NCBI RefSeq assembly: GCF_000373245.1
Contig: NZ_KB890743.1
Coordinates: 1,126 to 65,125 of the forward strand
Reading direction: 5' to 3'
From: Echinicola pacifica DSM 19836
GTDB taxonomy: Bacteria; Bacteroidota; Bacteroidia; Cytophagales; Cyclobacteriaceae
DNA length: 64,000 bases
A program made the translations under genes and the position numbers. Shown here piece by piece: positions 1 to 64,000 of this stretch. The notes under the pieces were generated by a model. It saw only the letters and a list, made by a program, of their open reading frames with translations, searched no databases and was not told the origin of the DNA. Every line of letters begins with the position of its first letter. Within the stretch, counting starts at the first letter, position 1.

Positions 1-187
1 CCATCGGAATAATCGAGAACGGGGGAGGGGAAGTTGAAGGGGCCGAATCGGTGTCAAACTTCTTACACCAATAATAGAACGTTTGCTTTGGGATGCCTTC
101 TGCTGCGGCAAAAGTGGCCTTACGCTGACCCGATTCCTGCCACTTACAGAACAGGGAGTAATATACTTGCTTGGATTTCTTTCTCAT
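1..187 (-). CDS. IS66-type accessory transposase protein, N-terminal part (partial)
   Basis: The minus strand from an ATG at 185-187 encodes a basic helix-turn-helix start (MRKKSKQVYYSLF...), then AAAEGIPKQTFYYW, before running off the window edge. The layout 'short basic helix, FxxWxxSGxxxxxF, gIPkxTFYyWxKkf' resembles the small TnpA/orfA protein of IS66-family elements, which accompanies the large DDE transposase. Only about 62 residues are visible, so the family call rests on this pattern. The element appears to have inserted into the C39 exporter gene; GTATCCG (minus strand, about 239-245) could be its terminal bases because IS66 ends often begin GTAA. The exact edge is not proven. Confidence 0.6.
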   Translation of the reverse strand, partial: MRKKSKQVYYSLFCKWQESGQRKATFAAAEGIPKQTFYYWCKKFDTDSAPSTSPPPFSIIPM

Positions 188-196
188 CCTGCAACA

Positions 197-589
197 TTAG
201 GTATTCAGAACGCCTGTATCAATATGGGGTTTGTCGGACGGATACAATCCAAACGCAGGATCAGCCACGATTACTTTTTCCGGAGTTGCCTCATAAATTA
301 CAACATAGTGTCGTTGTCTCCAATGTGCAATACATGGCAATGGAATTTGTTCAGAAAGAGTATTATAGTCTATTACTAAAGCAAGTGTACTAAGACCAAT
401 TTTCTCCACTGCATCTGCAATTCCTTCCAAAGTTGTTCCATCACCAGATTGAAGGGATATATCTCTTAAATAGCCAATTTCATAATTCTTCCCATAGTAT
501 TTGGAAATCATTCTTAGACAAGTTGGTCCACAATCCATCCTGTCATATTGGCAATAAAAAGGCAATTTTTTAGATTGAAAATTAATCAT
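197..589 (-). pseudogene. C39-peptidase ABC exporter, N-terminal fragment truncated by IS insertion
   Basis: This is the first ~114 residues of a bacteriocin/peptide-processing ABC exporter. The C39 protease triad is visible: Cys20 in the QYDRMDCGPTC motif, His94 in RHYVVIYE and Asp110 in ADPAFG. Such exporters cut GG-type leader peptides during export and are normally around 700 residues, with membrane and ATPase domains after the peptidase. Here homology stops right after DPAFG; the last ~18 residues and the stop come from the adjacent IS66-like DNA. Start chosen at the ATG before MINFQSKKLPFY, which fits the family's N-terminus. The peptidase alone cannot export anything, so the gene is non-functional as an exporter. 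Confidence 0.8.
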
Positions 590-652
590 TTTTGTTCCTA
601 ACTGCTTAAATAACTGAACCGGTTTTCTTGCCTAAACTAGGAACAAAATGAT
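585..652. repeat. Inverted repeat spanning two divergent start codons
   Basis: ATCATTTTTGTTCCTA at 585-600 is the reverse complement, apart from one extra T, of TAGGAACAAAATGAT at 638-652. Each arm includes an ATG: that of the C39 fragment (minus) and that of the IS3-type orfA (plus). About 37 bp separate the arms. It may mark an end of the IS3 copy or a shared leader; I cannot distinguish these. Confidence 0.6.
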
Positions 653-1025
653 CGAAGAACTATTCAAAAAAGTCCGACTCTCATCAAGTGGTCGCAAGCT
701 GCTTACCTCACAACAAAAAGTGTTCATTGTTGAAAATTGGGAATCCTCTGGCTTATCTTGCCCTGAATATTGCCGACGACACGGGCTGATCACCAGTCAA
801 GTGTACAATTGGCGATCCAACGCTAAATCAGGAGCTATTATGAGTATCAAGAATCAAGGGGATTTACACACCAAAGCAGAATTAGAACTACTCAGAAAAG
901 AGAATGAAGAGCTGAAGAAGGCTCTTGGTGAATCTACCTTGGACATCAAGATTCTAAAAAAAAAGTTGGAAATGGATCAACAACGAAACAAGAAGTTGAA
1001 TCGTTATCCAGGGAGTTCAGAGTGA
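648..1025 (+). CDS. IS3-family transposase orfA (HTH protein)
   Basis: This 125-residue protein has an N-terminal helix-turn-helix that recognises the IS ends (residues ~20-55, with LSCPEYCRRHGLITSQVYNWR). A leucine-zipper-like helix follows (about 78-115, LELLRKENEELKKALGE), which in IS3 elements mediates oligomerisation. The frame is intact. Active elements make an OrfAB fusion by programmed frameshift near the orfA end; here orfB is destroyed, so OrfA alone could at most act as an inhibitor of related elements. Confidence 0.8.
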   Translation: MIEELFKKVRLSSSGRKLLTSQQKVFIVENWESSGLSCPEYCRRHGLITSQVYNWRSNAKSGAIMSIKNQGDLHTKAELELLRKENEELKKALGESTLDIKILKKKLEMDQQRNKKLNRYPGSSE

Positions 1026-1731
1026 GTATTAACAGAACTATCAAGACTTTAGGAGTAGCCAAATCTACCGTTTACTATAAGCCAAAGGAATATCCAGATC
1101 GTAAAAGAACAGCTCGGAAGGCGCTTTGTGAGCAGATGAAAGCAGCAATTCTCGAGCTTACTGTAAGCAAGTCTACCTATGGAGTGCCCAGAGTTAAGGC
1201 CTCATACCGGTCAAATAGCGGTAGAGGTTTCCAACACCCGCTGGGCAAGCGACATTACTTCGATTAAATGTTGGAATGGGGAAAAGCTCCGTGTAGCATT
1301 TGTGATGGACTGTTGTGACAGGTCTATCATTGCTTGGAGAGCAAGTAAACATATGCAGGCGGTAGATATTGAAGTGCTGGTTCAGGAAGCTTTACACAGG
1401 CGTTTTGGAGAGAAATTGCCTCCTCTGGGGCCGCTATAGTTCTTGCATGACAATGGGCCAGAATTCGTTGAAAAGAAACTTAAAGCGAGTTTGAAATCAT
1501 GGAATAGTGTCGATTGTAATACACCAACCTATTCTCCACAATCAAATGGAATGTGCGAAGCTCTAAATGGCACATTTAAAATAGATTACGTGTATGAGAG
1601 TTGTCTAGACAACACTCAAACCGTATTCAATCAAATGCAGAAATGGGCATGAATACAATACTTATGCACCTCATTCAGCTTTAGAAATGAAAACACCGAA
1701 TGAATTTTTTAACTATAAATTCGCAGCATAA
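1022..1731 (+). pseudogene. IS3-family transposase orfB (rve DDE domain), inactivated
   Basis: Pieces of an IS3 OrfB can be read in order: an N-terminal SVxKTLGVAKSTVYY-like segment and STYGVPRV (1022-1195), then VSNTRWASDITSI with the first catalytic Asp, LHDNGPEF with the second Asp, CEALNGTFK with the catalytic Glu, and a C-terminal HEYNTYAPHSALEMKTPNEF. Three lesions are visible: an internal deletion near 1200 that removes the usual ~60 residues between the N-terminal and DDE parts and shifts the frame, an in-frame TAG at 1437-1439, and a +1 shift near 1646. The last frame ends at TAA 1729-1731. Confidence 0.8.
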
Positions 1732-1936
1732 CTAGTCCAACTTTTTAGCGGAAAGAGCATTTTGGTTTGTTCCATCCCAGAAGCAATGTAACCCAAAATA
1801 TCACAAGTCACCGGTATCATCACCGTAGTTTCCTCAGGCAAGTAATAATAACCTTTTTGATTTTTTCATTAGGTGAGTGGCAAGATACCAGTACCAAAAT
1901 CAAGCATGAGAATAACAGTTTATCTATTTGACCCAT
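1732..1936 (-). pseudogene. Lipoprotein-like ORF, frameshifted and cut by the IS3 copy
   Basis: A minus-strand ATG at 1934-1936 opens a short frame (to TGA 1820-1822). Its start looks like a lipoprotein signal peptide: MGQIDKLLFSCLILVLVSC followed by HSPNE, lipobox LVSC. The frame is lost around 1860, but the neighbouring frame continues with KGYYYLPEETTVMIPV and a further ~25 residues that run into the IS3 end, which suggests one frameshift plus truncation. The ATG overlaps the stop of the upstream ORF (1920-2141), suggesting former translational coupling. I do not recognise the family; it may have belonged to the broken peptide-export locus. Confidence 0.35.
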
Positions 1937-2141
1937 ATTTCTTAAGTTGTCTGTCCTCATTATACCTTTTCTGTTTTATTTTTTGATAATAATTATAGGT
2001 AGCTGCCCTATCAACTTTATTAGATGTAAGGCTTCTTATTACAAGCTGTACTCCAGAATGTGAGGTTCTTATTACTCTTGTAGGAGATATTTCGTTAGCC
2101 TTCACTGTTCTTTCCTCGGAACCAGGTATTACCCGCCGCAC
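1920..2141 (-). CDS. Small hypothetical protein, possibly a gene remnant
   Basis: A 73-codon minus-strand frame begins with GTG and has no strong ribosome-binding site. The reading frame stays open upstream to about 2230, so the coding part may be a 3' remnant of a longer gene. The product is basic (many Lys/Arg, ending KIKQKRYNEDRQLKKYGSNR) and I recognise no domain. It overlaps the lipoprotein-like ORF downstream by the sequence around ATGGGTCAAATAGATAA, a coupling-like arrangement. Confidence 0.25.
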   Translation of the reverse strand: MRRVIPGSEERTVKANEISPTRVIRTSHSGVQLVIRSLTSNKVDRAATYNYYQKIKQKRYNEDRQLKKYGSNR

Positions 2142-2400
2142 TTTTTTGTTATCAAACTTTGGTGAGGGATATCTGACCCCATTTCTTTTGCCGAATAGCT
2201 GATTTGCTTGTACGCAGTGGTGATATAGTTTTGGTTAAGTACTATATGGGTTCGTCGGAGGAATGCATTTATTCTCTCCTATCCATTTGCTTGGTTGTTT
2301 ACCGAAAACTATGGAATAGCTCAGTCTGTGTAAAATTGCACTTGGTGGGATGGATACAGATAAATTAAACAGTTCTGAAAAAGTATTGGAGGGTCTAACT
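1940..2400. other. Gene-poor stretch between the IS scar and the metal-efflux operon
   Basis: Apart from the weak 1920-2141 minus-strand frame I see no supported gene in this interval, and no clear promoter or RNA structure before the terminator at 2402. It looks like decayed sequence. Confidence 0.4.
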
Positions 2401-2401
2401 A

Positions 2402-2433
2402 CAAAAAACTCGCCACTAGGCTACCAGTGGCGA
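2402..2433 (-). terminator. Intrinsic terminator of the metal-efflux operon
   Basis: TCGCCACT (2410-2417) pairs perfectly with AGTGGCGA (2426-2433) around an 8-nt loop. On the minus strand the hairpin is followed by six T (complement of 2403-2408). It lies about 10 bp past the stop of the histidine kinase gene. Confidence 0.85.
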
Positions 2434-2443
2434 CAAAATGGCA

Positions 2444-3841
2444 CTAAACCCCAGCGCTTGCCTGTCTTACAAATCGCAGGTGCACCTCTGTCCACTCCCC
2501 TTGCTTACTGCGAATAGCAATTTTAGCCCCGATAGCATTGACCGCCTTCTGGACGATCGACAGGCCTAAGCCACTCCCTTGTATCTCCCGATGTCCAAGT
2601 GCATCTGACCGGAAAAACGGGATAAATACCTGCGCTAGGTCTGTATCTTTTATCCCTAAGCCTTCATCACGGATAAAGCAGTGGCACTCCCCCATGCTAT
2701 TCTCCAATCGAATCGAAAGGGTCGTATTTTCATAGCTATACTTTATAGCATTGCCCACAATATTTTCCAGAATGACGTTGCCATAATAATATGGCAGAAT
2801 ATAGTCCCCAGATTCATCCGCTTCCAGGGAGACTTTTATTTGCTTACGCTTAAGTTCTTTCTGAAATCTGGAAAGTGTCTCATCGATCAACACCGCGATG
2901 GGCACCCGATGCTGCTTTTGATGGGACTGCTGCTGGTCATTTCTCGCCAGAAAGAGTAATTGCTCCACTATGACAGACATTCTGTCCACCTCCGAAAGGC
3001 TATAGTTTATTTTTTCTTCATAATCCTCCACGTTTCTTTGCTTACGGATGAGGATCTCCAGCGTCCCACGCAGCGCCGCTAGGGGCGTGCGAAGCTCATG
3101 TGATGCATCAGAGGTAAACTGCTTTTCTCGCTCCATCGCGGCTTCGATCCGATCCAGAAGACCATTGATGGAAGTAGAGAGTTCGTAGAGTTCATCTTGA
3201 TTCTCCGGTAGCGGCACCCGCTCGCTGAGGTTGTTCCTAGTGATGCTGCTGGTGGCTCCAATAATGGTGGCAATGGGGGCGATACTCTTCCCCGCCAGGT
3301 ACCTGGAGATAAAGAATAGGACCATCACTGAAATAGGAAAAAGAATCAGGAGGGTTTTCATCAAATTGGTAAGCACCATCAGGGAGGCCTCCAGCGGAAC
3401 TGCAGCGACGATGTATCCCTTTAGCTCCCCCTGCTCTAGGATGCCTATTTGTACCTGACGAATGGGCCTGTTCTTCAGTTTGGTGTCATAATGCAGATCG
3501 AGCACCTTGCCCTTGCCCATTTCCAATTGGTCCTCTTTCAAGTTGGGAGATTTGTCCATCACCTGTCCGGCGGGCCCCATTAGCTGCAAAAATACCGGAT
3601 TGATCTGAACTTCCTTATGCTCGATTTCCTCCCACTCTTTCTTATGGGTAAAATACACCGTGTCCGCCTCCACGGCTATTTCTAAGAGGTGCTTATTTGC
3701 TTCGAAAGACAGGGAACTGTCCAGACTTTCATACACGGTGCTGCGGACCATGAAGTAAATAAAGGCAAATACCAGCAAGCTGATGACTGAGGTAGCCAGC
3801 AGGTATAAAAATGCTATCCTAGTCTGAAAATTCAACTTCAT
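2444..3841 (-). CDS. Sensor histidine kinase of a heavy-metal two-component system (CusS/CzcS-like)
   Basis: This inner-membrane kinase is predicted to sense metal or envelope stress and phosphorylate the response regulator encoded just upstream. Visible order in 465 residues: TM1 (~8-31), a periplasmic sensor (~32-155), TM2 (~160-180), HAMP (~181-238), HisKA with phosphoacceptor His248 in SDASHELRTPLAALRG, and HATPase with N box (NVILENIVGNAIKYS), G1 (RDEGLGI) and G2 (GSGLGLSI). All catalytic motifs are intact. Its ATG overlaps the regulator's stop by 4 bp, so the pair is translationally coupled. Position after an RND metal pump makes metal sensing the likely role; the actual ligand cannot be read from sequence. 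Confidence 0.92.
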   Translation of the reverse strand: MKLNFQTRIAFLYLLATSVISLLVFAFIYFMVRSTVYESLDSSLSFEANKHLLEIAVEADTVYFTHKKEWEEIEHKEVQINPVFLQLMGPAGQVMDKSPNLKEDQLEMGKGKVLDLHYDTKLKNRPIRQVQIGILEQGELKGYIVAAVPLEASLMVLTNLMKTLLILFPISVMVLFFISRYLAGKSIAPIATIIGATSSITRNNLSERVPLPENQDELYELSTSINGLLDRIEAAMEREKQFTSDASHELRTPLAALRGTLEILIRKQRNVEDYEEKINYSLSEVDRMSVIVEQLLFLARNDQQQSHQKQHRVPIAVLIDETLSRFQKELKRKQIKVSLEADESGDYILPYYYGNVILENIVGNAIKYSYENTTLSIRLENSMGECHCFIRDEGLGIKDTDLAQVFIPFFRSDALGHREIQGSGLGLSIVQKAVNAIGAKIAIRSKQGEWTEVHLRFVRQASAGV

Positions 3842-4506
3842 AATTCCTTAGCAATATATCCCACCCCTCGGATGGTCTGGATATAATTTTCCTTATCCTC
3901 CAAGGCTAGTTTTTTTCTTAAAGCATTGATATAAACGTCAATCACCCCGGTATTATAATCAAAATTGATATCCCAGACATGCTCTATAATCTGCGTTCGG
4001 CGACAGACCTTTCCTTTATTTCGTAATAAAAATTCGAGTAAAGAAAATTCCTTCTGGGTAAGATAGATTTCTTCTGAGCCCTTAAACACCTGGTGGGTAC
4101 CAATATCCATGAGAATATCGCCTACCGAAAACTGCTCATGCTCACCCGAGCTCGGTCGCAACTGCACTTTTACCCTTTCCAGCAATTCCTCAAAATGAAA
4201 GGGCTTCTTGATATAGTCATTTGCCCCAGCCTGAAGTCCAAAGATGACATCAGCCACCTCGTCCCTGGCCGTCAAAAAAATAATGGGGGTGGTCGGGTCC
4301 ACCTTCCGAAAACTCCGGCAGACTTCTATCCCACTGATCCCCGGCACCATCCAGTCCAATAACAAAATATCATAACGGTCCACCATCGCCATATCCAAAC
4401 CCATCTGTCCATCCGTGGCAAAATCCACTCCATAGCCTTCCTCCTCGAAGCCCTGCTTCAAAAACTTCACTATCCCTGGTTCATCTTCTACGATAAGTAT
4501 CTTCAT
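3838..4506 (-). CDS. OmpR-family response regulator (CusR/CopR-like)
   Basis: A 222-residue regulator: receiver domain (1-120) with the acidic pocket ED at 8-9, phosphoacceptor Asp51 in LLLDWMVPG, Thr in IIFLTAR and Lys in YIKKPFH; then a winged-helix DNA-binding domain (~125-220, LTQKEFSLLEFLLRNKGKVCRR ... VYINALRKKL ... IRGVGYI). It is cotranscribed with its kinase and, after a 125-bp gap, with the efflux genes. OmpR-type proteins bind tandem direct repeats; three TTTCTTA-type repeats with 11-bp phasing lie at the operon promoter (10181-10209), suggesting direct autoactivation. Confidence 0.93.
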   Translation of the reverse strand: MKILIVEDEPGIVKFLKQGFEEEGYGVDFATDGQMGLDMAMVDRYDILLLDWMVPGISGIEVCRSFRKVDPTTPIIFLTARDEVADVIFGLQAGANDYIKKPFHFEELLERVKVQLRPSSGEHEQFSVGDILMDIGTHQVFKGSEEIYLTQKEFSLLEFLLRNKGKVCRRTQIIEHVWDINFDYNTGVIDVYINALRKKLALEDKENYIQTIRGVGYIAKEL

Positions 4507-4631
4507 ATGCTATTTGGACTTCTATTCGGGTCTCCACCTTCCCCGGCCTTCTCCGTCCCAAATCTATCAAAAATTCCTGCAATATGCTCAGTCTCCCCAG
4601 TCCGTCTTTGCTATTCCCGGCCGGCTAGAGC

Positions 4632-5792
4632 CTATTCAGTGATCAGGTTAAAGGCCCCTTTGGTCAGAAACACCGATCCCTTCGCAAAATCTCCTGCATT
4701 GACGATCTGCACCATCCCCTCTTCACGATTCCCTGCCTTGACCATTTTCGGTGCGAAGGATCGCTTTCCATCCGCGGTATTGGTCTGCAGCAGTACCTTA
4801 TAGTCATCCCCAATCTTCACCACGGCAGTTTCGGGTAGGGCCATCCCCGGTACCGCTTCCGTCCTCACACTGGCCTCAGCATACATGCCCGGCACGAGAT
4901 TGGCCATCGTTTCCTCCTCTTCTATATGCACATGGACACGCACTATTCGGTCCGCCTCCGATACCGACTTACCCACCAGATGGACCTTGCCAAGGTACGA
5001 TTGGGAAGGATTGTCCTGCAGGTAAAATACTACCTCCTGGCCTACTTTGACCTTCCAGGCATCCTTCTCGAAGATATTCAGCTCCAAATGCAGATGATTA
5101 GTATTGACCAGGGACATCGCTATATCGGAAGGAGAAAGGTACATGCCCTTCTCGGCAGAGATTTCCGTGATATATCCCGACATGGGCGCTTTCAGGCTTA
5201 GGGTCGAGGTAATCGACTCATCCTCCAGCTGATCCGGCAGAATGCCCATCAGCAGAAGTTTCTTGCTCAAAGCCTCATAGCGTGCCTTCATCACCTTATA
5301 ATCCGCCTCAGATTTGAGGAATTTCTTCTCGGAAGCCACATTCGTTTTATAGAGCTCCCCCTGTCTTTTATAATCGGACTCCAAATACCGGAGCTCCCCT
5401 TTAGCCTCCAAAAACTCCAGCTGAATCTGAATAAATTCAGGGTTTTCCAGCTGTAATAAATCCTGCCCTTTTTGCACCTTTTGGCCGGGCAGCAGTTTTA
5501 GTTCTTTGATATATCCCCCAAAATAAGCACTGATAGCCATTCTATTTTCGGGTGGCACATCCAGCATCCCATTAGCTTTTATGCTTTGATGGAATTCCTT
5601 TTCGGTCAACGAACCTGTATGAAAATCATTGGCCTTCATCTGCTCCGCCGTCAGGCTAATGAGATGAGATTCCGGCTCGGAGGTTTCTACAATTTTATTC
5701 CCTTCTCCCTTGCCTTCATTACAAGAAAGCATAAGCAGTGGACTACCAAAAAGGGCTATCCGAATGAGGCTGATCGCTATTATCTTCTGCAT
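4632..5792 (-). CDS. RND efflux periplasmic adaptor lipoprotein (CusB/CzcB-like membrane fusion protein)
   Basis: This 386-residue adaptor should bridge the inner-membrane RND pump and the outer-membrane channel. It begins with a lipoprotein signal (lipobox LMLSC, Cys24). Next come a barrel-sandwich half (LPGQKVQKGQDLLQLENPEF), a coiled-coil hairpin (~110-175, FLEAKGELRYLESDYKRQGELYKT), the second lipoyl half (LKAPMSGYITEISAEKGMYL) and beta-barrel / membrane-proximal domains. That order is typical of CusB/CzcB/HlyD_D23 proteins. Its ATG lies 4 bp past the stop of the pump gene. Metal specificity is not evident; I see no His- or Met-rich N-terminal extension. Confidence 0.92.
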   Translation of the reverse strand: MQKIIAISLIRIALFGSPLLMLSCNEGKGEGNKIVETSEPESHLISLTAEQMKANDFHTGSLTEKEFHQSIKANGMLDVPPENRMAISAYFGGYIKELKLLPGQKVQKGQDLLQLENPEFIQIQLEFLEAKGELRYLESDYKRQGELYKTNVASEKKFLKSEADYKVMKARYEALSKKLLLMGILPDQLEDESITSTLSLKAPMSGYITEISAEKGMYLSPSDIAMSLVNTNHLHLELNIFEKDAWKVKVGQEVVFYLQDNPSQSYLGKVHLVGKSVSEADRIVRVHVHIEEEETMANLVPGMYAEASVRTEAVPGMALPETAVVKIGDDYKVLLQTNTADGKRSFAPKMVKAGNREEGMVQIVNAGDFAKGSVFLTKGAFNLITE

Positions 5793-5796
5793 ATTA

Positions 5797-8700
5797 TTAG
5801 TCTATTAGATAGTGGGCTTCCAATAAGGTCATATTGTAATGCCATAGATTTTCCAAGTAATTGATTTCTATATTTCGGGCATTTTCGAGCAACTGTATGT
5901 ATTGTAAAAAGTCAATTTCACCATTCTGGTAAGCCATCTGGGCATTGGACAATAGTCCTTTGGCCAACGTATCGCCGGTGCTGTGGTAATAGTCGATTGC
6001 CTTTTTAAATTTCTTTAGTTCTTGGTCGAGCTCTTGATAGCTTGACTGTAAGTGTATCTCGTAGTTTTGCCTACGCTGTTGGGCGATCTGCATGGAGGTC
6101 TGCGCGGCCTGGATTTTCGATTTTTGGGCTCCAAACCACAATGGAATGGCTATTCCCGCCTGAAATCCCCGATACATCCGTGCAGCGGGAAGGCTATTGG
6201 TGCCTTGAAAGACCGAAAATTGCAGGTCAGGAAGCAGCTTATTTTTTTCCAAACCTAGCTCATAGCCTTTGGTTTCGGTAAGTTGGGAATGGTAATCCAG
6301 GCCAGGATGACCGGCAAAATCCCCTCCCAAATCCAGCAGGGGCAGGCTGTCCAACTCCACTTCATAATTTTCTTCCCCTTGAATCCAGCTGTTCAGCCGT
6401 ACCAATGCCTGGTCTTTATTAAACTGATGCTGCTCCATCAGCAGGGAGATTTCCCGGGATTTACTTTCTGCCGTCAGCTGCTCCAGCATATTGGACTCAC
6501 CGAGTTCATACTTACTCTGAGCAGCGGCGGCAAATTGAGAATACAAACTATCCAGATAACCGTAATTTGTGAGTAGCTGCTTAAAATAGACGACTGTAAA
6601 ATAGGCTTTGGAAACTTCTTGTTTGATGCGGTATTCGTCGAGCTCATAGGCTTTCTCCTGCAGGGTCACTTTACTTTTCCGCAATCGATGCTGGGCGCCA
6701 TAAACGGTCGGAAACTGTAAGGTTTGATCCAGGCCCCACACTTTAATCGGCGCACCATTTTCGGCGATATTATTTTGGTCATAGAGATAGTAAACCTGGG
6801 TTTTGTCGATATCCCAAGCCGTCCCCTTCAGCTCTTCCTGCTGCTGGATGAGCGCCCTGGAAGCAGTCAGCTCACGGTTGTTTTCCACCGCCATCTGTAT
6901 CGCTGAGCTTAGGCTCAGCGGATTTTCCTGTGCATTGGAAGTCTTGGTGGAAAAGGCCAAGAATAGAATTACTCCAGCAAAAGAAGCCAGCTTTGGAGCC
7001 CTCTTGAGGTTAATCTTCTTTCCTGCCAATAGCGTATAGAGCACCGGCACCACCAATAAGGTCAGGAGGGTGGCCGAAATCAATCCGCCGACCACCACGG
7101 TGGCAAGAGGACGCTGGACCTCTGCCCCTGCGGAATGAGAAATGGCCATAGGCAAGAAGCCCAAGGCTGCTGCTGAGGCAGTCAAAAGCACAGGCCGAAG
7201 CCGCTTCCGCGTCCCGATCAGTACAGCCTTATGCACATTCCTGATTCCTTGGGCTTTCAGCTCCTTAAACTCCTCGATGAGCACGATGCCATTCAACACC
7301 GCAATACCAAAAAGCGCTATAAATCCGACGCCGGCAGAAATACTAAACGGCAATCCTCGAAGGTATAGCAAAACAATACCACCGACCGCCGCAAGGGGGA
7401 TGGCGCTATAAATGATGGCGGCTTCTTTGGCAGAATTAAAAGCAAAATATAGCATAAGGAAAATCAGTAATAGCGCAATGGGAACCGCAATAATCAGCCT
7501 TTCTCTGGCGGTACGCAGGTTTTCGAATTGACCACCATAAGTGATGGTATAGCCCGTAGGAAGTTTTATTTGCTCCGCAATAATCCCTTGGACATCCTTC
7601 ACCACCGACTCCAAATCACGGTTTCTCACATTGACACCGATTACGATTCGCCTTTTGGTATTATCCCTAGAGATCTTAGCTGGGCCCGAGGTGTACTTGA
7701 CCTCCGCAAACTCGCTCAATGGAAGGCTACGCCCGCTGGGAAGCTGGACAGAGGTGGAGCTGATATCTTCCAGGCTCTGGCGGTGCTCGCCATCATAGCG
7801 AAGCACCAGGTCATATTGCCGCTCCCCTTCGAACACCGTGCCGGCAGGCAGACCCGCAAAGCCCATACTGATCAGATCGTTCAAATCACTGACATTGAGG
7901 CCGTATTTGGCAATTTTTCGGCGGTCATATACCACGGTCATCTGTGGCAAGCCGGCCGTTTTTTCTACAATTATATCCGATGCTCCCTCCACCCCTTGGA
8001 TGGCTTTCTCCACCTCCTGGGCTTTTTGGAACAGAAGATCGAGGTCCTCCCCAAAAATCTTAATGGCTAAATCGGCCCTCACTCCCGTGATCAGCTCATT
8101 GAACCGCATCTCTATCGGCTGGGTAAACTCAAAGTCAATTCCCGGAAGAATGGCAAGCTCCGCCTTAAATGCTTCCGCCAATTCGTCTTTGGTGGAGGCC
8201 GTCACCCAGTCTCCTTTGGGTCGCAACTTGATGATCACATCACTTTCCTCCATGCTCATGGGGTCAGTAGGCACCTCAGCCGCACCAATCCGGCTCACTA
8301 CCTGCTCCACTTCGGGAAATTCCAGCAGGATCTTCTCCATTTTGGTGGTAGTTTCTATCGTTTTTTCTAAAGATGTCCCCGTCTTCAGCACCGGTTGGAT
8401 CACAAAATCCCCCTCGTCTAAGGTGGGCACAAACTCCCCTCCCATCCGGGTAAAAAGGAGAATCGATCCAACCAAAAGCCCTACTGAAATGGCCAATACT
8501 ACACCTTTATGGCGCAAGGCAAGCAGAATTGCTGGTCGGTATATCCGGTAAACCGCGGAAATAAACCGCTCCGAAAAGCCAGGTTTAGAGGATTTACTTG
8601 GTTTGATAAATAAAGAAGCCATCACGGGCACATAAGTAAAACAGAGTACCATCGCGCCTATCAGGGCATAGCAAAAAACCAAAGCCATGGGGCGAAACAT

Positions 8701-10128
8701 TTTCCCCTCCACATTGACCAGGGAAAGAATCGGGATAAAGACAATAATGATGATTAGCTGGCCAAAAACGGCTGAATGCATCATTTTTGAGGCTCCTTCG
8801 AAGGTAATCTTGTCGATAGCCCGCTGTTTCTCCGCCCCCTGGAGAGGGCCCAAGGTCTTATATTGGGAACTAATCTGATAGGCGATATACTCCACGATGA
8901 TCACTGCACCATCGATGATAATCCCAAAATCAATGGCACCAAGGCTCATCAGATTCGCATCCACGCCTGTGAGGTACATCAGAGAAAGTGCAAAGAGCAA
9001 ACATAATGGGATGACCGAGGCCACCACCAGCCCAGAGCGGAAATTACCCAATAGCAATACCACGACAAATACCACAATCAAGCAGCCGAGAATCAGGTTT
9101 TCGGCAATGGTAAAGGTCGTTTTTCCGATCAGTTCGCTTCGCTCCAAAAAGGGATTAATGATTATGCCTGGGGGCAATGAAGATTTTATTTCGTCCACCC
9201 TTTGGGTTACTGCATTGATTACAGCTTGTGAATCGGCCCCTTTGAGCATCATCACCTGGCCGAGCACCTTTTCTCCCTGGCCATTACCAGTGATGGCCCC
9301 AAAGCGCGTGGCATGTCCATATTGGACCTGAGCTATATCCGAGATATAAATAGGAAGACCGTTTCTATTTTCCACCACTATATTCTCAATATCCTCCAGT
9401 GAGCCGACCAGGCCCTCCCCACGGATAAAGTAGGTCTCCTCGGTTTTTTCTATATATCCTCCTCCGGCAATGCTATTATTATTTTCCAGCACCTCATATA
9501 CCTTGCCCAGTGGAATCTGGATCGCCCGTAATTTGGCGGGGTTTACCGCGACCTCATATTGCTTCAGGTATCCTCCCCAGGTATTGACTTCTACTACACC
9601 GGGGATGCCAGACAGCTGCCTCTTGATCACCCAATCCTGAATGGAGCGGATATCTGATATGGAGTATCGATCCTGATAGGCGGGCTCCACATCGATGATG
9701 TACTGGTATATTTCGCCTAATCCTGTGGAAATCGGCCCCATAAATGGGGTACCAAAGCCCTCGGGAATCCGCTCTTCTGCGGTCTTAAGCTTCTCGGCGA
9801 TCAGCTGGCGGGGCAGATAGGTGCCTGCCTTATCCTCAAATACCACCGTCACCACCGATAATCCGAATTTAGAAATCGACCGAATCTCCTTTACATTGGG
9901 AAGGTTGGCCATTTCTAGTTCCACGGGGTAGGTTAGAAACTTTTCCACGTCCTCCGTCGCAAGGTTTTTGGAGGTGGTAATGATCTGTACCTGATTATTG
10001 GTAATGTCCGGCACTGCCCCCAAGGGGATATGCGCCAGGGAATAAACGCCAAAGCCAACCATTCCCAAGGTAAAAAGTAGAATGATCAACTTATGATTTA
10101 AGCTGTACTGGATGAGCTTCTGAAGCAT
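5797..10128 (-). CDS. CusA/CzcA-family heavy-metal RND pump fused to a TolC-like outer-membrane channel
   Basis: At 1443 residues this is ~400 longer than a usual HME-RND pump. Residues 1 to ~1040 are the proton-driven pump: IPLGAVPDITNNQVQI near the N-terminus, the HME signature DFGIIIDGAVIIVEY in TM4, two porter/docking halves and the second TM bundle. A hydrophobic segment follows (~1047-1060, SFAGVILFLAFST) ending in a signal-peptidase-like SNA-QE. Residues ~1068-1443 are a TolC-like OEP domain with long alpha-helical repeats (LSLSSAIQMAVENN..., AYFTVVYFKQLL...). Pump-OEP fusions are known in Bacteroidota. As first gene of the operon it is followed by the adaptor, regulator and kinase. 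Exported metal unknown; Cu, Zn, Co and Cd are all possible. Confidence 0.93.
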   Translation of the reverse strand: MLQKLIQYSLNHKLIILLFTLGMVGFGVYSLAHIPLGAVPDITNNQVQIITTSKNLATEDVEKFLTYPVELEMANLPNVKEIRSISKFGLSVVTVVFEDKAGTYLPRQLIAEKLKTAEERIPEGFGTPFMGPISTGLGEIYQYIIDVEPAYQDRYSISDIRSIQDWVIKRQLSGIPGVVEVNTWGGYLKQYEVAVNPAKLRAIQIPLGKVYEVLENNNSIAGGGYIEKTEETYFIRGEGLVGSLEDIENIVVENRNGLPIYISDIAQVQYGHATRFGAITGNGQGEKVLGQVMMLKGADSQAVINAVTQRVDEIKSSLPPGIIINPFLERSELIGKTTFTIAENLILGCLIVVFVVVLLLGNFRSGLVVASVIPLCLLFALSLMYLTGVDANLMSLGAIDFGIIIDGAVIIVEYIAYQISSQYKTLGPLQGAEKQRAIDKITFEGASKMMHSAVFGQLIIIIVFIPILSLVNVEGKMFRPMALVFCYALIGAMVLCFTYVPVMASLFIKPSKSSKPGFSERFISAVYRIYRPAILLALRHKGVVLAISVGLLVGSILLFTRMGGEFVPTLDEGDFVIQPVLKTGTSLEKTIETTTKMEKILLEFPEVEQVVSRIGAAEVPTDPMSMEESDVIIKLRPKGDWVTASTKDELAEAFKAELAILPGIDFEFTQPIEMRFNELITGVRADLAIKIFGEDLDLLFQKAQEVEKAIQGVEGASDIIVEKTAGLPQMTVVYDRRKIAKYGLNVSDLNDLISMGFAGLPAGTVFEGERQYDLVLRYDGEHRQSLEDISSTSVQLPSGRSLPLSEFAEVKYTSGPAKISRDNTKRRIVIGVNVRNRDLESVVKDVQGIIAEQIKLPTGYTITYGGQFENLRTARERLIIAVPIALLLIFLMLYFAFNSAKEAAIIYSAIPLAAVGGIVLLYLRGLPFSISAGVGFIALFGIAVLNGIVLIEEFKELKAQGIRNVHKAVLIGTRKRLRPVLLTASAAALGFLPMAISHSAGAEVQRPLATVVVGGLISATLLTLLVVPVLYTLLAGKKINLKRAPKLASFAGVILFLAFSTKTSNAQENPLSLSSAIQMAVENNRELTASRALIQQQEELKGTAWDIDKTQVYYLYDQNNIAENGAPIKVWGLDQTLQFPTVYGAQHRLRKSKVTLQEKAYELDEYRIKQEVSKAYFTVVYFKQLLTNYGYLDSLYSQFAAAAQSKYELGESNMLEQLTAESKSREISLLMEQHQFNKDQALVRLNSWIQGEENYEVELDSLPLLDLGGDFAGHPGLDYHSQLTETKGYELGLEKNKLLPDLQFSVFQGTNSLPAARMYRGFQAGIAIPLWFGAQKSKIQAAQTSMQIAQQRRQNYEIHLQSSYQELDQELKKFKKAIDYYHSTGDTLAKGLLSNAQMAYQNGEIDFLQYIQLLENARNIEINYLENLWHYNMTLLEAHYLID

Positions 10129-10154
10129 TCGGAAAGTTTTTTAATGTCCTTTCC

Positions 10155-10162
10155 CAAAAGTA
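10155..10162 (-). promoter_or_regulatory. -7 promoter element of the metal-efflux operon
   Basis: TACTTTTG on the minus strand matches the Bacteroidota -7 consensus TAnnTTTG and lies 27 bp upstream of the pump ATG. No convincing -33 TTTG is present at the right spacing; the phased repeats occupy that place, which fits an activator-dependent promoter. Confidence 0.6.
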
Positions 10163-10180
10163 ATCTCCTACTCTAAGGGC

Positions 10181-10209
10181 TTTCTTAGCGTTTTCTTAAG
10201 ATTTCCTTA
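10181..10209. promoter_or_regulatory. Three 11-bp-phased direct repeats, likely OmpR-type operator
   Basis: TTTCTTA at 10181-10187, TTTCTTA at 10192-10198 and TTCCTTA at 10203-10209 start exactly 11 bp apart, placing them on one DNA face. They lie 19-47 bp upstream of the -7 element, where an OmpR/PhoB-type activator replaces -33 contacts. The operon encodes such a regulator (3838-4506), so autoregulation is the simplest reading. Confidence 0.6.
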
Positions 10210-10596
10210 AAATCCACCAAACTCCGGTTTTATTTACCTAGCTGCCCCCTCAGATACTCCTAATTGACAGGGCTCCGGTAGAAGCTATATAAGCTGTAAT
10301 TTGGATTTATATCTATTCGTTAGGCTTGTCCTCTATTGAAACTTGACTAGGTAAACAGGGGAGAATTCTCAAACCTTGGGGGATATATTTAGGGATAAAT
10401 ATGATCTACTTTGCCACAGCATAAATACCTAAAAAGGGTCCTGAAGGAAGAAATAAACGCTAGTGTAAAAAGAGCTCTGATTTCCAAAGGCTAGAAAAGC
10501 CTGCTTTAGTAAATCTCTTTATAAATCTGTGGGATAAAAGGATAAAACATTAAGATTCAACACCCTTAATAAATCAAATAAAATTGACCCAGAATA
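10210..10596. other. Intergenic region upstream of the efflux operon
   Basis: No gene is supported here. It separates the efflux operon promoter from the terminator of the MFS gene, both on the minus strand. Apart from a small AGGCT/AGCCT hairpin near 10490-10505 I see no feature. Confidence 0.4.
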
Positions 10597-10646
10597 AAAA
10601 AAATAGCCTGCTTCGGCTACCTGAGAGGTGCTGAAGCAGGCTATTT
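10596..10646 (-). terminator. Intrinsic terminator of the GMC-MFS operon
   Basis: AAATAGCCTGCTTC (10601-10614) is a perfect 14-bp inverted repeat of GAAGCAGGCTATTT (10633-10646) with an 18-nt loop. On the minus strand it runs into a T tract (complement of 10596-10603), 22 bp after the MFS stop codon. Confidence 0.9.
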
Positions 10647-10667
10647 ACTTGCCTTAATCAAAACTGA

Positions 10668-11837
10668 TTAACGAGCTATATTTGTACCTCTAAACTTCAA
10701 GAACAAGCCTAGGAAGATAAAGATCAATAGGGCTGGCAAGAATGCCATATACCCAAAGGTAGAGGCTGAGCTATCGGAGCCATCCATAAATGAACCCATG
10801 ATTGGCAGCACAATAGATACGGACAGCATTCCCAGTCCGCCAATTATGGATAAACCTAGGGCGCCGCTTTCGGGAATTCTCTCGGCGACAAAACTTAACA
10901 TGGTCGGCCAGAAATACGTCACACCAACTGCAAAAACGAATGCTGCGCCAAACACGGCTGTGCCGGAGGCATAACTCAGCAAAATCAAGCCTATGCAGCT
11001 GAATACGGCTGAAAACAAGAGCATTCCTGTGGTATCCAACTTCTTCACCACCGGACCTGCAAAGGCTCTTCCTATGGCCATAATCCCATTAATAAACGCT
11101 AAAATCAGGATTCCTGAAACATTTGCATCTTTCAATAAACCATCTATTCTCTGAAGGGTACTCAGCTCTGTGGACGCGGTAAGCAGCATACAAAAGGCCA
11201 TCACCAGAAATAATGGAGAGATGATGGCTTTCCACATTTGAGAATTGGAAACGCCCATCTGTACCCTTTCGGTTTTGGGTAAGGTCTTGCCATAAAACAA
11301 GAAAGCATACACCACCAAGGGGATAAATAACATGGCCACCAGCACCTGCCAAGGCAGGTTCATCACATCCATAAGGATATATCCCAGGACGCCACCGATC
11401 ACCATTCCTCCAGGGAACCATACATGAAAACGGTTTAGCATTTTGGCTTTATTCTCCGGATACATACTGGCCACCAGTGGGTTACAGGCAGCCTCCACTA
11501 GTCCATTTCCAATTCCAATAAATAAGGTTCCTGCGAAGAAGGAATAGAAATCATAGGAGAAAATGGTCAATACAATGCCTGCCAAATGGCTAAAAAACGC
11601 CATCCAAATGATTTTTTTGATTCCAAAGTAATCGACCAAAGGGCCACCAATAAGCATGGCCAGAGTAAATCCCCAGAATGCGGGGGCAAAGACCAGCCCG
11701 ATTTCCACCCCTGAGAGTGCGAAATCCGTCTCTAGTACTCCTTCTAATTTTGCGCGGACCGCAAAGGTCATGGAGGTCACAATAAGCGCCAGGCAACTGG
11801 CTTGGAAAAGAGCTTTCCTATTGGCAGTTTGATTCAT
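10668..11837 (-). CDS. MFS transporter (sugar permease-like)
   Basis: A 389-residue, roughly 12-helix major facilitator protein of the inner membrane. The N-terminal half shows a loop-2/3 MFS-type motif (GGPLVDYFGIKKIIW) and the strongly hydrophobic helices alternate with short loops. The overall style (LIGGPLVDYFGIKK, GIGNGLVEAACNPLVASMYPENKAKMLNRFHVWFPGG) resembles Bacteroidota sugar MFS proteins with a 'N-P-L-V-A-x-L' type helix as in FucP-like carriers, but the substrate is not deducible. It follows a GMC oxidoreductase by 83 bp on the same strand and ends at a strong terminator, so the two likely act on one substrate: uptake plus oxidation. Confidence 0.85.
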   Translation of the reverse strand: MNQTANRKALFQASCLALIVTSMTFAVRAKLEGVLETDFALSGVEIGLVFAPAFWGFTLAMLIGGPLVDYFGIKKIIWMAFFSHLAGIVLTIFSYDFYSFFAGTLFIGIGNGLVEAACNPLVASMYPENKAKMLNRFHVWFPGGMVIGGVLGYILMDVMNLPWQVLVAMLFIPLVVYAFLFYGKTLPKTERVQMGVSNSQMWKAIISPLFLVMAFCMLLTASTELSTLQRIDGLLKDANVSGILILAFINGIMAIGRAFAGPVVKKLDTTGMLLFSAVFSCIGLILLSYASGTAVFGAAFVFAVGVTYFWPTMLSFVAERIPESGALGLSIIGGLGMLSVSIVLPIMGSFMDGSDSSASTFGYMAFLPALLIFIFLGLFLKFRGTNIAR

Positions 11838-11920
11838 GGTAATAAAGGTTATTTTGGTGTATAGTTATTAATTGACAATTTTCGTCATTGGGTCATTGGT
11901 AGTATTGGGGGTGGTTCCTC

Positions 11921-13624
11921 TCAAGAAAATCCACCCTTTTTCAGTTGCTGTACGGCATGATCACAGGCTCTGGCGGTAAAGGCCATATAGGTTAAGCTGG
12001 GGTTTTGACAAGCCGAACTCGCCATAAATGATCCATCGGTGATATAGACATTCGGCACCTCGTGCATTTGGTTGTATTTATTCACCACGGAGGTTTTGGG
12101 ATCTTTACCGATCCTGGCCGTTCCCATTTCGTGAATACAGTGCCCCGGAGGTGGGCTATTATCGTAGGAATTGATATTTTTGGCGCCTGCGGCTTCGAGA
12201 ATCTGCTCGGCACTTTCGCGCATATCTTTTCTCATATTCTGCTCATTCTCTCGGAACTCACAGTCGATATTCAAAGTAGCAAGCCCATAGACATCGGTTT
12301 TATCGCGATTTAGACTGACCATATTATCATAATGAGGAAGCTGTTCGCCAAAGCCATTCAATCCAAAATGCCAATGGGCAGACGGCTCCGTCTGTGCGAT
12401 TTTGAAGGCCTCACCTACTCCTGCAGGACCGGAAGCTCCACGCCCCCGGCCGCCGCCGCCCTGGTAACCAAAACCTCGTAAATAATCAGCATTGGTGGTT
12501 TTAGCATCCAGGTTTCTGAAACGTGGGATATATATGCCATTGGGACGATTGCCATAGGTATATTTATCCTGCATCCCTTCAAAATCCCCCGAGGCTCCCA
12601 CCCCGTAATGGTGATCCATGAGGTTATGACCTACCTGCTCACTGCCATTTCCCAGACCATTGGGGAAGGCATCCGAAACAGAGTTTAGGAGTATCCATGC
12701 GGTCCCCAGCGTGGAAGCATTTAGAAATACTACATCGGCATAATATTCATGATATTCCTTAGTCTCAGAATCCATGATCCTTACCCCTGTAGCTTTCTTC
12801 TTGTCCTTATCATATAAGACCTCGGTCACAATAGAATAAGGCCTTAGGGTCATATTCCCTGTCTTCATGGCCGCAGGAAGCGTAGCGGAATTGCTACTAA
12901 AATAACCTCCAAAAGGGCATCCTCTAAAGCATAAGTTTCGGTATTGGCAGGGACCCCGACCGTCCAAAGGCACGGTGGCATTGGCCACACGTCCGATAAG
13001 CATGGTCCGATCATCAAAATTCTGGCGGATCCGCTCGGCAACGTGCTTCTCCACACAGTTCATTTCCATAGCAGGTAGGAAATGGCTGTCTGGCAACTGA
13101 GGTAAGCCGGCCTTTTCGCCAGAGATTCCCACAAATTTCTCTACATAATCGTACCAAGGCTCGATATCTGCATAGCGTACCGGCCAATCCACGCCATGGC
13201 CGTCCTTGGCATTGGCTGCAAAATCCATATCACTCCAGCGGTAACACTGGCGCCCCCACATGATGCTTCTTCCTCCCACGTGATTGCCACGCACCCAGTT
13301 ATAAGGCTTGATTTGGTTGTAGGGATTTTCATTGTCCTTTACCCAAAATTGCTTGGTACCTTCATTAAAAGCATAAATTTGGCTTTGGATGGGATACTCT
13401 TCCATATCAGCGCGGGTCTTTCTTCCATGATGGTCAAATTCCCAAGGATTCATATTGGTGGTGGGGTAGTCTTTTATGTGCTTCACATCTCGTCCTCTCT
13501 CCAGCACCAAGGTTTTTAATCCTTTTTCACTGAGTTCTTTGGCGGCCCAGCCTCCACTGATTCCTGATCCCACCACGATCGCATCGTAGGTGTTCTCAGC
13601 TTTTGCTTTTACGTTTAGGTTCAT
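11921..13624 (-). CDS. GMC-family FAD-dependent oxidoreductase
   Basis: A 567-residue flavoprotein predicted to oxidise an alcohol or sugar hydroxyl. It starts with a Rossmann FAD-binding motif GSGISGG (residues 19-25) and a following LVLERG strand. A GMC_oxred_N-like region contains the family pattern GGRSIMWGRQCYRW. The C-terminal GMC_oxred_C domain has HCIHEMGTARIG and CQNPSLTYMAFT, which carry the catalytic His and Asn. A Cys-containing insert (CQYRNLCFRGCPFGGY) is usual in the Bacteroidota/gluconate-dehydrogenase-like subgroup. No signal peptide is evident. It is first gene of a GMC-MFS operon and divergent from an AraC regulator. Confidence 0.9.
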   Translation of the reverse strand: MNLNVKAKAENTYDAIVVGSGISGGWAAKELSEKGLKTLVLERGRDVKHIKDYPTTNMNPWEFDHHGRKTRADMEEYPIQSQIYAFNEGTKQFWVKDNENPYNQIKPYNWVRGNHVGGRSIMWGRQCYRWSDMDFAANAKDGHGVDWPVRYADIEPWYDYVEKFVGISGEKAGLPQLPDSHFLPAMEMNCVEKHVAERIRQNFDDRTMLIGRVANATVPLDGRGPCQYRNLCFRGCPFGGYFSSNSATLPAAMKTGNMTLRPYSIVTEVLYDKDKKKATGVRIMDSETKEYHEYYADVVFLNASTLGTAWILLNSVSDAFPNGLGNGSEQVGHNLMDHHYGVGASGDFEGMQDKYTYGNRPNGIYIPRFRNLDAKTTNADYLRGFGYQGGGGRGRGASGPAGVGEAFKIAQTEPSAHWHFGLNGFGEQLPHYDNMVSLNRDKTDVYGLATLNIDCEFRENEQNMRKDMRESAEQILEAAGAKNINSYDNSPPPGHCIHEMGTARIGKDPKTSVVNKYNQMHEVPNVYITDGSFMASSACQNPSLTYMAFTARACDHAVQQLKKGGFS

Positions 13625-13949
13625 TATGGTTTTTGTATTTTTAACTTTTCAGTATTCCTCTCAAGGTGGAAGCAGTAAATCATTTTACTCTTCCATAGTT
13701 GAAGAAGGAATAATTGATACGTTTTAGGATTTTATTATCTGTCATTAAAATTTGCAAATCGAAAAATTAAACAATTTTTATGGAATTACATACATCAAAA
13801 CAGAAATTAATACTAGCAATAAGCATCTAAAGCCCATATTTTAGTCAAATTCTACATGGGAGTTTGGACGACGGATCGACTTTGATACGGGAAATCAAAA
13901 ACTTTCTTATCTTTCCATTTGTGTCAGGCCCATAGCTGCGGAAATATAG
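13625..13949. promoter_or_regulatory. Divergent promoter region between GMC operon and AraC regulator
   Basis: About 325 bp separate the two divergent start codons. It must hold both promoters. I saw no confident -33/-7 pair or operator repeat here. Confidence 0.4.
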
Positions 13950-14834
13950 ATGAAGCCATTATTATTTAAAATTGCCAAAAGCGAAGAACAGTCCGTAAAG
14001 GTGCTGGAGGAGGACTACCCTTACTTTTATGACAGCCTGCATTACCATATAGAGACTCAGATCATGGTGATTTTGGAGGGCAGAGGCACCTATTTTATTG
14101 GAGATGCCATCGGCAATTTTACGGCTGGAGACATCTTTCTCATTGGCTCCAACTTACCTCATTTCTTCCGAAGTGATCCCAGCTACTATGCCGCAGACTC
14201 CTGCCTGCGGGCTAAGAATATTTCTATTCTTTTCGCCTTGGAAAACCTCGGGGAGGCTTTCCTTAACTTACCAGAGGTCTATCCCATCAAAAGCCTCCTC
14301 CAAGCGAGCAAGCGAGGCTTGCAAGTCCATGGAAGCAGTCGGGAACGTCTCTTTCGGGCAGCACAGAAAGCCTCTCAGAAGAAAGGCCTGCGCCGCATCC
14401 TTCACTTGCTAAAACAGCTGAATCACCTGGTCATGTCGGAGGAAATCACCACGCTCAGCCATATTGTTTTTGAGCCCATGTCCAGTCCTGGCGACACCAA
14501 AAAGGTCAATTCGGTGGTTCATTTTATCATGTTGAACTTCAACAAAGATATCAGCCTTGCCGATGCCGCCGATGTGGCAAACCTAAGCACCAATTCCTTT
14601 TGTAGGTTCTTTAAGAAACATACCCGCAAGACCTTTTCCCAATTCCTCAATGAAATACGTATTGGCCATGCTTGTAAGCAGCTCATCGAGGAAGCCTATA
14701 GCGTAAAAGAGGTGGCATTTGACAGCGGATATTATAACATCTCCTATTTTAACCGTCAGTTTAAACTGATTACTAGCTATACCCCCTCTGAATACCTGAA
14801 AGCACATAAGAACACCCGAAATCTGGCTAACTAA
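13950..14834 (+). CDS. AraC-family transcriptional regulator with cupin sensor
   Basis: A 294-residue regulator. The N-terminal half is a cupin-like effector-binding domain (HYHIETQIMVILEGRGTYFIGD ... GDIFLIGSNLPHFF). The C-terminal ~100 residues carry two helix-turn-helix motifs of the AraC type (DISLADAADVANLSTNSFCRFFKKHTRKTF and YSVKEVAFDSGYYNISYFNRQFK ... YTPSEYL). It is divergent from the GMC-MFS operon, the usual position of a local activator, and converges with the sulfatase gene 59 bp downstream. The effector is probably a small sugar-like compound; this is an inference from context. Confidence 0.9.
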   Translation: MKPLLFKIAKSEEQSVKVLEEDYPYFYDSLHYHIETQIMVILEGRGTYFIGDAIGNFTAGDIFLIGSNLPHFFRSDPSYYAADSCLRAKNISILFALENLGEAFLNLPEVYPIKSLLQASKRGLQVHGSSRERLFRAAQKASQKKGLRRILHLLKQLNHLVMSEEITTLSHIVFEPMSSPGDTKKVNSVVHFIMLNFNKDISLADAADVANLSTNSFCRFFKKHTRKTFSQFLNEIRIGHACKQLIEEAYSVKEVAFDSGYYNISYFNRQFKLITSYTPSEYLKAHKNTRNLAN

Positions 14835-14893
14835 GCCTATATCCTCTGATTTAATTTATCTTCATACTGCTGGTATTGGATCTATTCAGCGTC

Positions 14894-16675
14894 TCATTTC
14901 TTTTCTACATACATATAGAATGCGGGATAATATCTTCCCAGCTCATCGATGAGCCTCGCCTCCACATCATACTTGCCTTCACTTATCTCCATCTCAAAAC
15001 TCACTTCCTCTGCTCCTGCGGTAATTGGGGAGGTTTTTTTGAATCCGGCAAGGCTAAGGTATGCTTCGGCAAAATCACTTTTGGTGGATGCCGGGGCGAG
15101 TTGCTCGATGCGGCGATCTGCTTGCTGAGCAGCAAAGGTCTCATTAATACCTAAGCCTGACTCTCTAGGGAATCTTCGCAAGCTAATCTTATAGGTCCCT
15201 CCGGACACAAATTCCAACTTCCAAAATCCACTTGCGGTCTCGGGTTTTATAGCCCCAAACTGATGCCAGCCTCTCTTAAGGTCGCCTGTCAGCAGGTCAT
15301 GCGCCGCTATTCTGGAGGGATTTTCATAGACAGTCCCCACCTTGATATAGGCATAATCTCCGGTATTCTCCTCATTCATAATGGACTCCCACCATTTCTC
15401 GTAGCCAAGGGCCATGCGCTCCGCCACCTCAGGATGCTCGGCGATCACATTCTTTTCCTGCTTCAGGTCTGAGGGCATATGGTAAAGCTGATCTCCATTA
15501 ACCAACCGCCAGTTTTGATCCATTACCGAATAGTCCTTGTATTTCGTAAGGTCAAGGACCCTTTGGGTATCCACATAGAGAAGCCTATTGGGCCAAGTAT
15601 CGGCTCCATTCCCTTCTAATAGTGGCCTCAAGCTCTGGCCATCCAGTGTCTTTTGGGGATTAAACTTAAGGTCTGCCAGCTCCACCAGCGTGGGCAGGAC
15701 ATCAAAGTGAGCGGTCAGCTGATTGACTTCTTTTCCGCCTTCAATCCCCCTAGCGGGCCATTTGATATAGAATGGCACTCGGTGACCTCCTTCCATCACG
15801 GAGCCTTTATGGCCTGACATGCCTGCATCATATACTCTATTTCCTCCAGCAGTACCATTATCTGTCATGAAGATCAGGATGGTATTATCACTGATCTCCA
15901 GCTCCTCGAGTTTATTCCGCAATCGACTGAAGTTATCATCTATATTGGTGATCATACCATAAAATCGCTTGGTACCTTCGGACAATTCTGATTCATCTTT
16001 ATACAAATCCATATACTCCTCCGGCACATTCAGTGGGCCATGTGGTGCATTGGTGGAGATATAACAGAAGAAGGGTTGGTCTTTATTTTTATCAATAAAA
16101 TCCAAGGCCTCGTCAAAGAATACATCGGTACAATAGCCTTCATAAGCCTGCGGCTGTCCATTATGCCAATAGGTATCGTCAAAGTAATCATTTCCCCAGA
16201 AGTCCGGGCCTTGGGTTATTCCTCCGCCACCATGTCGGACCACCTCATGAAATCCCCTATCCATGGGTCTATAGGGATAGTTATCCCCCAAATGCCATTT
16301 GCCAAAGTGCCCATTAGTATAGCCATTAGCTGCAAGTATCTCTGGGAGGAGCACCTCGTCCTCAAATAGGATCGATCTACCCGCAATGGTATGATGGACA
16401 TTGAGCCGGTTGGTATGTCTGCCAGTGAGCAGGGCCCCACGCGAAGGGGCGCAGGTGGTGGATACGTGGAAATCCGTCAGACGAACTGCCTCGGAATAGA
16501 ACTGGTCGATATTCGGTGTTTTGATATAGGGATTTCCTTCGCAGGAAAGGTCATTTTTGCCCTGATCATCTGTGATCACAATGATAATATTGGGCGCTTG
16601 CTGCGCTTGGAGGGAGATACTCCCCAGACATAAACTCAATATTAATAGGAAGATGGTGTTTTTTCTCATATTCAT
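14894..16675 (-). CDS. Secreted type I sulfatase (arylsulfatase-like)
   Basis: A 593-residue exported sulfatase. Signal peptide MNMRKNTIFLLILSLCLGSISLQAQ. The formylglycine motif is C75-A-P-S-R, in the CxPSR form matured by a FGE-type enzyme, followed by GALLTGRH. Metal ligands include D36/D37 (ITDDQG) and the late DNG (MTDNGTAGG). Residues ~470-590 form a beta-rich C-terminal extension beyond a minimal arylsulfatase. It begins 1 bp after the GH2 stop, so the two are cotranscribed and probably strip sulfate and glycosidic residues from one polysaccharide. The target sugar cannot be assigned; marine galactans are plausible given the GH2 partner. Confidence 0.92.
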   Translation of the reverse strand: MNMRKNTIFLLILSLCLGSISLQAQQAPNIIIVITDDQGKNDLSCEGNPYIKTPNIDQFYSEAVRLTDFHVSTTCAPSRGALLTGRHTNRLNVHHTIAGRSILFEDEVLLPEILAANGYTNGHFGKWHLGDNYPYRPMDRGFHEVVRHGGGGITQGPDFWGNDYFDDTYWHNGQPQAYEGYCTDVFFDEALDFIDKNKDQPFFCYISTNAPHGPLNVPEEYMDLYKDESELSEGTKRFYGMITNIDDNFSRLRNKLEELEISDNTILIFMTDNGTAGGNRVYDAGMSGHKGSVMEGGHRVPFYIKWPARGIEGGKEVNQLTAHFDVLPTLVELADLKFNPQKTLDGQSLRPLLEGNGADTWPNRLLYVDTQRVLDLTKYKDYSVMDQNWRLVNGDQLYHMPSDLKQEKNVIAEHPEVAERMALGYEKWWESIMNEENTGDYAYIKVGTVYENPSRIAAHDLLTGDLKRGWHQFGAIKPETASGFWKLEFVSGGTYKISLRRFPRESGLGINETFAAQQADRRIEQLAPASTKSDFAEAYLSLAGFKKTSPITAGAEEVSFEMEISEGKYDVEARLIDELGRYYPAFYMYVEKK

Positions 16676-16676
16676 A

Positions 16677-19130
16677 TTATTCAGAAATAATGCTAATGCT
16701 TGCTTTTTTGAGCCCCTTGGATTGGGCGGTTAGGGAGATTTCACCCTTCTCTTTTGAGGCCTTCAGGATCGCTAAGCATAGGCCATTAAATGCCTTCCTA
16801 TTATCGGCTTGAAAAGATGCCGTACTGGTAGGGTCTCCATTTCCGACGGCCTCTAGTCTGCCCACGCCCTCCACTATAAAACTCACCTTATTATCGGCCA
16901 AAGGACATACATTACCTTCCTTGTCCAACACCTTAACGGTGATATAGGCTAGGTCCACCCCATCTGCCAAAATCTTCTCTCTATCCACCTCCAAGGCCAG
17001 TTGATAGGGTTTTCCTGCGGTGAATATAGACTTTTCGTTTATTTTTTCACCATTCTTGTACCCAATCACTTTTATATTTCCAGCCTCATAGGGCACCATC
17101 CAGCTGAGACGATAGGGAGAATCAAAAGATTTGGGTTCATATCGTAAAAAATCCACAATAATATTTGTTTTGTCTTTTCCTTTTACCTTCCTGCCCATCG
17201 ATTTACCATTGACAAATAATTCTACCTCATCACAATTGGTATAGCAGTAAACCGGGATCTCCTGACCTTCCATTCCCTCCCAGTTCCAGTGTGGCAATAC
17301 ATGAATCATAGGCTTGCTGGTCCACTGACTTTGGTACAGATAAAATCTATCTTTGGGGAAGCCGCTAAGATCCACCGCCCCAAAATACGAGCTGCGTGCG
17401 GGCCAATCGGCATTCCAGTAACCATTGGTGGAATTGTCCTTGCCGCCATAGGGGGTCGGCTCTCCCAAATAATCGAAACCAGTCCACATAAACTCACCCA
17501 TGCTGTGAGGGTTTTGTTCCTGAAAATAAAACTCAATATCAGGTGGGTAAGCCCATGGCGGACCAATAATATCATAACTGGTCACCTGCAAGGACTCATG
17601 GGTACTGTACTTCTCTATCGGCAGATGATATACTCCTCGGCTACTGGTCACGCTGGAGGTTTCCGAACCATAAGTTGGCAGATACGGATAGTTTTTACGC
17701 ACCTCACTGTACATTGAAGGCTTATAGTTCATACCCGCTATGTCCACCTGCTGCGCCATATTATTATCATAGGGTGCTGAATAATAATTGAATCCGGCGG
17801 TGGTGGGGCGACTGGGATCCATCTGCACACAGACCTCATGGAGCTGCTTGGCCAGCTTCCATCCGATCTCCTTCTTTCCTTGCTCCAGGATCTCATTGCC
17901 TATGCTCCACATCACCACGGAGGGGTGATTACGGTCCCTCCTGATCATATCAGCAAGGTCTATCTCGGACCATTCCTCAAAGAACTTATTATATCCATTG
18001 GGTACTTTAGCCAGTTTCCACACATCAAAAGCCTCATCCTGAACCAAAATCCCCATTTCATCGCATAATTCCAGGAGCTCCCGGGAAGGTGGATTATGGC
18101 TAGTGCGCACGGCATTTACCCCCATATCTTTCATGATCTGCAGCTTACGCTGAATGGCACGTCGATTGACCGCTGCCCCCAAAGGGCCATTATCATGGTG
18201 AAGACAGACCCCCTGAAATCGCAGCTTCTCACTGTTGAGGTAGAAGCCATCCTTATCAAAAGCTATCTCCCGAATGCCAAACTTGGTGGAATAGCGGTCC
18301 ATCTCCTTCCCTTCCGACCATAGGCTGGTCTCCTGAGTATATAAATGAGGGTTTTCTAAACCCCAGATGGCAGGATTTTCTATTGTTACAAATAAGGCAG
18401 AGGTTTGCTCAGTGCCGGCTTTTACGAGGAGCTCTTCCTCGCCCTCGGCCACCTTATTCCCCGAAGGGGCAAAATACTCTTGCTTAACCACAATGGTCTT
18501 ATCCTCCGAAAATCGATTGATAATGACCGTTTCATTTTGCACTACAGCCTTCTTTGGGCCCACGGTGGGCGTGGTGATATAGGTCCCCCAGTGGTCCACG
18601 TGGATCTTCTCATCCATCTTTAGCCAAACCGATCGGTAGATTCCCGCTCCGGGATACCATCTGCTGGACAAGTCCTCGGGGCTAAGCCTTACGGCCACCA
18701 CATTGGTCCCCTCTCCGAAATTCAGGTATTGGCTGATATCGTATTCAAATCCGATATAGCCATAGGGGCGATTGCCGACAAACTTCCCATTAATATATAC
18801 ATGAGCATTGTACATCGCACCCTCAAACTCTAGGCGGATGACCTTGTCCCGTGCCCCTTTGGGAAGGGTAAACTCCTTCCGATACCAGCCTGTCCCATGG
18901 AAAGGGAGGCCGCCAGCCCGAGCATTATATTTCACATCAAAAGGTCCCTCGATGGCCCAATCATGTGGCAAAGTCACCTCTCGCCATTCACTATCATCAT
19001 ATTCCGGAGATTCAGCGCCCTCCGCTTTTTCATTTAAAAACCTCCAACCTTCGTTGAAGTTAAGATCCTGGGCACTTAGCTGAAGCGCATTCGCCAAGAC
19101 AAAACCAATAAGTAATAAGACTCTTTTCAT
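16677..19130 (-). CDS. Secreted glycoside hydrolase family 2 (beta-galactosidase-like)
   Basis: The start is set at the ATG before MKRVLLLIGFVLANALQLSAQ (19128-19130); a TTG seven codons upstream gives no better signal peptide. Of 817 residues, ~20-180 are the sugar-binding jelly roll, ~180-295 the immunoglobulin-like linker, ~296-600 the TIM barrel, with acid/base Glu413 in WSIGNE and nucleophile Glu490 in YGSETSS. Beta-sandwich domains of the DUF4982 and invasin-like type follow. This layout is typical of retaining GH2 enzymes in polysaccharide utilisation loci. It is promoter-proximal to the sulfatase and divergent from the GH5 gene. Beta-galactosidase is the default guess; beta-glucuronidase or mannosidase activity cannot be excluded. 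Confidence 0.9.
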   Translation of the reverse strand: MKRVLLLIGFVLANALQLSAQDLNFNEGWRFLNEKAEGAESPEYDDSEWREVTLPHDWAIEGPFDVKYNARAGGLPFHGTGWYRKEFTLPKGARDKVIRLEFEGAMYNAHVYINGKFVGNRPYGYIGFEYDISQYLNFGEGTNVVAVRLSPEDLSSRWYPGAGIYRSVWLKMDEKIHVDHWGTYITTPTVGPKKAVVQNETVIINRFSEDKTIVVKQEYFAPSGNKVAEGEEELLVKAGTEQTSALFVTIENPAIWGLENPHLYTQETSLWSEGKEMDRYSTKFGIREIAFDKDGFYLNSEKLRFQGVCLHHDNGPLGAAVNRRAIQRKLQIMKDMGVNAVRTSHNPPSRELLELCDEMGILVQDEAFDVWKLAKVPNGYNKFFEEWSEIDLADMIRRDRNHPSVVMWSIGNEILEQGKKEIGWKLAKQLHEVCVQMDPSRPTTAGFNYYSAPYDNNMAQQVDIAGMNYKPSMYSEVRKNYPYLPTYGSETSSVTSSRGVYHLPIEKYSTHESLQVTSYDIIGPPWAYPPDIEFYFQEQNPHSMGEFMWTGFDYLGEPTPYGGKDNSTNGYWNADWPARSSYFGAVDLSGFPKDRFYLYQSQWTSKPMIHVLPHWNWEGMEGQEIPVYCYTNCDEVELFVNGKSMGRKVKGKDKTNIIVDFLRYEPKSFDSPYRLSWMVPYEAGNIKVIGYKNGEKINEKSIFTAGKPYQLALEVDREKILADGVDLAYITVKVLDKEGNVCPLADNKVSFIVEGVGRLEAVGNGDPTSTASFQADNRKAFNGLCLAILKASKEKGEISLTAQSKGLKKASISIISE

Positions 19131-19650
19131 TTTAGGATTATTGTTATTCAATTGATCCTACAAGTTGTGAGAATTGAAAGGAGAAACTTAATACGAATGT
19201 CACGAATCCTACTTCATATGATTATTCCCGCAAAATAATTGATTAAAACAGCCGGTAAAGTACTCTTCTTGTCCTCACCAGTTTCCATTTCTCCCGGATT
19301 ATATAATTGTTAAAAATAGAGCCGAACATTTCCCTTCTACTTCTCCTGCCTTATAAATACCGATAAACCACAGAATTTTAATAAGCTGACACCTAATTCA
19401 AACAGGAATATTCATGAATTAATAATCTTAAAATAACTTAATAAAAATAATTTTGAATCCTTATTTATTATATTTCGAATCCTTGATCTATTTATTAACC
19501 ATTAGACAAATAGTCGCGGATTCCGATTCACGCCTATAGCCTAATACGAAATAGTATACAGAGGTGAGAAGTTCTCCAATTCTCCTTCCATTTACCATGA
19601 ATAAAGCGGAGCTATATGGAACAAATCCGCTTTAAATAACCCATTATCAA
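19131..19650. promoter_or_regulatory. Divergent promoter region between GH2-sulfatase and GH5
   Basis: A 520-bp AT-rich region between two divergent exported-enzyme genes. No gene is supported in it. It probably carries both promoters and any shared operator, but I could not single out elements with confidence. Confidence 0.4.
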
Positions 19651-21225
19651 ATGAGAAATTTATCATTATTCGCCTTTATACTTTCCTTCCTTCTGGGAGC
19701 CTCTGCATGTGATTCCACTTCCAGCATGGAAGATCCTCTGGTAAGATCTATACAGGTGGATGGAGATCGTTTTGTAGATCATGCAGGCCGAGAGATTATC
19801 CTCAGTGGGATCAATCTGGTCAATAAATCTCCTAAGGATAATTATATGCCGCTGGTGGATAAGGATTTTTATAAGAGGCTACAGGAATGGGGTATGAACA
19901 GTATTCGCTTAGTTGTGATTTGGGATGGAGTGGAACCTGAGATGGACCAGTTTGACGAAAAATACCTTAAGGAACTGGATAAGCACATCAAGTGGGCAGC
20001 AGAATATGGGGTATTTGTCATATTGGATATGCATCAGGATCTGTTCAGCGCCAAATATTCCGATGGAGCTCCTCGCTGGGCGACTTTAGATGAGGGGCTA
20101 GAGCATTATAAAGGGGAGGTCTGGAGCGATTCTTACCTGATAAGTCCCGCGGTACAGGGGGCATTTGATAATTTCTGGCAAAATAAACCTGCTGCGGATG
20201 GCAAAGGTCTCCAAGACCATTACGCTGAGATGTGGAAAATGCTGGCTGAGAGGTATAAGAACCAGAGTAATGTCATTGGCTACGACCTGATGAATGAGCC
20301 TTTTCCCGGGTCCATTGCCCAGCAGGCCATGCCAGCCTTGCTAACTGCTTATGGAGAACTGCATGCCAAAAAAACAGGAATTATACTGGGTGAGGAAGAG
20401 CTAATGGGCATCTGGTCTGAGCCATCTTCCAGAAATGAAGCGCTACAGAAATTGGACAATGCGGCGGATTTTGGCTCGGTGATCCAAGCGCTAAGCCCGC
20501 TCACCTCAGCATTTGAAAAGGAGCGCTTGCAGCCTTTTTATCAGAAAGTGGCGCAGGCCATTCGGGAGGTGGACGAGCAAAAAATCATTTTCTTAGAACA
20601 TACTTATTTTGGTAATATGGGGGTGGCAAGCAGCATTCAGCGGACCACCTTGCCTAATGGGAAGCCTGATCCGCAGGTAGCCTATGCTCCTCATGCTTAC
20701 GATCTGGTGGTGGATACTGAATTCTCCTCAGAAACCTCCTCAAGCAGGGTGGATTATATCCTCCAGGTAATATCCGAGACCGCCAAAAAACTCCAAATGC
20801 CCGTGTGGCTAGGAGAATGGGGCGCTTATTATGGCGGGGGAAATAATATGGTACCTGTAGCACAACATGCGATCACACAAATCGAAAAGTATAATTTCTC
20901 CCATGCCTATTGGTCTTATGAAAATGGGCTGGAAAACCGTCCTTACTTCCTTCAGTCACTCCAAAGGCCCTATCCTTTTGCGATTAATGGGGAACTCAAA
21001 AACTATCATTGGAAGCCTGACACGAATGAATTTGAGATGACATGGCAGGAAAACCCCAGCCTCAAAGCAAGCACCTTAATTTTCTTCCCAGACCTCAGTG
21101 GTCTTAGCGAGGAGGAATTGAAGGTGGTAAATGGCAAGCTCATCACCCATGAGAATTCCAATTCGGGCTGGGTGGAAATCCCCGCTAATGGAAAACTGAG
21201 GAAGATCACCTGGCAACTGGACTAA
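19651..21225 (+). CDS. GH5-family lipoprotein (endoglycoceramidase-like cellulase-superfamily enzyme)
   Basis: A 524-residue lipoprotein (lipobox LGASAC, Cys20) with a (beta/alpha)8 barrel. GH5 hallmarks are visible: LSGINLVNKSP after strand 1, NSIRLVVIWDGVEP, LDMHQDLFSAKY, acid/base Glu216 in YDLMNEPFPG, HAYD near 348-351 and nucleophile Glu389 in WLGEWGAYYGG. The MHQDLFS and NEPFPG spellings match the endoglycoceramidase/EGC-like branch of GH5, which acts on glycolipids or long beta-linked glycans. A C-terminal beta domain (~430-524) follows. It is divergent from GH2-sulfatase and may share their inducer. Exact substrate unknown. Confidence 0.85.
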   Translation: MRNLSLFAFILSFLLGASACDSTSSMEDPLVRSIQVDGDRFVDHAGREIILSGINLVNKSPKDNYMPLVDKDFYKRLQEWGMNSIRLVVIWDGVEPEMDQFDEKYLKELDKHIKWAAEYGVFVILDMHQDLFSAKYSDGAPRWATLDEGLEHYKGEVWSDSYLISPAVQGAFDNFWQNKPAADGKGLQDHYAEMWKMLAERYKNQSNVIGYDLMNEPFPGSIAQQAMPALLTAYGELHAKKTGIILGEEELMGIWSEPSSRNEALQKLDNAADFGSVIQALSPLTSAFEKERLQPFYQKVAQAIREVDEQKIIFLEHTYFGNMGVASSIQRTTLPNGKPDPQVAYAPHAYDLVVDTEFSSETSSSRVDYILQVISETAKKLQMPVWLGEWGAYYGGGNNMVPVAQHAITQIEKYNFSHAYWSYENGLENRPYFLQSLQRPYPFAINGELKNYHWKPDTNEFEMTWQENPSLKASTLIFFPDLSGLSEEELKVVNGKLITHENSNSGWVEIPANGKLRKITWQLD

Positions 21226-21368
21226 AAACGAATGGGAAATGAATCAAATGCGCCTGCACCAGCAAGCTTCTTTGACTATTCTTTCTTTTATTACTACCCT
21301 AAAACCTACCCCCCAATTAGGGAGATTTCCATTTATATCCTTATAAATTGGATCATAATCATTATTTC

Positions 21369-21390
21369 AGGCTCATCATGAAGCCTTTTT
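21369..21390 (+). terminator. Weak terminator-like hairpin after GH5
   Basis: AGGCT (21369-21373) pairs with AGCCT (21382-21386) and is followed by five T. The 5-bp stem is short and lies ~145 bp past the GH5 stop, so this is a weak candidate. Confidence 0.3.
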
Positions 21391-21426
21391 GGCTGTTGTG
21401 GAATAAAAAACAGAGAAAAGTACCAA

Positions 21427-21656
21427 CCTTAGCCTCCAAATACCGTAGTTGCTAAGGAGACAGCCTGAAATCATGAAATCCATTCCCAAAGCAAAAAGCA
21501 CCGCACATCGAACTCGCCTTAGCACTAAGGTCAGTTCTCCTGTATGCTATTTGGAGGACGATGAGATACAATCTGATTATAGGCTAGATCTTCCCAAACC
21601 CGCAAAAAATACTCGGTCACTAGGCCACAGCTCCAAAAGCTAAGGCGCATTTTTTC
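21427..21656 (+). other. Intergenic segment with nested inverted repeats (possible structured RNA)
   Basis: Three inverted-repeat pairs lie in 230 bp: CCTTAGC 21427-21433 with GCTAAGG 21451-21457; CCTCCAAATA 21433-21442 with TATTTGGAGG 21548-21557; CGCCTTAG 21515-21522 with CTAAGGCG 21640-21647. The last arm is followed by CATTTTTT, like a terminator. An open frame of ~57 codons starting at 21473 crosses it, but it has no recognisable family. A small RNA, a leader or a degenerated mobile piece are all possible. Confidence 0.35.
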
Positions 21657-21827
21657 AAATTATATGACCGATAAAACCACGATATTCATTAGAATTCAGG
21701 CTTCAGGCTACCTGTCTGCGAGAGGTAAATCTGTGTGCTTTTTTCATAATAAGGCTTTTATCAAGTTGCTCTCCTCAATTTGATACCGGGATTGTGGAGA
21801 GCTTCTGAAAGCGAGTAAATTCAGAAC

Positions 21828-21835
21828 TATTTTTG
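21828..21835 (+). promoter_or_regulatory. -7 promoter element for the GreA/Rnk-like gene
   Basis: TATTTTTG matches TAnnTTTG and lies 55 bp upstream of the ATG at 21891. A matching -33 element is not clear. Confidence 0.45.
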
Positions 21836-21890
21836 GCTGATCCTCCGCACCGGTAATTCCTCTTTTATCTACAATCGAATTGTAATACTT

Positions 21891-22259
21891 ATGAAAGCTA
21901 TACTAAAAAAATCAGATTATCATACCATCAGAAGTATCATCCAAAGTGGTCAGTCTAATGGTCAACAAATTGACCTAAAGCAGTTACTGACAGAACTTGG
22001 CAACTGTGAAGTGGTGGCAGACGAACTAGTACCTACAGATGTGGTCTGTATCGGCTCCTCGGTGGAAGTGCTGGATATGGAAAAGAATAATATCATCAAG
22101 GCGACGATCGTCATGCCAGACAAGTCCAATCTTAAAGAAAACAAAGTCTCCTTATTGGCTCCATTCTCTGTGGCCTTGATAGGCTTCAAGGAAGGGCGTG
22201 AAATCGAATGGCAGATGCCTGCTGGAAAACGCAAACTTAAAATCCTCAAGGTCAACTAA
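21891..22259 (+). CDS. GreA/GreB-type C-terminal domain protein (Rnk-like)
   Basis: A 122-residue cytoplasmic protein whose last ~80 residues resemble the C-terminal FKBP-like domain of GreA/GreB and Rnk: VCIGSSVEVLDMEKNNIIKATIVMPDKSN, then LLAPFSVALIGFKEGREIEWQMPAGKRKLKILKV. The long N-terminal coiled coil of true GreA is missing, so it cannot work as a full cleavage factor. Such short proteins bind RNA polymerase and may compete with GreA/DksA; that role is inferred from family knowledge. The gene stands alone, with its own -7 element upstream and a strong terminator 40 bp downstream. Confidence 0.8.
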   Translation: MKAILKKSDYHTIRSIIQSGQSNGQQIDLKQLLTELGNCEVVADELVPTDVVCIGSSVEVLDMEKNNIIKATIVMPDKSNLKENKVSLLAPFSVALIGFKEGREIEWQMPAGKRKLKILKVN

Positions 22260-22298
22260 TATTAAGCTAGAAAAAACACCCCTATCGCTAAGAATCTA

Positions 22299-22346
22299 TG
22301 GGGCAAGGAATAGATCGTAAAGACCTGTTCCTTGTCCCATTTATTA
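22299..22346 (+). terminator. Intrinsic terminator after the GreA/Rnk-like gene
   Basis: TGGGGCAAGGAATAG (22299-22313) pairs with CTGTTCCTTGTCCCA (22325-22339), with two G-U pairs, and is followed by TTTATTAT. It lies 40 bp past the stop codon. Confidence 0.8.
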
Positions 22347-22501
22347 TGGCCTCAGGCCTTACAAGCTATTTTCAATAGACCAATCTTCGGCAATACCTAC
22401 GCATTTTGGTGGAAAATATTATTTTGGAGCCAAATAAATTGAATTCATTCTGACTAAGCCTTCCATACTTATGATTTCTTCCTTATTTTGCTACATAATA
22501 A

Positions 22502-25378
22502 ATGCAAAAACCAAAGAAGACCATATTTCCTCTTTCAGTAAGGCGACTCTTATTGCTGGTAATCCTGCTTACTATACCAGGGTTTTTTGGCTATGCTCAA
22601 CATAAAATCCACCTTCATCAGCTGCCGACTGAGGGACTTTCTGATCCGGGCATCACGGCCATTTACCAGGATCACCAGGGTTTTTTGTGGCTGGGAACAC
22701 AGCATGGGCTCAACCGATTTGATGGATATGACTATTTGGTATATAATCACTCAGGAGAAGACGCCAGTTCTCTATCCAGTAATCAGATCAATACCATCAT
22801 AGAAGATAGCCAAAACAGGCTGTGGATCGGCACTAAATATGGTCTTAATGTATTTGACCGGCAAACTAAAACCTTCAAGAAATACTTACCTGCTACGGAT
22901 AAGCCTCATGCTATCCCCGGCAAAAACATCAAGGTGCTATTTGTGGATCATCAAAACAATCTATGGATAGGCACCAATGAGGGGCTGGCGAAATTCCGGG
23001 AAGAAACGGATGATTTCCTGGTCTATAAAAATCTGCCAAATGAACCTAATGGGCTTTCGGGAAATGATATTAATACCTTGGTAGAGGACCACCTACATCG
23101 CCTATGGATAGGGACAAACTATGCGGGTATCAGCCTGCTAAACCCTGAAACTGGTCAGTTTCGGAGTTTCATGAACCAAAACAACAACCCTTATAGCCTT
23201 AGTGGAAACACTGTAATCTCAATCTTTGAGGACAGCTATCAAAACATATGGGTGGGCACCTTGCAGGAAGGTCTGAATAAATATGATACAGAAACAAACC
23301 AATTTAAGCGATACCTTAGCAATGATTCCAAGCAGTCTATAGCGACCAATTCCATCTATTCTATTTCGGAGGATATGGACAGGAAGCTCGTCGTGGGAGG
23401 CATGCAGGGAGGCATGAGCATCTATAATCGCCAATCAGACACCTTCATTCGCTATACCACCAAGGGGCATATCAACCACCGAGGCAATACCGCCAGCGTA
23501 CTGACCGACTATATGAATGAGGACAAACAACTGCTGATCGCAACCAGCAATGGTGGAGTCACTATATATGACAATTTCCCCTCACAAATCAATGCCTACC
23601 AGTCCATTCCAGGAAGCAGCAATAGCCTCAGCATTAACCATATCTCAAGTCTTATCGAAGATCAGGGGAATTCTCTATGGATCGGAACTGACGGAGGAGG
23701 GCTAAATCACCTTGACCTGCAAACAGGGGAATTTGTCCATTACCTCAAAAACTCCCAAAAGGGAGCCCTTCCAGATAATACCATTCTGGATATAGAGCCA
23801 CTGGCCGAGGCCAACCAATACCTTCTTCTCACCCAGCTTCATGGCTTGGTTTTATTTGATAAGAACTCTAAAACATTTGAGGCACTGCCGGTAATGGAGG
23901 GGTTTAAGCCAGAAACTTTTCAGCGCATTAACCGACTTCAGGATGGCCGCATGCTGCTCTATGGCAAACATCACTATGCGATCTACTCTCCTCAGGAAAA
24001 TAAGACTTTGATCGCTTCTGAGCCCCTGCCCTACCAACTTACGACCTATATCCAGGGCCCCGAAGGACAGGCCTATTTTGGAACTGATGAGGGGCTAATG
24101 GCGCTCCGCCTACCCGATAAAACTAACTTCCATAGCGCCGGAAAGCTTAGTCCTATCCCATCGGCAAGGCTGCCTATTAATTCACTAGCTACAGACCCCA
24201 CTGGAAAACTGCTAATTGGCACGAATGATGGCCAGATCTTCCATTTTGACCAAAATGAACTCCGCCCACTCACCAATTCTATGATGGGTCAAAGTCCAAT
24301 AACTAATTTGCTAGTCAGCAAAGACAAACTATGGGCCACCAATAGTAGCGGAATCTGGGTAAATGGCTATTCGGATATGATGGAAGCTGCGGGAGACCAG
24401 TGGAAGCTCTATAATAAGCAGGATGGTCTGGCAGGCAATGTATCCAAAGCGGGAACTTTAGCCCTCGGCCTCCACGGTAATCTTTACCTAGGCAGTATCG
24501 AAGGCTTGAGCATCTTCCACCCTGATAGCTTACTGACCAACCCTATTGCGCCGCAGGCGATCATTACCAGCATCGAATCCCCCTCAAAAGAGCTAAATAA
24601 AAGCTGGGCACAAACTGATCTAAATACCATCCAGAAAATTCAGCTCGACCCCAGGCAGGCCTCTATAAAATTCACCTTTGCCTCCTCTAACTTCATAAAA
24701 TCCTCCAAGAACAAATACAAGTATAGGCTTCTAGGCAAGGATGAAGAGTGGCAGGTAAGTCAGCAGCGTAGCGCCTCCTATACGAATCTTCCTCCTGGCA
24801 ACTATACCCTTCAGCTCCTTGCGAGCAATAATGATGGTGTCTGGGCCAGCTCACCGAAGACCATATCGGTCACAGTGCCTCCCCTACCATTAATTTTCTG
24901 GTATTGGTCGCTACCTATAGCCCTCATAAGTCTATCGATCGGATATCTATTATGGTTTAGATATAGGAAATCAGGACAAACCAGGGCTATGATCCCTGAA
25001 GACAAGGTGGAAATCGCAGAGAAAAAGGTAAAAACAGACCCCTTCTTTGAGGAAATAGATAGGATAATATTGGATAACTTAGAAAATGAATCTTTTGATA
25101 ATAAAGCCCTCTGCACTGCCATGGGTATGAGTAGAGCACAGCTATATCGGAAATTCAAAGAAAATTCAGCCCTTACCCTTTCGGCTCATATCAAGAAGGT
25201 GAAGCTGATCCATGCCTCTAAGCTCCTAAGAACTACCTCGCTCTCCGTCTCAGAAGCGGCAAGCCAATCTGGGTTTAAGAATATTTCTCATTTTTCGAAG
25301 TCCTTCCAACAGGAATTTAATATGACACCATCGGTTTATGCTACCTCTTTCCGGGAGCTGGCATATGATACGCTTTAA
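22502..25378 (+). CDS. Propeller-sensor AraC regulator without kinase or receiver domains
   Basis: A 958-residue membrane regulator. It has an N-terminal signal/TM segment (~14-33), then about fourteen beta-propeller repeats with the pattern 'I..i.eD..g.lWiGT..GLn.fd' (e.g. FLWLGTQHGLNRFDG, RLWIGTKYGLNVFDR, NLWIGTNEGL), a Y_Y_Y domain (~725-795, YRLLGKDEEWQVSQ ... LPPGNYTLQLLASNNDGVW), one TM helix (~798-819) and a C-terminal AraC HTH pair (~848-955). Hybrid two-component sensors of Bacteroidota have kinase and receiver domains between TM and HTH; here the TM is joined to the HTH by only ~30 residues. Signal transfer must therefore be mechanical, one-component style. Ligand and targets are unknown. 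Confidence 0.88.
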   Translation: MQKPKKTIFPLSVRRLLLLVILLTIPGFFGYAQHKIHLHQLPTEGLSDPGITAIYQDHQGFLWLGTQHGLNRFDGYDYLVYNHSGEDASSLSSNQINTIIEDSQNRLWIGTKYGLNVFDRQTKTFKKYLPATDKPHAIPGKNIKVLFVDHQNNLWIGTNEGLAKFREETDDFLVYKNLPNEPNGLSGNDINTLVEDHLHRLWIGTNYAGISLLNPETGQFRSFMNQNNNPYSLSGNTVISIFEDSYQNIWVGTLQEGLNKYDTETNQFKRYLSNDSKQSIATNSIYSISEDMDRKLVVGGMQGGMSIYNRQSDTFIRYTTKGHINHRGNTASVLTDYMNEDKQLLIATSNGGVTIYDNFPSQINAYQSIPGSSNSLSINHISSLIEDQGNSLWIGTDGGGLNHLDLQTGEFVHYLKNSQKGALPDNTILDIEPLAEANQYLLLTQLHGLVLFDKNSKTFEALPVMEGFKPETFQRINRLQDGRMLLYGKHHYAIYSPQENKTLIASEPLPYQLTTYIQGPEGQAYFGTDEGLMALRLPDKTNFHSAGKLSPIPSARLPINSLATDPTGKLLIGTNDGQIFHFDQNELRPLTNSMMGQSPITNLLVSKDKLWATNSSGIWVNGYSDMMEAAGDQWKLYNKQDGLAGNVSKAGTLALGLHGNLYLGSIEGLSIFHPDSLLTNPIAPQAIITSIESPSKELNKSWAQTDLNTIQKIQLDPRQASIKFTFASSNFIKSSKNKYKYRLLGKDEEWQVSQQRSASYTNLPPGNYTLQLLASNNDGVWASSPKTISVTVPPLPLIFWYWSLPIALISLSIGYLLWFRYRKSGQTRAMIPEDKVEIAEKKVKTDPFFEEIDRIILDNLENESFDNKALCTAMGMSRAQLYRKFKENSALTLSAHIKKVKLIHASKLLRTTSLSVSEAASQSGFKNISHFSKSFQQEFNMTPSVYATSFRELAYDTL

Positions 25379-25567
25379 GAAGGAATAACTATAAAGCAGG
25401 ATTAAATAGTGAAAAATTAGCAATCAATAATTGCAAGCTTTTCCATATTAAATCCAAAGTCAGCACAATTTGAGTATATTGAAGAAATTGAAACTTATAT
25501 TTATTCAAATTTTAATAGTAAATTATACCTAATATCATTTCTAATAATCTAATAGTTACAGCAATTT

Positions 25568-28500
25568 ATGGCTGAAGCGTCTGAAGTGTATAAGCAAATT
25601 TTTGATTTAAATCCATTTCCAATGTGGATTTACGACTTGGAGACCTTGAATTTCCTGCGAGTCAACCAGGAGGCTATCCATCATTATGGCTATAGCGAGG
25701 AAGAATTTTTGTCGATGACAATCAAGGACATCCGCCCTTCCTCAGAGATCGAGAAACTCCTCCGAGCGGTGGGTAAGGTAAGGAGACGTGAAGCTACTGA
25801 CTACGACCATCTCTATGTCCATCGCAAAAAAGATGGCACCATCATCCATGTCAAAATCAAAAGTCGGCCTGTCACCTTTGAAGGAAAGGATGCTGAATTG
25901 GTCACAGCCATTGATCTAAGTGATGTATATACCAGTCAGCAGAGTGCCTTAAGGGAAAAAAACTATTTAGAAATTATTGATCGGGTAAACCTAATCGTGA
26001 ATGACCTGCAGAGAGTGTACAGACCTTTGGAGGCCTTTTATGCCGCAGCAGAATTTGTAGGGAAGAAATTAAATCTACACAGTATCTCCTTGAATTACCC
26101 GATACTATTTGGAGATATAAAAAAATGGACCTCCATAGAAGACGGTAGTCCCGAGGAGCAAAACTCCAGTACGACTTTTGAGACACCGCTTATTGGCTTG
26201 CTGCAAGATTATAAAAGTCCCAGATGTCTATTTTTGGAGGAGATCAAGGAACCCATCCTGAGAAATTACCTTGAACAGCAGCAGCTAAGCTCTATTGTCA
26301 TTATGCCTTTGGACAAAGACCCGGAAAGACAAGGTTTTTTGTTGGTGGAAGTCCGTGATTCCTCCCGCCAGTGGAATAGTCAGGAGATAAAGCTTATCGT
26401 GTCTATCGGCGGAATTCTGGAGAATATGCTGATGCAGGATGTAAAGCGAAAGAAACTGCTGGAAAGCGAAATGCAGTTTAAAACCATGGTCCAGGAAGGC
26501 ACCGACTTAATCGCCATAATTGATGCTCAGGGGGAATACAAATATGTAAGCCCTACTTCTGGCAATGTATTAGGAATAGAGCCTGAGCAATTTATCGGCA
26601 GGAATGCGTTTTCATTTATTCATCCAGACGATGCCGAAGCGCTTTTACCCTATTTGGAATCTGCTGCTCAGCAGCCACGCATCACCTTGCCCAAATATAG
26701 ATTTGTGGGCAATGATGGCGAGTACAGATGGCTGCATACTATCCTCACTAACCAACTAGGCACCTCCCCAATTCATGGGATTATCGCAAACTCCTGGGAC
26801 ATCACTGAGCAGGTGGAGATTGCTGAGAGACAGGAAATATTAACCGAAATCACACGCTTTCTTATTGAGGAAAAGACCGTCCATGTGATCCTACAGAAAG
26901 TATCGCATAGTCTTTCGAAGCTAAATGGAATAAAGAATCTTAGCTTATGGATCAATGCCATGGATCGATCAAAGCTATTCCATATTGCCTCCACCGAGAT
27001 GAGTATGGCCACCAGTTTACCCTACGATCATTGGAGTCAGGTCATCGCCAGGGAAGTCGGCGTAGTGCAGAAGCCTGTCCGATGGACCAGCCAAAAACTA
27101 AGTCAGCGGTTTCCCGAATTCAACAATAAGTCCGGAAAATCCTTCGAAAACCTGTTGGGGTTTCCACTTATGGTCAAGGATGAAGTAATAGGTGTGATAC
27201 TGGTCACCTCCCAATTGTCCTTCGATAAGCTTGAGAAAACCGCTCGGAATTTGGGTATCATAGCAGATCAGATCAGCCCATATATACGCCAAAAGATCAC
27301 CAAAGATACTTTTCGTGGTTTTTTTGAGAACTCCCCAGACTTTCAATGCATACTTAATTTTGACCTGGGCTTCATCAAAGCCAATAAGGCTTTTTCGAAA
27401 AACCTTCAGTATTCAACGGAATACCTGAATCAAAAATCCTTCCTGAATCTTGTTCCTGAAGATGAGAGAGAAAGGTGCAAGGATTTTTTTTCAAAGATAT
27501 TAAGAAACCGTAGTCCTAGTGAATTAGAATGTAATATCCTCAATAATAATGGTGAGAAAATACCCCTATTGATCAATAGCATTATTCCACCGGAGCAGGA
27601 CGTTATCTTCGTGATGGCAAAGAATATTAATGCTCTAAAGACGATAGAAATAAGGCTTCAACTGGCTTTCAACCAATTGAAGCGGGCTCAGAAAATAGCC
27701 AAACTGGGGTATTGGCACCGCAAGCTAGATCAGGATATATCCACATGGAGTGATAGCACCTATGCCATCTATGGGCAGGACAGGCTGAATTTTATTCCTA
27801 CCATAAAGAATATCATAAACTTATTTCACCCGGAGGACCGCCATCTCTTTAGCCCCAAAACCGGGGATAATATCCCTTCTCAAATGCTCAAATCCTATGA
27901 GCATCGCATCCTGATTCCAGGTGGGTCCATCAAGTGGATACGTCAAGAAATACGTTGGCTATTGAATGAAAAGGGCCTGCCTTATATGATAGAAGGGACT
28001 ATACAGGATATCTCAGACACCAAAGTCCACGAGCAGGAACTTCTGCTCAGCAACGAGCGGTTCAATCTGGCATTTAAGGCCAGCAATGAGATGATCTGGG
28101 AACTTGATTTTACTACAGAGACCATTATTCGCGGCACTGCCTATCTCAAGAAGTTCCCTTATGAAACGAGCGAACCCTTCAGCTCCACCAATTCCTGGAA
28201 CCAATTGATAGCTAAAGAAGATCAAAAAAGGATATGGGAGTCACTACAGAAAGTATTGAGCACTCCTGAGGAAAATTATTGGAAAGATGAGTATAAGATT
28301 ATTTTAGATGACGAGGATATTGCCTATGTGGTGGATCGGTGCTATATTATTAAAGATGAGGACGGTAAGCCTCTTAAGGCCGTTGGGAGCGTGTTGGATG
28401 TGACGGAATCCCGGAAATACCTCGAAAAAATCAAAACCCATAATAAGCAACTCAAAGAAATTAGCTGGATTCAATCCCATGAATTTCGCGCTCCAATTGC

Positions 28501-28648
28501 ACGGATTCAGGGACTCCTTAATATGGTCAAATGGTACGATTGCAATGATAAGTCCTACCCAGAGGTATTGGACATGATCGAAAAATCAGTAAATGAGCTT
28601 GACCTAATTGTTCATAAAATCACACAAAAAGCTGAAATTATAAAATAG
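25568..28648 (+). CDS. Multi-PAS/GAF sensor ending in a HisKA-like helix, no ATPase domain
   Basis: A 1026-residue soluble sensor. Successive PAS domains begin near 5 (IFDLNPFPMWIYDLETLNFLRVN), 305, 575 (FFENSPDFQCILNF), 700 and 830, with GAF-like regions around 140-290 and 430-560. The last 60 residues form the first part of a HisKA dimerisation domain, with His971 in SWIQSHEFRAPIARI. The protein stops there: no N, G1 or G2 ATP-binding boxes follow, and the next gene starts 6 bp later with a receiver. Bacteroidota encode related proteins with this abrupt end. It may be phosphorylated in trans or act as a scaffold; this is inference. Confidence 0.85.
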   Translation: MAEASEVYKQIFDLNPFPMWIYDLETLNFLRVNQEAIHHYGYSEEEFLSMTIKDIRPSSEIEKLLRAVGKVRRREATDYDHLYVHRKKDGTIIHVKIKSRPVTFEGKDAELVTAIDLSDVYTSQQSALREKNYLEIIDRVNLIVNDLQRVYRPLEAFYAAAEFVGKKLNLHSISLNYPILFGDIKKWTSIEDGSPEEQNSSTTFETPLIGLLQDYKSPRCLFLEEIKEPILRNYLEQQQLSSIVIMPLDKDPERQGFLLVEVRDSSRQWNSQEIKLIVSIGGILENMLMQDVKRKKLLESEMQFKTMVQEGTDLIAIIDAQGEYKYVSPTSGNVLGIEPEQFIGRNAFSFIHPDDAEALLPYLESAAQQPRITLPKYRFVGNDGEYRWLHTILTNQLGTSPIHGIIANSWDITEQVEIAERQEILTEITRFLIEEKTVHVILQKVSHSLSKLNGIKNLSLWINAMDRSKLFHIASTEMSMATSLPYDHWSQVIAREVGVVQKPVRWTSQKLSQRFPEFNNKSGKSFENLLGFPLMVKDEVIGVILVTSQLSFDKLEKTARNLGIIADQISPYIRQKITKDTFRGFFENSPDFQCILNFDLGFIKANKAFSKNLQYSTEYLNQKSFLNLVPEDERERCKDFFSKILRNRSPSELECNILNNNGEKIPLLINSIIPPEQDVIFVMAKNINALKTIEIRLQLAFNQLKRAQKIAKLGYWHRKLDQDISTWSDSTYAIYGQDRLNFIPTIKNIINLFHPEDRHLFSPKTGDNIPSQMLKSYEHRILIPGGSIKWIRQEIRWLLNEKGLPYMIEGTIQDISDTKVHEQELLLSNERFNLAFKASNEMIWELDFTTETIIRGTAYLKKFPYETSEPFSSTNSWNQLIAKEDQKRIWESLQKVLSTPEENYWKDEYKIILDDEDIAYVVDRCYIIKDEDGKPLKAVGSVLDVTESRKYLEKIKTHNKQLKEISWIQSHEFRAPIARIQGLLNMVKWYDCNDKSYPEVLDMIEKSVNELDLIVHKITQKAEIIK

Positions 28649-28654
28649 TGAATC

Positions 28655-29029
28655 ATGGGAACACCAATGGTACTTTTAATCGACGATGATGAAATCAATA
28701 ACTATGTCAATAGCAGTATTCTGCATAAGGAATTTCCACATCTTGAGATAAAACAGTTTACTTCCGCAGAAGAGGCCTTGGCACATATCCTCAGCAATGC
28801 CGATATACCTTATTATATTTTTTTGGATATTAATATGCCACTGATGAACGGATGGGAATTTCTGGATGAATTGGATAAGCTGGACATCATCCTCAACCTT
28901 ACTATTTTTATGCTTACCTCCTCCATCGATCAAGCCGATAGAGACCGGGTAAAGACCTATTCCAGAGTCAACCAGTTTTTGGTCAAGCCACTTCAACGGA
29001 CATTTGTTCAATCCTTATTTAATAAATAA
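28655..29029 (+). CDS. Stand-alone response-regulator receiver
   Basis: A 124-residue CheY-like receiver with DDD (10-12), phosphoacceptor Asp58 in FLDINMP, Thr/Ser in FMLTSSID and Lys in FLVKPL. There is no output domain. It starts 6 bp after the kinase-less multi-PAS sensor and is surely cotranscribed, so it is the probable phosphorylation partner of that protein's His971, with the phosphate supplied by another kinase. Output is likely by protein-protein contact. Confidence 0.9.
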   Translation: MGTPMVLLIDDDEINNYVNSSILHKEFPHLEIKQFTSAEEALAHILSNADIPYYIFLDINMPLMNGWEFLDELDKLDIILNLTIFMLTSSIDQADRDRVKTYSRVNQFLVKPLQRTFVQSLFNK

Positions 29030-29319
29030 TCCTTTCCCTATTGGTGGGGCACCGCGCATTAAGAATTCGGTTTCCGAATCAAAAAAACCTAAAGATTTAA
29101 AAGTTTACACCCTGCATTCCTATACCTTTTGAAAGATTCAACTCCCTAATAAACCTAAGGTTTGAAAGGGGAATTATATTAAACCCTAAGGCTAATGAAG
29201 GAGGTCGAGGAGCAATTTCAAGAAGCTGATCTCTCATTTTTTAAATATAGTTCTCAGAAATCAGCCCTCCACCACTAGGAAGAACAAAGGCATCATTTTA
29301 GAATAATCTTTTACAAATC
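29030..29319. other. Intergenic region before the NHL-cytochrome cluster
   Basis: No gene is supported. ATTCGG/CCGAAT at ~29064-29078 forms a short hairpin without a T tract. The 3' part holds the direct repeats listed separately. Confidence 0.35.
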
Positions 29320-29353
29320 AGGGTTTGAGACGAATACACAAGGGTTTGAGACG
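29320..29353 (+). promoter_or_regulatory. Two exact 13-bp direct repeats at 21-bp spacing
   Basis: AGGGTTTGAGACG occurs at 29320-29332 and again at 29341-29353, start to start 21 bp, i.e. two helical turns. The pair lies ~75-110 bp upstream of the NHL gene. Direct repeats at this phase are the usual layout of AraC-type half sites. Confidence 0.55.
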
Positions 29354-29428
29354 CTCAGAACAATGCTTTCGTATTTTTTATTCCAATTTTAGGAGGTAGA
29401 ATTTATTCAATTAACAAATCAACTCTTG

Positions 29429-30460
29429 ATGAACCGAAGAACATTTACAAAAGCGAGCTTACTTGGCTGTGGAGCATTGGCGATCCCAAATATTAATTTT
29501 GGAAAAGAAAGAACTGCCGATGAGCTAATCATTGGTCACGGGGATTTCCAGTATAAGGTACAAAAAGACTGGGGTACTCAATCTCCAAATGCCTTCCCAG
29601 TAAAGGATTGTCATGAGATGGTAGAAGACGCCAAGGGTCGCTTGATACTCTTGACCAATGAAACCCGAAACAATGTTTTAATCTATGATAAGTCGGGCAA
29701 AGTCCTTTCGACCTGGGGTCATGATTTCCCGGGAGCTCATGGACTTACCCTTCACCAGGAAGGAGAAGAGGAATTTTTATATATCACGGACACGGAAAAG
29801 GGTCAGGTATATAAGACCACTATGGGTGGAAAAATAGTAATGACATTGGACTACCCCAAAGAATCCGGGGTATATAGTCAGGGAAGCGAATACCATCCTA
29901 CAGAAACGGCGATAGGCCCGAATGGTGATATTTATGTGGCTGATGGCTATGGTAAAAGTTATGTGATTCAATACTCTCCAAAGGGGGAATACATCCGTCA
30001 TTTCGCTGGGCAAGGCGAAGCGGATTACCAGCTTAAGCAGGCCCATGGGATCTGTCTTGATACGCGTAAGGCGGAGCCCGAATTATTAGTTACTTCCCGA
30101 GCGGCTCAGGAATTTAAGCGTTTCTCTCTGGATGGGAAGCATTTAGAAACGATTGCCACCCCGGGATGCTGGATTTGCCGTCCTGTAATTCAGGGTAACA
30201 ATCTATATTTTGCAGTCATTGTCACTAAGACCTGGGACGCTTTTGATGGCTTGGTCATTGTGATGGACGAAAATAATAAGGTAATCTCCGCTCCGGGAGG
30301 TTCTGCACCTAGCTATATCGATGGGCAGCTACAGGAAATCGCCTACGATGGAAGCACTTTTTTAAATCCCCATGATGTCTGTATTGACAGAGACCAGAAC
30401 ATTTATGTTCCGCAATGGGCTTCCAACAAAACCTATCCTGTAAAATTAGAGCGAATATAA
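29429..30460 (+). CDS. Exported NHL-repeat (six-bladed propeller) protein
   Basis: Start set at the ATG 29429; the TTG just before it adds nothing. The N-terminus MNRRTFTKASLLGCGALA is a twin-arginine-type signal (RR). The remaining ~310 residues are NHL-like beta-propeller blades, e.g. HEMVEDAKGRLILLTNETRNNVLIYDKSGKVLSTWG, GPNGDIYVADGYGKSYVIQYSPKGEY, NPHDVCIDRDQNIYVPQW. Similar propellers with the HG..L and NPHDV patterns occur beside DUF1501/PSCyt genes. It is first of a tight four-gene cluster, 12 bp before the PSCyt gene. Function unknown; propellers often bind a partner or ligand. Confidence 0.82.
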   Translation: MNRRTFTKASLLGCGALAIPNINFGKERTADELIIGHGDFQYKVQKDWGTQSPNAFPVKDCHEMVEDAKGRLILLTNETRNNVLIYDKSGKVLSTWGHDFPGAHGLTLHQEGEEEFLYITDTEKGQVYKTTMGGKIVMTLDYPKESGVYSQGSEYHPTETAIGPNGDIYVADGYGKSYVIQYSPKGEYIRHFAGQGEADYQLKQAHGICLDTRKAEPELLVTSRAAQEFKRFSLDGKHLETIATPGCWICRPVIQGNNLYFAVIVTKTWDAFDGLVIVMDENNKVISAPGGSAPSYIDGQLQEIAYDGSTFLNPHDVCIDRDQNIYVPQWASNKTYPVKLERI

Positions 30461-30472
30461 ATTAGTAAAAAG

Positions 30473-32779
30473 ATGAGGATTCGATTAGCGTCTTTATTAG
30501 GGCTTACGGGGGCCATGATGGCTGCGGGTGTATGGAGCTGCAATTCCTCCTCTGAGGAAAAAGTGGATTTCAATGCCGAGGTACGCCCCATCATCAATGG
30601 TAAATGCATTAGCTGCCATGGAGGGGTAAAGCAGTCGGGCGAATTCAGCTTATTGTTTGAGGAAGATGCGATGGAGGTCAATAAATCCGGCAAACATGGC
30701 ATCATCCCCGGCAAAGCGGAGGAAAGTGAGATGATCAAGCGTATCACTCATGCTGATCCTGAGCAACGCATGCCCCCAGAGGGCCCTGCACTGAGCAATG
30801 AGGAGGTGGAAACCCTCAAGCGCTGGATAAACCAAGGAGCGAAATGGGAGGATCACTGGTCCTTTGTGCCTCCAGATCCTGCCGAGCTAGAGCTGCAAGA
30901 TAGCCAATCCCCGGACGCTAATCCTATCGATCACTTTATCATAGCTAAACTCAATGAAGTGGGGCTGGAGCCATCGCCTCTGGCGAGTCCCGAGGTCCTT
31001 GCTCGCCGATTAAGCATCGATCTGGTGGGCCTACCCCCTAGCAAAGAGATGATTCGGGATCTGCAAGCAGACAATTCCCTGAAAAATTACGAAAAATGGG
31101 TTGACCGGCTATTGGACTCTCCTTCTTATGGCGAAAACTGGGCTTCCATGTGGCTAGACCTCGCCCGCTATGCTGACTCAAAAGGCTATGAGGCAGATCG
31201 CCATCGGGAGATGTGGAAATACCGAGATTGGGTCATCAAGGCCTTCAATCAAAATATGCCCTTTGACCAATTCACCATTGAGCAGCTGGCGGGAGACTTA
31301 CTGCCCAATCCCACCAAGGATCAACTGATCGCTACTGGATTCCACCGAAACACCATGACCAATGATGAAGGGGGTACGGACGATGAGGAATTTCGGGTGG
31401 CAGCAGTCCTGGATCGGGTAAATACCACCTGGGAAGTTTGGCAAGGGATCACCATGGCCTGTGTCCAATGCCATAGCCATCCTTACGACCCTATCAGACA
31501 TGATGAATATTACGAATTTTATGCCTTTCTAAACAATTCTCAGGACAAGGACAGCTATCCTGTGGAGAGCCCTGTCCTTCCGGTATATACAGAAATTGAT
31601 CTTCAAAAAAAGGAAAATATCCAGCGATGGATAGATTCTGTGCAAGCCTCCGGTGGAATCGCCCAAAAAGCCTCTCTGCTGAAGGCCAAAGAGGAAGAAC
31701 TTAAGGAGCTCAAAAGCTATTCATTACCCATAATGCAAGAGTTAGCAGAGGAGGAGAAGAGGCAGACGTTTGTATTTGATAGAGGAAACTGGACCACCCA
31801 TGGAGAGGAAGTGTATCCTGGAGTACCAGGCTCCCTTCCACCACTTCCAGAAGGCAGTCCTTATAATCGGCTCGGTATGGCGCAGTGGCTGGTAAGTGGT
31901 GAAAATCCACTCACTGCCAGGGTGACGGTAAACCGACTATGGGCGAAGCTTTTTGGAAAGGGCATAGTGCTCACCCAGGAAGACTTCGGTTCCCAAGGAA
32001 ATGCCCCCACGCATCCCGAGCTGCTAGACTGGATGGCGGTACACTGGGTGCAGGACATGAAATGGGATATAAAGAAGCTGCTAAAACTAATGGTAATGTC
32101 CCAGACCTACCGACAAAGCAGCACCATCAGTGAGGAGGCTCAGGAAAAAGATCCTGCAAACTATTACCTTTCCCGAGGGCCAAGGGTTCGGCTTAGTGCT
32201 GAGCAAATCAGGGATCAATCCTTGGCCGTAAGTGGTCTTTTGAGTCCTAAGATGCTTGGACCGAGTGTCATGCCTCACCAGCCAGAGGGGATCTGGCAGG
32301 TAGTGTACAATGGTGCTCAGTGGAAAACGAGTGAAGGAGAGGATCAGCACCGAAGGGCTGTCTATACCTATATTCGTCGGACCAGTCCCTACCCTAGCAT
32401 GATCACTTTTGACGGGCCGAGCAGGGAGTTTTGCATTAATCGACGGATCAACACCAATACTCCATTGCAGGCGCTGGCCACACTGAATGACCCTGTATAT
32501 ATAGAAGCTGCTCAAGCTATGGCTGACAGCTTACTCAAAGTATCCAATAAGCCGGAGGAGCAAATCACTAAAGGCTTTGAGATGAGTATTTTCAGATCCC
32601 CCACAGCTGATGAATTGGAGATATTGCTCTCCTTATATCAGGAGTCGAAGGGGCACTTTAGCAATAGTAAAGAAGGTCTGCAGAATTTAGACCTTACCGA
32701 AATGAATCCCGAGAAGAATGCCTTGACGGTTGTGGCCAATGCGATCATGAACCAAGATGCATTTATCACCAAAAACTAA
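30473..32779 (+). CDS. PSCyt1-DUF1549-DUF1553 lipoprotein (planctomycete-type cytochrome c)
   Basis: A 768-residue protein with a lipoprotein signal (Cys23 in GVWSC). Residues 32-105 are a PSCyt1 cytochrome-like domain with heme motif C45-I-S-C48-H49. DUF1549 follows (~135-345, PIDHFIIAKLNEVGLEPSPLAS, SIDLVGLPP, FDQFTIEQLAGDLLPNPT, ending in a second CxxCH, CVQCHSH), then DUF1553 (~470-750, YNRLGMAQWLVSGENPLTARVTVNRLWAKLFGKGIV). Usual members are 800-1100 residues and often carry a carbohydrate-binding insert, absent here. It forms a cassette with DUF1501 next door; the pair is common in Planctomycetes and Bacteroidota but its reaction is unknown. Two heme sites suggest redox work in the periplasm. 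Confidence 0.9.
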   Translation: MRIRLASLLGLTGAMMAAGVWSCNSSSEEKVDFNAEVRPIINGKCISCHGGVKQSGEFSLLFEEDAMEVNKSGKHGIIPGKAEESEMIKRITHADPEQRMPPEGPALSNEEVETLKRWINQGAKWEDHWSFVPPDPAELELQDSQSPDANPIDHFIIAKLNEVGLEPSPLASPEVLARRLSIDLVGLPPSKEMIRDLQADNSLKNYEKWVDRLLDSPSYGENWASMWLDLARYADSKGYEADRHREMWKYRDWVIKAFNQNMPFDQFTIEQLAGDLLPNPTKDQLIATGFHRNTMTNDEGGTDDEEFRVAAVLDRVNTTWEVWQGITMACVQCHSHPYDPIRHDEYYEFYAFLNNSQDKDSYPVESPVLPVYTEIDLQKKENIQRWIDSVQASGGIAQKASLLKAKEEELKELKSYSLPIMQELAEEEKRQTFVFDRGNWTTHGEEVYPGVPGSLPPLPEGSPYNRLGMAQWLVSGENPLTARVTVNRLWAKLFGKGIVLTQEDFGSQGNAPTHPELLDWMAVHWVQDMKWDIKKLLKLMVMSQTYRQSSTISEEAQEKDPANYYLSRGPRVRLSAEQIRDQSLAVSGLLSPKMLGPSVMPHQPEGIWQVVYNGAQWKTSEGEDQHRRAVYTYIRRTSPYPSMITFDGPSREFCINRRINTNTPLQALATLNDPVYIEAAQAMADSLLKVSNKPEEQITKGFEMSIFRSPTADELEILLSLYQESKGHFSNSKEGLQNLDLTEMNPEKNALTVVANAIMNQDAFITKN

Positions 32780-32786
32780 GTCGATC

Positions 32787-34283
32787 ATGAATCTTTTAGA
32801 AGAAATAAATTATAGAAATGCCGAGCTAAATACCCGGCGTCATTTTCTTAAAAAATGTGTCGCAGGAATGGGTTCTTTGGCTTTGGGAGGCTTGATGGGG
32901 AGTGCATTGACGGGCTGTGACTCGGACAAGGAGATCGCTGAGACCCTAATGCGGGATGCCTCCAACCCGATGAAAGCACTTCCTCCGCACTATATTGCCA
33001 AGGCAAAAAGAGTCATTTATCTTCATATGGCTGGTGCGCCATCGCAGCTAGAGCTTTTTGACTATAAGCCTGAGCTCCAGAAGCTTCATGGGCTCGACTG
33101 TCCTCCCTCCTTATTGGAAGGTAAAAGGTTCGCTTTTATCCAAGGTACACCGCAGATGCTGGGCCCACAGTTTAATTTCAATCAATATGGAGATTCCGGT
33201 TCCTGGGTATCGGACAGATTGCCGCATTTCACCGAATGTGTGGACGATGTGGCTTTTCTTAAGGCCGTCCATACGGACGAATTTAATCATGCTCCGGCCC
33301 AGCTGCTGATGCACACTGGTGGGGCAAGGCTTGGAAAACCAAGCATGGGCTCTTGGGTCACCTACGGCCTGGGATCCGAAAACCAGGATCTCCCGGGATT
33401 TGTGGTTTTGGTCTCTGGAGGCACCACGCCCAGCGCAGGAAAGAGCGTGTGGGGCAGTGGATTTTTACCTTCCGTGTACCAGGGAGTACAATGCAGAACA
33501 CAGGGAGACCCCGTACTATACCTATCAGACCCTAAGGGAATGAGCAGGGAGCTACGTCAGAAGTCCATCTCCGCGATCAATAAGCTCAATCAACAGCAAT
33601 ATGAAGAAGTGGGTGATCCTGAAATCATGACCCGCATCTCTCAATATGAGATGGCCTTCAAAATGCAAATGTCCGTCCCTGACACCATGGACATCAATGA
33701 TGAGCCACAATATATCCACGATATGTATGGCACAGAACCTGGCAAGTCCTCTTTCGCCAATAACTGCCTGCTCGCTAGAAGGCTGGCAGAAAAGGGCGTA
33801 CGCTTCATCCAGCTGTACCATTGGGGATGGGATGCACATGGAGCAGGCAAAAACGAAGCCCTTAATCATGGATTTAAGGACCGCTGCAAAGAAGTGGATC
33901 AGCCGATGTCCGCCCTATTGAAAGACCTAAAGCAACGAGGATTATTGGAAGACACCTTGGTGATTTGGGGAGGCGAATTTGGCAGAACACCCATGCGGGA
34001 AAACCGTGGGGGAAAAGAGATGACCTTTGTGGGTAGAGATCACCACCTGGAGGCCTTCACAATGTGGATGGCTGGCGGCGGGATCAAGCCTGGAATCACC
34101 TTTGGGGAGACTGACGAAATAGGGTATTATGGAATAAAAGACCGCGTCCATGTCCATGATATTCAAGCCACCATTCTCAACCAATTAGGTTTAAATCATG
34201 AACGATTAACCTATAATTTTCAAGGCCGGGATTTCCGACTTACCGATGTGCATGGGAATGTCATCGAAAAAATCTTAGCTTAA
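32787..34283 (+). CDS. DUF1501 (sulfatase-like fold) exported protein
   Basis: Start taken as ATG 32787, 7 bp after the preceding stop; an earlier ATG at 32757 would overlap that gene. The ~498-residue product has a twin-arginine signal (NTRRHFLKKCVAGMGSLALGG). Conserved DUF1501 motifs follow: RVIYLHMAGAPSQLELFDYKPEL, FNHAPAQLLMHTGGARLGKPSMGSWVTYGLG, a metal-site-like GVRFIQLYHWGWDAHG, and VIWGGEFGRTPM. DUF1501 belongs to the alkaline phosphatase/sulfatase superfamily but lacks the CxPSR site. It partners with the upstream DUF1549/1553 protein. Substrate unknown. Confidence 0.9.
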   Translation: MNLLEEINYRNAELNTRRHFLKKCVAGMGSLALGGLMGSALTGCDSDKEIAETLMRDASNPMKALPPHYIAKAKRVIYLHMAGAPSQLELFDYKPELQKLHGLDCPPSLLEGKRFAFIQGTPQMLGPQFNFNQYGDSGSWVSDRLPHFTECVDDVAFLKAVHTDEFNHAPAQLLMHTGGARLGKPSMGSWVTYGLGSENQDLPGFVVLVSGGTTPSAGKSVWGSGFLPSVYQGVQCRTQGDPVLYLSDPKGMSRELRQKSISAINKLNQQQYEEVGDPEIMTRISQYEMAFKMQMSVPDTMDINDEPQYIHDMYGTEPGKSSFANNCLLARRLAEKGVRFIQLYHWGWDAHGAGKNEALNHGFKDRCKEVDQPMSALLKDLKQRGLLEDTLVIWGGEFGRTPMRENRGGKEMTFVGRDHHLEAFTMWMAGGGIKPGITFGETDEIGYYGIKDRVHVHDIQATILNQLGLNHERLTYNFQGRDFRLTDVHGNVIEKILA

Positions 34284-34307
34284 TCCGCTTAATCATACCT
34301 ATTCACA

Positions 34308-35693
34308 ATGAAAAAATATATTGCATCACTTATTTTAATCCTGCTTACCAGTCCCGTCTGGGCGCAGAATACGGGTCAGGAAAACGAAATATGGTTATTT
34401 TTTGGACGGTTTCACCCACTAATAGTTCACCTTCCGATAGGATTTATTCTATTGGCCTTCCTGATGGAGCTGGTAGCAAAACTTCCTCGATTTCATCATC
34501 TGAGAAGCAGCACGGGATTCGTTTTAGGATTAGGGATTATTAGTGCCTTTGGAGCCGCTTTATTAGGGTATTTCTTATCCTTAAGTGGCGAATACCAAGG
34601 CTCCACCGTTTTTTGGCACCAATGGTTAGGCATTGCCACTTTTGTATTTGCTGGCATCGCTTATTTATTAAAGTTCAAAAAACTGGAGCAGGCCTATCTA
34701 GGTTCTTTGTTTGCGAGTGTGATATGCCTTAGCCTTACCGGCCATCTTGGGGGCAACCTTACCCACGGCTCAGATTATCTGACTAGGTATATGCCGGATC
34801 CATTGAAGAGCCTCGCGGGTATTCCCACGGAGGAAGAGAACCAGCGGCCGCCAATAGAGGACATCAATGAAGCCTTGCTCTATGCAGATCTGGTCAAACC
34901 CCTGATGGAGGCCAAATGTGAAAGCTGCCATAATGCAGATAAAACCAAGGGTAAATTAAGGCTTGACAGCCCCGAGGGTTTTCTAAAAGGCGGTGAAAAT
35001 GGAGAGGTATTGATGCCAGGATCTCCAGAAGAAAGTGAGCTATTCAAAAGAGTAAACCTTCCCAAAGATCATGAGGATGTCATGCCTCCAGATGGAAAAA
35101 AGCCCTTGACGGCCTCCGAGAAAGCCTTATTGGAATGGTGGATCAGTAATGAAGCGAGTTTTGACAAGAAGGTTAAAGAGGTGGAGAAAAGTGAGGATAT
35201 TGCCGAAATTCTTCAGGAAATAGCCTCGCCAAAAGTGAAATGGCAAAACCCCGCTTATGCGATACAGGTCTCCGCCGCCTCCACTGAGCAAGAACAGCAG
35301 TTGGTGGAGGCAGGATTTTCCGTATCTCATTTAGCGGCCGATAGCCCTTTTCTGCAAGTCAGCTACCTTCAATCTGGCAAACCCATAGGAAAGGAGCAAA
35401 TAAGTGCTCTGGAAAAGGTCTCCGACCAAGTCACCTGGTTGAATCTAGGCCATGTGACACTCGCCGAAGGATTAGACTTCTCCTTCCTGGAAAAATTCCC
35501 TCATCTCAGCCAGTTGTCCTTGCAGCGCACCTCCATTACCGATGAAGAGCTTCAGTATTTGCAGAAAATGCAGTATTTGGAATACCTCAATTTATATGGT
35601 ACCCAAATCAGTGAAAAGGGAATTGCCCCGCTAAAAAAACTTGAATTTCTAACCAAAATATACCTTTGGCAGACTGAAGTGGAAGGCGCTTAA
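34308..35693 (+). CDS. DUF2231 membrane protein with cytochrome c-like and leucine-rich repeat domains
   Basis: A 461-residue protein: signal peptide (to AQ20), a DUF2231-type membrane part with four helices (~35-150, FGRFHPLIVHLPIGFILLAF), a PSCyt1 heme domain with C204-E-S-C207-H208 and MPPDGKKPLT, and a C-terminal leucine-rich repeat tail (~370-461, LSQLSLQRTSITDEELQYLQKMQYLEYLNLYGTQIS). It is the membrane anchor most likely to link the periplasmic PSCyt/DUF1501 proteins to the respiratory chain; this is inferred from domain content. The LRR ends abruptly after LWQTEVEGA. The gene converges with rluF only 18 bp downstream. Confidence 0.88.
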   Translation: MKKYIASLILILLTSPVWAQNTGQENEIWLFFGRFHPLIVHLPIGFILLAFLMELVAKLPRFHHLRSSTGFVLGLGIISAFGAALLGYFLSLSGEYQGSTVFWHQWLGIATFVFAGIAYLLKFKKLEQAYLGSLFASVICLSLTGHLGGNLTHGSDYLTRYMPDPLKSLAGIPTEEENQRPPIEDINEALLYADLVKPLMEAKCESCHNADKTKGKLRLDSPEGFLKGGENGEVLMPGSPEESELFKRVNLPKDHEDVMPPDGKKPLTASEKALLEWWISNEASFDKKVKEVEKSEDIAEILQEIASPKVKWQNPAYAIQVSAASTEQEQQLVEAGFSVSHLAADSPFLQVSYLQSGKPIGKEQISALEKVSDQVTWLNLGHVTLAEGLDFSFLEKFPHLSQLSLQRTSITDEELQYLQKMQYLEYLNLYGTQISEKGIAPLKKLEFLTKIYLWQTEVEGA

Positions 35694-35711
35694 GGGCATT
35701 CTTTCAGTCGG

Positions 35712-36443
35712 TCAATCGTCGAAAGTTTTTATAGAATCCTCGGTCAGGTGGTGGATATCCTGAAGCTCTTCCGGGCTAAGGTACCGCCACTTGCCTACGG
35801 GAACATCCAAGGGCACATTCATAATGCGTACCCTTTTGAGTCGGGTTACTTCATAGCCCAAATAGGTACACATTCGCCGAATCTGACGATTGAGACCCTG
35901 TGTAAGGATTATTTTAAACTTCATTTTGCCCAAGGGCATGACCTTACATTTATTCGTCATGGTCCCTAAAATGGGAATACCACCCCCCATTCGCTCAATA
36001 AACTGCGGCGTAATGGGCCGATCCACGGTGACATGATATTCCTTTTCGTGATTGTTTTTGGCGCGAAGGATCTTATTCACGATATCGCCATCATTGGTCA
36101 AAAAAATCAAGCCTTCGCTGGGCTTATCTAACCTGCCAATAGGAAATATGCGCTTAGGGTGATTGATAAAATCTATGATATTATCCTTTTCTCTCTTAGT
36201 ATCCGTGGTACAGACAATCCCCACAGGCTTATGAAAAGCCATATAGATAAATTCTTCCTTTGGAGGAGAGACAGGTTTCCCATCCACACTGACCACGTCA
36301 CCGGGGTTCACCTTCGTCCCCAATTCGGGCACTTTGCCATTGATGCAGATGCGCCCTTCCTCCAGCAGCTTGTCCGCAGCCCTTCTAGAGCAATATCCTA
36401 TTTCGCTCAAATACTTATTTATCCTTACCGAATCCCCAGCCAT
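35712..36443 (-). CDS. rluF: 23S rRNA pseudouridine synthase RluF
   Basis: A 243-residue RluB/E/F-family enzyme. An S4 RNA-binding domain covers ~5-55 ([32 protein letters not shown]). The catalytic domain holds the signature [19 protein letters not shown], catalytic Asp106, and later [27 protein letters not shown]. The family converts a specific uridine of 23S rRNA (U2604 in E. coli); the short length and [10 protein letters not shown] form agree with RluF. It is monocistronic with its own -7 element and shares no function with its neighbours. Confidence 0.92.
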
Positions 36444-36957
36444 GGCATTATTTATTACTATTATACATCTATCTGACCAAGGTCATATTTCCCAAGCGCC
36501 CCAGCTGCTTGATGACCAAAGGCAAAGTTAGGCAAAAAAGTATTGCATGCACTTCTTGTTGCCTATTTGTGTTCTTAGTCGCATTTTATAATCCACACCT
36601 TTTAGTCAAACTAGCAACTGCGGAAATAGGAAGTATAATTAGGTGCTCAGGAAAAAAAATTTCAGCGGGCCAAACCTTCTTTCTCCCTGCTTATTTTCTT
36701 CAAAGGCCATTTGAAAGCCCATGATATGGAGCCATCCTTACCGAAGAGGCTTGTATTGCAAATTCATCGATGCCCGAAAAAAAGGCTGCACTCGAGTGAA
36801 TCAATAAGTAATTTATTTCAATGCTAGAGGAGATATAGGATATTGGATAAAAGAAGCTCAATGCAAATAATGAGCAAAGCGGACAGGAATAAGTGCTTAA
36901 TTTTCAATCAATATTTGAGTTGGCATTTAAAGTCATTCCTTCTTTAACTCAAAAAAA
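36444..36957. other. Intergenic region between rluF and the SusCD1 terminator
   Basis: About 510 bp with no supported gene. The rluF -7 element (36523-36530) is near one end and the SusD1 terminator begins at the other. The middle part shows scattered poly-A tracts only. Confidence 0.4.
36523..36530 (-). promoter_or_regulatory. -7 promoter element of rluF
   Basis: TAACTTTG on the minus strand matches TAnnTTTG and lies about 80 bp upstream of the rluF ATG. Confidence 0.5.
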
Positions 36958-37007
36958 AGGATGAAACCTTGTGTACTACAAACGAATTGTAGTGGAAGGC
37001 TCATCCT
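36951..37007 (-). terminator. Intrinsic terminator of the SusC1-SusD1 operon
   Basis: AGGATGA (36958-36964) pairs with TCATCCT (37001-37007), and inside it ACTACAA pairs with TTGTAGT. On the minus strand the hairpin is followed by a run of T (complement of 36951-36958). It lies 80 bp past the SusD1 stop. Confidence 0.8.
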
Positions 37008-37086
37008 CTTTAACATTTAAATTGAAATCGGCATTAATGATTTATATTATAATTTCCAGAGAGGCGATCTAAAAATCGCCTTCTGA

Positions 37087-38610
37087 TTAAAAATAACCAG
37101 GGTTTTGTTCTATAGGCTCTAAGCCATTATTTTGTATTTCATCTAAAGGGATGGGCCAAATAAACCGAGTACTGGTATAAGGGATCGCATGACTAAGAGG
37201 GATTTCGCGATCTGTAGTATAAAAATTGACATTGGTAATGGATCGGGAAGAGGCCTTAGGTGGCACCCCATTCATTCTACCCTCACCTGATAGGCGGTGG
37301 ATATCGCCAAACCTCTTACCTTCAGCCAGGAATTCAATCCTTTTCTCATTTAGGATCGCCTGTATTACACTATTTTGATCTTCCAGGCCGGCGACGGTAT
37401 AGGAAGCAGCTGTAGAGGGAATTGATCGATCTCTCACTAGATTTACCAGGGTGACAGCAGCAGCGAGATCATTTAATCTGGCGCTAGCCTCTGCGGCATT
37501 GAGTACCGCTTCGGAATACCTCAAGATCACATTAGGATCGGAGAAACTGGTGGCATCGACATATTTTGTGGTATATACCCCCAATCCACCAGAGGAGGTC
37601 AATTTCCTTCTAGTGTCATCAACCATCCAGAAATCTGCTCTCCATATTAAGGGGCTGATTTTGACCAAGCCACGGCCTCCTGTATTTGGATTTCCGAGCA
37701 TCGCAGGAAGGGCACCATTGGTTCCGGGGTTGGATTCGGCAGAATTCAGGAAGGAGAAAATATTATCTGTGCTTTGGCCTCCTGATCTAAAAGGAGCTGC
37801 TGGATCACTGGTTATAGCGTATTTGCCTTCCAGCTTTTTAAATTCATCCAGCACCCCTTGCCAATCTCCTTTATGGAGTTTGATACGGGTTTTCAGGGCA
37901 ATAACTGCCCCCCAGCTGGCACGAAATGTTCCACCTTCATTGATCAGATCTTCTGCTTGGTCCAAATCCGCCAATAATTGATCATAATCCTCACCCACAG
38001 TACCTCGTCTCACCATCTCACCTAGGCTTATTTTAGCCACTTCATCGATTCCAAAGATCCGGTAAGGCACACCTGGGAGAGATGGGTCATCCATATAAGG
38101 TCTCGCAAAATGCACCAGAAGCTCATGATGGCTCAAAGCTCTAAGAAATAATAATTCTCCACGGTAATTGTCCCGGGTATCGGCCGTCAGAAGCCCTGAT
38201 TCGAAGGCTGGATCGAGCTTTTCTAAGATAATATTAAGACGGTTGATCATCCTGTATAAGCTGATCCACATTCCATTATTATTGGCAGATGTAGGAGAGT
38301 AAGAACCTGTATAGGTGATCTCATAAAACAGCTGATCATTATACAGATCCTCACCACGCAAATCGCCCTGTTCCACATTCGCAGCTCCAAAAGGATAGCC
38401 CCGCTGAACCACATCATTGTAAAAACCTATCTGAGCCGATTCATACACTCCCAATACAGCGGACTCGATACGTGGCTCAGTGGAGAAGGCCTCATCGTCA
38501 GGAATTAAATTCGCAGGAGTGAGATCAATCACATCGCAGGAAGAAGCTAGACCTATTAAGGCAATTAATATCAAGCTCCTTTTTATATAAGTGTTAAGTA
38601 TAAATTTCAT
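37087..38610 (-). CDS. SusD/RagB-family nutrient-binding lipoprotein (SusD1)
   Basis: A 507-residue outer-membrane lipoprotein (lipobox LASSC, Cys25) that closes over the SusC barrel and presents ligand. Family features include DLTPANLIPDDEAF near the N-terminus, TPR-like helices in the first half (YRGELLFLRALSHHELLVHFARPY) and the conserved C-terminal ILNEKRIEFLAEGKRFGDIHRL ... FIWPIPLDEIQNNGLEPIEQNPGY. It begins 18 bp after the SusC1 stop and ends at a terminator. SusD ligands cannot be predicted from sequence; the adjacent phosphatase fusion hints at a phosphorylated compound. Confidence 0.93.
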   Translation of the reverse strand: MKFILNTYIKRSLILIALIGLASSCDVIDLTPANLIPDDEAFSTEPRIESAVLGVYESAQIGFYNDVVQRGYPFGAANVEQGDLRGEDLYNDQLFYEITYTGSYSPTSANNNGMWISLYRMINRLNIILEKLDPAFESGLLTADTRDNYRGELLFLRALSHHELLVHFARPYMDDPSLPGVPYRIFGIDEVAKISLGEMVRRGTVGEDYDQLLADLDQAEDLINEGGTFRASWGAVIALKTRIKLHKGDWQGVLDEFKKLEGKYAITSDPAAPFRSGGQSTDNIFSFLNSAESNPGTNGALPAMLGNPNTGGRGLVKISPLIWRADFWMVDDTRRKLTSSGGLGVYTTKYVDATSFSDPNVILRYSEAVLNAAEASARLNDLAAAVTLVNLVRDRSIPSTAASYTVAGLEDQNSVIQAILNEKRIEFLAEGKRFGDIHRLSGEGRMNGVPPKASSRSITNVNFYTTDREIPLSHAIPYTSTRFIWPIPLDEIQNNGLEPIEQNPGYF

Positions 38611-38628
38611 ATTTCAGTAGTTTAAATA

Positions 38629-41600
38629 TTAAAAGCCAACATTTAGGCCAACAGAATAGGTACGTACTATCGGTGCTACGTTATAATCCACCCCAAACTG
38701 AAGCTGGCTGGAATACTGGTTAGCCTCTGGGTCTAGCCCCGAATACCCTGTAAACAGGAAGGGATTTTGAACCTGTGCGAAGAACCGTGCATTGGTAATC
38801 ATCCCGTCAAAAGCTGAGGCCAACAGTTCTGCAGGCAAGGTGTAGCCCACAATGATATTCTGTATTCTCACAAAGTCACCTTTTTCTATAAACCTAGAAT
38901 TCGAAGCGGAGTTTTGCCACATATCCTGGTCGGTAGCAGTAAAGAGTTTAGGGATATCAGTTACCTGCCCGCTCTCCGTCCAACGATTCAGGATAGAAAC
39001 ATGATTATTTGAAAAACCTTGTCCCAATAAGCCTCTTAGTGACTCATTCATAATATAATTACCGCCAGAAAAACGAGTAAAGATTTCTGCATCAAATTGG
39101 CCAAATTTAAAACTGTTGGACCATCCACCTTGCCATTTAGGAAGGGTGTTTCCTAGAAAATCCCGGGTGGGAAAATCTCCTAGTACAGAGATGTTTGCGG
39201 GATTTTCGGGATCATAGGCTCTCCAGGTTTTTTGATTTTTCCCATCGATATCCTGCTCAAGATTAAATTGTACGATACCCTCACCACTATAATACATTGG
39301 ATTACCATTAGCGGTATTTACCCCTGCCCACTGGTAGCCATATAATTGCGCAATGGATTTCCCTTCCACTGTTCTATTATATGCAGATGAAAGAGGCTGT
39401 ACCAGGCTATTAACCTTATTGCTGATAAAGGTGATATTAAAATCTGTATTCCAGCTAAAAGACTCATTTTCCAGCACTTTGGACATGACCCTCAGCTCCA
39501 GACCACTATTGGTCATGGAGCCCACATTTTGGTTTATTTTATTCTTTGGCACCCCCAGAGAAGGGATGGTTGGAGCTTCTAGTATTAGTCCATTGATATT
39601 ATTTTTGAAGTAATCAGCAGAAATAGTTACTGCTCCAATATTCATATCCAAGCCTATATTTAATTTCCGGGAGGTCTCCCATTGCAATTGATTATTGGCG
39701 ATCCGATCATAGCCTATACCTGCACCAGCTCCCCCCAAAACAGGGCTATAACCACCAAAAGCGGCAAAGGATCCTATTTCGGTATTACCTACCTCTGCAA
39801 AGGAGGCTCGCATTTTCAAATCGGAAATCAAATCCGAATTGAAGAAATTCTCAGCAGAAAGTCTCCAGCCAATAGATCCTCCATAAAAGGTACCACGCTT
39901 ATTTCCTGCGGCAAGATCAGAGATCCCGTCATTTCTCAAGGTAAAAGAAGCAAGGTATTTTCCTTGATAGCTATAATTAAACCTACCAAAATAAGAATCA
40001 AATCCTCTCTCGGTGTACCCCCCACCCGTAAACTGGTCATTAAATGAGCCACTAATCAGGTTGTTTTTTCGGTAAAAACTATCCGATAGGTCTGAGCCTT
40101 GCCCGAAGAAATTATAGAATTTACTAAACTGATACTCCAAACCTGCGGTAATATTCAAACTATGATCATTTGCAAAGACCGTTTGGTAATTCAAGGTATT
40201 CTGCCAGTTCCATCGAGAAGCAGGGCTATACCCCATATAAACATCCCCATTTGATCCTCTGCCATCTCCATGCCTAGGGTCAAGACTTCTGAAATCATTC
40301 GCTAAGGTGATATCCACACCAATCTGGGTCTTGGCAGTTAAGCCTTGGAGAAGATCCACCTCAGCAAAAGCATTACCCATCATTCTATGCACCCGGTTAC
40401 GGTACTCATTGTTTTGTATGACAAAACCAATATTTGAAATATTGTTATCAGGTCCTGCAAGATTATTACCAAAGCCTGTAGTGCTACCATTTGGAGTCAC
40501 ATTAAACCCATCGAAAGCGATGTTTTCCGAATCGTAAATAGGAACATTAGGCAGGGATCTCGTGGCATTATAGATGACACCAGAGAGGAAACCCGGCCCG
40601 ACATTAAGCCCAACAATCTCCGTAAACGAATAAGATAAGGAGGTACCTAAGCGCACTCTATTAGAAACACTATGATTCAAATTGGCTCGGAATGAATACC
40701 TGCTGAGGTCATTGGAGATAATAGATGACTCTTGGTCGGTAAATCCTAGGGAAAAGAAGTATTTAGTGGCATCAGAGCCACCAGATATCGATAAGTTGTG
40801 CTGCTGAGTGAATCCTGCCCTGAACACCATATCCTGCCAATCGGTATTGGTTCCAAGAACGGCCAGGGGACTTTGTCCTGCATTGGTCCTTTTTTCGTTT
40901 GCTATCGACACGAATTGGTCTCCTGTTAATAATTCGAATCGATTTATTTCCTTATTTACTCCCAAAGAGGTATTATAGGATACTTTAGCTTTACCTGTTG
41001 ATCCACGTTTTGTCGTGATCAGAATTACCCCATTGGCAGCGCGAGAACCATAAATGGCAGAGGCCGAACCGTCTTTCAGGACTTCATAACTCGATATATC
41101 GGCTGGATTTATATTGGCCAGAGGGTTAGAGTCCACAATCGCCGACCGGTCACTATCTAGCACCGGCACTCCGTCAATAACGATCAGAGGATTTGCATTA
41201 GAAGAAATGGAGTTTACCCCTCTGATACGAATTATCGGTCTTTGGCCTAAGACACCACTAGGGGTGGTCACCTGCACTCCAGGAGCCCGACCAGCGAACT
41301 GTGACTCAAAAGACGGAGACATAAGATTCTCTATGGCCTCACTTTTTATTGAAGCCACTGAGCCCGTTATTTCACGTCTCTCCTGTGTGCCATACCCCAC
41401 GATTACTACCTCATTTAGTAATTTGACATCAAGGTCCAGGACCACATTCAGCGTACTACTGTTCGTAAGAGCCACCTCTTTGCTTTTGAATCCTACAAAA
41501 CTAAATATCAAAAACTGGGTATCATCTGGAACCACCAAGGAATATTCCCCTTCCAAATTGGTCACCGTACCAATGGAAGAGTCCTTAATTTTGATATTAA

Positions 41601-41718
41601 CTCCGGGAATACCTTCCGGCTCCTCCACTGCGCTCACCTTTCCAGTAATGGTCCGCTGAGCCATTACTGACATTACTGATATTACAGTAATCATTAAACT
41701 TAGTATAAACTTTCGCAT
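38629..41718 (-). CDS. SusC/RagA-family TonB-dependent transporter (SusC1)
   Basis: A 1029-residue outer-membrane importer. Signal peptide to MAQ21; CarboxypepD_reg-like domain (~22-105, ITGKVSAVEEPEGIPGVNIKIKD ... SFVGFKSKEV), plug domain with VVIVGYGTQERREITGSV and the SusC signature EVLKDGSASAIYGSRAANGVILITTKRG (~210-240), then a 22-strand barrel ending in VRTYSVGLNVGF. There is no N-terminal STN extension, so it is not a sigma/anti-sigma-coupled receptor. It energises uptake through TonB together with SusD1. The long upstream gap (839 bp) suggests an independent promoter. Confidence 0.94.
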   Translation of the reverse strand: MRKFILSLMITVISVMSVMAQRTITGKVSAVEEPEGIPGVNIKIKDSSIGTVTNLEGEYSLVVPDDTQFLIFSFVGFKSKEVALTNSSTLNVVLDLDVKLLNEVVIVGYGTQERREITGSVASIKSEAIENLMSPSFESQFAGRAPGVQVTTPSGVLGQRPIIRIRGVNSISSNANPLIVIDGVPVLDSDRSAIVDSNPLANINPADISSYEVLKDGSASAIYGSRAANGVILITTKRGSTGKAKVSYNTSLGVNKEINRFELLTGDQFVSIANEKRTNAGQSPLAVLGTNTDWQDMVFRAGFTQQHNLSISGGSDATKYFFSLGFTDQESSIISNDLSRYSFRANLNHSVSNRVRLGTSLSYSFTEIVGLNVGPGFLSGVIYNATRSLPNVPIYDSENIAFDGFNVTPNGSTTGFGNNLAGPDNNISNIGFVIQNNEYRNRVHRMMGNAFAEVDLLQGLTAKTQIGVDITLANDFRSLDPRHGDGRGSNGDVYMGYSPASRWNWQNTLNYQTVFANDHSLNITAGLEYQFSKFYNFFGQGSDLSDSFYRKNNLISGSFNDQFTGGGYTERGFDSYFGRFNYSYQGKYLASFTLRNDGISDLAAGNKRGTFYGGSIGWRLSAENFFNSDLISDLKMRASFAEVGNTEIGSFAAFGGYSPVLGGAGAGIGYDRIANNQLQWETSRKLNIGLDMNIGAVTISADYFKNNINGLILEAPTIPSLGVPKNKINQNVGSMTNSGLELRVMSKVLENESFSWNTDFNITFISNKVNSLVQPLSSAYNRTVEGKSIAQLYGYQWAGVNTANGNPMYYSGEGIVQFNLEQDIDGKNQKTWRAYDPENPANISVLGDFPTRDFLGNTLPKWQGGWSNSFKFGQFDAEIFTRFSGGNYIMNESLRGLLGQGFSNNHVSILNRWTESGQVTDIPKLFTATDQDMWQNSASNSRFIEKGDFVRIQNIIVGYTLPAELLASAFDGMITNARFFAQVQNPFLFTGYSGLDPEANQYSSQLQFGVDYNVAPIVRTYSVGLNVGF

Positions 41719-42378
41719 AAGTAGTAGTATTTATTTTTAAGTCATCTTCTTTCAAAACAGCATATAAGAAACTATTAATCAAGAAATTGCAAACTCAACA
41801 CCTACCTTAAAGGAGAATTATCATTTAAAAAATCCAGCTAAACTGGTAATTGGTAAAAAGCAAATAGGGTCCTGCTTTTACTTCGCCATTTACTATAAAT
41901 ACCTCAAATTGGAATATACTTAATTTCACCTTTGAAATCCTGAATTTAATAGTACATTGACCTCATTCTGGTAAATGGTTTGCGCAAAAACGATTGGTGA
42001 TTATCAAAACAATTTGATTTTGATATGGATCTCTAAATTTGGGTTTGCTATTCTTAATTGCAATTATCTATATAAAAGATAGCTAAACGAATCAAGAAAA
42101 TAAATATAAAAAATCATATATTTTTTAAAAAAAGTAAAATTCACCTATCATTATATTACTTTTTCCATATTATAAATACAATTTACTCAATTTAACAAAT
42201 GTGATGCGAACGGAACAGAGCTCTGTCCGATTTTAAACTCCCCCAGTTTTCCTCTAACCATCAGTTCGTCAACAATTATTTAATACTGATCTGAATAGCC
42301 CATTCTAAAATTTCACTCGATAAAGAGGAAAAAAAATCAATTCAAACCTGTCAATAGTATTACTTCTATGAAATAAAA
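41719..42378. promoter_or_regulatory. Long upstream region of SusC1-SusD1
   Basis: About 660 AT-rich bp upstream of susC1 with no supported gene. It contains one perfect 12-bp palindrome (42216-42227, listed separately). The promoter itself was not pinned down. Confidence 0.4.
42216..42227. promoter_or_regulatory. Perfect 12-bp palindrome ACAGAGCTCTGT
   Basis: ACAGAGCTCTGT equals its own reverse complement and stands in an otherwise AT-rich region ~500 bp upstream of susC1. It could be an operator for a dimeric regulator, or chance. Confidence 0.3.
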
Positions 42379-42417
42379 AAACCTAGCCTGATCGAATCGA
42401 AGTCGAGGGCTAGGTTT
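42373..42417 (-). terminator. Intrinsic terminator after the phosphatase fusion gene
   Basis: AAACCTAGCC (42379-42388) pairs perfectly with GGCTAGGTTT (42408-42417), loop 19 nt. On the minus strand it is followed by a T tract (complement of 42375-42381). It lies 141 bp past the phosphatase stop and separates that gene from susC1. Confidence 0.85.
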
Positions 42418-42557
42418 CTTGGAAATAATGGACCTTAGTGCTATTATAAGCAGGGGCTATTGAAGGCCAGTCCACTTTAGAAGCATATGCGAAATGGGAT
42501 AAGAACAATATCCACACACTAATAATCAGGTTATTCTACTTCAGAAAACCATCCTTA

Positions 42558-44372
42558 TTATTTCATCAGTTCTATAAGCTTATGAAATACCTCGGTGTTC
42601 TCATATATTCCAGTGAAGAGATTGGCATGGGGACCATAAGCAAAAATGGGTACCATAATGCCGGTGTGATCTTCGGTGTCAAAATTCAATTCTACTTCAT
42701 TTCGGGAGGTATTGCCTTGGGGAAGGGTAATCCCTCCTGTTTCATGATCGGCGGTGATCAGGACCAAAGTCCCTGGATGCTCATCGGCATACCGGAGCAC
42801 CACCCCTATGGCTTCATCAAAGTCTATTCCCTCCTCCACCACTGTGGAAGCGCTATTCCAATGTCCGCCAGTATCGATCATCGCTCCCTCCACCATCAAA
42901 AAGAAAGGCTGATCTTTTTGACTAAAGAATGCTAGGGCGCTGGTGGTAGCTCTAGCCAGGAAACCTTCTCTACCTTTCTCTACCGTGGGTAAGCCTTGAT
43001 TGCTAGCGAAATACCCCACGCGCTCATCGCGGGAAATGGCCAGGGCGTCTAGGCTACTAGCAAAGTGAAAGCCAGCCTGCTCTAGTGGTTTGATATAATC
43101 ATTATCAAGGGTAAGAAAATCATTTTTTCCAGCTCCAATAATAAGATCCAAAACACTTTTACTCAAATCGTCGGCTATCGGCAGGATCATATCCCGATCC
43201 TGTCGGTGGGCATAGAAAGAAGCTGGCGAAGCTCCAGTCATATGGTCTGTGGTGACTATTCCCGACCTATACCCAAAGTCCACGATGCGCTCAGGCAGGT
43301 TCATTAGGGCTTTGCCATCCGGAGAAAAACCTATGGCTCTATTATTTGCCTTCGTCCCAGTGGCTAGCGCGGTGGCTCCCGCAGCAGAATCGGTGGTAAA
43401 ATCATCCGCCGACTGTGTCTTGAGCAGCCCTATATGCTTTAGCTGAGAGAGGTTTAGCTGACCTCCATGGCCATAGAGAGCGGCGGAGATTTGGGCGAGG
43501 CCATTGCCATCCCCAATCATGAGGATCACCTGCCTGATCGGTTCAGGTTTCCCATCTTCCATAAAATCAGGGGTATATATCTCATGGGACCTCTTACCTC
43601 TGACCACATTTTGGGGGAGGCTTTTCAGGTATTGACTGGCCTCATAAGGGCTGTCTGTATTGATATAATTTATCTTCAAATCATAAAAAGCCTTCCAGGC
43701 GGTTTTGCTATCTGGGGCTCCCCAGAAGCGCAGCGGACGATCATAAGCATGCACCATATCTCTGATTTCTTCAATGCGCAGCTGCTCTTCTTCCACTATT
43801 TTTCCCTTGCCATTCCAGACGGATACCCTCTTATAAGGAAGGCTGACCATGGCGATTTTGTCCCAAGGCAGGGTATCATCTAAGTCCAGCTGCTGATAAT
43901 CAAACCATATATAGGCAGGATAGCTGACATAGTCCTCTACCGCAGGTCGGCTACCTGAGACGACCACCCTCACCCCCTGACTGGGGTCTGTGGAAAGAAT
44001 ATCTGAATAATTGGCGAGGGACTTCTGAAGGACCTCCATACTGGCATAGGCTTCGGTCTTGATATCTACCAATAATTGAAAATCCAAGGCTCCGATTCCC
44101 ATAACCTGGGCTTTGCGGATGGGGTCGAGATATAAGGATTCGATAGTCCATTCTTCCTTAATAGTCTCCGGTTCATGCGCCACCATCAGCTTGCCATTTC
44201 GCAGGATCACATCGACCTCTATGCTGTGAGCACCACTTGCCAATGCCGTCCAGAAAGGAGCTTTCTGAAGGTAATCATTATGCGAATGCAGGCGATAATC
44301 AAATTGGCCCTGACCAAATAAATGGAAAGAACACAATAGAAAAGAAAGGATTAAATTAATTTTTAAATTCAT
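42558..44372 (-). CDS. Secreted phosphodiesterase-like / alkaline phosphatase fusion
   Basis: A 604-residue exported protein (signal to FGQ21). Residues ~24-255 are a PI-PLC/GDPD-like barrel: H29-S-H31-N-D (first His motif), IE52-V-D54 and VAH66E, in the positions of the family's catalytic and metal residues. Residues ~278-604 are a PhoA-like alkaline phosphatase: MIGD288G, nucleophile Ser329 in TDSAAGATALATG, TTDHMTGASPASFYAH, MVEGAMIDTGGHW, TADHETGG and a final metal His. Known Bacteroidota homologues share this two-domain layout. It could first split a phosphodiester, then release phosphate. Location between two SusCD pairs suggests it feeds them or uses their ligand. Confidence 0.9.
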   Translation of the reverse strand: MNLKINLILSFLLCSFHLFGQGQFDYRLHSHNDYLQKAPFWTALASGAHSIEVDVILRNGKLMVAHEPETIKEEWTIESLYLDPIRKAQVMGIGALDFQLLVDIKTEAYASMEVLQKSLANYSDILSTDPSQGVRVVVSGSRPAVEDYVSYPAYIWFDYQQLDLDDTLPWDKIAMVSLPYKRVSVWNGKGKIVEEEQLRIEEIRDMVHAYDRPLRFWGAPDSKTAWKAFYDLKINYINTDSPYEASQYLKSLPQNVVRGKRSHEIYTPDFMEDGKPEPIRQVILMIGDGNGLAQISAALYGHGGQLNLSQLKHIGLLKTQSADDFTTDSAAGATALATGTKANNRAIGFSPDGKALMNLPERIVDFGYRSGIVTTDHMTGASPASFYAHRQDRDMILPIADDLSKSVLDLIIGAGKNDFLTLDNDYIKPLEQAGFHFASSLDALAISRDERVGYFASNQGLPTVEKGREGFLARATTSALAFFSQKDQPFFLMVEGAMIDTGGHWNSASTVVEEGIDFDEAIGVVLRYADEHPGTLVLITADHETGGITLPQGNTSRNEVELNFDTEDHTGIMVPIFAYGPHANLFTGIYENTEVFHKLIELMK

Positions 44373-44702
44373 AATATCTATGTTTTAAGGAAACCCAGAG
44401 ACAAAAAGGAAGCATTAACCCCTTCCCACTACAAATAAGCATCAGCCGACCATCACAGCCAATTAAAATCAGGTAGTTCGGCTTTTATGCTAAGACTCAA
44501 TAGTACTGAGCAGCCTGCCATTCCCTCTACTCCGCACATCATTATAGTAATGTAACCTGCTACAGGTGCTTATCTAAAGGTAAAATTCAATACTAGTCAG
44601 AAATCCTCCCACTCTACAGAATAATGGCCTGGATTCCGGAGATTGTCATTGCCCCAGGGGCTAAAGAATCATAATATCAAGGTATGGAGAAAACAGGAAA
44701 GC
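44373..44702. other. Intergenic region upstream of the phosphatase fusion
   Basis: About 330 bp between the phosphatase start and the hairpin after SusD2. No gene supported; it likely contains the phosphatase promoter, not pinpointed. Confidence 0.35.
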
Positions 44703-44764
44703 GGCTGCCTTTTAGGTGACTTTCCACCCGCAAACAAGAGGGGGAAAGCACAAATAAGGCAGCC
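44703..44764 (-). terminator. Nested hairpin after SusD2 (candidate terminator)
   Basis: GGCTGCCTT (44703-44711) pairs with AAGGCAGCC (44756-44764), and inside it CTTTCC pairs with GGAAAG. It starts 37 bp past the SusD2 stop, the right place for a terminator, but the following minus-strand sequence (GCTTTCCTGTTTTC) is only moderately T-rich. Confidence 0.55.
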
Positions 44765-44800
44765 ACTTTATACTATCTCAAAATAAGAAAGTGTGAAGGA

Positions 44801-46390
44801 TTACCATCCCTTGTTTTGAGCTATTCCAGAGGAATTGACCACCTGATTTGGGATAGGCCATACTCCCATGGTAGCAGGATCAAAATCCCTGGCAGGCCAG
44901 ATTATGCTGACATTGAAAGGAGAGTCAGGATTGGAGCGATCGGTATGGATACGGCCATAAAGAGGCTGGGCGTAAGCTTCCTCCGCATCTCCCCATCTAA
45001 CGAGGTCAAAGTGTCTGTTGGCAAATTCTCCCGCAAGCTCCACCCGGCGCTCGTGTTTCAGGTCATCCATAGTCGCATTGGACACTGGTGGTAGGCCAGC
45101 ACGGTCACGCACCCTATTGATCGGTTCATCGCCATTCAGTCCCTGCATAATGAGTGCTTCGGACTTCATCAGTAAGACCTCCGCATAGCGCATCAAGGGT
45201 ACATTATAAATTGTCCCCGGGTTATTCCCGTTCGAATTGACATAGGTACCTATAGCATCTTCGAATTGGTACTCATACATATATTTATTGAACTGCAATC
45301 CCGACAGGGAGTTTTCGGACTGATACCTTCTATCTTCTCCAAAAAACTTAAATTCATCTCCAAATTTAAGTAGGGTAACTGAGCGACGGATATCCTCTTC
45401 TTCATATTCCTCATAGAGGCCATTGGTAGGCATATAGTAGCCCCAGCCATTGTACTTACCCCAGCCCTTATTTTCAAGGGCTACCCCTGGCAATTTGCTT
45501 CCGTCATTTACTCCGGAAACCACGGACCAGATATATTCAGGGCCCCAGTTATTGCGGTGACTGTGAAGCAAGCGAAAATCCAATTCCGGCTGATCTGTAT
45601 CATATAGGCTTCTTCCTGAGCCAGAGTTGGTCACGGCATCCGCGTAGGTGACCACGTCTGCATATTTGGAAGGGTCATATTCGGCCCAGTACAGAAAGGT
45701 TTTGGCCATATAGGCAAGAGCGGCATCCTTATGAGCCCGCCCCAAATCATCAGAGGAGTACTCTGTAAAAAGTGGAAGAAGCTCATAAGCCTTCTGAAGA
45801 TCTTCGATAATCTGGGCGTAATTTTCGGAAACGCTAGAAGGTCGGCTATAGCTCCCCGCATCGTCAAACATATTGTCTTCTGTCACGATGGGCACACCAC
45901 CACTGACATCATCACCATACGTATGGGCGATCCAGAAGTAATGAAAGGCCCTCATAAAATAGGCTTCGCCGAGGATCCTATTTTTCAAGGTAGCACTGAT
46001 TTCCATATCGGGAACGTTGAGCAGGATATCATTGGCGCGGCGGATGATTTTATAACTTTGAGGATACATCCAATACGTATATCCCTCATCACCGGTCATA
46101 TTGAAGTTTTTGATATTATCGGCAGTGGAATTTATCCTCCCCGTCACCATATCATCAGAGGCATTGATAAACCAGAAGAAGCCTCGGGAGAACATGTCTT
46201 CATCTTTCATATAGAAATAAAGGCTATTTGCTGCTTCTATGGCATCTTGCTCCGTCTGGAAGAAGTTTTCGTACGAAGTACTCCCTAGAGGATCCAAATT
46301 GGTAAAATCATCGGAGCAACTGCTGAGGGTACCCAAGCTGAGCACCATCGCCGTGGATAGTTTATAGAGTATATTTTTCATTTTGATCAT
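44801..46390 (-). CDS. SusD/RagB-family nutrient-binding lipoprotein (SusD2)
   Basis: A 529-residue lipoprotein (lipobox LSSC, about residue 25; a second ATG three codons in, at 46381, is equally likely). SusD features: FTNLDPLGSTSYENFFQTEQDAIEAANSLY at the N-terminus, helical pairs (RILGEAYFMRAFHYFWIAHTYGDDV) and the C-terminal LKHERRVELAGEFANRHFDLVRWGDAEEAY ... IWPIPNQVV. It follows susC2 by 12 bp. Together they should import one large ligand, probably under control of the adjacent propeller regulator. Confidence 0.93.
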   Translation of the reverse strand: MIKMKNILYKLSTAMVLSLGTLSSCSDDFTNLDPLGSTSYENFFQTEQDAIEAANSLYFYMKDEDMFSRGFFWFINASDDMVTGRINSTADNIKNFNMTGDEGYTYWMYPQSYKIIRRANDILLNVPDMEISATLKNRILGEAYFMRAFHYFWIAHTYGDDVSGGVPIVTEDNMFDDAGSYSRPSSVSENYAQIIEDLQKAYELLPLFTEYSSDDLGRAHKDAALAYMAKTFLYWAEYDPSKYADVVTYADAVTNSGSGRSLYDTDQPELDFRLLHSHRNNWGPEYIWSVVSGVNDGSKLPGVALENKGWGKYNGWGYYMPTNGLYEEYEEEDIRRSVTLLKFGDEFKFFGEDRRYQSENSLSGLQFNKYMYEYQFEDAIGTYVNSNGNNPGTIYNVPLMRYAEVLLMKSEALIMQGLNGDEPINRVRDRAGLPPVSNATMDDLKHERRVELAGEFANRHFDLVRWGDAEEAYAQPLYGRIHTDRSNPDSPFNVSIIWPARDFDPATMGVWPIPNQVVNSSGIAQNKGW

Positions 46391-46402
46391 TAGCTTTTGA
46401 GA

Positions 46403-49400
46403 TTACAGAGAAAGAGACAGCCCGGCAGTAAAAGTCTGAGGAAGTGGGTATCTACCCACATCCAGGCCCTTGCCGCCTACTTCCGGATCTATGCCGCTGT
46501 AATTGGTGATGGTAAAGAGGTTTTCGGTGGAGAAATAAACCCTCAAACTGCTGTCTTTGGCAAGTCCTTGCAATAAGGTCTCTGAGAAGGTGTATCCTAT
46601 GGTGAGGTTTTTCATCCGGAGATAAGAGGCATCTTCCAAGTACCAGCTGGAGCTAGTACCGAAATTCAAATTGTCATCCTTAGCGGATATTCTAGGGATA
46701 TCGGTATTGGTATGCTCAGGAGTCCAAGCATCCAGCACGCGGTTATCCAGATTATATCCCGACTGAGAAGCATTCAGAGCAGTGAATTTATAGCCATTAA
46801 AGACCTTCACTCCTGACACCCCTTGAAGGATCATGGAAGCATCAAATCCTTTGAAGTCAAAGGTGAAATTGAAGCCATAAGTGAAGTCGGGTAAGTAGCT
46901 ATCCATGAAGATACGGTCTTCATCCGAGATCCGTCCGTCTCCATTGACATCCTGAAACTTGAAGTCACCAGGCTGAGCATTAGGCTGAATCAATTGACCA
47001 TCCTGCGTATGGGAATCCACTTCCTCCTGAGATTGGAAAATACCAAGGTAAGGAACCAGATAAGTAGCATATAGAGGCTGTCCCACCATTGAGCGGTATG
47101 GAGCCAGGGTACTTCTGACATTATCGGTATGAGAGATGAAATCTACATTACTCTTATTATACCCGTCCAGATTGACCAGTTCGTTATGCAGCATGCTGAA
47201 ATTACCTCGGGCACCAAATCTCAATTCCCCGAAATTATTGAAGTATCCGGCTGAGAATTCGAACCCTCTGTTTCTCACTTCACCCCCATTTACGTCAGCA
47301 GCAGAGGTACCTTGGTGCAGGTCTTCCAAGCCAGGGAGGATCATCCCTTTGGTAGTTTTGATATAATAATCCATGGTCAGGCTCAGTTTATCATCAAGGA
47401 ATGAGGCATCCAAACCGAAGTTTGTTGATTCTGAAGTCTCCCATTTCAAGGCAGGGTTAGACTGCTGACCCGCATATACGGCCTTATAGTCCAGGGTGGC
47501 GCCCTCACCGAGCACCACTGTCTGAGTACCTAATGGCACATCAAAAGAGTAATAGCCTACCGAATTAATATTCCCTATCTGGCCCCAAGAGGCCCTCACC
47601 TTCAGACTATTGATCAGTTTACTTTGGAAAAAGCTCTCATTCGAGATATTCCAAGCCCCAGACACGGAAGGAAAGTAGCTCGATTGGTTTTCTCTCGCTA
47701 GGCGAGAAGTCTCATCTCTACGTACACTGGCGGTAAGGAAATAGCGCTCGTCATAGTTATACATTGCCCGACCGATGGCCGAGGTCAGCGCATCCTCATA
47801 GACGCTCGTCTGAGGAGTCAGGAACTCTGAGGCATTTCCCATATACTGATTGAATGGTTCCTCGGAGCTGAAGCCTCTACCCTCCTGGGAATAATAATCA
47901 TACTTCGTGTATTGGGAGGAGTAAACGGCGGTCACATTCAGGTCATGTTTACCAAAAATCCGCTGATAAGACACCTGGTTATCCCAAATCCATCGGTTGG
48001 TAGTGGAATGACTTTGGTACAGATAGTTTTGAAGATTGGTACGTCCAAGTTCTGGAATTCTAGGATTAAACTGCTTATTTTCAGTATTAATCACATTATA
48101 GCTAAAGGTACTTCTGAAGGACAACCCGGGGATAATCTCATAGTTGAGGTAAGTATTCGTATTGATATTCACCACGGGATTATTGACGGTAGGCCTCAGC
48201 AGGAGTCCCATTGGGTTATACACATCGCCATAGGTCCCGGCAAACTGGCTCAGGTCAGCAGGCACCACGCCGTGAAAGGCACCATTTTCATCATAAACAG
48301 GGGCAGCCGAAGGCATATAAAGGGCACTAATGATACTTCCGGAGTAAGAGCTGGAAGAGTTGGTACCGACAGCATTAGATTTTGACAGGTAGATATTTTC
48401 GCCAACAGTCACCTTATCAGAAAGATAAAAATCCGCCTTTAGCCGGAGGTTATATCGGGTAAAGCCAGTTCCCTGAAGCAGGCCATCCTTATCGAGGTAG
48501 CCAAAAGAAGCCATATAATTGGCATTTTCTCCCGCTCCACTCACATTAACATTGGCGCTATAGATGGCGGCATTTCTAAAGATCTCATCCATCCAATTGG
48601 TTCTATTTACCTGTCCCCAGGGGTTGAGATCGGCATTATGAGCGGCCTGTCTATCTACACCTGCATTATCTGCGGCGAGGTTATACACATTTGCTTGCTG
48701 CTGGGCGGTCAGCGGAGTGGGCAGATTCGTCGCACGCTGCACGCCGGAATACAAGTCAAAGGTCACTTTAGGCTTGCCAAAAGCACCATCTTTGGTTTTG
48801 ATAACAATCACCCCGGAGGCGGCTTGAGCACCATAAATGGCGGCTGCGGCGGCATCTTTCAGGATGGATACTGATTCGATATCATTTGGGTTGATGGAAG
48901 GTCCATAATAAGGTACCCCATCCACCACGGTCAGGGGTCTTTCATCTGCCAGAGAGCCATATCCCCGAATGACCACCAGGCCTTCCTGGGAAGGATCGCC
49001 ACCTTGCTGCATCACCGTGACGCCAGGTACATTGCCTTGAAGGAAATCATTCAGGTTGGCCACAGGACGGGAAGAAATCTGATCTACACCAGTCACAGAA
49101 GATACAGAGGAGGTCAGGTTTTCGCGCTTGGAGGTACCATAACCAATCATCACCACCTCATCGAGGTCATTCAGCGATTCCTCCAATAAAATCGTCAGCT
49201 CTGCTCCTCCCCCATAAGGTATAGTCTGAGAGTCCATTCCTATAAAAGAAACCGTAAGGCTGCCGGTATTAGCCTCGACCTTTATAGAGAATTTACCGTG
49301 CACATCCGTGGTGGTACCTTGATTAGGTTTGCCATTTGGAATGATCGTGGCACCAGGAACGGGATTCATATCCGATTTGCTGAGTACAAGTCCTCGCACA

Positions 49401-49471
49401 GTAGTCTGGGCATTTGCCTGGACCATTAGGAAGAAACTCAGCACCATTAAAATGTAAAAACTTTTTTTCAT
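46403..49471 (-). CDS. SusC/RagA-family TonB-dependent transporter (SusC2)
   Basis: A 1022-residue outer-membrane importer. Signal peptide to NAQ22, CarboxypepD_reg-like domain (~24-105, VRGLVLSKSDMNPVPGATIIPN), plug with VVMIGYGTSKRENLTSSV and the SusC motif SILKDAAAAAIYGAQAASGVIVIKTKDG (~205-232), then the barrel, ending TFTAGLSLSL. It differs clearly from SusC1 in sequence, so the two are not a recent duplication. A -7 promoter element lies 29 bp upstream of the start, and the propeller regulator gene lies just beyond. Confidence 0.94.
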   Translation of the reverse strand: MKKSFYILMVLSFFLMVQANAQTTVRGLVLSKSDMNPVPGATIIPNGKPNQGTTTDVHGKFSIKVEANTGSLTVSFIGMDSQTIPYGGGAELTILLEESLNDLDEVVMIGYGTSKRENLTSSVSSVTGVDQISSRPVANLNDFLQGNVPGVTVMQQGGDPSQEGLVVIRGYGSLADERPLTVVDGVPYYGPSINPNDIESVSILKDAAAAAIYGAQAASGVIVIKTKDGAFGKPKVTFDLYSGVQRATNLPTPLTAQQQANVYNLAADNAGVDRQAAHNADLNPWGQVNRTNWMDEIFRNAAIYSANVNVSGAGENANYMASFGYLDKDGLLQGTGFTRYNLRLKADFYLSDKVTVGENIYLSKSNAVGTNSSSSYSGSIISALYMPSAAPVYDENGAFHGVVPADLSQFAGTYGDVYNPMGLLLRPTVNNPVVNINTNTYLNYEIIPGLSFRSTFSYNVINTENKQFNPRIPELGRTNLQNYLYQSHSTTNRWIWDNQVSYQRIFGKHDLNVTAVYSSQYTKYDYYSQEGRGFSSEEPFNQYMGNASEFLTPQTSVYEDALTSAIGRAMYNYDERYFLTASVRRDETSRLARENQSSYFPSVSGAWNISNESFFQSKLINSLKVRASWGQIGNINSVGYYSFDVPLGTQTVVLGEGATLDYKAVYAGQQSNPALKWETSESTNFGLDASFLDDKLSLTMDYYIKTTKGMILPGLEDLHQGTSAADVNGGEVRNRGFEFSAGYFNNFGELRFGARGNFSMLHNELVNLDGYNKSNVDFISHTDNVRSTLAPYRSMVGQPLYATYLVPYLGIFQSQEEVDSHTQDGQLIQPNAQPGDFKFQDVNGDGRISDEDRIFMDSYLPDFTYGFNFTFDFKGFDASMILQGVSGVKVFNGYKFTALNASQSGYNLDNRVLDAWTPEHTNTDIPRISAKDDNLNFGTSSSWYLEDASYLRMKNLTIGYTFSETLLQGLAKDSSLRVYFSTENLFTITNYSGIDPEVGGKGLDVGRYPLPQTFTAGLSLSL

Positions 49472-49499
49472 TGGGTGTAGGTTTTGATTAATGATGTAT

Positions 49500-49507
49500 C
49501 AAATCTA
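49500..49507 (-). promoter_or_regulatory. -7 promoter element of susC2-susD2
   Basis: TAGATTTG on the minus strand fits TAnnTTTG and lies 29 bp upstream of the susC2 ATG. TTTTG at 49523-49527 could serve as a -33 element, though the 15-bp gap is shorter than usual. Confidence 0.55.
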
Positions 49508-49664
49508 CCCCAATCCCTGCCCCAAAAGGTGGAATATTATTTCAAACTAGTGGACAATATTGACCTATAAACCTCCATTTTTAACGTATTTGGGGTGTTT
49601 ATTCATCAGAAACAATGTCGTAATATTCCGGTAGTATTATGATAATTTTGACCCCAATAAAACC

Positions 49665-52600
49665 TCACAATTCTACTGGGTGCTGAAAGTGCTTAGGAGA
49701 TTGTCCAAGGTGCTTTTTGAAGAGTTTGCTGAAGTATTTCGGGTCATTATAGCCACAGGCAAAACTCACTTCGGAAATATTCATCTTTTGCTGAAGGAGA
49801 AGTTTCTGGGCTTTTTCGAGTCTCAGACTTACGAGCAGGTCTGAAGGGGAGGTACCCAGGACCTCTTTGAATCCACGGTAACATTTAATTTTACTGATGC
49901 CCATCTGCTCACTAAGTTGCTCCACCTTAAAATTACCATCCGCCAGATGGTCTCTGATGATTTGCAAGCCTTCCTTGACCAGTTTCTCATTGGGGCTGGC
50001 ATAGGTGGAATCCTCTGTTGGCAGGAGGGAAAAGATATTTCGTTCTGCGTTTAGTCGTTTTATTTTATCGATTTGGGCACCGATTTTCTTCAGGATAAAT
50101 CGGCTGCTTGCGGGAAGCTGGATAAAATTCTCCACGCCCATATCGATAAGCTTCTCCTGGAAGCCGACTTCGACTGTATCATAAACATAAAAAACAGGGA
50201 TCTCCACCTTTTCCTTGGCTTTACGGCTGACAGCTTCCACTAGCTCGAGGATGGTCCCGGTCATTTTCTCATTATAAATAATCAAAGCATCAATAGAGGC
50301 ATTTTTGATGGCTGAGATCACCATCTGCACTTCCTCTTCCACGATGATCTCAAACTCCTCATTATGGATAATATTCACCAGGCTATCGGACTCATATTTC
50401 TTTCCCAGCAGCACTATATGATGCTTATCGGGAGCCAGCTGCTCTTCGAGGTTGAGGTGCTTCCAATGCCTCACGTGCAAGGGCTGGTCTGGGGAGGCGA
50501 GTTCCTGGTAAGGGATGGTCAGCTGGACCATAAGTAATTGTCCTCCTTCTTGGCGATAGGTAATCTTGCCGGACAGGCTCTCAAGAAGTGAAAAAGCAGA
50601 TTTCAAATAAGGGCTGTACCGAAGTATTTCCTCTAGATTATGGACGAGTAGGGAGCTATTGATGGTGAGATCGACCTGCAGGGCAGCGTTGGCGCTATGT
50701 GCTTTCACTTCAAATGCCGCTCCGGACTCCAGGTATTTCAACACCTCCCGGAGCAGATATTGCCAAAAAAGTTTGAATTTAAGAACATCTAGCTCCACCC
50801 ATCCACCGGTGAGCTGGTATTCTTCGCGGAAACTGATATGATATTTGGTCAGTGGATTTTGGAAGTTCTGGAAGATGCTTTCCATGAGTTCGGGGAGCAG
50901 GGTCAGCGAGGGACCGCCAGATTCCAGCTGCTCCATTTTCTGTATTTTCTCCCAATCTCTCACCTGGGTAAGCATTTGCTCCACTAAGCCCATGACCGTC
51001 TCCTTGCCAGCTTTGCTATGGGCACGCAGCAGCTCCAGGTTCTCCTTCAGATCGGTAAGGGGCATTTTAAACTGCCCAAGGACGTAAGCTTTAAACTTGT
51101 CCATTTCGAAATCAGCGTCCTGATGCCTTTGGTGCAGGTCCAGAAGGGCTGATTTCTGTTCGTTAATTTCCTTATTCTTAGCATCCAGCCGATCATTGAT
51201 CTGCTGAAGTTCTGCTTTTTGCTGTTGGATCAAGGCGGTACGTTCCTCAATTTTCCGTTGAAGGATTTTCTGTTCATTTTTGGCCGCCTTGGTTCTCCAA
51301 AGGATCAGGGCGGCACTGGCCAGCATCATGAGTGCGACCCATAGGAAGGGCGAATGCCATATCGGCCGAGGGATCAGAATGCTGTGTCGAAGGTAGTTTT
51401 CCGGGCGACTCTCAAGGGAATTTCTTACTTCTAGGGTATAGCTTCCTGGAGAAAGCCCCTCGAAGATAATCCTGCCGTCGCTAGGGACTTCTCTCCATTG
51501 TTCTGAGGCGGGCAGCAGCCTAAACTGCACTTGATTTTGGTCGGACCGACTAAATTGCACGGCTCTAACGCCCAGCTCGATTTCCCCCGCATTAAGGCCT
51601 GAGAGCTGCTCCTCCGTATCGGGTAGGAGTAAACTTAGCCGAGGCAGTTCGTCCTCCAACTCGATTCGCTGAGGATGAAAATAGTTGAGCCCATTTACCC
51701 CACCGAAGAACATCATACCGAGTTCACTTCGGAAGAAGGCACCTTCAGAAAACTCTGCCCCTTGCCAGCCCTCATCAGGTGCGAGGTTATGCAGGGTATA
51801 ATCTTTCAGATTAATGCGGGAAATCCCATTGGTGGTAGATATCCACATATGCTGTTCATCCGGCAAGAGGCCATACACCAGCTGGCTACGCAGGCCTTCT
51901 TCTTGCCTAATATGGGTGATCATCCCCTGCATGGGGTGATACACAGACACTCCTGCCAGGGTGGCAATCCATATATTACCGGTCTGCTCGTCCTCTTGGA
52001 GCGCGAATACGCTATTGTTTAACAGTCCATTGGAATCATCCAAAAACGTAAGTTTCCCAGCCTCATACATGGCCACTCCATTTCTTTCGGTGGCCACAAA
52101 TAAGCCGCTACGAGTGGATAAAACCTGTCGAATATGAAGGCCCTGAAATAAGCGCTGATCTTCGAAGGCTTCAAAACTTTCGCTCAGGTAGCTATACTTA
52201 GACAAGCCTCCCCAGCAGGCCACCCAGAGGCAGTTATTAGCCTTATCTTCGAAGAAATCATAATTTCTATCCGCCACAAAATGCGGGGTATCCTTTTGGG
52301 TAAAGAACGTCTTCTTCCCCTGAGCACTAATCCTCAGCACCCCGGCATAAGTACCTACCCATACGGTACCTGCACGATCGGTATATAAGCTGCGGATCCT
52401 ATTCCAGTCAGAGGAAGAGTCATCCTGAAGAAGGTCAAACCGCTTAAATAATGGGGAATCCGCCTTGCGCAGGAACAAGCCACTATTATAAAAGCCCAGC
52501 CACAGCTGCCCTGATTGGTCTTGGGTAAGTGCGCGGAGGGTCTCATTGGGAAGTTGAGGCTGTTTTTCCGGATGCGGATAGACCGAGTAAACGGCCGATG

Positions 52601-53366
52601 AATTGCGATGGGCCATGCTAATGCCACCATCCTTCGTCCCTAGCCATATATTGCCATATACATCTTCATTTATGGTATATATTTCATTACTGCGAATGCT
52701 ATAAGCGTCTGTAGCATCATGATGATAGCTATAAAATTCGTTTCCTGAATCGGGGGAAAGCACATAGACGCCATGCCTGAGCGTAGCGTACCATATTCTG
52801 CCCGACCGATCGGTATGTTGGTCGAGGATATCCACCCCGGGCACCTGCCGCTCCAATAGGGCATTTAAGCCCTCGGATTCGGGTTCGGTAAAAGAGCAGG
52901 TTTTGCAATAGGCCCATTTATTACCCTCAAAAGACAGGATAGAGTCTCTTACCTGCGCCATTGCCTGGCCATATTGAGACAGACCTAAGCGCTGTATATT
53001 GGAGCCCAGCGAGAAATTGGTAAAGCCTTTTGCTCCCTTGAGGCTGAGGGTTTCTTCGCTGGAGCGCACCCACATCTGCCCTTCCTGATCCAGGAGGATA
53101 TCGGTAATAAAATTCCCCGGCAGGGAACTGCTATCACCGGGCACATTCCTAAAGACGGTAAATCGCTTGCCGTCAAAATAATTGAGTCCATCCCAGGTGG
53201 CTATCCATAATCCTCCATCCTGGGCATTGACGATTTTATTGACCGAATTATTAGAAAGCCCATCTTCGACGAGGTAGGTTTTGAACTTTAGGTTTTGTGC
53301 CCAAAGGTCCGAAGCCAAACCAGCAAGCACGATGCATAGGCCATAAAATAAATATCTATTTTTCAT
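49665..53366 (-). CDS. Hybrid two-component-like propeller regulator with degenerate kinase and receiver
   Basis: Start set at 53366 (MKNRYLFYGLCIVLAG, a good signal peptide), not at an earlier in-frame ATG. The 1233 residues show: propeller repeats (~25-570, GGLWIATWDGLNYFDG), Y_Y_Y (~595-665), TM (~672-690), coiled coil (~693-755), HisKA-like (~756-815), HATPase-like (~820-952), receiver-like (~981-1100) and AraC HTH (~1125-1230). The phosphoacceptor block reads LGQFKMPLT: the SHEFRTPLT histidine is Gly764. N, G1 and G2 boxes are absent. In the receiver the phospho-Asp position is Asn1032 (IIYNEKM), and the acidic pair and the Lys are missing. It sits next to susC2 and probably controls it without phosphotransfer. 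Confidence 0.88.
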   Translation of the reverse strand: MKNRYLFYGLCIVLAGLASDLWAQNLKFKTYLVEDGLSNNSVNKIVNAQDGGLWIATWDGLNYFDGKRFTVFRNVPGDSSSLPGNFITDILLDQEGQMWVRSSEETLSLKGAKGFTNFSLGSNIQRLGLSQYGQAMAQVRDSILSFEGNKWAYCKTCSFTEPESEGLNALLERQVPGVDILDQHTDRSGRIWYATLRHGVYVLSPDSGNEFYSYHHDATDAYSIRSNEIYTINEDVYGNIWLGTKDGGISMAHRNSSAVYSVYPHPEKQPQLPNETLRALTQDQSGQLWLGFYNSGLFLRKADSPLFKRFDLLQDDSSSDWNRIRSLYTDRAGTVWVGTYAGVLRISAQGKKTFFTQKDTPHFVADRNYDFFEDKANNCLWVACWGGLSKYSYLSESFEAFEDQRLFQGLHIRQVLSTRSGLFVATERNGVAMYEAGKLTFLDDSNGLLNNSVFALQEDEQTGNIWIATLAGVSVYHPMQGMITHIRQEEGLRSQLVYGLLPDEQHMWISTTNGISRINLKDYTLHNLAPDEGWQGAEFSEGAFFRSELGMMFFGGVNGLNYFHPQRIELEDELPRLSLLLPDTEEQLSGLNAGEIELGVRAVQFSRSDQNQVQFRLLPASEQWREVPSDGRIIFEGLSPGSYTLEVRNSLESRPENYLRHSILIPRPIWHSPFLWVALMMLASAALILWRTKAAKNEQKILQRKIEERTALIQQQKAELQQINDRLDAKNKEINEQKSALLDLHQRHQDADFEMDKFKAYVLGQFKMPLTDLKENLELLRAHSKAGKETVMGLVEQMLTQVRDWEKIQKMEQLESGGPSLTLLPELMESIFQNFQNPLTKYHISFREEYQLTGGWVELDVLKFKLFWQYLLREVLKYLESGAAFEVKAHSANAALQVDLTINSSLLVHNLEEILRYSPYLKSAFSLLESLSGKITYRQEGGQLLMVQLTIPYQELASPDQPLHVRHWKHLNLEEQLAPDKHHIVLLGKKYESDSLVNIIHNEEFEIIVEEEVQMVISAIKNASIDALIIYNEKMTGTILELVEAVSRKAKEKVEIPVFYVYDTVEVGFQEKLIDMGVENFIQLPASSRFILKKIGAQIDKIKRLNAERNIFSLLPTEDSTYASPNEKLVKEGLQIIRDHLADGNFKVEQLSEQMGISKIKCYRGFKEVLGTSPSDLLVSLRLEKAQKLLLQQKMNISEVSFACGYNDPKYFSKLFKKHLGQSPKHFQHPVEL

Positions 53367-53846
53367 GTTCAATAACAGCAAACTGATCTTCGGATGAGTT
53401 CCTCCTAATGCTTTAGGGGCAGGAAGCTTACCGATATTCATCAAAAAAAACGATCTAATCGGGTATTAGGGTGGTTTAAGGTACAAATATAATGTAGTGA
53501 AAGCCAGTGAATGCGCAGAAAGGAGTTAACAAATAATTAATTCGCAGTGCTAGTTCCGAGCTTCTCGGCCAGAAGTGCCTCCTATAAGGCCTAAAGGCAA
53601 TGTGAAGGTTAAGATTAGATAATTAGGTAGGTTTGGGGGGATATTTTTTGTAACTTTAGGCCTAATAAACAATCCTGAACAGAAGGCTCTTGAGACACAA
53701 ACAATAGCTCCGGCGAGTATCAATCATAAACCCACCAAGCCGAAGCGATTGATTTCAAACCACTTAGCTCAAATAAACAAAAAATAGGCGAGCACAGGTA
53801 GCGAAGCATAATCAGGAAACAGGCATAAAATACCATGCTTTTTCCT
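53367..53846. other. Intergenic region between divergent regulator and desaturase genes
   Basis: About 480 bp with no supported gene. It should include the promoter of the propeller regulator, not pinpointed. GAACAGAAGGCTCTTGA near 53682-53698 shares 13 bases (ACAGAAGGCTCTT) with 63471-63483, possibly chance. Confidence 0.35.
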
Positions 53847-53854
53847 TATCTTTG
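53847..53854 (+). promoter_or_regulatory. -7 promoter element for the desaturase
   Basis: TATCTTTG fits TAnnTTTG. If used, it gives a long leader of about 190 nt before the desaturase reading frame. No clear -33 partner. Confidence 0.4.
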
Positions 53855-53972
53855 ACCGGAAGAAATCGTCGAGAGGGCAAGTAAAATAGAATTTAAGTAA
53901 CGATTAGCTTATCCATTTCACTCACCCCAGTATTTCCTTCTCCAAAGACTATAGAACTTAAAAAGCGAAAGG

Positions 53973-54005
53973 ACGGTTATGAGACCGTATAGGTTTTTAT
54001 AAACC
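53973..54005 (+). promoter_or_regulatory. Two small adjacent hairpins in the desaturase leader
   Basis: ACGGT (53973-53977) pairs with ACCGT (53984-53988), then GGTTT (53992-53996) pairs with AAACC (54001-54005), with a T5 run between. The arrangement could act as an attenuator or thermo-responsive element for the desaturase, but the stems are short. Confidence 0.3.
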
Positions 54006-54114
54006 AACCTTAGCGTACGATAATCATTTTATAATTTAAATAGCAATATTTATCAAAACAATCCGATTTACAGAATCAGAATTATCTGATTTTTCCCGAA
54101 CACTCCGTAGCAGA

Positions 54115-55140
54115 GTGAACACCTATTTTAAAAGCGCTCAGCGCTCGAAATTTGCTAACCGCGAAATGGTGATTAAGACCATTTTTATGCTGACACTGTA
54201 TTTTCTCCCCATCATGCTTGTGATTACGGGAGTGGCACAACAGTCTTGGCAATTATACACCTGCTTTATACTTAGTGGATTTGGAATGGCGGGTATCGGC
54301 ATGGGAGTCATGCACGATGCGATCCACGGCACCTACTCCAGAAATAAGAAGATCAACAAGCTTCTTGGTTACACCTTGAATATGGTGGGCGCCAATGCCA
54401 CAGTTTGGCAGATCCAACACAATGTACTGCATCATACGTACACGAATATCTCGGAGGCGGATGATGATATTAATGTACCCTTTGTATTGAGATTTTCTCC
54501 GCATGCCAAAAAACACCCTTGGCACAGCTATCAGCATTTATATACTTGGATATTCTACGGCTTATCGACCATCTTTTGGGTGACGGCCAAGGACTTTGTC
54601 CGGTTAAAGAGATATTATAATATGGGGCTACTGAAAGGTCCTCGTGTTTTTGAAAAAACAGTATTGAAAATCATTGCCTGGAAGATCCTTTACTTCTCTT
54701 TCACCTTAGGCTTACCTATTCTATTGAGTCCTTTTGGTGTTGGGCAGATATTCCTGGCATTTTTTATCCTTCATTTTATCACTGGTATTTGTATCTCATT
54801 CATTTTCCAAACCGCTCATATCATGCCGGACGTGGCATTTATGGTGGCTGACGAAGATGGTATGGTCGAAGGAGAGCGTATTATTCACCAGCTTTCTACT
54901 ACTTGCAATTATTCTGAGAAGAGCAAGCTGTTCTCTTGGATGATTGGAGGACTCAACTATCAAGTGGAACACCATTTATTCCCGGACATATGTCATGTCC
55001 ATTACCGTAAAATTGCTCCAATCGTACAGGCAACTGCGGCAGAATTCAAAATTCCTTATTATTCTAAAAGGACCTTTTTGGATGCGCTAAAGTCTCATTT
55101 CCATATGCTGTACTTATTGGGTAATACACAGGAGACCTAG
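54115..55140 (+). CDS. Membrane fatty-acid (acyl-CoA/acyl-lipid) desaturase
   Basis: A 341-residue integral-membrane di-iron desaturase that puts double bonds in acyl chains and so tunes membrane fluidity. The three histidine boxes are present: HDAIH (68-72), HNVLHH (~102-107) and QVEHHLF (~281-287), with four hydrophobic helices between. The first canonical start is GTG 54115. However, homologous-looking sequence continues upstream in frame to 54052 (IKTIRF then ESELSDFSRTLRSRVNTYFKS), where relatives usually begin MKT..F. The ATG position holds ATC, so the real start may be non-canonical or mutated. Monocistronic. Confidence 0.88.
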   Translation: MNTYFKSAQRSKFANREMVIKTIFMLTLYFLPIMLVITGVAQQSWQLYTCFILSGFGMAGIGMGVMHDAIHGTYSRNKKINKLLGYTLNMVGANATVWQIQHNVLHHTYTNISEADDDINVPFVLRFSPHAKKHPWHSYQHLYTWIFYGLSTIFWVTAKDFVRLKRYYNMGLLKGPRVFEKTVLKIIAWKILYFSFTLGLPILLSPFGVGQIFLAFFILHFITGICISFIFQTAHIMPDVAFMVADEDGMVEGERIIHQLSTTCNYSEKSKLFSWMIGGLNYQVEHHLFPDICHVHYRKIAPIVQATAAEFKIPYYSKRTFLDALKSHFHMLYLLGNTQET

Positions 55141-55620
55141 TCTTCCATCTGGCTCTGCTGACGCAATAATAAGCAGGGAGAAGTCATCTCATTAGGCTGT
55201 AAAAGCAGCTAATTGGCTAAAACTGATGGAAGCAATCTCATCGGTTACAAGACATCAAAATCCAAACATCCTTCTTCATACGCTGATATTGAAGTATATT
55301 TTGGGTGTAGATAAAAAAAAACTTGTTTTTTAGCCTAATTTATACAAACTTCTACCTGATATTTCTTTCCTAGGCAGAGCTGCAGCCATCCAGTCAATGA
55401 CTCATGCTGCATCTACTTTCTCCCAGACGGAACCACCTTCCTGTAGCTAGCTGACCTATTCGCCTTGGTTAATTGACCCAGCTACCCACAGCCAGATTCG
55501 TCTTTTTATTAACATCTCCCCGCCATTCACAGAGGCATGTATCCACATGAGTCCCCTAGACTCACCAGTACAAAAACCTCCAGGCGATCGTGAAACAAGG
55601 GAAAAAACAAACGAAAACCT
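55141..55620. other. Intergenic region between desaturase and SR-repeat protein
   Basis: 480 bp without a supported gene, terminator or RNA. It should contain the promoter of the downstream small gene. Confidence 0.35.
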
Positions 55621-56088
55621 ATGGCAAAAAATCAAAACGCATTTATCAAGAAGCAAAAGGCTGAGCTAAAAAAACGTCGTAAAAAAGAAAAAATGGAAGA
55701 GCGACTACACCGTAAAGCTCAACCAAAAGATGGGAGTCTGGACAATATGACCGCTTATGTGGATGAATTCGGAAATATATCCGAAACCCCACCTGAGCCG
55801 CCAACAACCAAAGATAACGCACGCCCTAAAAACAGGTACCGTGGAGATTCTCGAAATGACTCCCGTGGCGGATCCAGAGAATCTCGTGGAGATTCTAGAG
55901 ATTCTAGAGAGCCTCGTGGAGACTCCAGAGACTCCAGAGACTCGAGGGAGCCTAGAGAACCTAGAGAGCCTCGTAGCGAATCCAGAGGCGAGTCTCGCGG
56001 TGAATCCAGAAATGATTCTCGTAGCGAATCTAAAGGCGAACCTAAAAGTGAGCCTCGCAACGAGTCTAAAGGCGAATCCGACAAATAA
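55621..56088 (+). CDS. Small basic protein with cold-shock-type N-terminus and SR/RE repeat tail
   Basis: A 155-residue protein. Residues 1-60 (MAKNQNAFIKKQKAELKKRR ... GSLDNMTAYVDEFGNISETPPEP) match the basic extension that precedes the cold-shock domain in Bacteroidota Csp-like proteins. The cold-shock domain itself is missing. From ~72 to 150 the chain is low complexity: repeats of R-[DE]-S and R-E-P (GDSRDSREPRGDSRDSRDSREP), rich in Arg, Ser, Glu, Asp and surely disordered. The DNA underneath is made of 9- and 6-bp near-repeats, so repeat number may vary between strains. RNA binding or RNP assembly is a guess from composition. A strong terminator follows. Confidence 0.75.
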   Translation: MAKNQNAFIKKQKAELKKRRKKEKMEERLHRKAQPKDGSLDNMTAYVDEFGNISETPPEPPTTKDNARPKNRYRGDSRNDSRGGSRESRGDSRDSREPRGDSRDSRDSREPREPREPRSESRGESRGESRNDSRSESKGEPKSEPRNESKGESDK

Positions 56089-56097
56089 AAACACCCA

Positions 56098-56131
56098 AAG
56101 CCCTTGCCACCATAAGCAAGGGCTTTTTTTT
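56098..56131 (+). terminator. Intrinsic terminator of the SR-repeat gene
   Basis: AAGCCCTTGC (56098-56107) pairs perfectly with GCAAGGGCTT (56116-56125), 8-nt loop, followed by a run of T. It starts 10 bp past the stop codon. Confidence 0.9.
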
Positions 56132-56187
56132 GTGCCTATTAACTCCTCCTCTTTTGGGATCAGTCTGAATTTCTGGGGACAGGTAGT

Positions 56188-56462
56188 TCAAGCATAATTT
56201 TTTAACAATCTAAATAGGAAGAATTCTATATTTGTGACGCCTCTAAATTGTGCTCTAAAAGCCTTAATTTTTGCAATGAATGACTCAGTCGAGGCATTGG
56301 TACTACGGTCGTCAAAAAGTTAAGGATAGATGTATAATGATTTTGTAAGGTTCTAGATACGGTGTTGAATGATCTCTAACCTGCGTTTTCTACCTCACTA
56401 TACCATTGTGCCGGCTTGGTGAAGGCGTTCTTTTATTTTACTCGTTTGGTAAATCCTAGCCC
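56188..56462 (-). pseudogene. ISL3-like (ISAon1-type) transposase, C-terminal remnant
   Basis: Read on the minus strand, three frames together give a recognisable transposase tail: AFTKPAQWYSEVENAG, RSFNTVSRTLQNHYTSILNF, then DDRSTNASTESFIAKIKAFR and GVTNIEFFLFRLLKNYA before TGA (56188-56190). The NRSTNAxxESFxAKIKaFR...FFLxRL pattern is that of Bacteroidota ISAon1/ISL3-type transposases. One in-frame stop and at least two frameshifts separate the pieces, and the upstream two thirds are gone. It lies between the SR-repeat gene and the dnaE-like gene and is clearly dead. Confidence 0.7.
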
Positions 56463-56469
56463 AATACCT

Positions 56470-56657
56470 CCCCCCAACTTTTAGGACTGATCCCTCTTTT
56501 GGAACTTGGCTGTACCAATCATTAAAGCCGACCTATGCCCGCCTAAGGCTTTGCGAATGGCAAAAGCCTCTTGCAAGCCACAAGTGATAAATAATAAATA
56601 CCCCTACCGCCTAGATAATAAGCAGCCTCAGCACTCTTACTTTCCACGAAAGTACCA
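56470..56657. other. Degenerate sequence between transposase remnant and dnaE-like gene
   Basis: No intact gene. A minus-strand frame (LQEAFAIRKALGGHRSALM) is open for ~30 codons and may be another decayed piece; I do not recognise it. Confidence 0.3.
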
Positions 56658-59585
56658 TCAGGCTTTTTTTAGTCCTACAGAAATAAGCTGCTGCACTTCC
56701 ACGGAATAGACGCCAAACTCCTGCACCACCTTACCCATAATTCTATAAAAACCTCCAGCATGAATAGGATACCTCTTCAATACTGGCGGAAAGTGCACTG
56801 TATCCAACCAATCCCCTTCCTCATCCAGAAAAGTCCCAAAAGCCATCGTATCACCCCTGATGGTACGCACCGGCTTAGTCGTCACCAACTGTCCCAATAA
56901 GCACACCTGCTTACCAATCAGAGAGGCTAACTGCCGCACGTAAGTAAGCCCTGAGCGGTCATCATCCACCAGATCAAAAGGCCTCCCCAATGGGAATCCT
57001 ATCAATTCTATCTCATCCATCGCGTCCTCCAGAGGCCTTTTAGGAAAGTCAGGCAACTGAAATTCGGGCATTTCCTCCTGAAACATGCTGTGCATCACCG
57101 GGACGGTGTCCATTCTCTTTCTGCTAAAATTGGCATGCCAGAGCAGCTCCTTTTTCTCCATACCCGTAAAGCGCATCGCGCCCACACGGATCAGTAGATT
57201 GAGCTGCTCCGCATCAATATGAGTTCGCTCAATAAAATCAGTCAGGTCATGATAGCCCCCATTCTTAGCCCTCTCCCCCAGGACCCTGTCCATGGTCTTA
57301 CGCTCCAAGTTCTGCACATGCACGAATCCTGTAATCACCTCATCTCCTAAAATGGAGGTCAGGTAATGTCCCTGATTCACACAAGGTGGAAATACCTTTG
57401 CCCCAGACTTCTTGAGCTCATGAAAATAAAAGGAAGTCTTATAGAAGCCTCCAAAATTATTAATCACCGCCACCATAAATTCCATGGGGTAATAGGTCTT
57501 CAGGTAGAGGCTTTGGTAGCTCTCCACGGCAAAGGAGGCAGAGTGGGCCTTGGAGAAGGAATAGCCCCCAAAGGACTCAATCTGCCGCCACACTTCCCTG
57601 GACACCTCTTCTGGATAGCCCAAGCCCTTGCAGTTGGCAAAGAACTTCTCTTCTATCAACTTAAAGCGATTATGCGAACGGTATTTTCCCGACATCGCCC
57701 GGCGGAGGATATCCGCTTCTCCCATATCTAGACCTGCAAAATGGTGGGCTACTTTGATCACATCTTCCTGATACACCATCACTCCGTAAGTTTCTTCCAG
57801 CAGCTCCTTCATTTTGGGATGCAGGTAGGTGATTTTATGAGGGTGATGAAACCGCTCTATATACTGCTTCATCATCCCCGACTGAGCCACCCCCGGACGG
57901 ATGATCGAGCTGGCCGCCACCAAGGTCAGGTAATCATCACATCGCAGCTTGGTAAGCAGCTGCCGCATGGCGGGGCTCTCGATATAAAAACAGCCTATGG
58001 TATCCGCTCTTCGGATCTGATCGGCCACCTTTGGGTCTGTAAAAAAACGCTCCACCTGACGGATATCCACCTCCTCCCCCTTGTTCTGCTTCACCAAGCC
58101 AATCGCATCCTTGATATGGGCCAAGCCTCGCTGACTGAGGATATCGAGCTTAAAGAGCCCAATCTTCTCGGCCAAAAACATATCTACCTGCGCCGTATTG
58201 AAGCCCTTCGGGGGACGCTCCAAGGCGGTATAAGAATGAATGGGCTTTTCGCTGATCAGCATCCCTCCGGGATGAATACTTTGGTAATTGGGAAAGTCCT
58301 CCATCAAGGCCCCATAGCGGAGAATGGCTCGCTGAATACCATCTTCGGGAGGATACTGCTCTTTGCGTCGAAAGACCAGATTATCAATCTCAGGCTTAGG
58401 AAGTCCAAACACCTTACCCAGCTCCCTGATAATCGCTCGTCCTTGGAAAGTAGAATACATCCCCAGCAAGGCCACATGCTCCCGCCCATATCGCTTAAAG
58501 ATATAGTCAATCACCTCATCCCGGTCTTGCCAGCTAAAGTCCATATCAAAATCCGGTGGAGAAGTCCGATGAGGGTTTAGGAATCTTTCGAAGTATAAAT
58601 CCAGCTTAATGGGATCCACGTCCGTGATTTTCAGACAAAATGCCACGATGGAATTGGCTCCGGAGCCTCTTCCTACATAGAAGAATCCTCGATTTTGCGC
58701 GTAGCGCACCACATCCAGCACAATGAGAAAATAAGCACTGAAATTCAGCTCATGGATAATACGCAACTCCTTCATCACCCGCTCTCTCGCCAGCCGATGC
58801 CCTGCGCCATACCGCTCCTCCAGGCCCTCCATCGCCAGCTTCTCGAGCAAGATACGGTCGTCCTCCTTGGAGGAGGTGAAGAATTTCTTATTCTTATCCG
58901 TATGCAAGGCCATGGATATTTCGCAGCTATTGATCACTTGAAGTGTATTTTCAAGAATAAAACCGTACTCCGAAAAACCATTCCAAAGCTCCAGTTTATC
59001 CTTAAAAAACTCGTTTTCACCCGCCATATCACCAGCATTCAGCTTGGAGAGAAGGGTGTTCAGGTCAATTGCCCGGAGGATCTTATGCAGGTTATAGTAG
59101 GTTTTATTTTGATAAGTTACAGGCTGTAGGACCACCCATTTGCGAGGGTGTTTCTCGGGAGATTGACCATACAGCTTCACCAACTCCTCCTGACGAACAC
59201 CAATAAGCTCATACGCTTCCAGCTGCTCCGGCTTATACCTACCCAGCGGATAGATCACCCAAACCTGCTCCAGCAAGGGCCTAGAGGGAAAATCCTTCTT
59301 ATCTATCAGGTGCTGCGAAATAAACTGATTGATATGCATAAGCCCCTGATCAGTTCTCGCCAATAGTATATACATCAACTGCTGGTCATTTCTGATTTCG
59401 GCTCCCAGTATAGGCTTGATCCCTGCCTGTCTGCAAAAATCCACAAAATCCCAGGCGTCCGCCGTGCTATTGACATTCGTCAAAGCCAGGGCCTTTACCC
59501 TCTTGGCAGCGGCAGTATCCACCAGCTCCTGAGTGCCAAAAGTCCCATAGCGATAACTAAAATACGTCTTACAATTCAGGTACAT
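56658..59585 (-). CDS. DnaE-like DNA polymerase III alpha subunit (error-prone, DnaE2-like)
   Basis: Start set at ATG 59583-59585 after an excellent AGGAGGTGAAAAG ribosome-binding site; the frame's upstream 39 codons overlap dinB and are not homologous. The 975-residue C-family polymerase has the catalytic triad Asp345, Asp347 (PDFDMDF) and Asp481 (FKLDIL), and SFSKAHSASFA. The N-terminal PHP domain is degenerate: the usual HSxYS metal motif reads KTYFSYRYG and ALTD reads ALTN, so proofreading-type PHP activity is unlikely. A C-terminal OB fold is present. It is shorter than replicative DnaE (~1160) and lies 4 bp after dinB, so it probably serves translesion synthesis. Confidence 0.88.
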   Translation of the reverse strand: MYLNCKTYFSYRYGTFGTQELVDTAAAKRVKALALTNVNSTADAWDFVDFCRQAGIKPILGAEIRNDQQLMYILLARTDQGLMHINQFISQHLIDKKDFPSRPLLEQVWVIYPLGRYKPEQLEAYELIGVRQEELVKLYGQSPEKHPRKWVVLQPVTYQNKTYYNLHKILRAIDLNTLLSKLNAGDMAGENEFFKDKLELWNGFSEYGFILENTLQVINSCEISMALHTDKNKKFFTSSKEDDRILLEKLAMEGLEERYGAGHRLARERVMKELRIIHELNFSAYFLIVLDVVRYAQNRGFFYVGRGSGANSIVAFCLKITDVDPIKLDLYFERFLNPHRTSPPDFDMDFSWQDRDEVIDYIFKRYGREHVALLGMYSTFQGRAIIRELGKVFGLPKPEIDNLVFRRKEQYPPEDGIQRAILRYGALMEDFPNYQSIHPGGMLISEKPIHSYTALERPPKGFNTAQVDMFLAEKIGLFKLDILSQRGLAHIKDAIGLVKQNKGEEVDIRQVERFFTDPKVADQIRRADTIGCFYIESPAMRQLLTKLRCDDYLTLVAASSIIRPGVAQSGMMKQYIERFHHPHKITYLHPKMKELLEETYGVMVYQEDVIKVAHHFAGLDMGEADILRRAMSGKYRSHNRFKLIEEKFFANCKGLGYPEEVSREVWRQIESFGGYSFSKAHSASFAVESYQSLYLKTYYPMEFMVAVINNFGGFYKTSFYFHELKKSGAKVFPPCVNQGHYLTSILGDEVITGFVHVQNLERKTMDRVLGERAKNGGYHDLTDFIERTHIDAEQLNLLIRVGAMRFTGMEKKELLWHANFSRKRMDTVPVMHSMFQEEMPEFQLPDFPKRPLEDAMDEIELIGFPLGRPFDLVDDDRSGLTYVRQLASLIGKQVCLLGQLVTTKPVRTIRGDTMAFGTFLDEEGDWLDTVHFPPVLKRYPIHAGGFYRIMGKVVQEFGVYSVEVQQLISVGLKKA

Positions 59586-59589
59586 CTTT

Positions 59590-60744
59590 TCACCTCCTAG
59601 CTTTGTGCATCCCCACTGCGCGGCTGACCGCCTGGACTCCATACTTAGCCCTAATCGCATCCATTGCTTGATAAAGGCGGACATTTTCCTCTGTATCCTC
59701 AAAGAGATTGATCTGCTGATAGCCCCCCACGAGATGGCTGACCTTCACCCCGATCAGGCGCAGCAGCATCCGACGGTCATAGAGCTTGGCAAATAGCTCT
59801 TTGGCCTTCGCCAATAACACATCATCATTGGCCGTATAAGGCAGCACACACTGCTTACTGACCGTATCAAAATTCGCATAACGAAGCTTGACGGTGATGC
59901 AGCCACAGAGACGCTGCTGCTTACGCAAGGCAAAAGCCACCCCCTCAGTAAGCCGCACCAGTTCTCCACTGAGAAACTGCATATCAATGGTATCATTACC
60001 AAACGTCTCTTCCTTGCCTATGCTCTTCTGCTCCGAATAGGGAATCACAGGGGACTCGTCCCTCCCATTGGCTTTACGGGAAAGGCCGATTCCGCTCTTG
60101 CCGAGCAGATTATGCATCATGGGCTCGGGGATTTCCGACAGCAGCTTAATCGTCTCCACCCCCATCCGCCGCAGCAAGGAGGAGGTCTTCAGCCCTATTC
60201 CAGGCATACGCTCTATGGACAGAGGGGCCAGATAGCCCTTCTCGGCACCAAAAGGAATCTCCATCTGCCCATTGGGCTTGGCATCTTCCGTGGCCACCTT
60301 ACTTACTAGTTTATTGGAGGCAAGGGCATAGCTGATAGGCAATCCCGACTCCTTTATTATTCTCGTCTTTAGCTCTGCTGTAAACTTGCTACAGCCAAAA
60401 AAACGATCCATTCCCGTAAGGTCAAGGTAGAATTCGTCAATGGAAGCCTTCTCCACCACAGGCACTTGCTCACGGATAATATCCGTCACCACCCGACTGT
60501 GATAACTATAACTATCCATATCTCCCTGCAGGTATTCCGCCCCAGGGCATAACCTTCGCGCCAGCTTCATCGGCATGGCGCTGTGCACCCCAAACCGCCT
60601 CGCTTCATAACTGCAGGAGGCCACCACTCCCCGATCAGAATTGCCACCGATGATCACCGGCTTGCCTTCCAACGCAGAGTTCCCTAACCTCGCCACACTT
60701 ACAAAGAAGGTGTCCAGATCAAAATGCACCACATTCCTTTTCAT
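59590..60744 (-). CDS. dinB: Y-family DNA polymerase (DinB/ImuB-like)
   Basis: A 384-residue translesion polymerase. Catalytic residues are visible: Asp9 in HFDLDTFF, and Asp103-Glu104 in SIDEFYLDL, so it is catalytically competent, unlike classic ImuB. The palm, thumb (helix-hairpin-helix, IERMPGIGLKTSSLLRRMGV) and little finger are present. A beta-clamp motif QINLF occupies 344-348 and is followed by ~36 residues (VRLYQAMDAIRAKYG) typical of cassette-type DinB/ImuB. It is the first gene of a two-gene operon with the DnaE-like polymerase and is divergent from a LexA-like repressor 70 bp away, which likely represses it until DNA damage. Confidence 0.9.
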   Translation of the reverse strand: MKRNVVHFDLDTFFVSVARLGNSALEGKPVIIGGNSDRGVVASCSYEARRFGVHSAMPMKLARRLCPGAEYLQGDMDSYSYHSRVVTDIIREQVPVVEKASIDEFYLDLTGMDRFFGCSKFTAELKTRIIKESGLPISYALASNKLVSKVATEDAKPNGQMEIPFGAEKGYLAPLSIERMPGIGLKTSSLLRRMGVETIKLLSEIPEPMMHNLLGKSGIGLSRKANGRDESPVIPYSEQKSIGKEETFGNDTIDMQFLSGELVRLTEGVAFALRKQQRLCGCITVKLRYANFDTVSKQCVLPYTANDDVLLAKAKELFAKLYDRRMLLRLIGVKVSHLVGGYQQINLFEDTEENVRLYQAMDAIRAKYGVQAVSRAVGMHKARR

Positions 60745-60764
60745 TTGTCCGAACTATTTAGTAA

Positions 60765-60807
60765 TATTGGTAACAATTACAACATTATTGTGTTCGAAAT
60801 ATTACCA
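60765..60807. promoter_or_regulatory. Paired operator-like motifs between dinB and the LexA-like gene
   Basis: TATTGGTAA at 60765-60773 is inverted against TTACCAATA at 60802-60810. The right copy extends to AAATATTACCA (60797-60807), 11 bases of which recur upstream of the SRAP gene (62363-62373). The 70-bp gap must hold both divergent promoters, so the motifs can control both genes. Confidence 0.6.
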
Positions 60808-60814
60808 ATAAATT

Positions 60815-61627
60815 ATGAGCAATACAAGTTTTTTTTGGTCTTCCAATATTAAATTTCTTCGTAACAGAAAGAAAATCAGCCAGATGGCCTTAGCAGAAAA
60901 GTTGGACATATCGCGCCCAAAAGTAAACACTCATGAAAACGGTCATGTGAAGAATCCTCCTTTGGCAGATATGATTTTGTTTTCAGACTTCTTCAAAATG
61001 AGCATTGACACCCTGATAAAAGTGAATCTATCGAAGCTCTCCGAGCTAAAAATAAGGGACCTGGAAGCAGGAAATGATGTGTATCTAAAAGGCGGAAACA
61101 TACGGATCCTGGCCACTACCGTCAATGCGGACAATCAGGAAAACGTGGAACTGGTACCCATCAAAGCCAAAGCCGGATACCTTGCGGGATATAGCGACCC
61201 CGGATTCATCAGCAAGCTCCCCGTATTTAGCCTTCCTCAGCTGGACCCCAATCGCAAATACCGTATGTTCCCTACCGAAGGGGACAGCATGTTGCCCGTG
61301 CCTGAAGGTGCCCTGGTGATCGGGGAGTTTTTGCAAGACTGGAGTAGCCTGAAGAAACAAACACCCTGCGTGGTACTCACCCGGGACGAAGGCATCACCT
61401 TTAAGCTACTGACCAATAATAGCGCAGAGCGAAGTCTATTGCTCGAATCGCTCAACCCGCTGTACCAAGCCTATGAGGTGAGCATGATGGATATACTGGA
61501 AGTCTGGAAATTTCATAGTTATTTTACCGACAGCATCCCTGAGGCGATGAGCTCGCTAGAGCAAGTCGGAAAAGACGTGCGGGAGATCAAGGCGCAGCTG
61601 CAAAGCCTAAGGGCATTTGGCAATTAA
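60815..61627 (+). CDS. XRE-HTH / S24 peptidase repressor (LexA-like, self-cleaving)
   Basis: A 270-residue regulator with an XRE helix-turn-helix (~10-70, ISQMALAEKLDISRPKVNTHENG) and a LexA/CI-type S24 domain (~112-230). Self-cleavage parts are intact: Ala120-Gly121 in KAKAGYLAG, Ser158 in EGDSML and Lys197 in GITFKLL. About 40 residues follow as a helical tail. Bacteroidota generally lack classical LexA and use such XRE-S24 proteins instead. Divergence from dinB-dnaE and convergence with SRAP (stops overlap by 4 bp) make it the probable damage-responsive repressor. Whether RecA triggers it is not shown here. Confidence 0.88.
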   Translation: MSNTSFFWSSNIKFLRNRKKISQMALAEKLDISRPKVNTHENGHVKNPPLADMILFSDFFKMSIDTLIKVNLSKLSELKIRDLEAGNDVYLKGGNIRILATTVNADNQENVELVPIKAKAGYLAGYSDPGFISKLPVFSLPQLDPNRKYRMFPTEGDSMLPVPEGALVIGEFLQDWSSLKKQTPCVVLTRDEGITFKLLTNNSAERSLLLESLNPLYQAYEVSMMDILEVWKFHSYFTDSIPEAMSSLEQVGKDVREIKAQLQSLRAFGN

Positions 61628-62301
61628 AGCGCCTCCAATACCTCTGGGATATTGGTGTCTATCCGTGAATTGGTGACCCCATCCATGACGCGGAAGCCTT
61701 CCAGCCGATCATCCTCCGGATAGGGAGTCATAAGACCAGCCATTTCCGTCTTGCTGAGATCAGGAAGAAGCCATGCATCAGCCCGATCTCCATCCAAAAT
61801 CAGTGGCATACGCTTCTTTTCATTATGAATCTCCTCCAATAAAGGGGAGGCGGCCACTGTGATAATGCTAAAGGTAGGAATATCCTTCCACACCGAATAG
61901 ACCGCTCCTAGCGTGAAAAACCCTCCCGCTTTGGGCTTCACATAGTAGGATTGGGCTTTCTTCTGGCCTGAAGGATGATGAGGCTCAAAAAAACCATTGC
62001 ATATCACCAAACAGCGATTCTGCCAATACGTCTTATACGCGCCTTTCTCAAAAAGCTCCTCCCCCTTAGCATTGAGCGTATTGGCTTTCCAGTCCGACTC
62101 AGATTTCAACCAGTGTGGGAGCAACTTCCATCGGTACATAGATATGGATGTGGCATCCTGCGTACTCAGCACCGGCAGGTAAGGCTGAGCAAAGCCATTG
62201 AGGTGGTAGCCGGTCTGGAATAGCTCAGGAGCATCCACCTTCTTCCCAAACTCCTTCTCCACTACTTTGATGTCTTTATTTAAGGATACGTGATAACACA
62301 T
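61624..62301 (-). CDS. SRAP family protein (HMCES/YedK-like abasic-site DNA-protein crosslinker)
   Basis: A 225-residue SRAP protein that forms a covalent bond with abasic sites in single-stranded DNA. The N-terminal Met is followed by catalytic Cys2 (MCYHVSLN). Other active-site residues are visible: Asn77 (TLNAKGE), Glu106 (GFFEPHH) and His159 (EEIHNEKKRMPLIL). Length is normal for the family. It is convergent with the LexA-like gene but carries the same TGGTAATATTT motif upstream (62363-62373), which suggests a common damage regulon. Confidence 0.92.
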   Translation of the reverse strand: MCYHVSLNKDIKVVEKEFGKKVDAPELFQTGYHLNGFAQPYLPVLSTQDATSISMYRWKLLPHWLKSESDWKANTLNAKGEELFEKGAYKTYWQNRCLVICNGFFEPHHPSGQKKAQSYYVKPKAGGFFTLGAVYSVWKDIPTFSIITVAASPLLEEIHNEKKRMPLILDGDRADAWLLPDLSKTEMAGLMTPYPEDDRLEGFRVMDGVTNSRIDTNIPEVLEAL

Positions 62302-62362
62302 TTTTTTTCTCTTTAGAAATTACTAATCCAGCCCCTTCAGCCCAACTGACACCATATCATTC

Positions 62363-62373
62363 TGGTAATATTT
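62363..62373. promoter_or_regulatory. Operator-like motif upstream of SRAP gene
   Basis: TGGTAATATTT is identical to the inverted copy at 60797-60807 in the dinB/LexA-like intergenic region. It lies 62 bp upstream of the SRAP ATG. Eleven identical bases in the two promoter regions argue for a shared repressor. Confidence 0.5.
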
Positions 62374-62797
62374 ACGCCTTATTACTATAGGTAAAGATAA
62401 TTATTCCCCTGCACTAATCCCGCCTCATTTTTAACCTAAATCCAAGCACGCTAAATCATAAGACAAAATAAATATGACTTTAAGAAAACAAAAATATGAT
62501 TTTTTTCATGTACTTAATACTAGTTTTAGGTAATTTAAATAAGGCAATCCAGCGCTATAAAAACCTAGTCCCCAAGGCCTACCTTTCATTATGCAAAGCA
62601 TTATATATCAAGTACTTACAATAGTGTTCACAAGTAAAATACGCACACTCAAATCAAAAATTTGGTGAACTTATCCTTGTCATCATTGGTAAAAAGCATA
62701 TATTAGGCAAATAAAAATTAAACAATTTATAGCTTAAAAATGTGACATTTGCGTAGCTCATGTGTCCTAATAGTAAATAAGTACCCATTTTAATCTG
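62374..62797. other. Intergenic region upstream of the LuxR-type gene
   Basis: About 420 AT-rich bp with no supported gene. It includes presumably both divergent promoters (SRAP and LuxR-type HTH), not pinpointed apart from the motif at 62363. Confidence 0.35.
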
Positions 62798-63154
62798 ATG
62801 ACTATGGAAAATTTAATACTGCAAGGGAGTACTGACTTAATCACCAGGTATGAAGGCAAGCCATCGGCTGGCGATATAAAGTCACTCATTGAGAAAGGAG
62901 AGCTACATTTACTGAACGAGTTTACGGTTCGATTCCCAAGTTTTGTCGGCAGAATAAAGACGATGTCCTCTCAAATAAATGCGATGGATCTAAAATTCTG
63001 CATCCTGCTACGCTTAGGATTCTCCACCAAGGACATTGCAAGGATCACTAACAGCACGATACGCGCCGTCCAATCCAGAAAATATAGAATTAGGCGCAGA
63101 TTAAATGTACCAAATCAGGAAGACATCAATCTATTTATGGTTACTATATCGTAA
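62798..63154 (+). CDS. Small LuxR-type HTH protein
   Basis: A 118-residue protein (ATG 62798, or a second ATG two codons on). The C-terminal ~60 residues form a LuxR/GerE-type helix-turn-helix: INAMDLKFCILLRLGFSTKDIARITNSTIRAVQSRKYRIRRRLNV, the variant seen at the end of Bacteroidota propeller and TPR regulators (LTPxDLKxCxLLRxNxSxKEIA). Here no sensor domain is attached; the N-terminal ~55 residues are unrecognised. It may be a small DNA-binding regulator or a remnant of a larger one. A terminator follows ~120 bp later. Confidence 0.75.
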   Translation: MTMENLILQGSTDLITRYEGKPSAGDIKSLIEKGELHLLNEFTVRFPSFVGRIKTMSSQINAMDLKFCILLRLGFSTKDIARITNSTIRAVQSRKYRIRRRLNVPNQEDINLFMVTIS

Positions 63155-63271
63155 ATACATTATCCAGATATAGGATGTGCTCATAGAAGAATCAGCAAAC
63201 GAATCTTAAAACTGCAAATTTGACCCAAAACTACACGATACTTAATAAGAAGTAACAATTACTACTCTCGA

Positions 63272-63316
63272 GGGAGGTCCAGCACTATCAAAAAGTGTGG
63301 GCTTCCCTTTTTTTTA
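63272..63316 (+). terminator. Intrinsic terminator downstream of the LuxR-type gene
   Basis: GGGAGGTCCAGCACT pairs imperfectly with AGTGTGGGCTTCCC (63293-63306) and is followed by nine T. It lies ~120 bp past the stop codon. Confidence 0.75.
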
Positions 63317-63401
63317 TAGCCAATATCCTTAAGACTAATTGCTCCTTACCTATATAAGGCTACAATAGCTTAATCACTATTCACTTTCTATACTATCAAA
63401 A

Positions 63402-63480
63402 AGCCTTCTGTCGAGCACAAATTCAAATACTCCAGCCACAAGGCCTTTCAGGAGAAAGTAAAACTTCAAGACAGAAGGCT
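63402..63480. repeat. 11-bp inverted repeat around a 57-bp loop
   Basis: AGCCTTCTGTC (63402-63412) is the exact reverse complement of GACAGAAGGCT (63470-63480); inside is a smaller CTTTC/GAAAG hairpin. On the minus strand it runs into TTTTT (complement of 63397-63401), so it may be the terminator of a minus-strand transcript from beyond the window. Confidence 0.45.
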
Positions 63481-64000
63481 CTTATGTACCTATACCTTAC
63501 TACCAAAAGGCTTCTTGATTAAATACAATTCACATCAAGGAAGGGATAAAAGGATCAGTTCCCCTTTGCTAGGCAAATCATTATTTCTCTGCTAAAGAGA
63601 AAAACTAATCGAGTACTACTTTTCCATGGAACGCCATTTAGCCGAAAATTGGCGAGTCACTTCTGTGCGATTCCCAGAGAAAGCCAAAGAATTCCCTACT
63701 ATAAATCCTGCGGAGACTCATCCCGCTAATGGACCTGAATGATCATAGTTCCCTCGCATTTACCATTCATTGAAAAAAATTATTTTTTATTTACCCAATT
63801 TCATATGGAAGCCAATCCACTGATAACCAAAGGGCTACGCTAAGGCCTATTGGCCTAAACAGAATCCTGTAACTCACTAATTCACAACAAGTTATATTTA
63901 CCCTGCACCTCTTTAATTCACACCCTTAAAAGATGTTTTAGTAAGGTATGGGGTGCTTTTATCGCAGATTTCACCACTTATGGAATAAAAAAAGAAGATT
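63481..64000. other. Terminal region without recognised genes
   Basis: The last ~520 bp show only short open frames on both strands. I see no tRNA, rRNA or known repeat. Confidence 0.4.

Follow-up and report, generated by a model that had tools for sequence, protein, structure and literature searches.

Hybrid two-component systems (HTCS) are one-piece bacterial sensors that normally switch genes by passing phosphate along their own domains, and S/CHIP-DK is the known autoinhibitory latch from receiver to DNA domain. Loss of phosphotransfer residues with retention of the domains is seen in the pseudo-histidine kinase DivL, and DivL and RetS are pseudokinases that act through mixed dimers. SusR is a transmembrane one-component regulator. 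According to passages of PMC11253607, the B. theta HTCS BT4236 carries Gln in place of the phospho-His and has an altered latch, CSIP-EK; it is suspected of working independently of phosphorylation. As passages of a 2025 review put it, the switching mechanisms of bacterial pseudo-receivers remain a mystery (PMC12632262). Searches of open-access PMC returned no paper joining hybrid two-component system, Bacteroides and pseudokinase, and none joining pseudokinase, histidine kinase and pseudo-receiver.

The window (the whole 64,000-nucleotide stretch of Echinicola pacifica DSM 19836 DNA that was analysed) encodes a pseudo-HTCS. It resembles Bacteroidota HTCS in its order of propeller, Y_Y_Y, transmembrane (TM), DHp/CA-like, receiver-like and AraC parts, in the position of its gene upstream of susCD, and in direct repeats 21 bp apart, as given for HTCS in passages of PMC3878776. 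In contrast to HTCS, the pseudo-HTCS lack the phospho-His, phospho-Asp, Lys, second N-box Asn, G2 box, ATP lid and S/CHIP-DK latch, and the window protein also lacks the G1 glycines; they carry ~35 extra residues between TM and DHp, and their candidate operator has a third repeat 43 bp upstream. For BT4236, the loss named in the relevant passages is that of the His (PMC11253607), whereas the pseudo-HTCS clade as a whole has lost kinase, receiver and latch alike. As in the bacterial pseudo-receivers covered in passages of PMC12632262, phosphotransfer residues are gone and domains retained; unlike pseudo-receivers and DivL, the pseudo-HTCS joins two dead halves to a DNA-binding domain in a single chain, and it has a candidate target. 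It shares a transmembrane one-component logic with SusR (passages of PMC3878776) and with kinase-less propeller-AraC regulators, but keeps a dead kinase and receiver under constraint. A kinase-less propeller-AraC regulator is also encoded in the window, at 22502-25378 (Pfam).

Domain layout and lost residues

The gene and its parts are as follows.

49665..53366 (-): pseudo-HTCS gene, 1,233 aa, ATG start; propeller, Y_Y_Y, TM, coiled coil, dead DHp/CA, dead receiver, AraC
51627..53297 (-): two-component-regulator propeller, periplasmic, residues ~24-580; Pfam Reg_prop E 6.2e-29
51357..51599 (-): Y_Y_Y domain, residues ~590-670; 25.7 bits against a Pfam cut-off of 26.6, 31.0 bits in a second search
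51297..51353 (-): transmembrane helix, residues 672-690, from a hydropathy scan
51099..51284 (-): putative signalling coiled coil, residues 695-756
50901..51098 (-): pseudo-DHp, residues 757-822; Gly764 at the His position
50499..50900 (-): pseudo-CA, residues 823-956; GHKL-like fold in which lid and G2 box fall in a gap
50043..50441 (-): pseudo-receiver, residues 976-1108; Asn1032 at phospho-Asp, Leu1084 for Lys
49683..49991 (-): AraC-type DNA-binding domain, residues 1126-1228; HTH_18 E 3.4e-21

An alternative TTG start would extend the frame to 53444. The propeller matches two HTCS sensor domains of known structure, 4a2l and 3v9f, and Y_Y_Y is present in all six family members searched (Pfam, E<=10). 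The distance from TM to the His position is 67-81 residues, compared with 35-49 in live HTCS, and of the 17 residues from 690 up to the AraC domain that are invariant in 18/18 proteins, 10 lie in the coiled coil.

No match to HisKA, HATPase_c or Response_reg was found in the window protein (Pfam, E<=10), and the three were detected in 0/6 family members tested at that threshold; as a control, all three were detected in 12/12 HTCS paralogues from the same genome. Profile-profile comparison with these 12 paralogues recovered the whole cytosolic part at 98.6% probability (E 1.3e-15, 388 columns), the pseudo-CA alone at 96.3% (E 1.7e-9) and the pseudo-receiver alone, which no Pfam profile matched, at 90.8% (E 1.2e-6); the DHp alone gave a weak match on the right diagonal (28.8%, E 6e-4). 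By these alignments the dead domains are still homologous to those of the live paralogues, weakly so for the DHp taken alone. Structure comparison placed the predicted kinase part near RetS and DivL in fold, among many other kinases, and barely covered the receiver part; the identity of the latter as a receiver fold rests on the alignments.

Residue pairings were read by script from the profile alignment with the 12 live paralogues. Gly764 pairs with the phospho-acceptor His, as it does against WalK/YycG, and this column holds His in 0/18 pseudo-HTCS versus 12/12 live paralogues. The N-box Asn pair falls on Tyr870/Glu874; the second Asn is found in 0/18 family members versus 12/12 paralogues, and the first is retained in 2/18. 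Ser904 and Leu906 of the window protein occupy the places of the two G1 glycines (the first column is Ser in 18/18), and the ATP lid and G2 box fall in a 17-column gap. The receiver's acidic pair is replaced by Gly988/Lys989 (first position acidic in 0/18, second in 3/18), its phospho-Asp by Asn1032, and its Lys by Leu1084 (Lys in 0/18). Tyr1031 was put forward as the phospho-Asp position by a weak single-sequence alignment (E 0.73) and was rejected in favour of Asn1032 from the profile alignment; neither is Asp, and Asp occurs in 0/18 at 1032 and likewise at 1031. The latch is gone from the family as well (S/C 0/18, His 1/18, Asp 0/18, Lys 0/18), versus Ser 10/12, His 11/12, Asp 11/12 and Lys 12/12 in the live paralogues.

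An earlier note, made from the sequence alone, had placed Gly764 at the His-box His and Asn1032 at the phospho-Asp, and had called the N, G1 and G2 boxes, the acidic pair and the Lys missing. The profile alignment bears out each of these readings. The same note named a conserved His or Asp at a shifted position as the result that would speak against it. The sole His present in at least half of the 18 proteins within residues 696-830 is His745, kept in 16/18 and missing from 2/18; it lies in the coiled coil, 19 residues upstream of Gly764, and with no recognisable ATP site in the protein it was discarded as a shifted phospho-His. Around the phospho-Asp, Asp1026 is kept in 14/18 and an acidic residue at 1033 in 10/18, but the position itself is acidic in 0/18. 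The residue losses in 18/18 proteins, set against the 12 live paralogues, support the note's claim that phosphorelay has been lost, and the loss is common to all full-length homologues compared. Thus, as judged from the sequences, the kinase and receiver of 49665-53366 are dead: throughout the clade examined, the hallmarks of phosphotransfer and of ATP binding are lost, as is the latch.

The 18 full-length pseudo-HTCS come from three bacterial families and form one clade (100/100 in the tree). One further relative, G758, has an interrupted frame; it was left out of the residue, dN/dS and tree counts and kept in the synteny and operator counts. Among six pairs computed, three gave usable dN/dS values for DHp, CA and receiver: 0.094, 0.104 and 0.082 (G388/G396), 0.107, 0.160 and 0.126 (G189/G211), and 0.069, 0.066 and 0.092 (G640/G591), with dS of ~0.9-2.7 in the dead domains for two of the three; G028/G142, G044/G152 and G000/G001 were dS-saturated in most regions. 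At dN/dS ~0.1 the dead domains are under purifying selection. Because 18 uninterrupted homologues form one clade and dN/dS is ~0.1, this is an old constrained family rather than one in decay. The AraC domain is its most conserved part by invariant columns in six proteins (AraC 42/106, receiver 19/136, DHp 4/64).

The susC2-susD2 locus and its candidate operator

Next to the regulator lie three genes.

46403..49471 (-): susC2, inferred target; TIGR04056, 838 bits
44801..46390 (-): susD2; SusD_RagB E 3.9e-29
42558..44372 (-): GDPD-like and alkaline-phosphatase fusion, third locus gene; Alk_phosphatase E 1.8e-54, GDPD_2 29.4 bits against a cut-off of 27

The order regulator, susC, susD, phosphodiesterase/phosphatase gene is found in 13/19 genomes, which extends the susCD synteny raised in the earlier note to the gene at 42558-44372; its homologue stands behind susCD in 13/13 cis loci, window included (domains identified by Pfam in the window and L102). 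In the other 6/19 the regulator lies away from the cluster; they include G152 (88% complete), where neither SusD2 nor a susC locus was found. The phosphodiesterase/phosphatase gene occurs in 65/325 family genomes, mostly without the regulator, which rules it out as the regulator's exclusive partner; 14 such phosphatase-fusion loci had no pseudo-HTCS regulator within five ORFs. In the window, susCD adjoin a phosphodiesterase/phosphatase gene, and the locus appears to be of the phosphorus-scavenging type, for uptake of phosphorus-containing nutrients. SusCD likewise stand with phosphodiesterase and phosphomonoesterase genes in the PusCD phosphate utilisation systems (passages of PMC8115612). The main text of PMC8115612 does not use the term HTCS.

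Upstream of susC2, at 49527-49608, we found a three-site direct repeat, the candidate operator.

49591..49608 (-): candidate operator repeat 1, with repeat 2 lying 43 bp downstream
49548..49565 (-): candidate operator repeat 2, with repeat 3 lying 21 bp downstream
49527..49544 (-): candidate operator repeat 3, 19 bp before the -7-like element
49500..49507 (-): -7-like promoter element TAGATTTG, 19 bp after repeat 3

We take TAGATTTG to be a -7-like element from its likeness to the consensus TAnnTTTG. The 43/21 geometry was the best of 442 tried (455.5 vs 344.3 for the next). When clusters were left out in turn, the operator was found at its assigned place in 17/18 promoters, with weak scores in G189 (3.1) and G211 (3.6); in G055 it was found 22 bp off, the assigned place there having been chosen by the -7-like element. 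In the assigned register, which in G055 is set by that element, 19 bp separate the end of repeat 3 from the -7-like element downstream in 18/18 promoters. The spacing of 21 bp is the published mean for 16 HTCS motifs (passages of PMC3878776).

The candidate operator is also present at the cluster in 5/6 genomes with an unlinked regulator, the sixth being the one in which no cluster was found. A motif from nine cis promoters, trained with one of each near-identical promoter pair left out, scored 17.2-21.2 in the promoters of 5/5 unlinked susC genes. In 12/12 promoters belonging to related susC genes, all in genomes that yielded no regulator, the score was -2.9 to 6.6. G152 does not enter these counts, and the 12 controls exclude G149, in which susC runs off the end of the contig. 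Motif shuffles were single-base and used 60 starts, versus 300 in the real run. The whole window holds a single operator match at a score of at least 15, and the tandem pattern with at most one mismatch occurs once per genome in 5/5 genomes. In the phosphatase-fusion loci, two of 557,732 positions scored at least 12: 21.1 in an A-rich stretch (L152) and 13.4 (L160). Thus, on the sequence evidence, the tripartite 43/21-bp operator and the gene cluster track the regulator. The target is very probably susC2-susD2, which the earlier note had offered as a possibility and which now has independent support from conserved synteny and from an operator that follows the unlinked regulator. The regulator appears to have a single target, one gene cluster reached through matching DNA sites.

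Proposed mechanism and alternatives

We favour, as the probable reading, that the pseudo-HTCS is an HTCS descendant turned phosphorelay-free, membrane-anchored one-component regulator, which would signal from propeller to AraC and switch on susC2-susD2. The periplasmic propeller would sense a compound linked to organophosphate uptake, and its signal would cross the membrane along the TM helix and run on through a dimeric coiled coil that has grown longer. DHp, CA and receiver, all dead, may serve as rigid spacers that position two AraC heads for the repeats. By binding beside the susC -33 region, AraC would turn on susC2-susD2; the phosphodiesterase/phosphatase gene that follows would probably be switched on too. 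The lever role that we infer for the dead domains fits the purifying selection, the longer TM-to-DHp coil and the missing latch; a constitutive DNA binder or ligand-binding dead domains would fit the same data too. Several findings count against the favoured reading: the weak or displaced operator in G189, G211 and G055, the 6/19 genomes where regulator and cluster are apart, with no SusD2 in G152, the frequency of the phosphodiesterase/phosphatase gene in genomes lacking the regulator, the retention of His745 in 16/18, and the weak match of the DHp alone. If the favoured reading is true, HTCS can shed phosphorylation while retaining their architecture, and a susCD locus for organophosphate uptake gains a candidate regulator in the pseudo-HTCS. 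With its dead but constrained kinase, receiver and latch and its predicted single promoter, the clade would make pseudo-receiver switching testable in one protein and at one promoter.

It is unlikely, though worth serious weight, that the protein instead binds DNA constitutively and represses susC until a periplasmic ligand brings derepression. A protein whose receiver latch residues are lost (0/18, or 1/18 for the His) would stay DNA-bound constantly. According to passages of PMC11253607, latch substitutions give phosphorylation-independent DNA binding in B. theta, and the non-consensus HTCS BT2391 of that species represses its own PUL. The 19 bp from repeat 3 to the -7-like element in 18/18 promoters speak for an activator at the -33 region and against a start-site roadblock; a repressor over the -33 region would also be compatible. 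Rather improbable is a ligand-sensing variant, for which the invariance of Ser904 and Lys865 (18/18) is the cited basis: the lidless GHKL pocket or a pseudo-receiver cavity would bind a cytosolic metabolite, for example phosphate or one of its esters. The protein would then act as an AND gate for one promoter, combining substrate outside with a phosphate shortage inside.

We see little chance that the operator belongs to another factor, such as PhoB, and that it stays with the regulator by chance, through linkage passed on with the locus. Pho boxes are direct repeats as well, the locus is of the phosphorus-scavenging type, and homology between cis and unlinked susC loci means that part of what their promoters share may be inherited. 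However, the operator is absent from the 12 control promoters, three with a ~80% identical SusD and nine others; in G758, G640 and G591 it precedes a SusC of another type; and its occurrence once per genome is unlike a global regulon. We give still less credence to action in trans on live HTCS or kinases through mixed dimers, in the manner of DivL and RetS, with gene control secondary. The predicted fold near those two proteins and the conserved coiled coil would suit such a role, but the most conserved part is the DNA-binding domain, and the regulator has a candidate operator of its own. Finally, a decaying pseudogene or annotation artefact, suggested by the missing catalytic residues and the interrupted frame of G758, is hardly credible and already contradicted by the uninterrupted homologues, the constraint on the dead domains, and the conserved operator and synteny.

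Loss of the phosphorelay parts

As aligned here, the regulator (window 49665-53366, minus strand) is homologous to hybrid two-component systems (HTCS) and fails their phosphorelay features. Nineteen regulator genes were found in all, and we compared residue columns over the 18 complete ones, reading residue pairs by script. The DHp His column holds G, N, D, S, R, K or A, and H in none of the 18. The second N-box Asn is replaced by E, D, G or A, two regulators retain the first, and a 17-column gap stands where the ATP lid and G2 box should be. Sixteen regulators have N and two have Q at the phospho-Asp column (Asn1032), and L or M replaces the receiver Lys. These columns bear out the earlier note, which had read the phosphotransfer His and the receiver Asp and Lys as lost; its question whether homologues share the substitutions is answered by losses of the DHp His, second N-box Asn, phospho-Asp and Lys common to 18/18.

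According to an excerpt from Gao, Wu and Stock (PMC11253607), the S/CHIP-DK latch keeps unphosphorylated HTCS from binding DNA. It is gone from the regulators (S/C 0/18, His 1/18, Asp 0/18, Lys 0/18) and present in the live HTCS paralogues of the E. pacifica genome (10/12, 11/12, 11/12 and 12/12, respectively). The TM-to-His spacing is 67–81 residues, versus 35–49 in live HTCS, and the extra length looks like about five heptads more of apparent coiled coil.

In the closest pair (G388/G396), dN/dS was 0.094 for DHp, 0.104 for CA and 0.082 for the receiver, with 0.115 for the propeller and 0.084 for AraC. Two further pairs, at higher dS, gave 0.066–0.160 for the dead domains, and AraC fell to 0.019 in one of them. 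The regulator is, on these sequences, not a decaying gene; the low dN/dS of its dead domains implies that they are needed for something.

Searches with the regulator's middle part (E≤1e-15) found it in 14 of 390 family genomes, spread over 7 of 84 genera. Middle-part searches of a phylum sample (395 genomes) and an order sample (390 genomes) gave four strong matches besides its own and one further match outside the family, respectively, with a wide gap between strong (E<1e-80) and weak (E>1e-12) matches. A tree of 43 propeller proteins places the 18 complete regulators in a single clade (support 100/100); the clade's stem is long, as are branches on some other rows.

The susC-susD-phosphatase cluster

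Downstream of the regulator, 13/19 loci (the window counted) carry susC and a susD-like gene, together with a homologue of the phosphodiesterase/alkaline-phosphatase gene (window 42558-44372, minus strand). In G758, G640 and G591, susC is of a different type (31–32% identity, SusC1 being the best match) and the susD-like gene does not match the window's; that of G591, the one of these run against Pfam, is SusD_RagB. G758 has one additional ORF ahead of the phosphatase gene. Six genomes (G044, G041, G028, G142, G184 and G152) carry the regulator elsewhere; five of them have the susC-susD-phosphatase cluster, on a separate contig. The susCD synteny that the note asked to be tested in close homologues held in 13 loci and broke down in these six genomes.

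SusD2 (E≤1e-100) was present in 13 of 14 family genomes with the regulator versus 13 of 376 without (Fisher p 2.2e-16, uncorrected for kinship). Among these 13 regulator-less genomes, G149 retains the phosphatase gene at a locus ended by a contig break; in the other 12 that gene was not found within the 16–17 kb fetched around SusD2. In the three tested with Pfam (G126, G137 and G221), the region upstream of susC encodes FecR and an ECF sigma factor. At loci L134, L138 and L140, FecR and an ECF sigma factor take the regulator's place upstream of relatives of the susCD pair, a swap of regulatory system around one transporter. The phosphatase gene, present in 65/325 genomes, is common without the regulator.

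In Echinicola G008 (L154, 7580-11511), the flanking 503-aa gene directly adjoins the phosphatase gene, with no regulator, susC or susD between them. This apparent empty site suggests that the three may be gained or lost together as a block.

A candidate operator

A motif trained on nine non-redundant cis susC promoters (regulator beside the cluster) reached 189.3 bits, versus 124–142 in ten shuffles. It scored 17.2–21.2 in 5/5 susC promoters of unlinked clusters. All 12 control susC promoters, taken from genomes in which searches gave no regulator, scored -2.9 to 6.6, and at three of them SusD is about 80% identical. The full candidate operator, with its place in the window, is:

49527-49608: three direct repeats TGAAAgAnnnGTCCaCCt, spacings 43 and 21 bp

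This geometry scored 455.5; the runner-up among 442 spacings tried scored 344.3. An excerpt on B. theta gives 21 bp as the average spacing over 16 HTCS motifs (PMC3878776). With clusters left out in turn, the operator was at its assigned place in 17/18 promoters (G055 was the miss), weakly in G189 (3.1) and G211 (3.6); the maximum of the 12 controls was -3.0. It was kept in the susC promoter of G758, yet the regulator's reading frame is broken there (L100, 9062-10909).

At scores ≥15, the operator matched once in the window (49527-49608), in 11/13 cis loci (window counted) and in 5/5 unlinked clusters. No such match turned up around other regulators of the E. pacifica genome (538,170 positions), near unlinked regulators (221,028) or in the surroundings of SusD clusters in regulator-less genomes (399,180); the 557,732 positions surrounding phosphatase genes elsewhere gave one chance-like match (21.1). 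In the five unlinked-regulator genomes, a tandem pattern derived from the very sites it re-finds occurred, with ≤1 mismatch, once per genome, at the cluster susC promoter; two mismatches added six places, versus three for a reversed control pattern. The proposal that susC2-susD2 are the target gains from the cluster shared in 13/19 loci and the operator at 5/5 unlinked susC promoters, where binding is predicted.

In five of the six unlinked-regulator genomes (L046, L048, L064, L065 and L066), the regulator's neighbours are a further AraC-type regulator and an operon of sugar-oxidoreductase/isomerase-like type (domains confirmed in L048 only); the operator scan gave no match around the regulator there.

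Proposed mechanism and related regulators

In the alignments, the phosphotransfer parts and latch are lost, and homology, constraint, synteny and operator are kept. We propose that the periplasmic propeller detects a ligand tied to organophosphate uptake, and that the signal would travel via the TM helix and then the long coiled coil to dead domains that would position and orient the DNA-binding heads. Binding beside the promoter would turn on susC2-susD2. Activation is favoured because the operator lies at a fixed distance from a promoter element: 19 bp past repeat 3, the 18 promoters read TAnnTTTG (7), TAnnTTTA (5) or other nnnnTTTG (6). Repression of susC2-susD2 is the main rival, since latch loss should promote constant DNA binding. 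The SusC2-SusD2 cargo is probably organophosphate-linked, given the phosphodiesterase/phosphatase neighbour and the cluster's likeness to PusCD loci, as described in an excerpt (PMC8115612).

The closest published hint of a phosphorylation-independent HTCS that we encountered is BT4236; among titles and abstract openings in open-access PMC, we found no report of a phosphorelay-free HTCS clade like this one. The window also encodes a 958-aa propeller-Y_Y_Y-AraC regulator without a Pfam kinase or receiver match (22502-25378, plus strand), with a 1,026-aa ORF downstream (25568-28648), and a Y_Y_Y match was seen in a 968-aa ORF of L006 (11908-14814). The E. pacifica genome may hold live, dead and kinase-less variants of one regulator design.

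Elsewhere in the window, a 155-aa ORF (55621-56088, plus strand) has a long low-complexity tail rich in GDSR/SREPR. At 56658-61627, DnaE-like and DinB/ImuB-like ORFs adjoin a LexA/XRE-like ORF, perhaps, on sequence reading only, a mutagenesis cassette.
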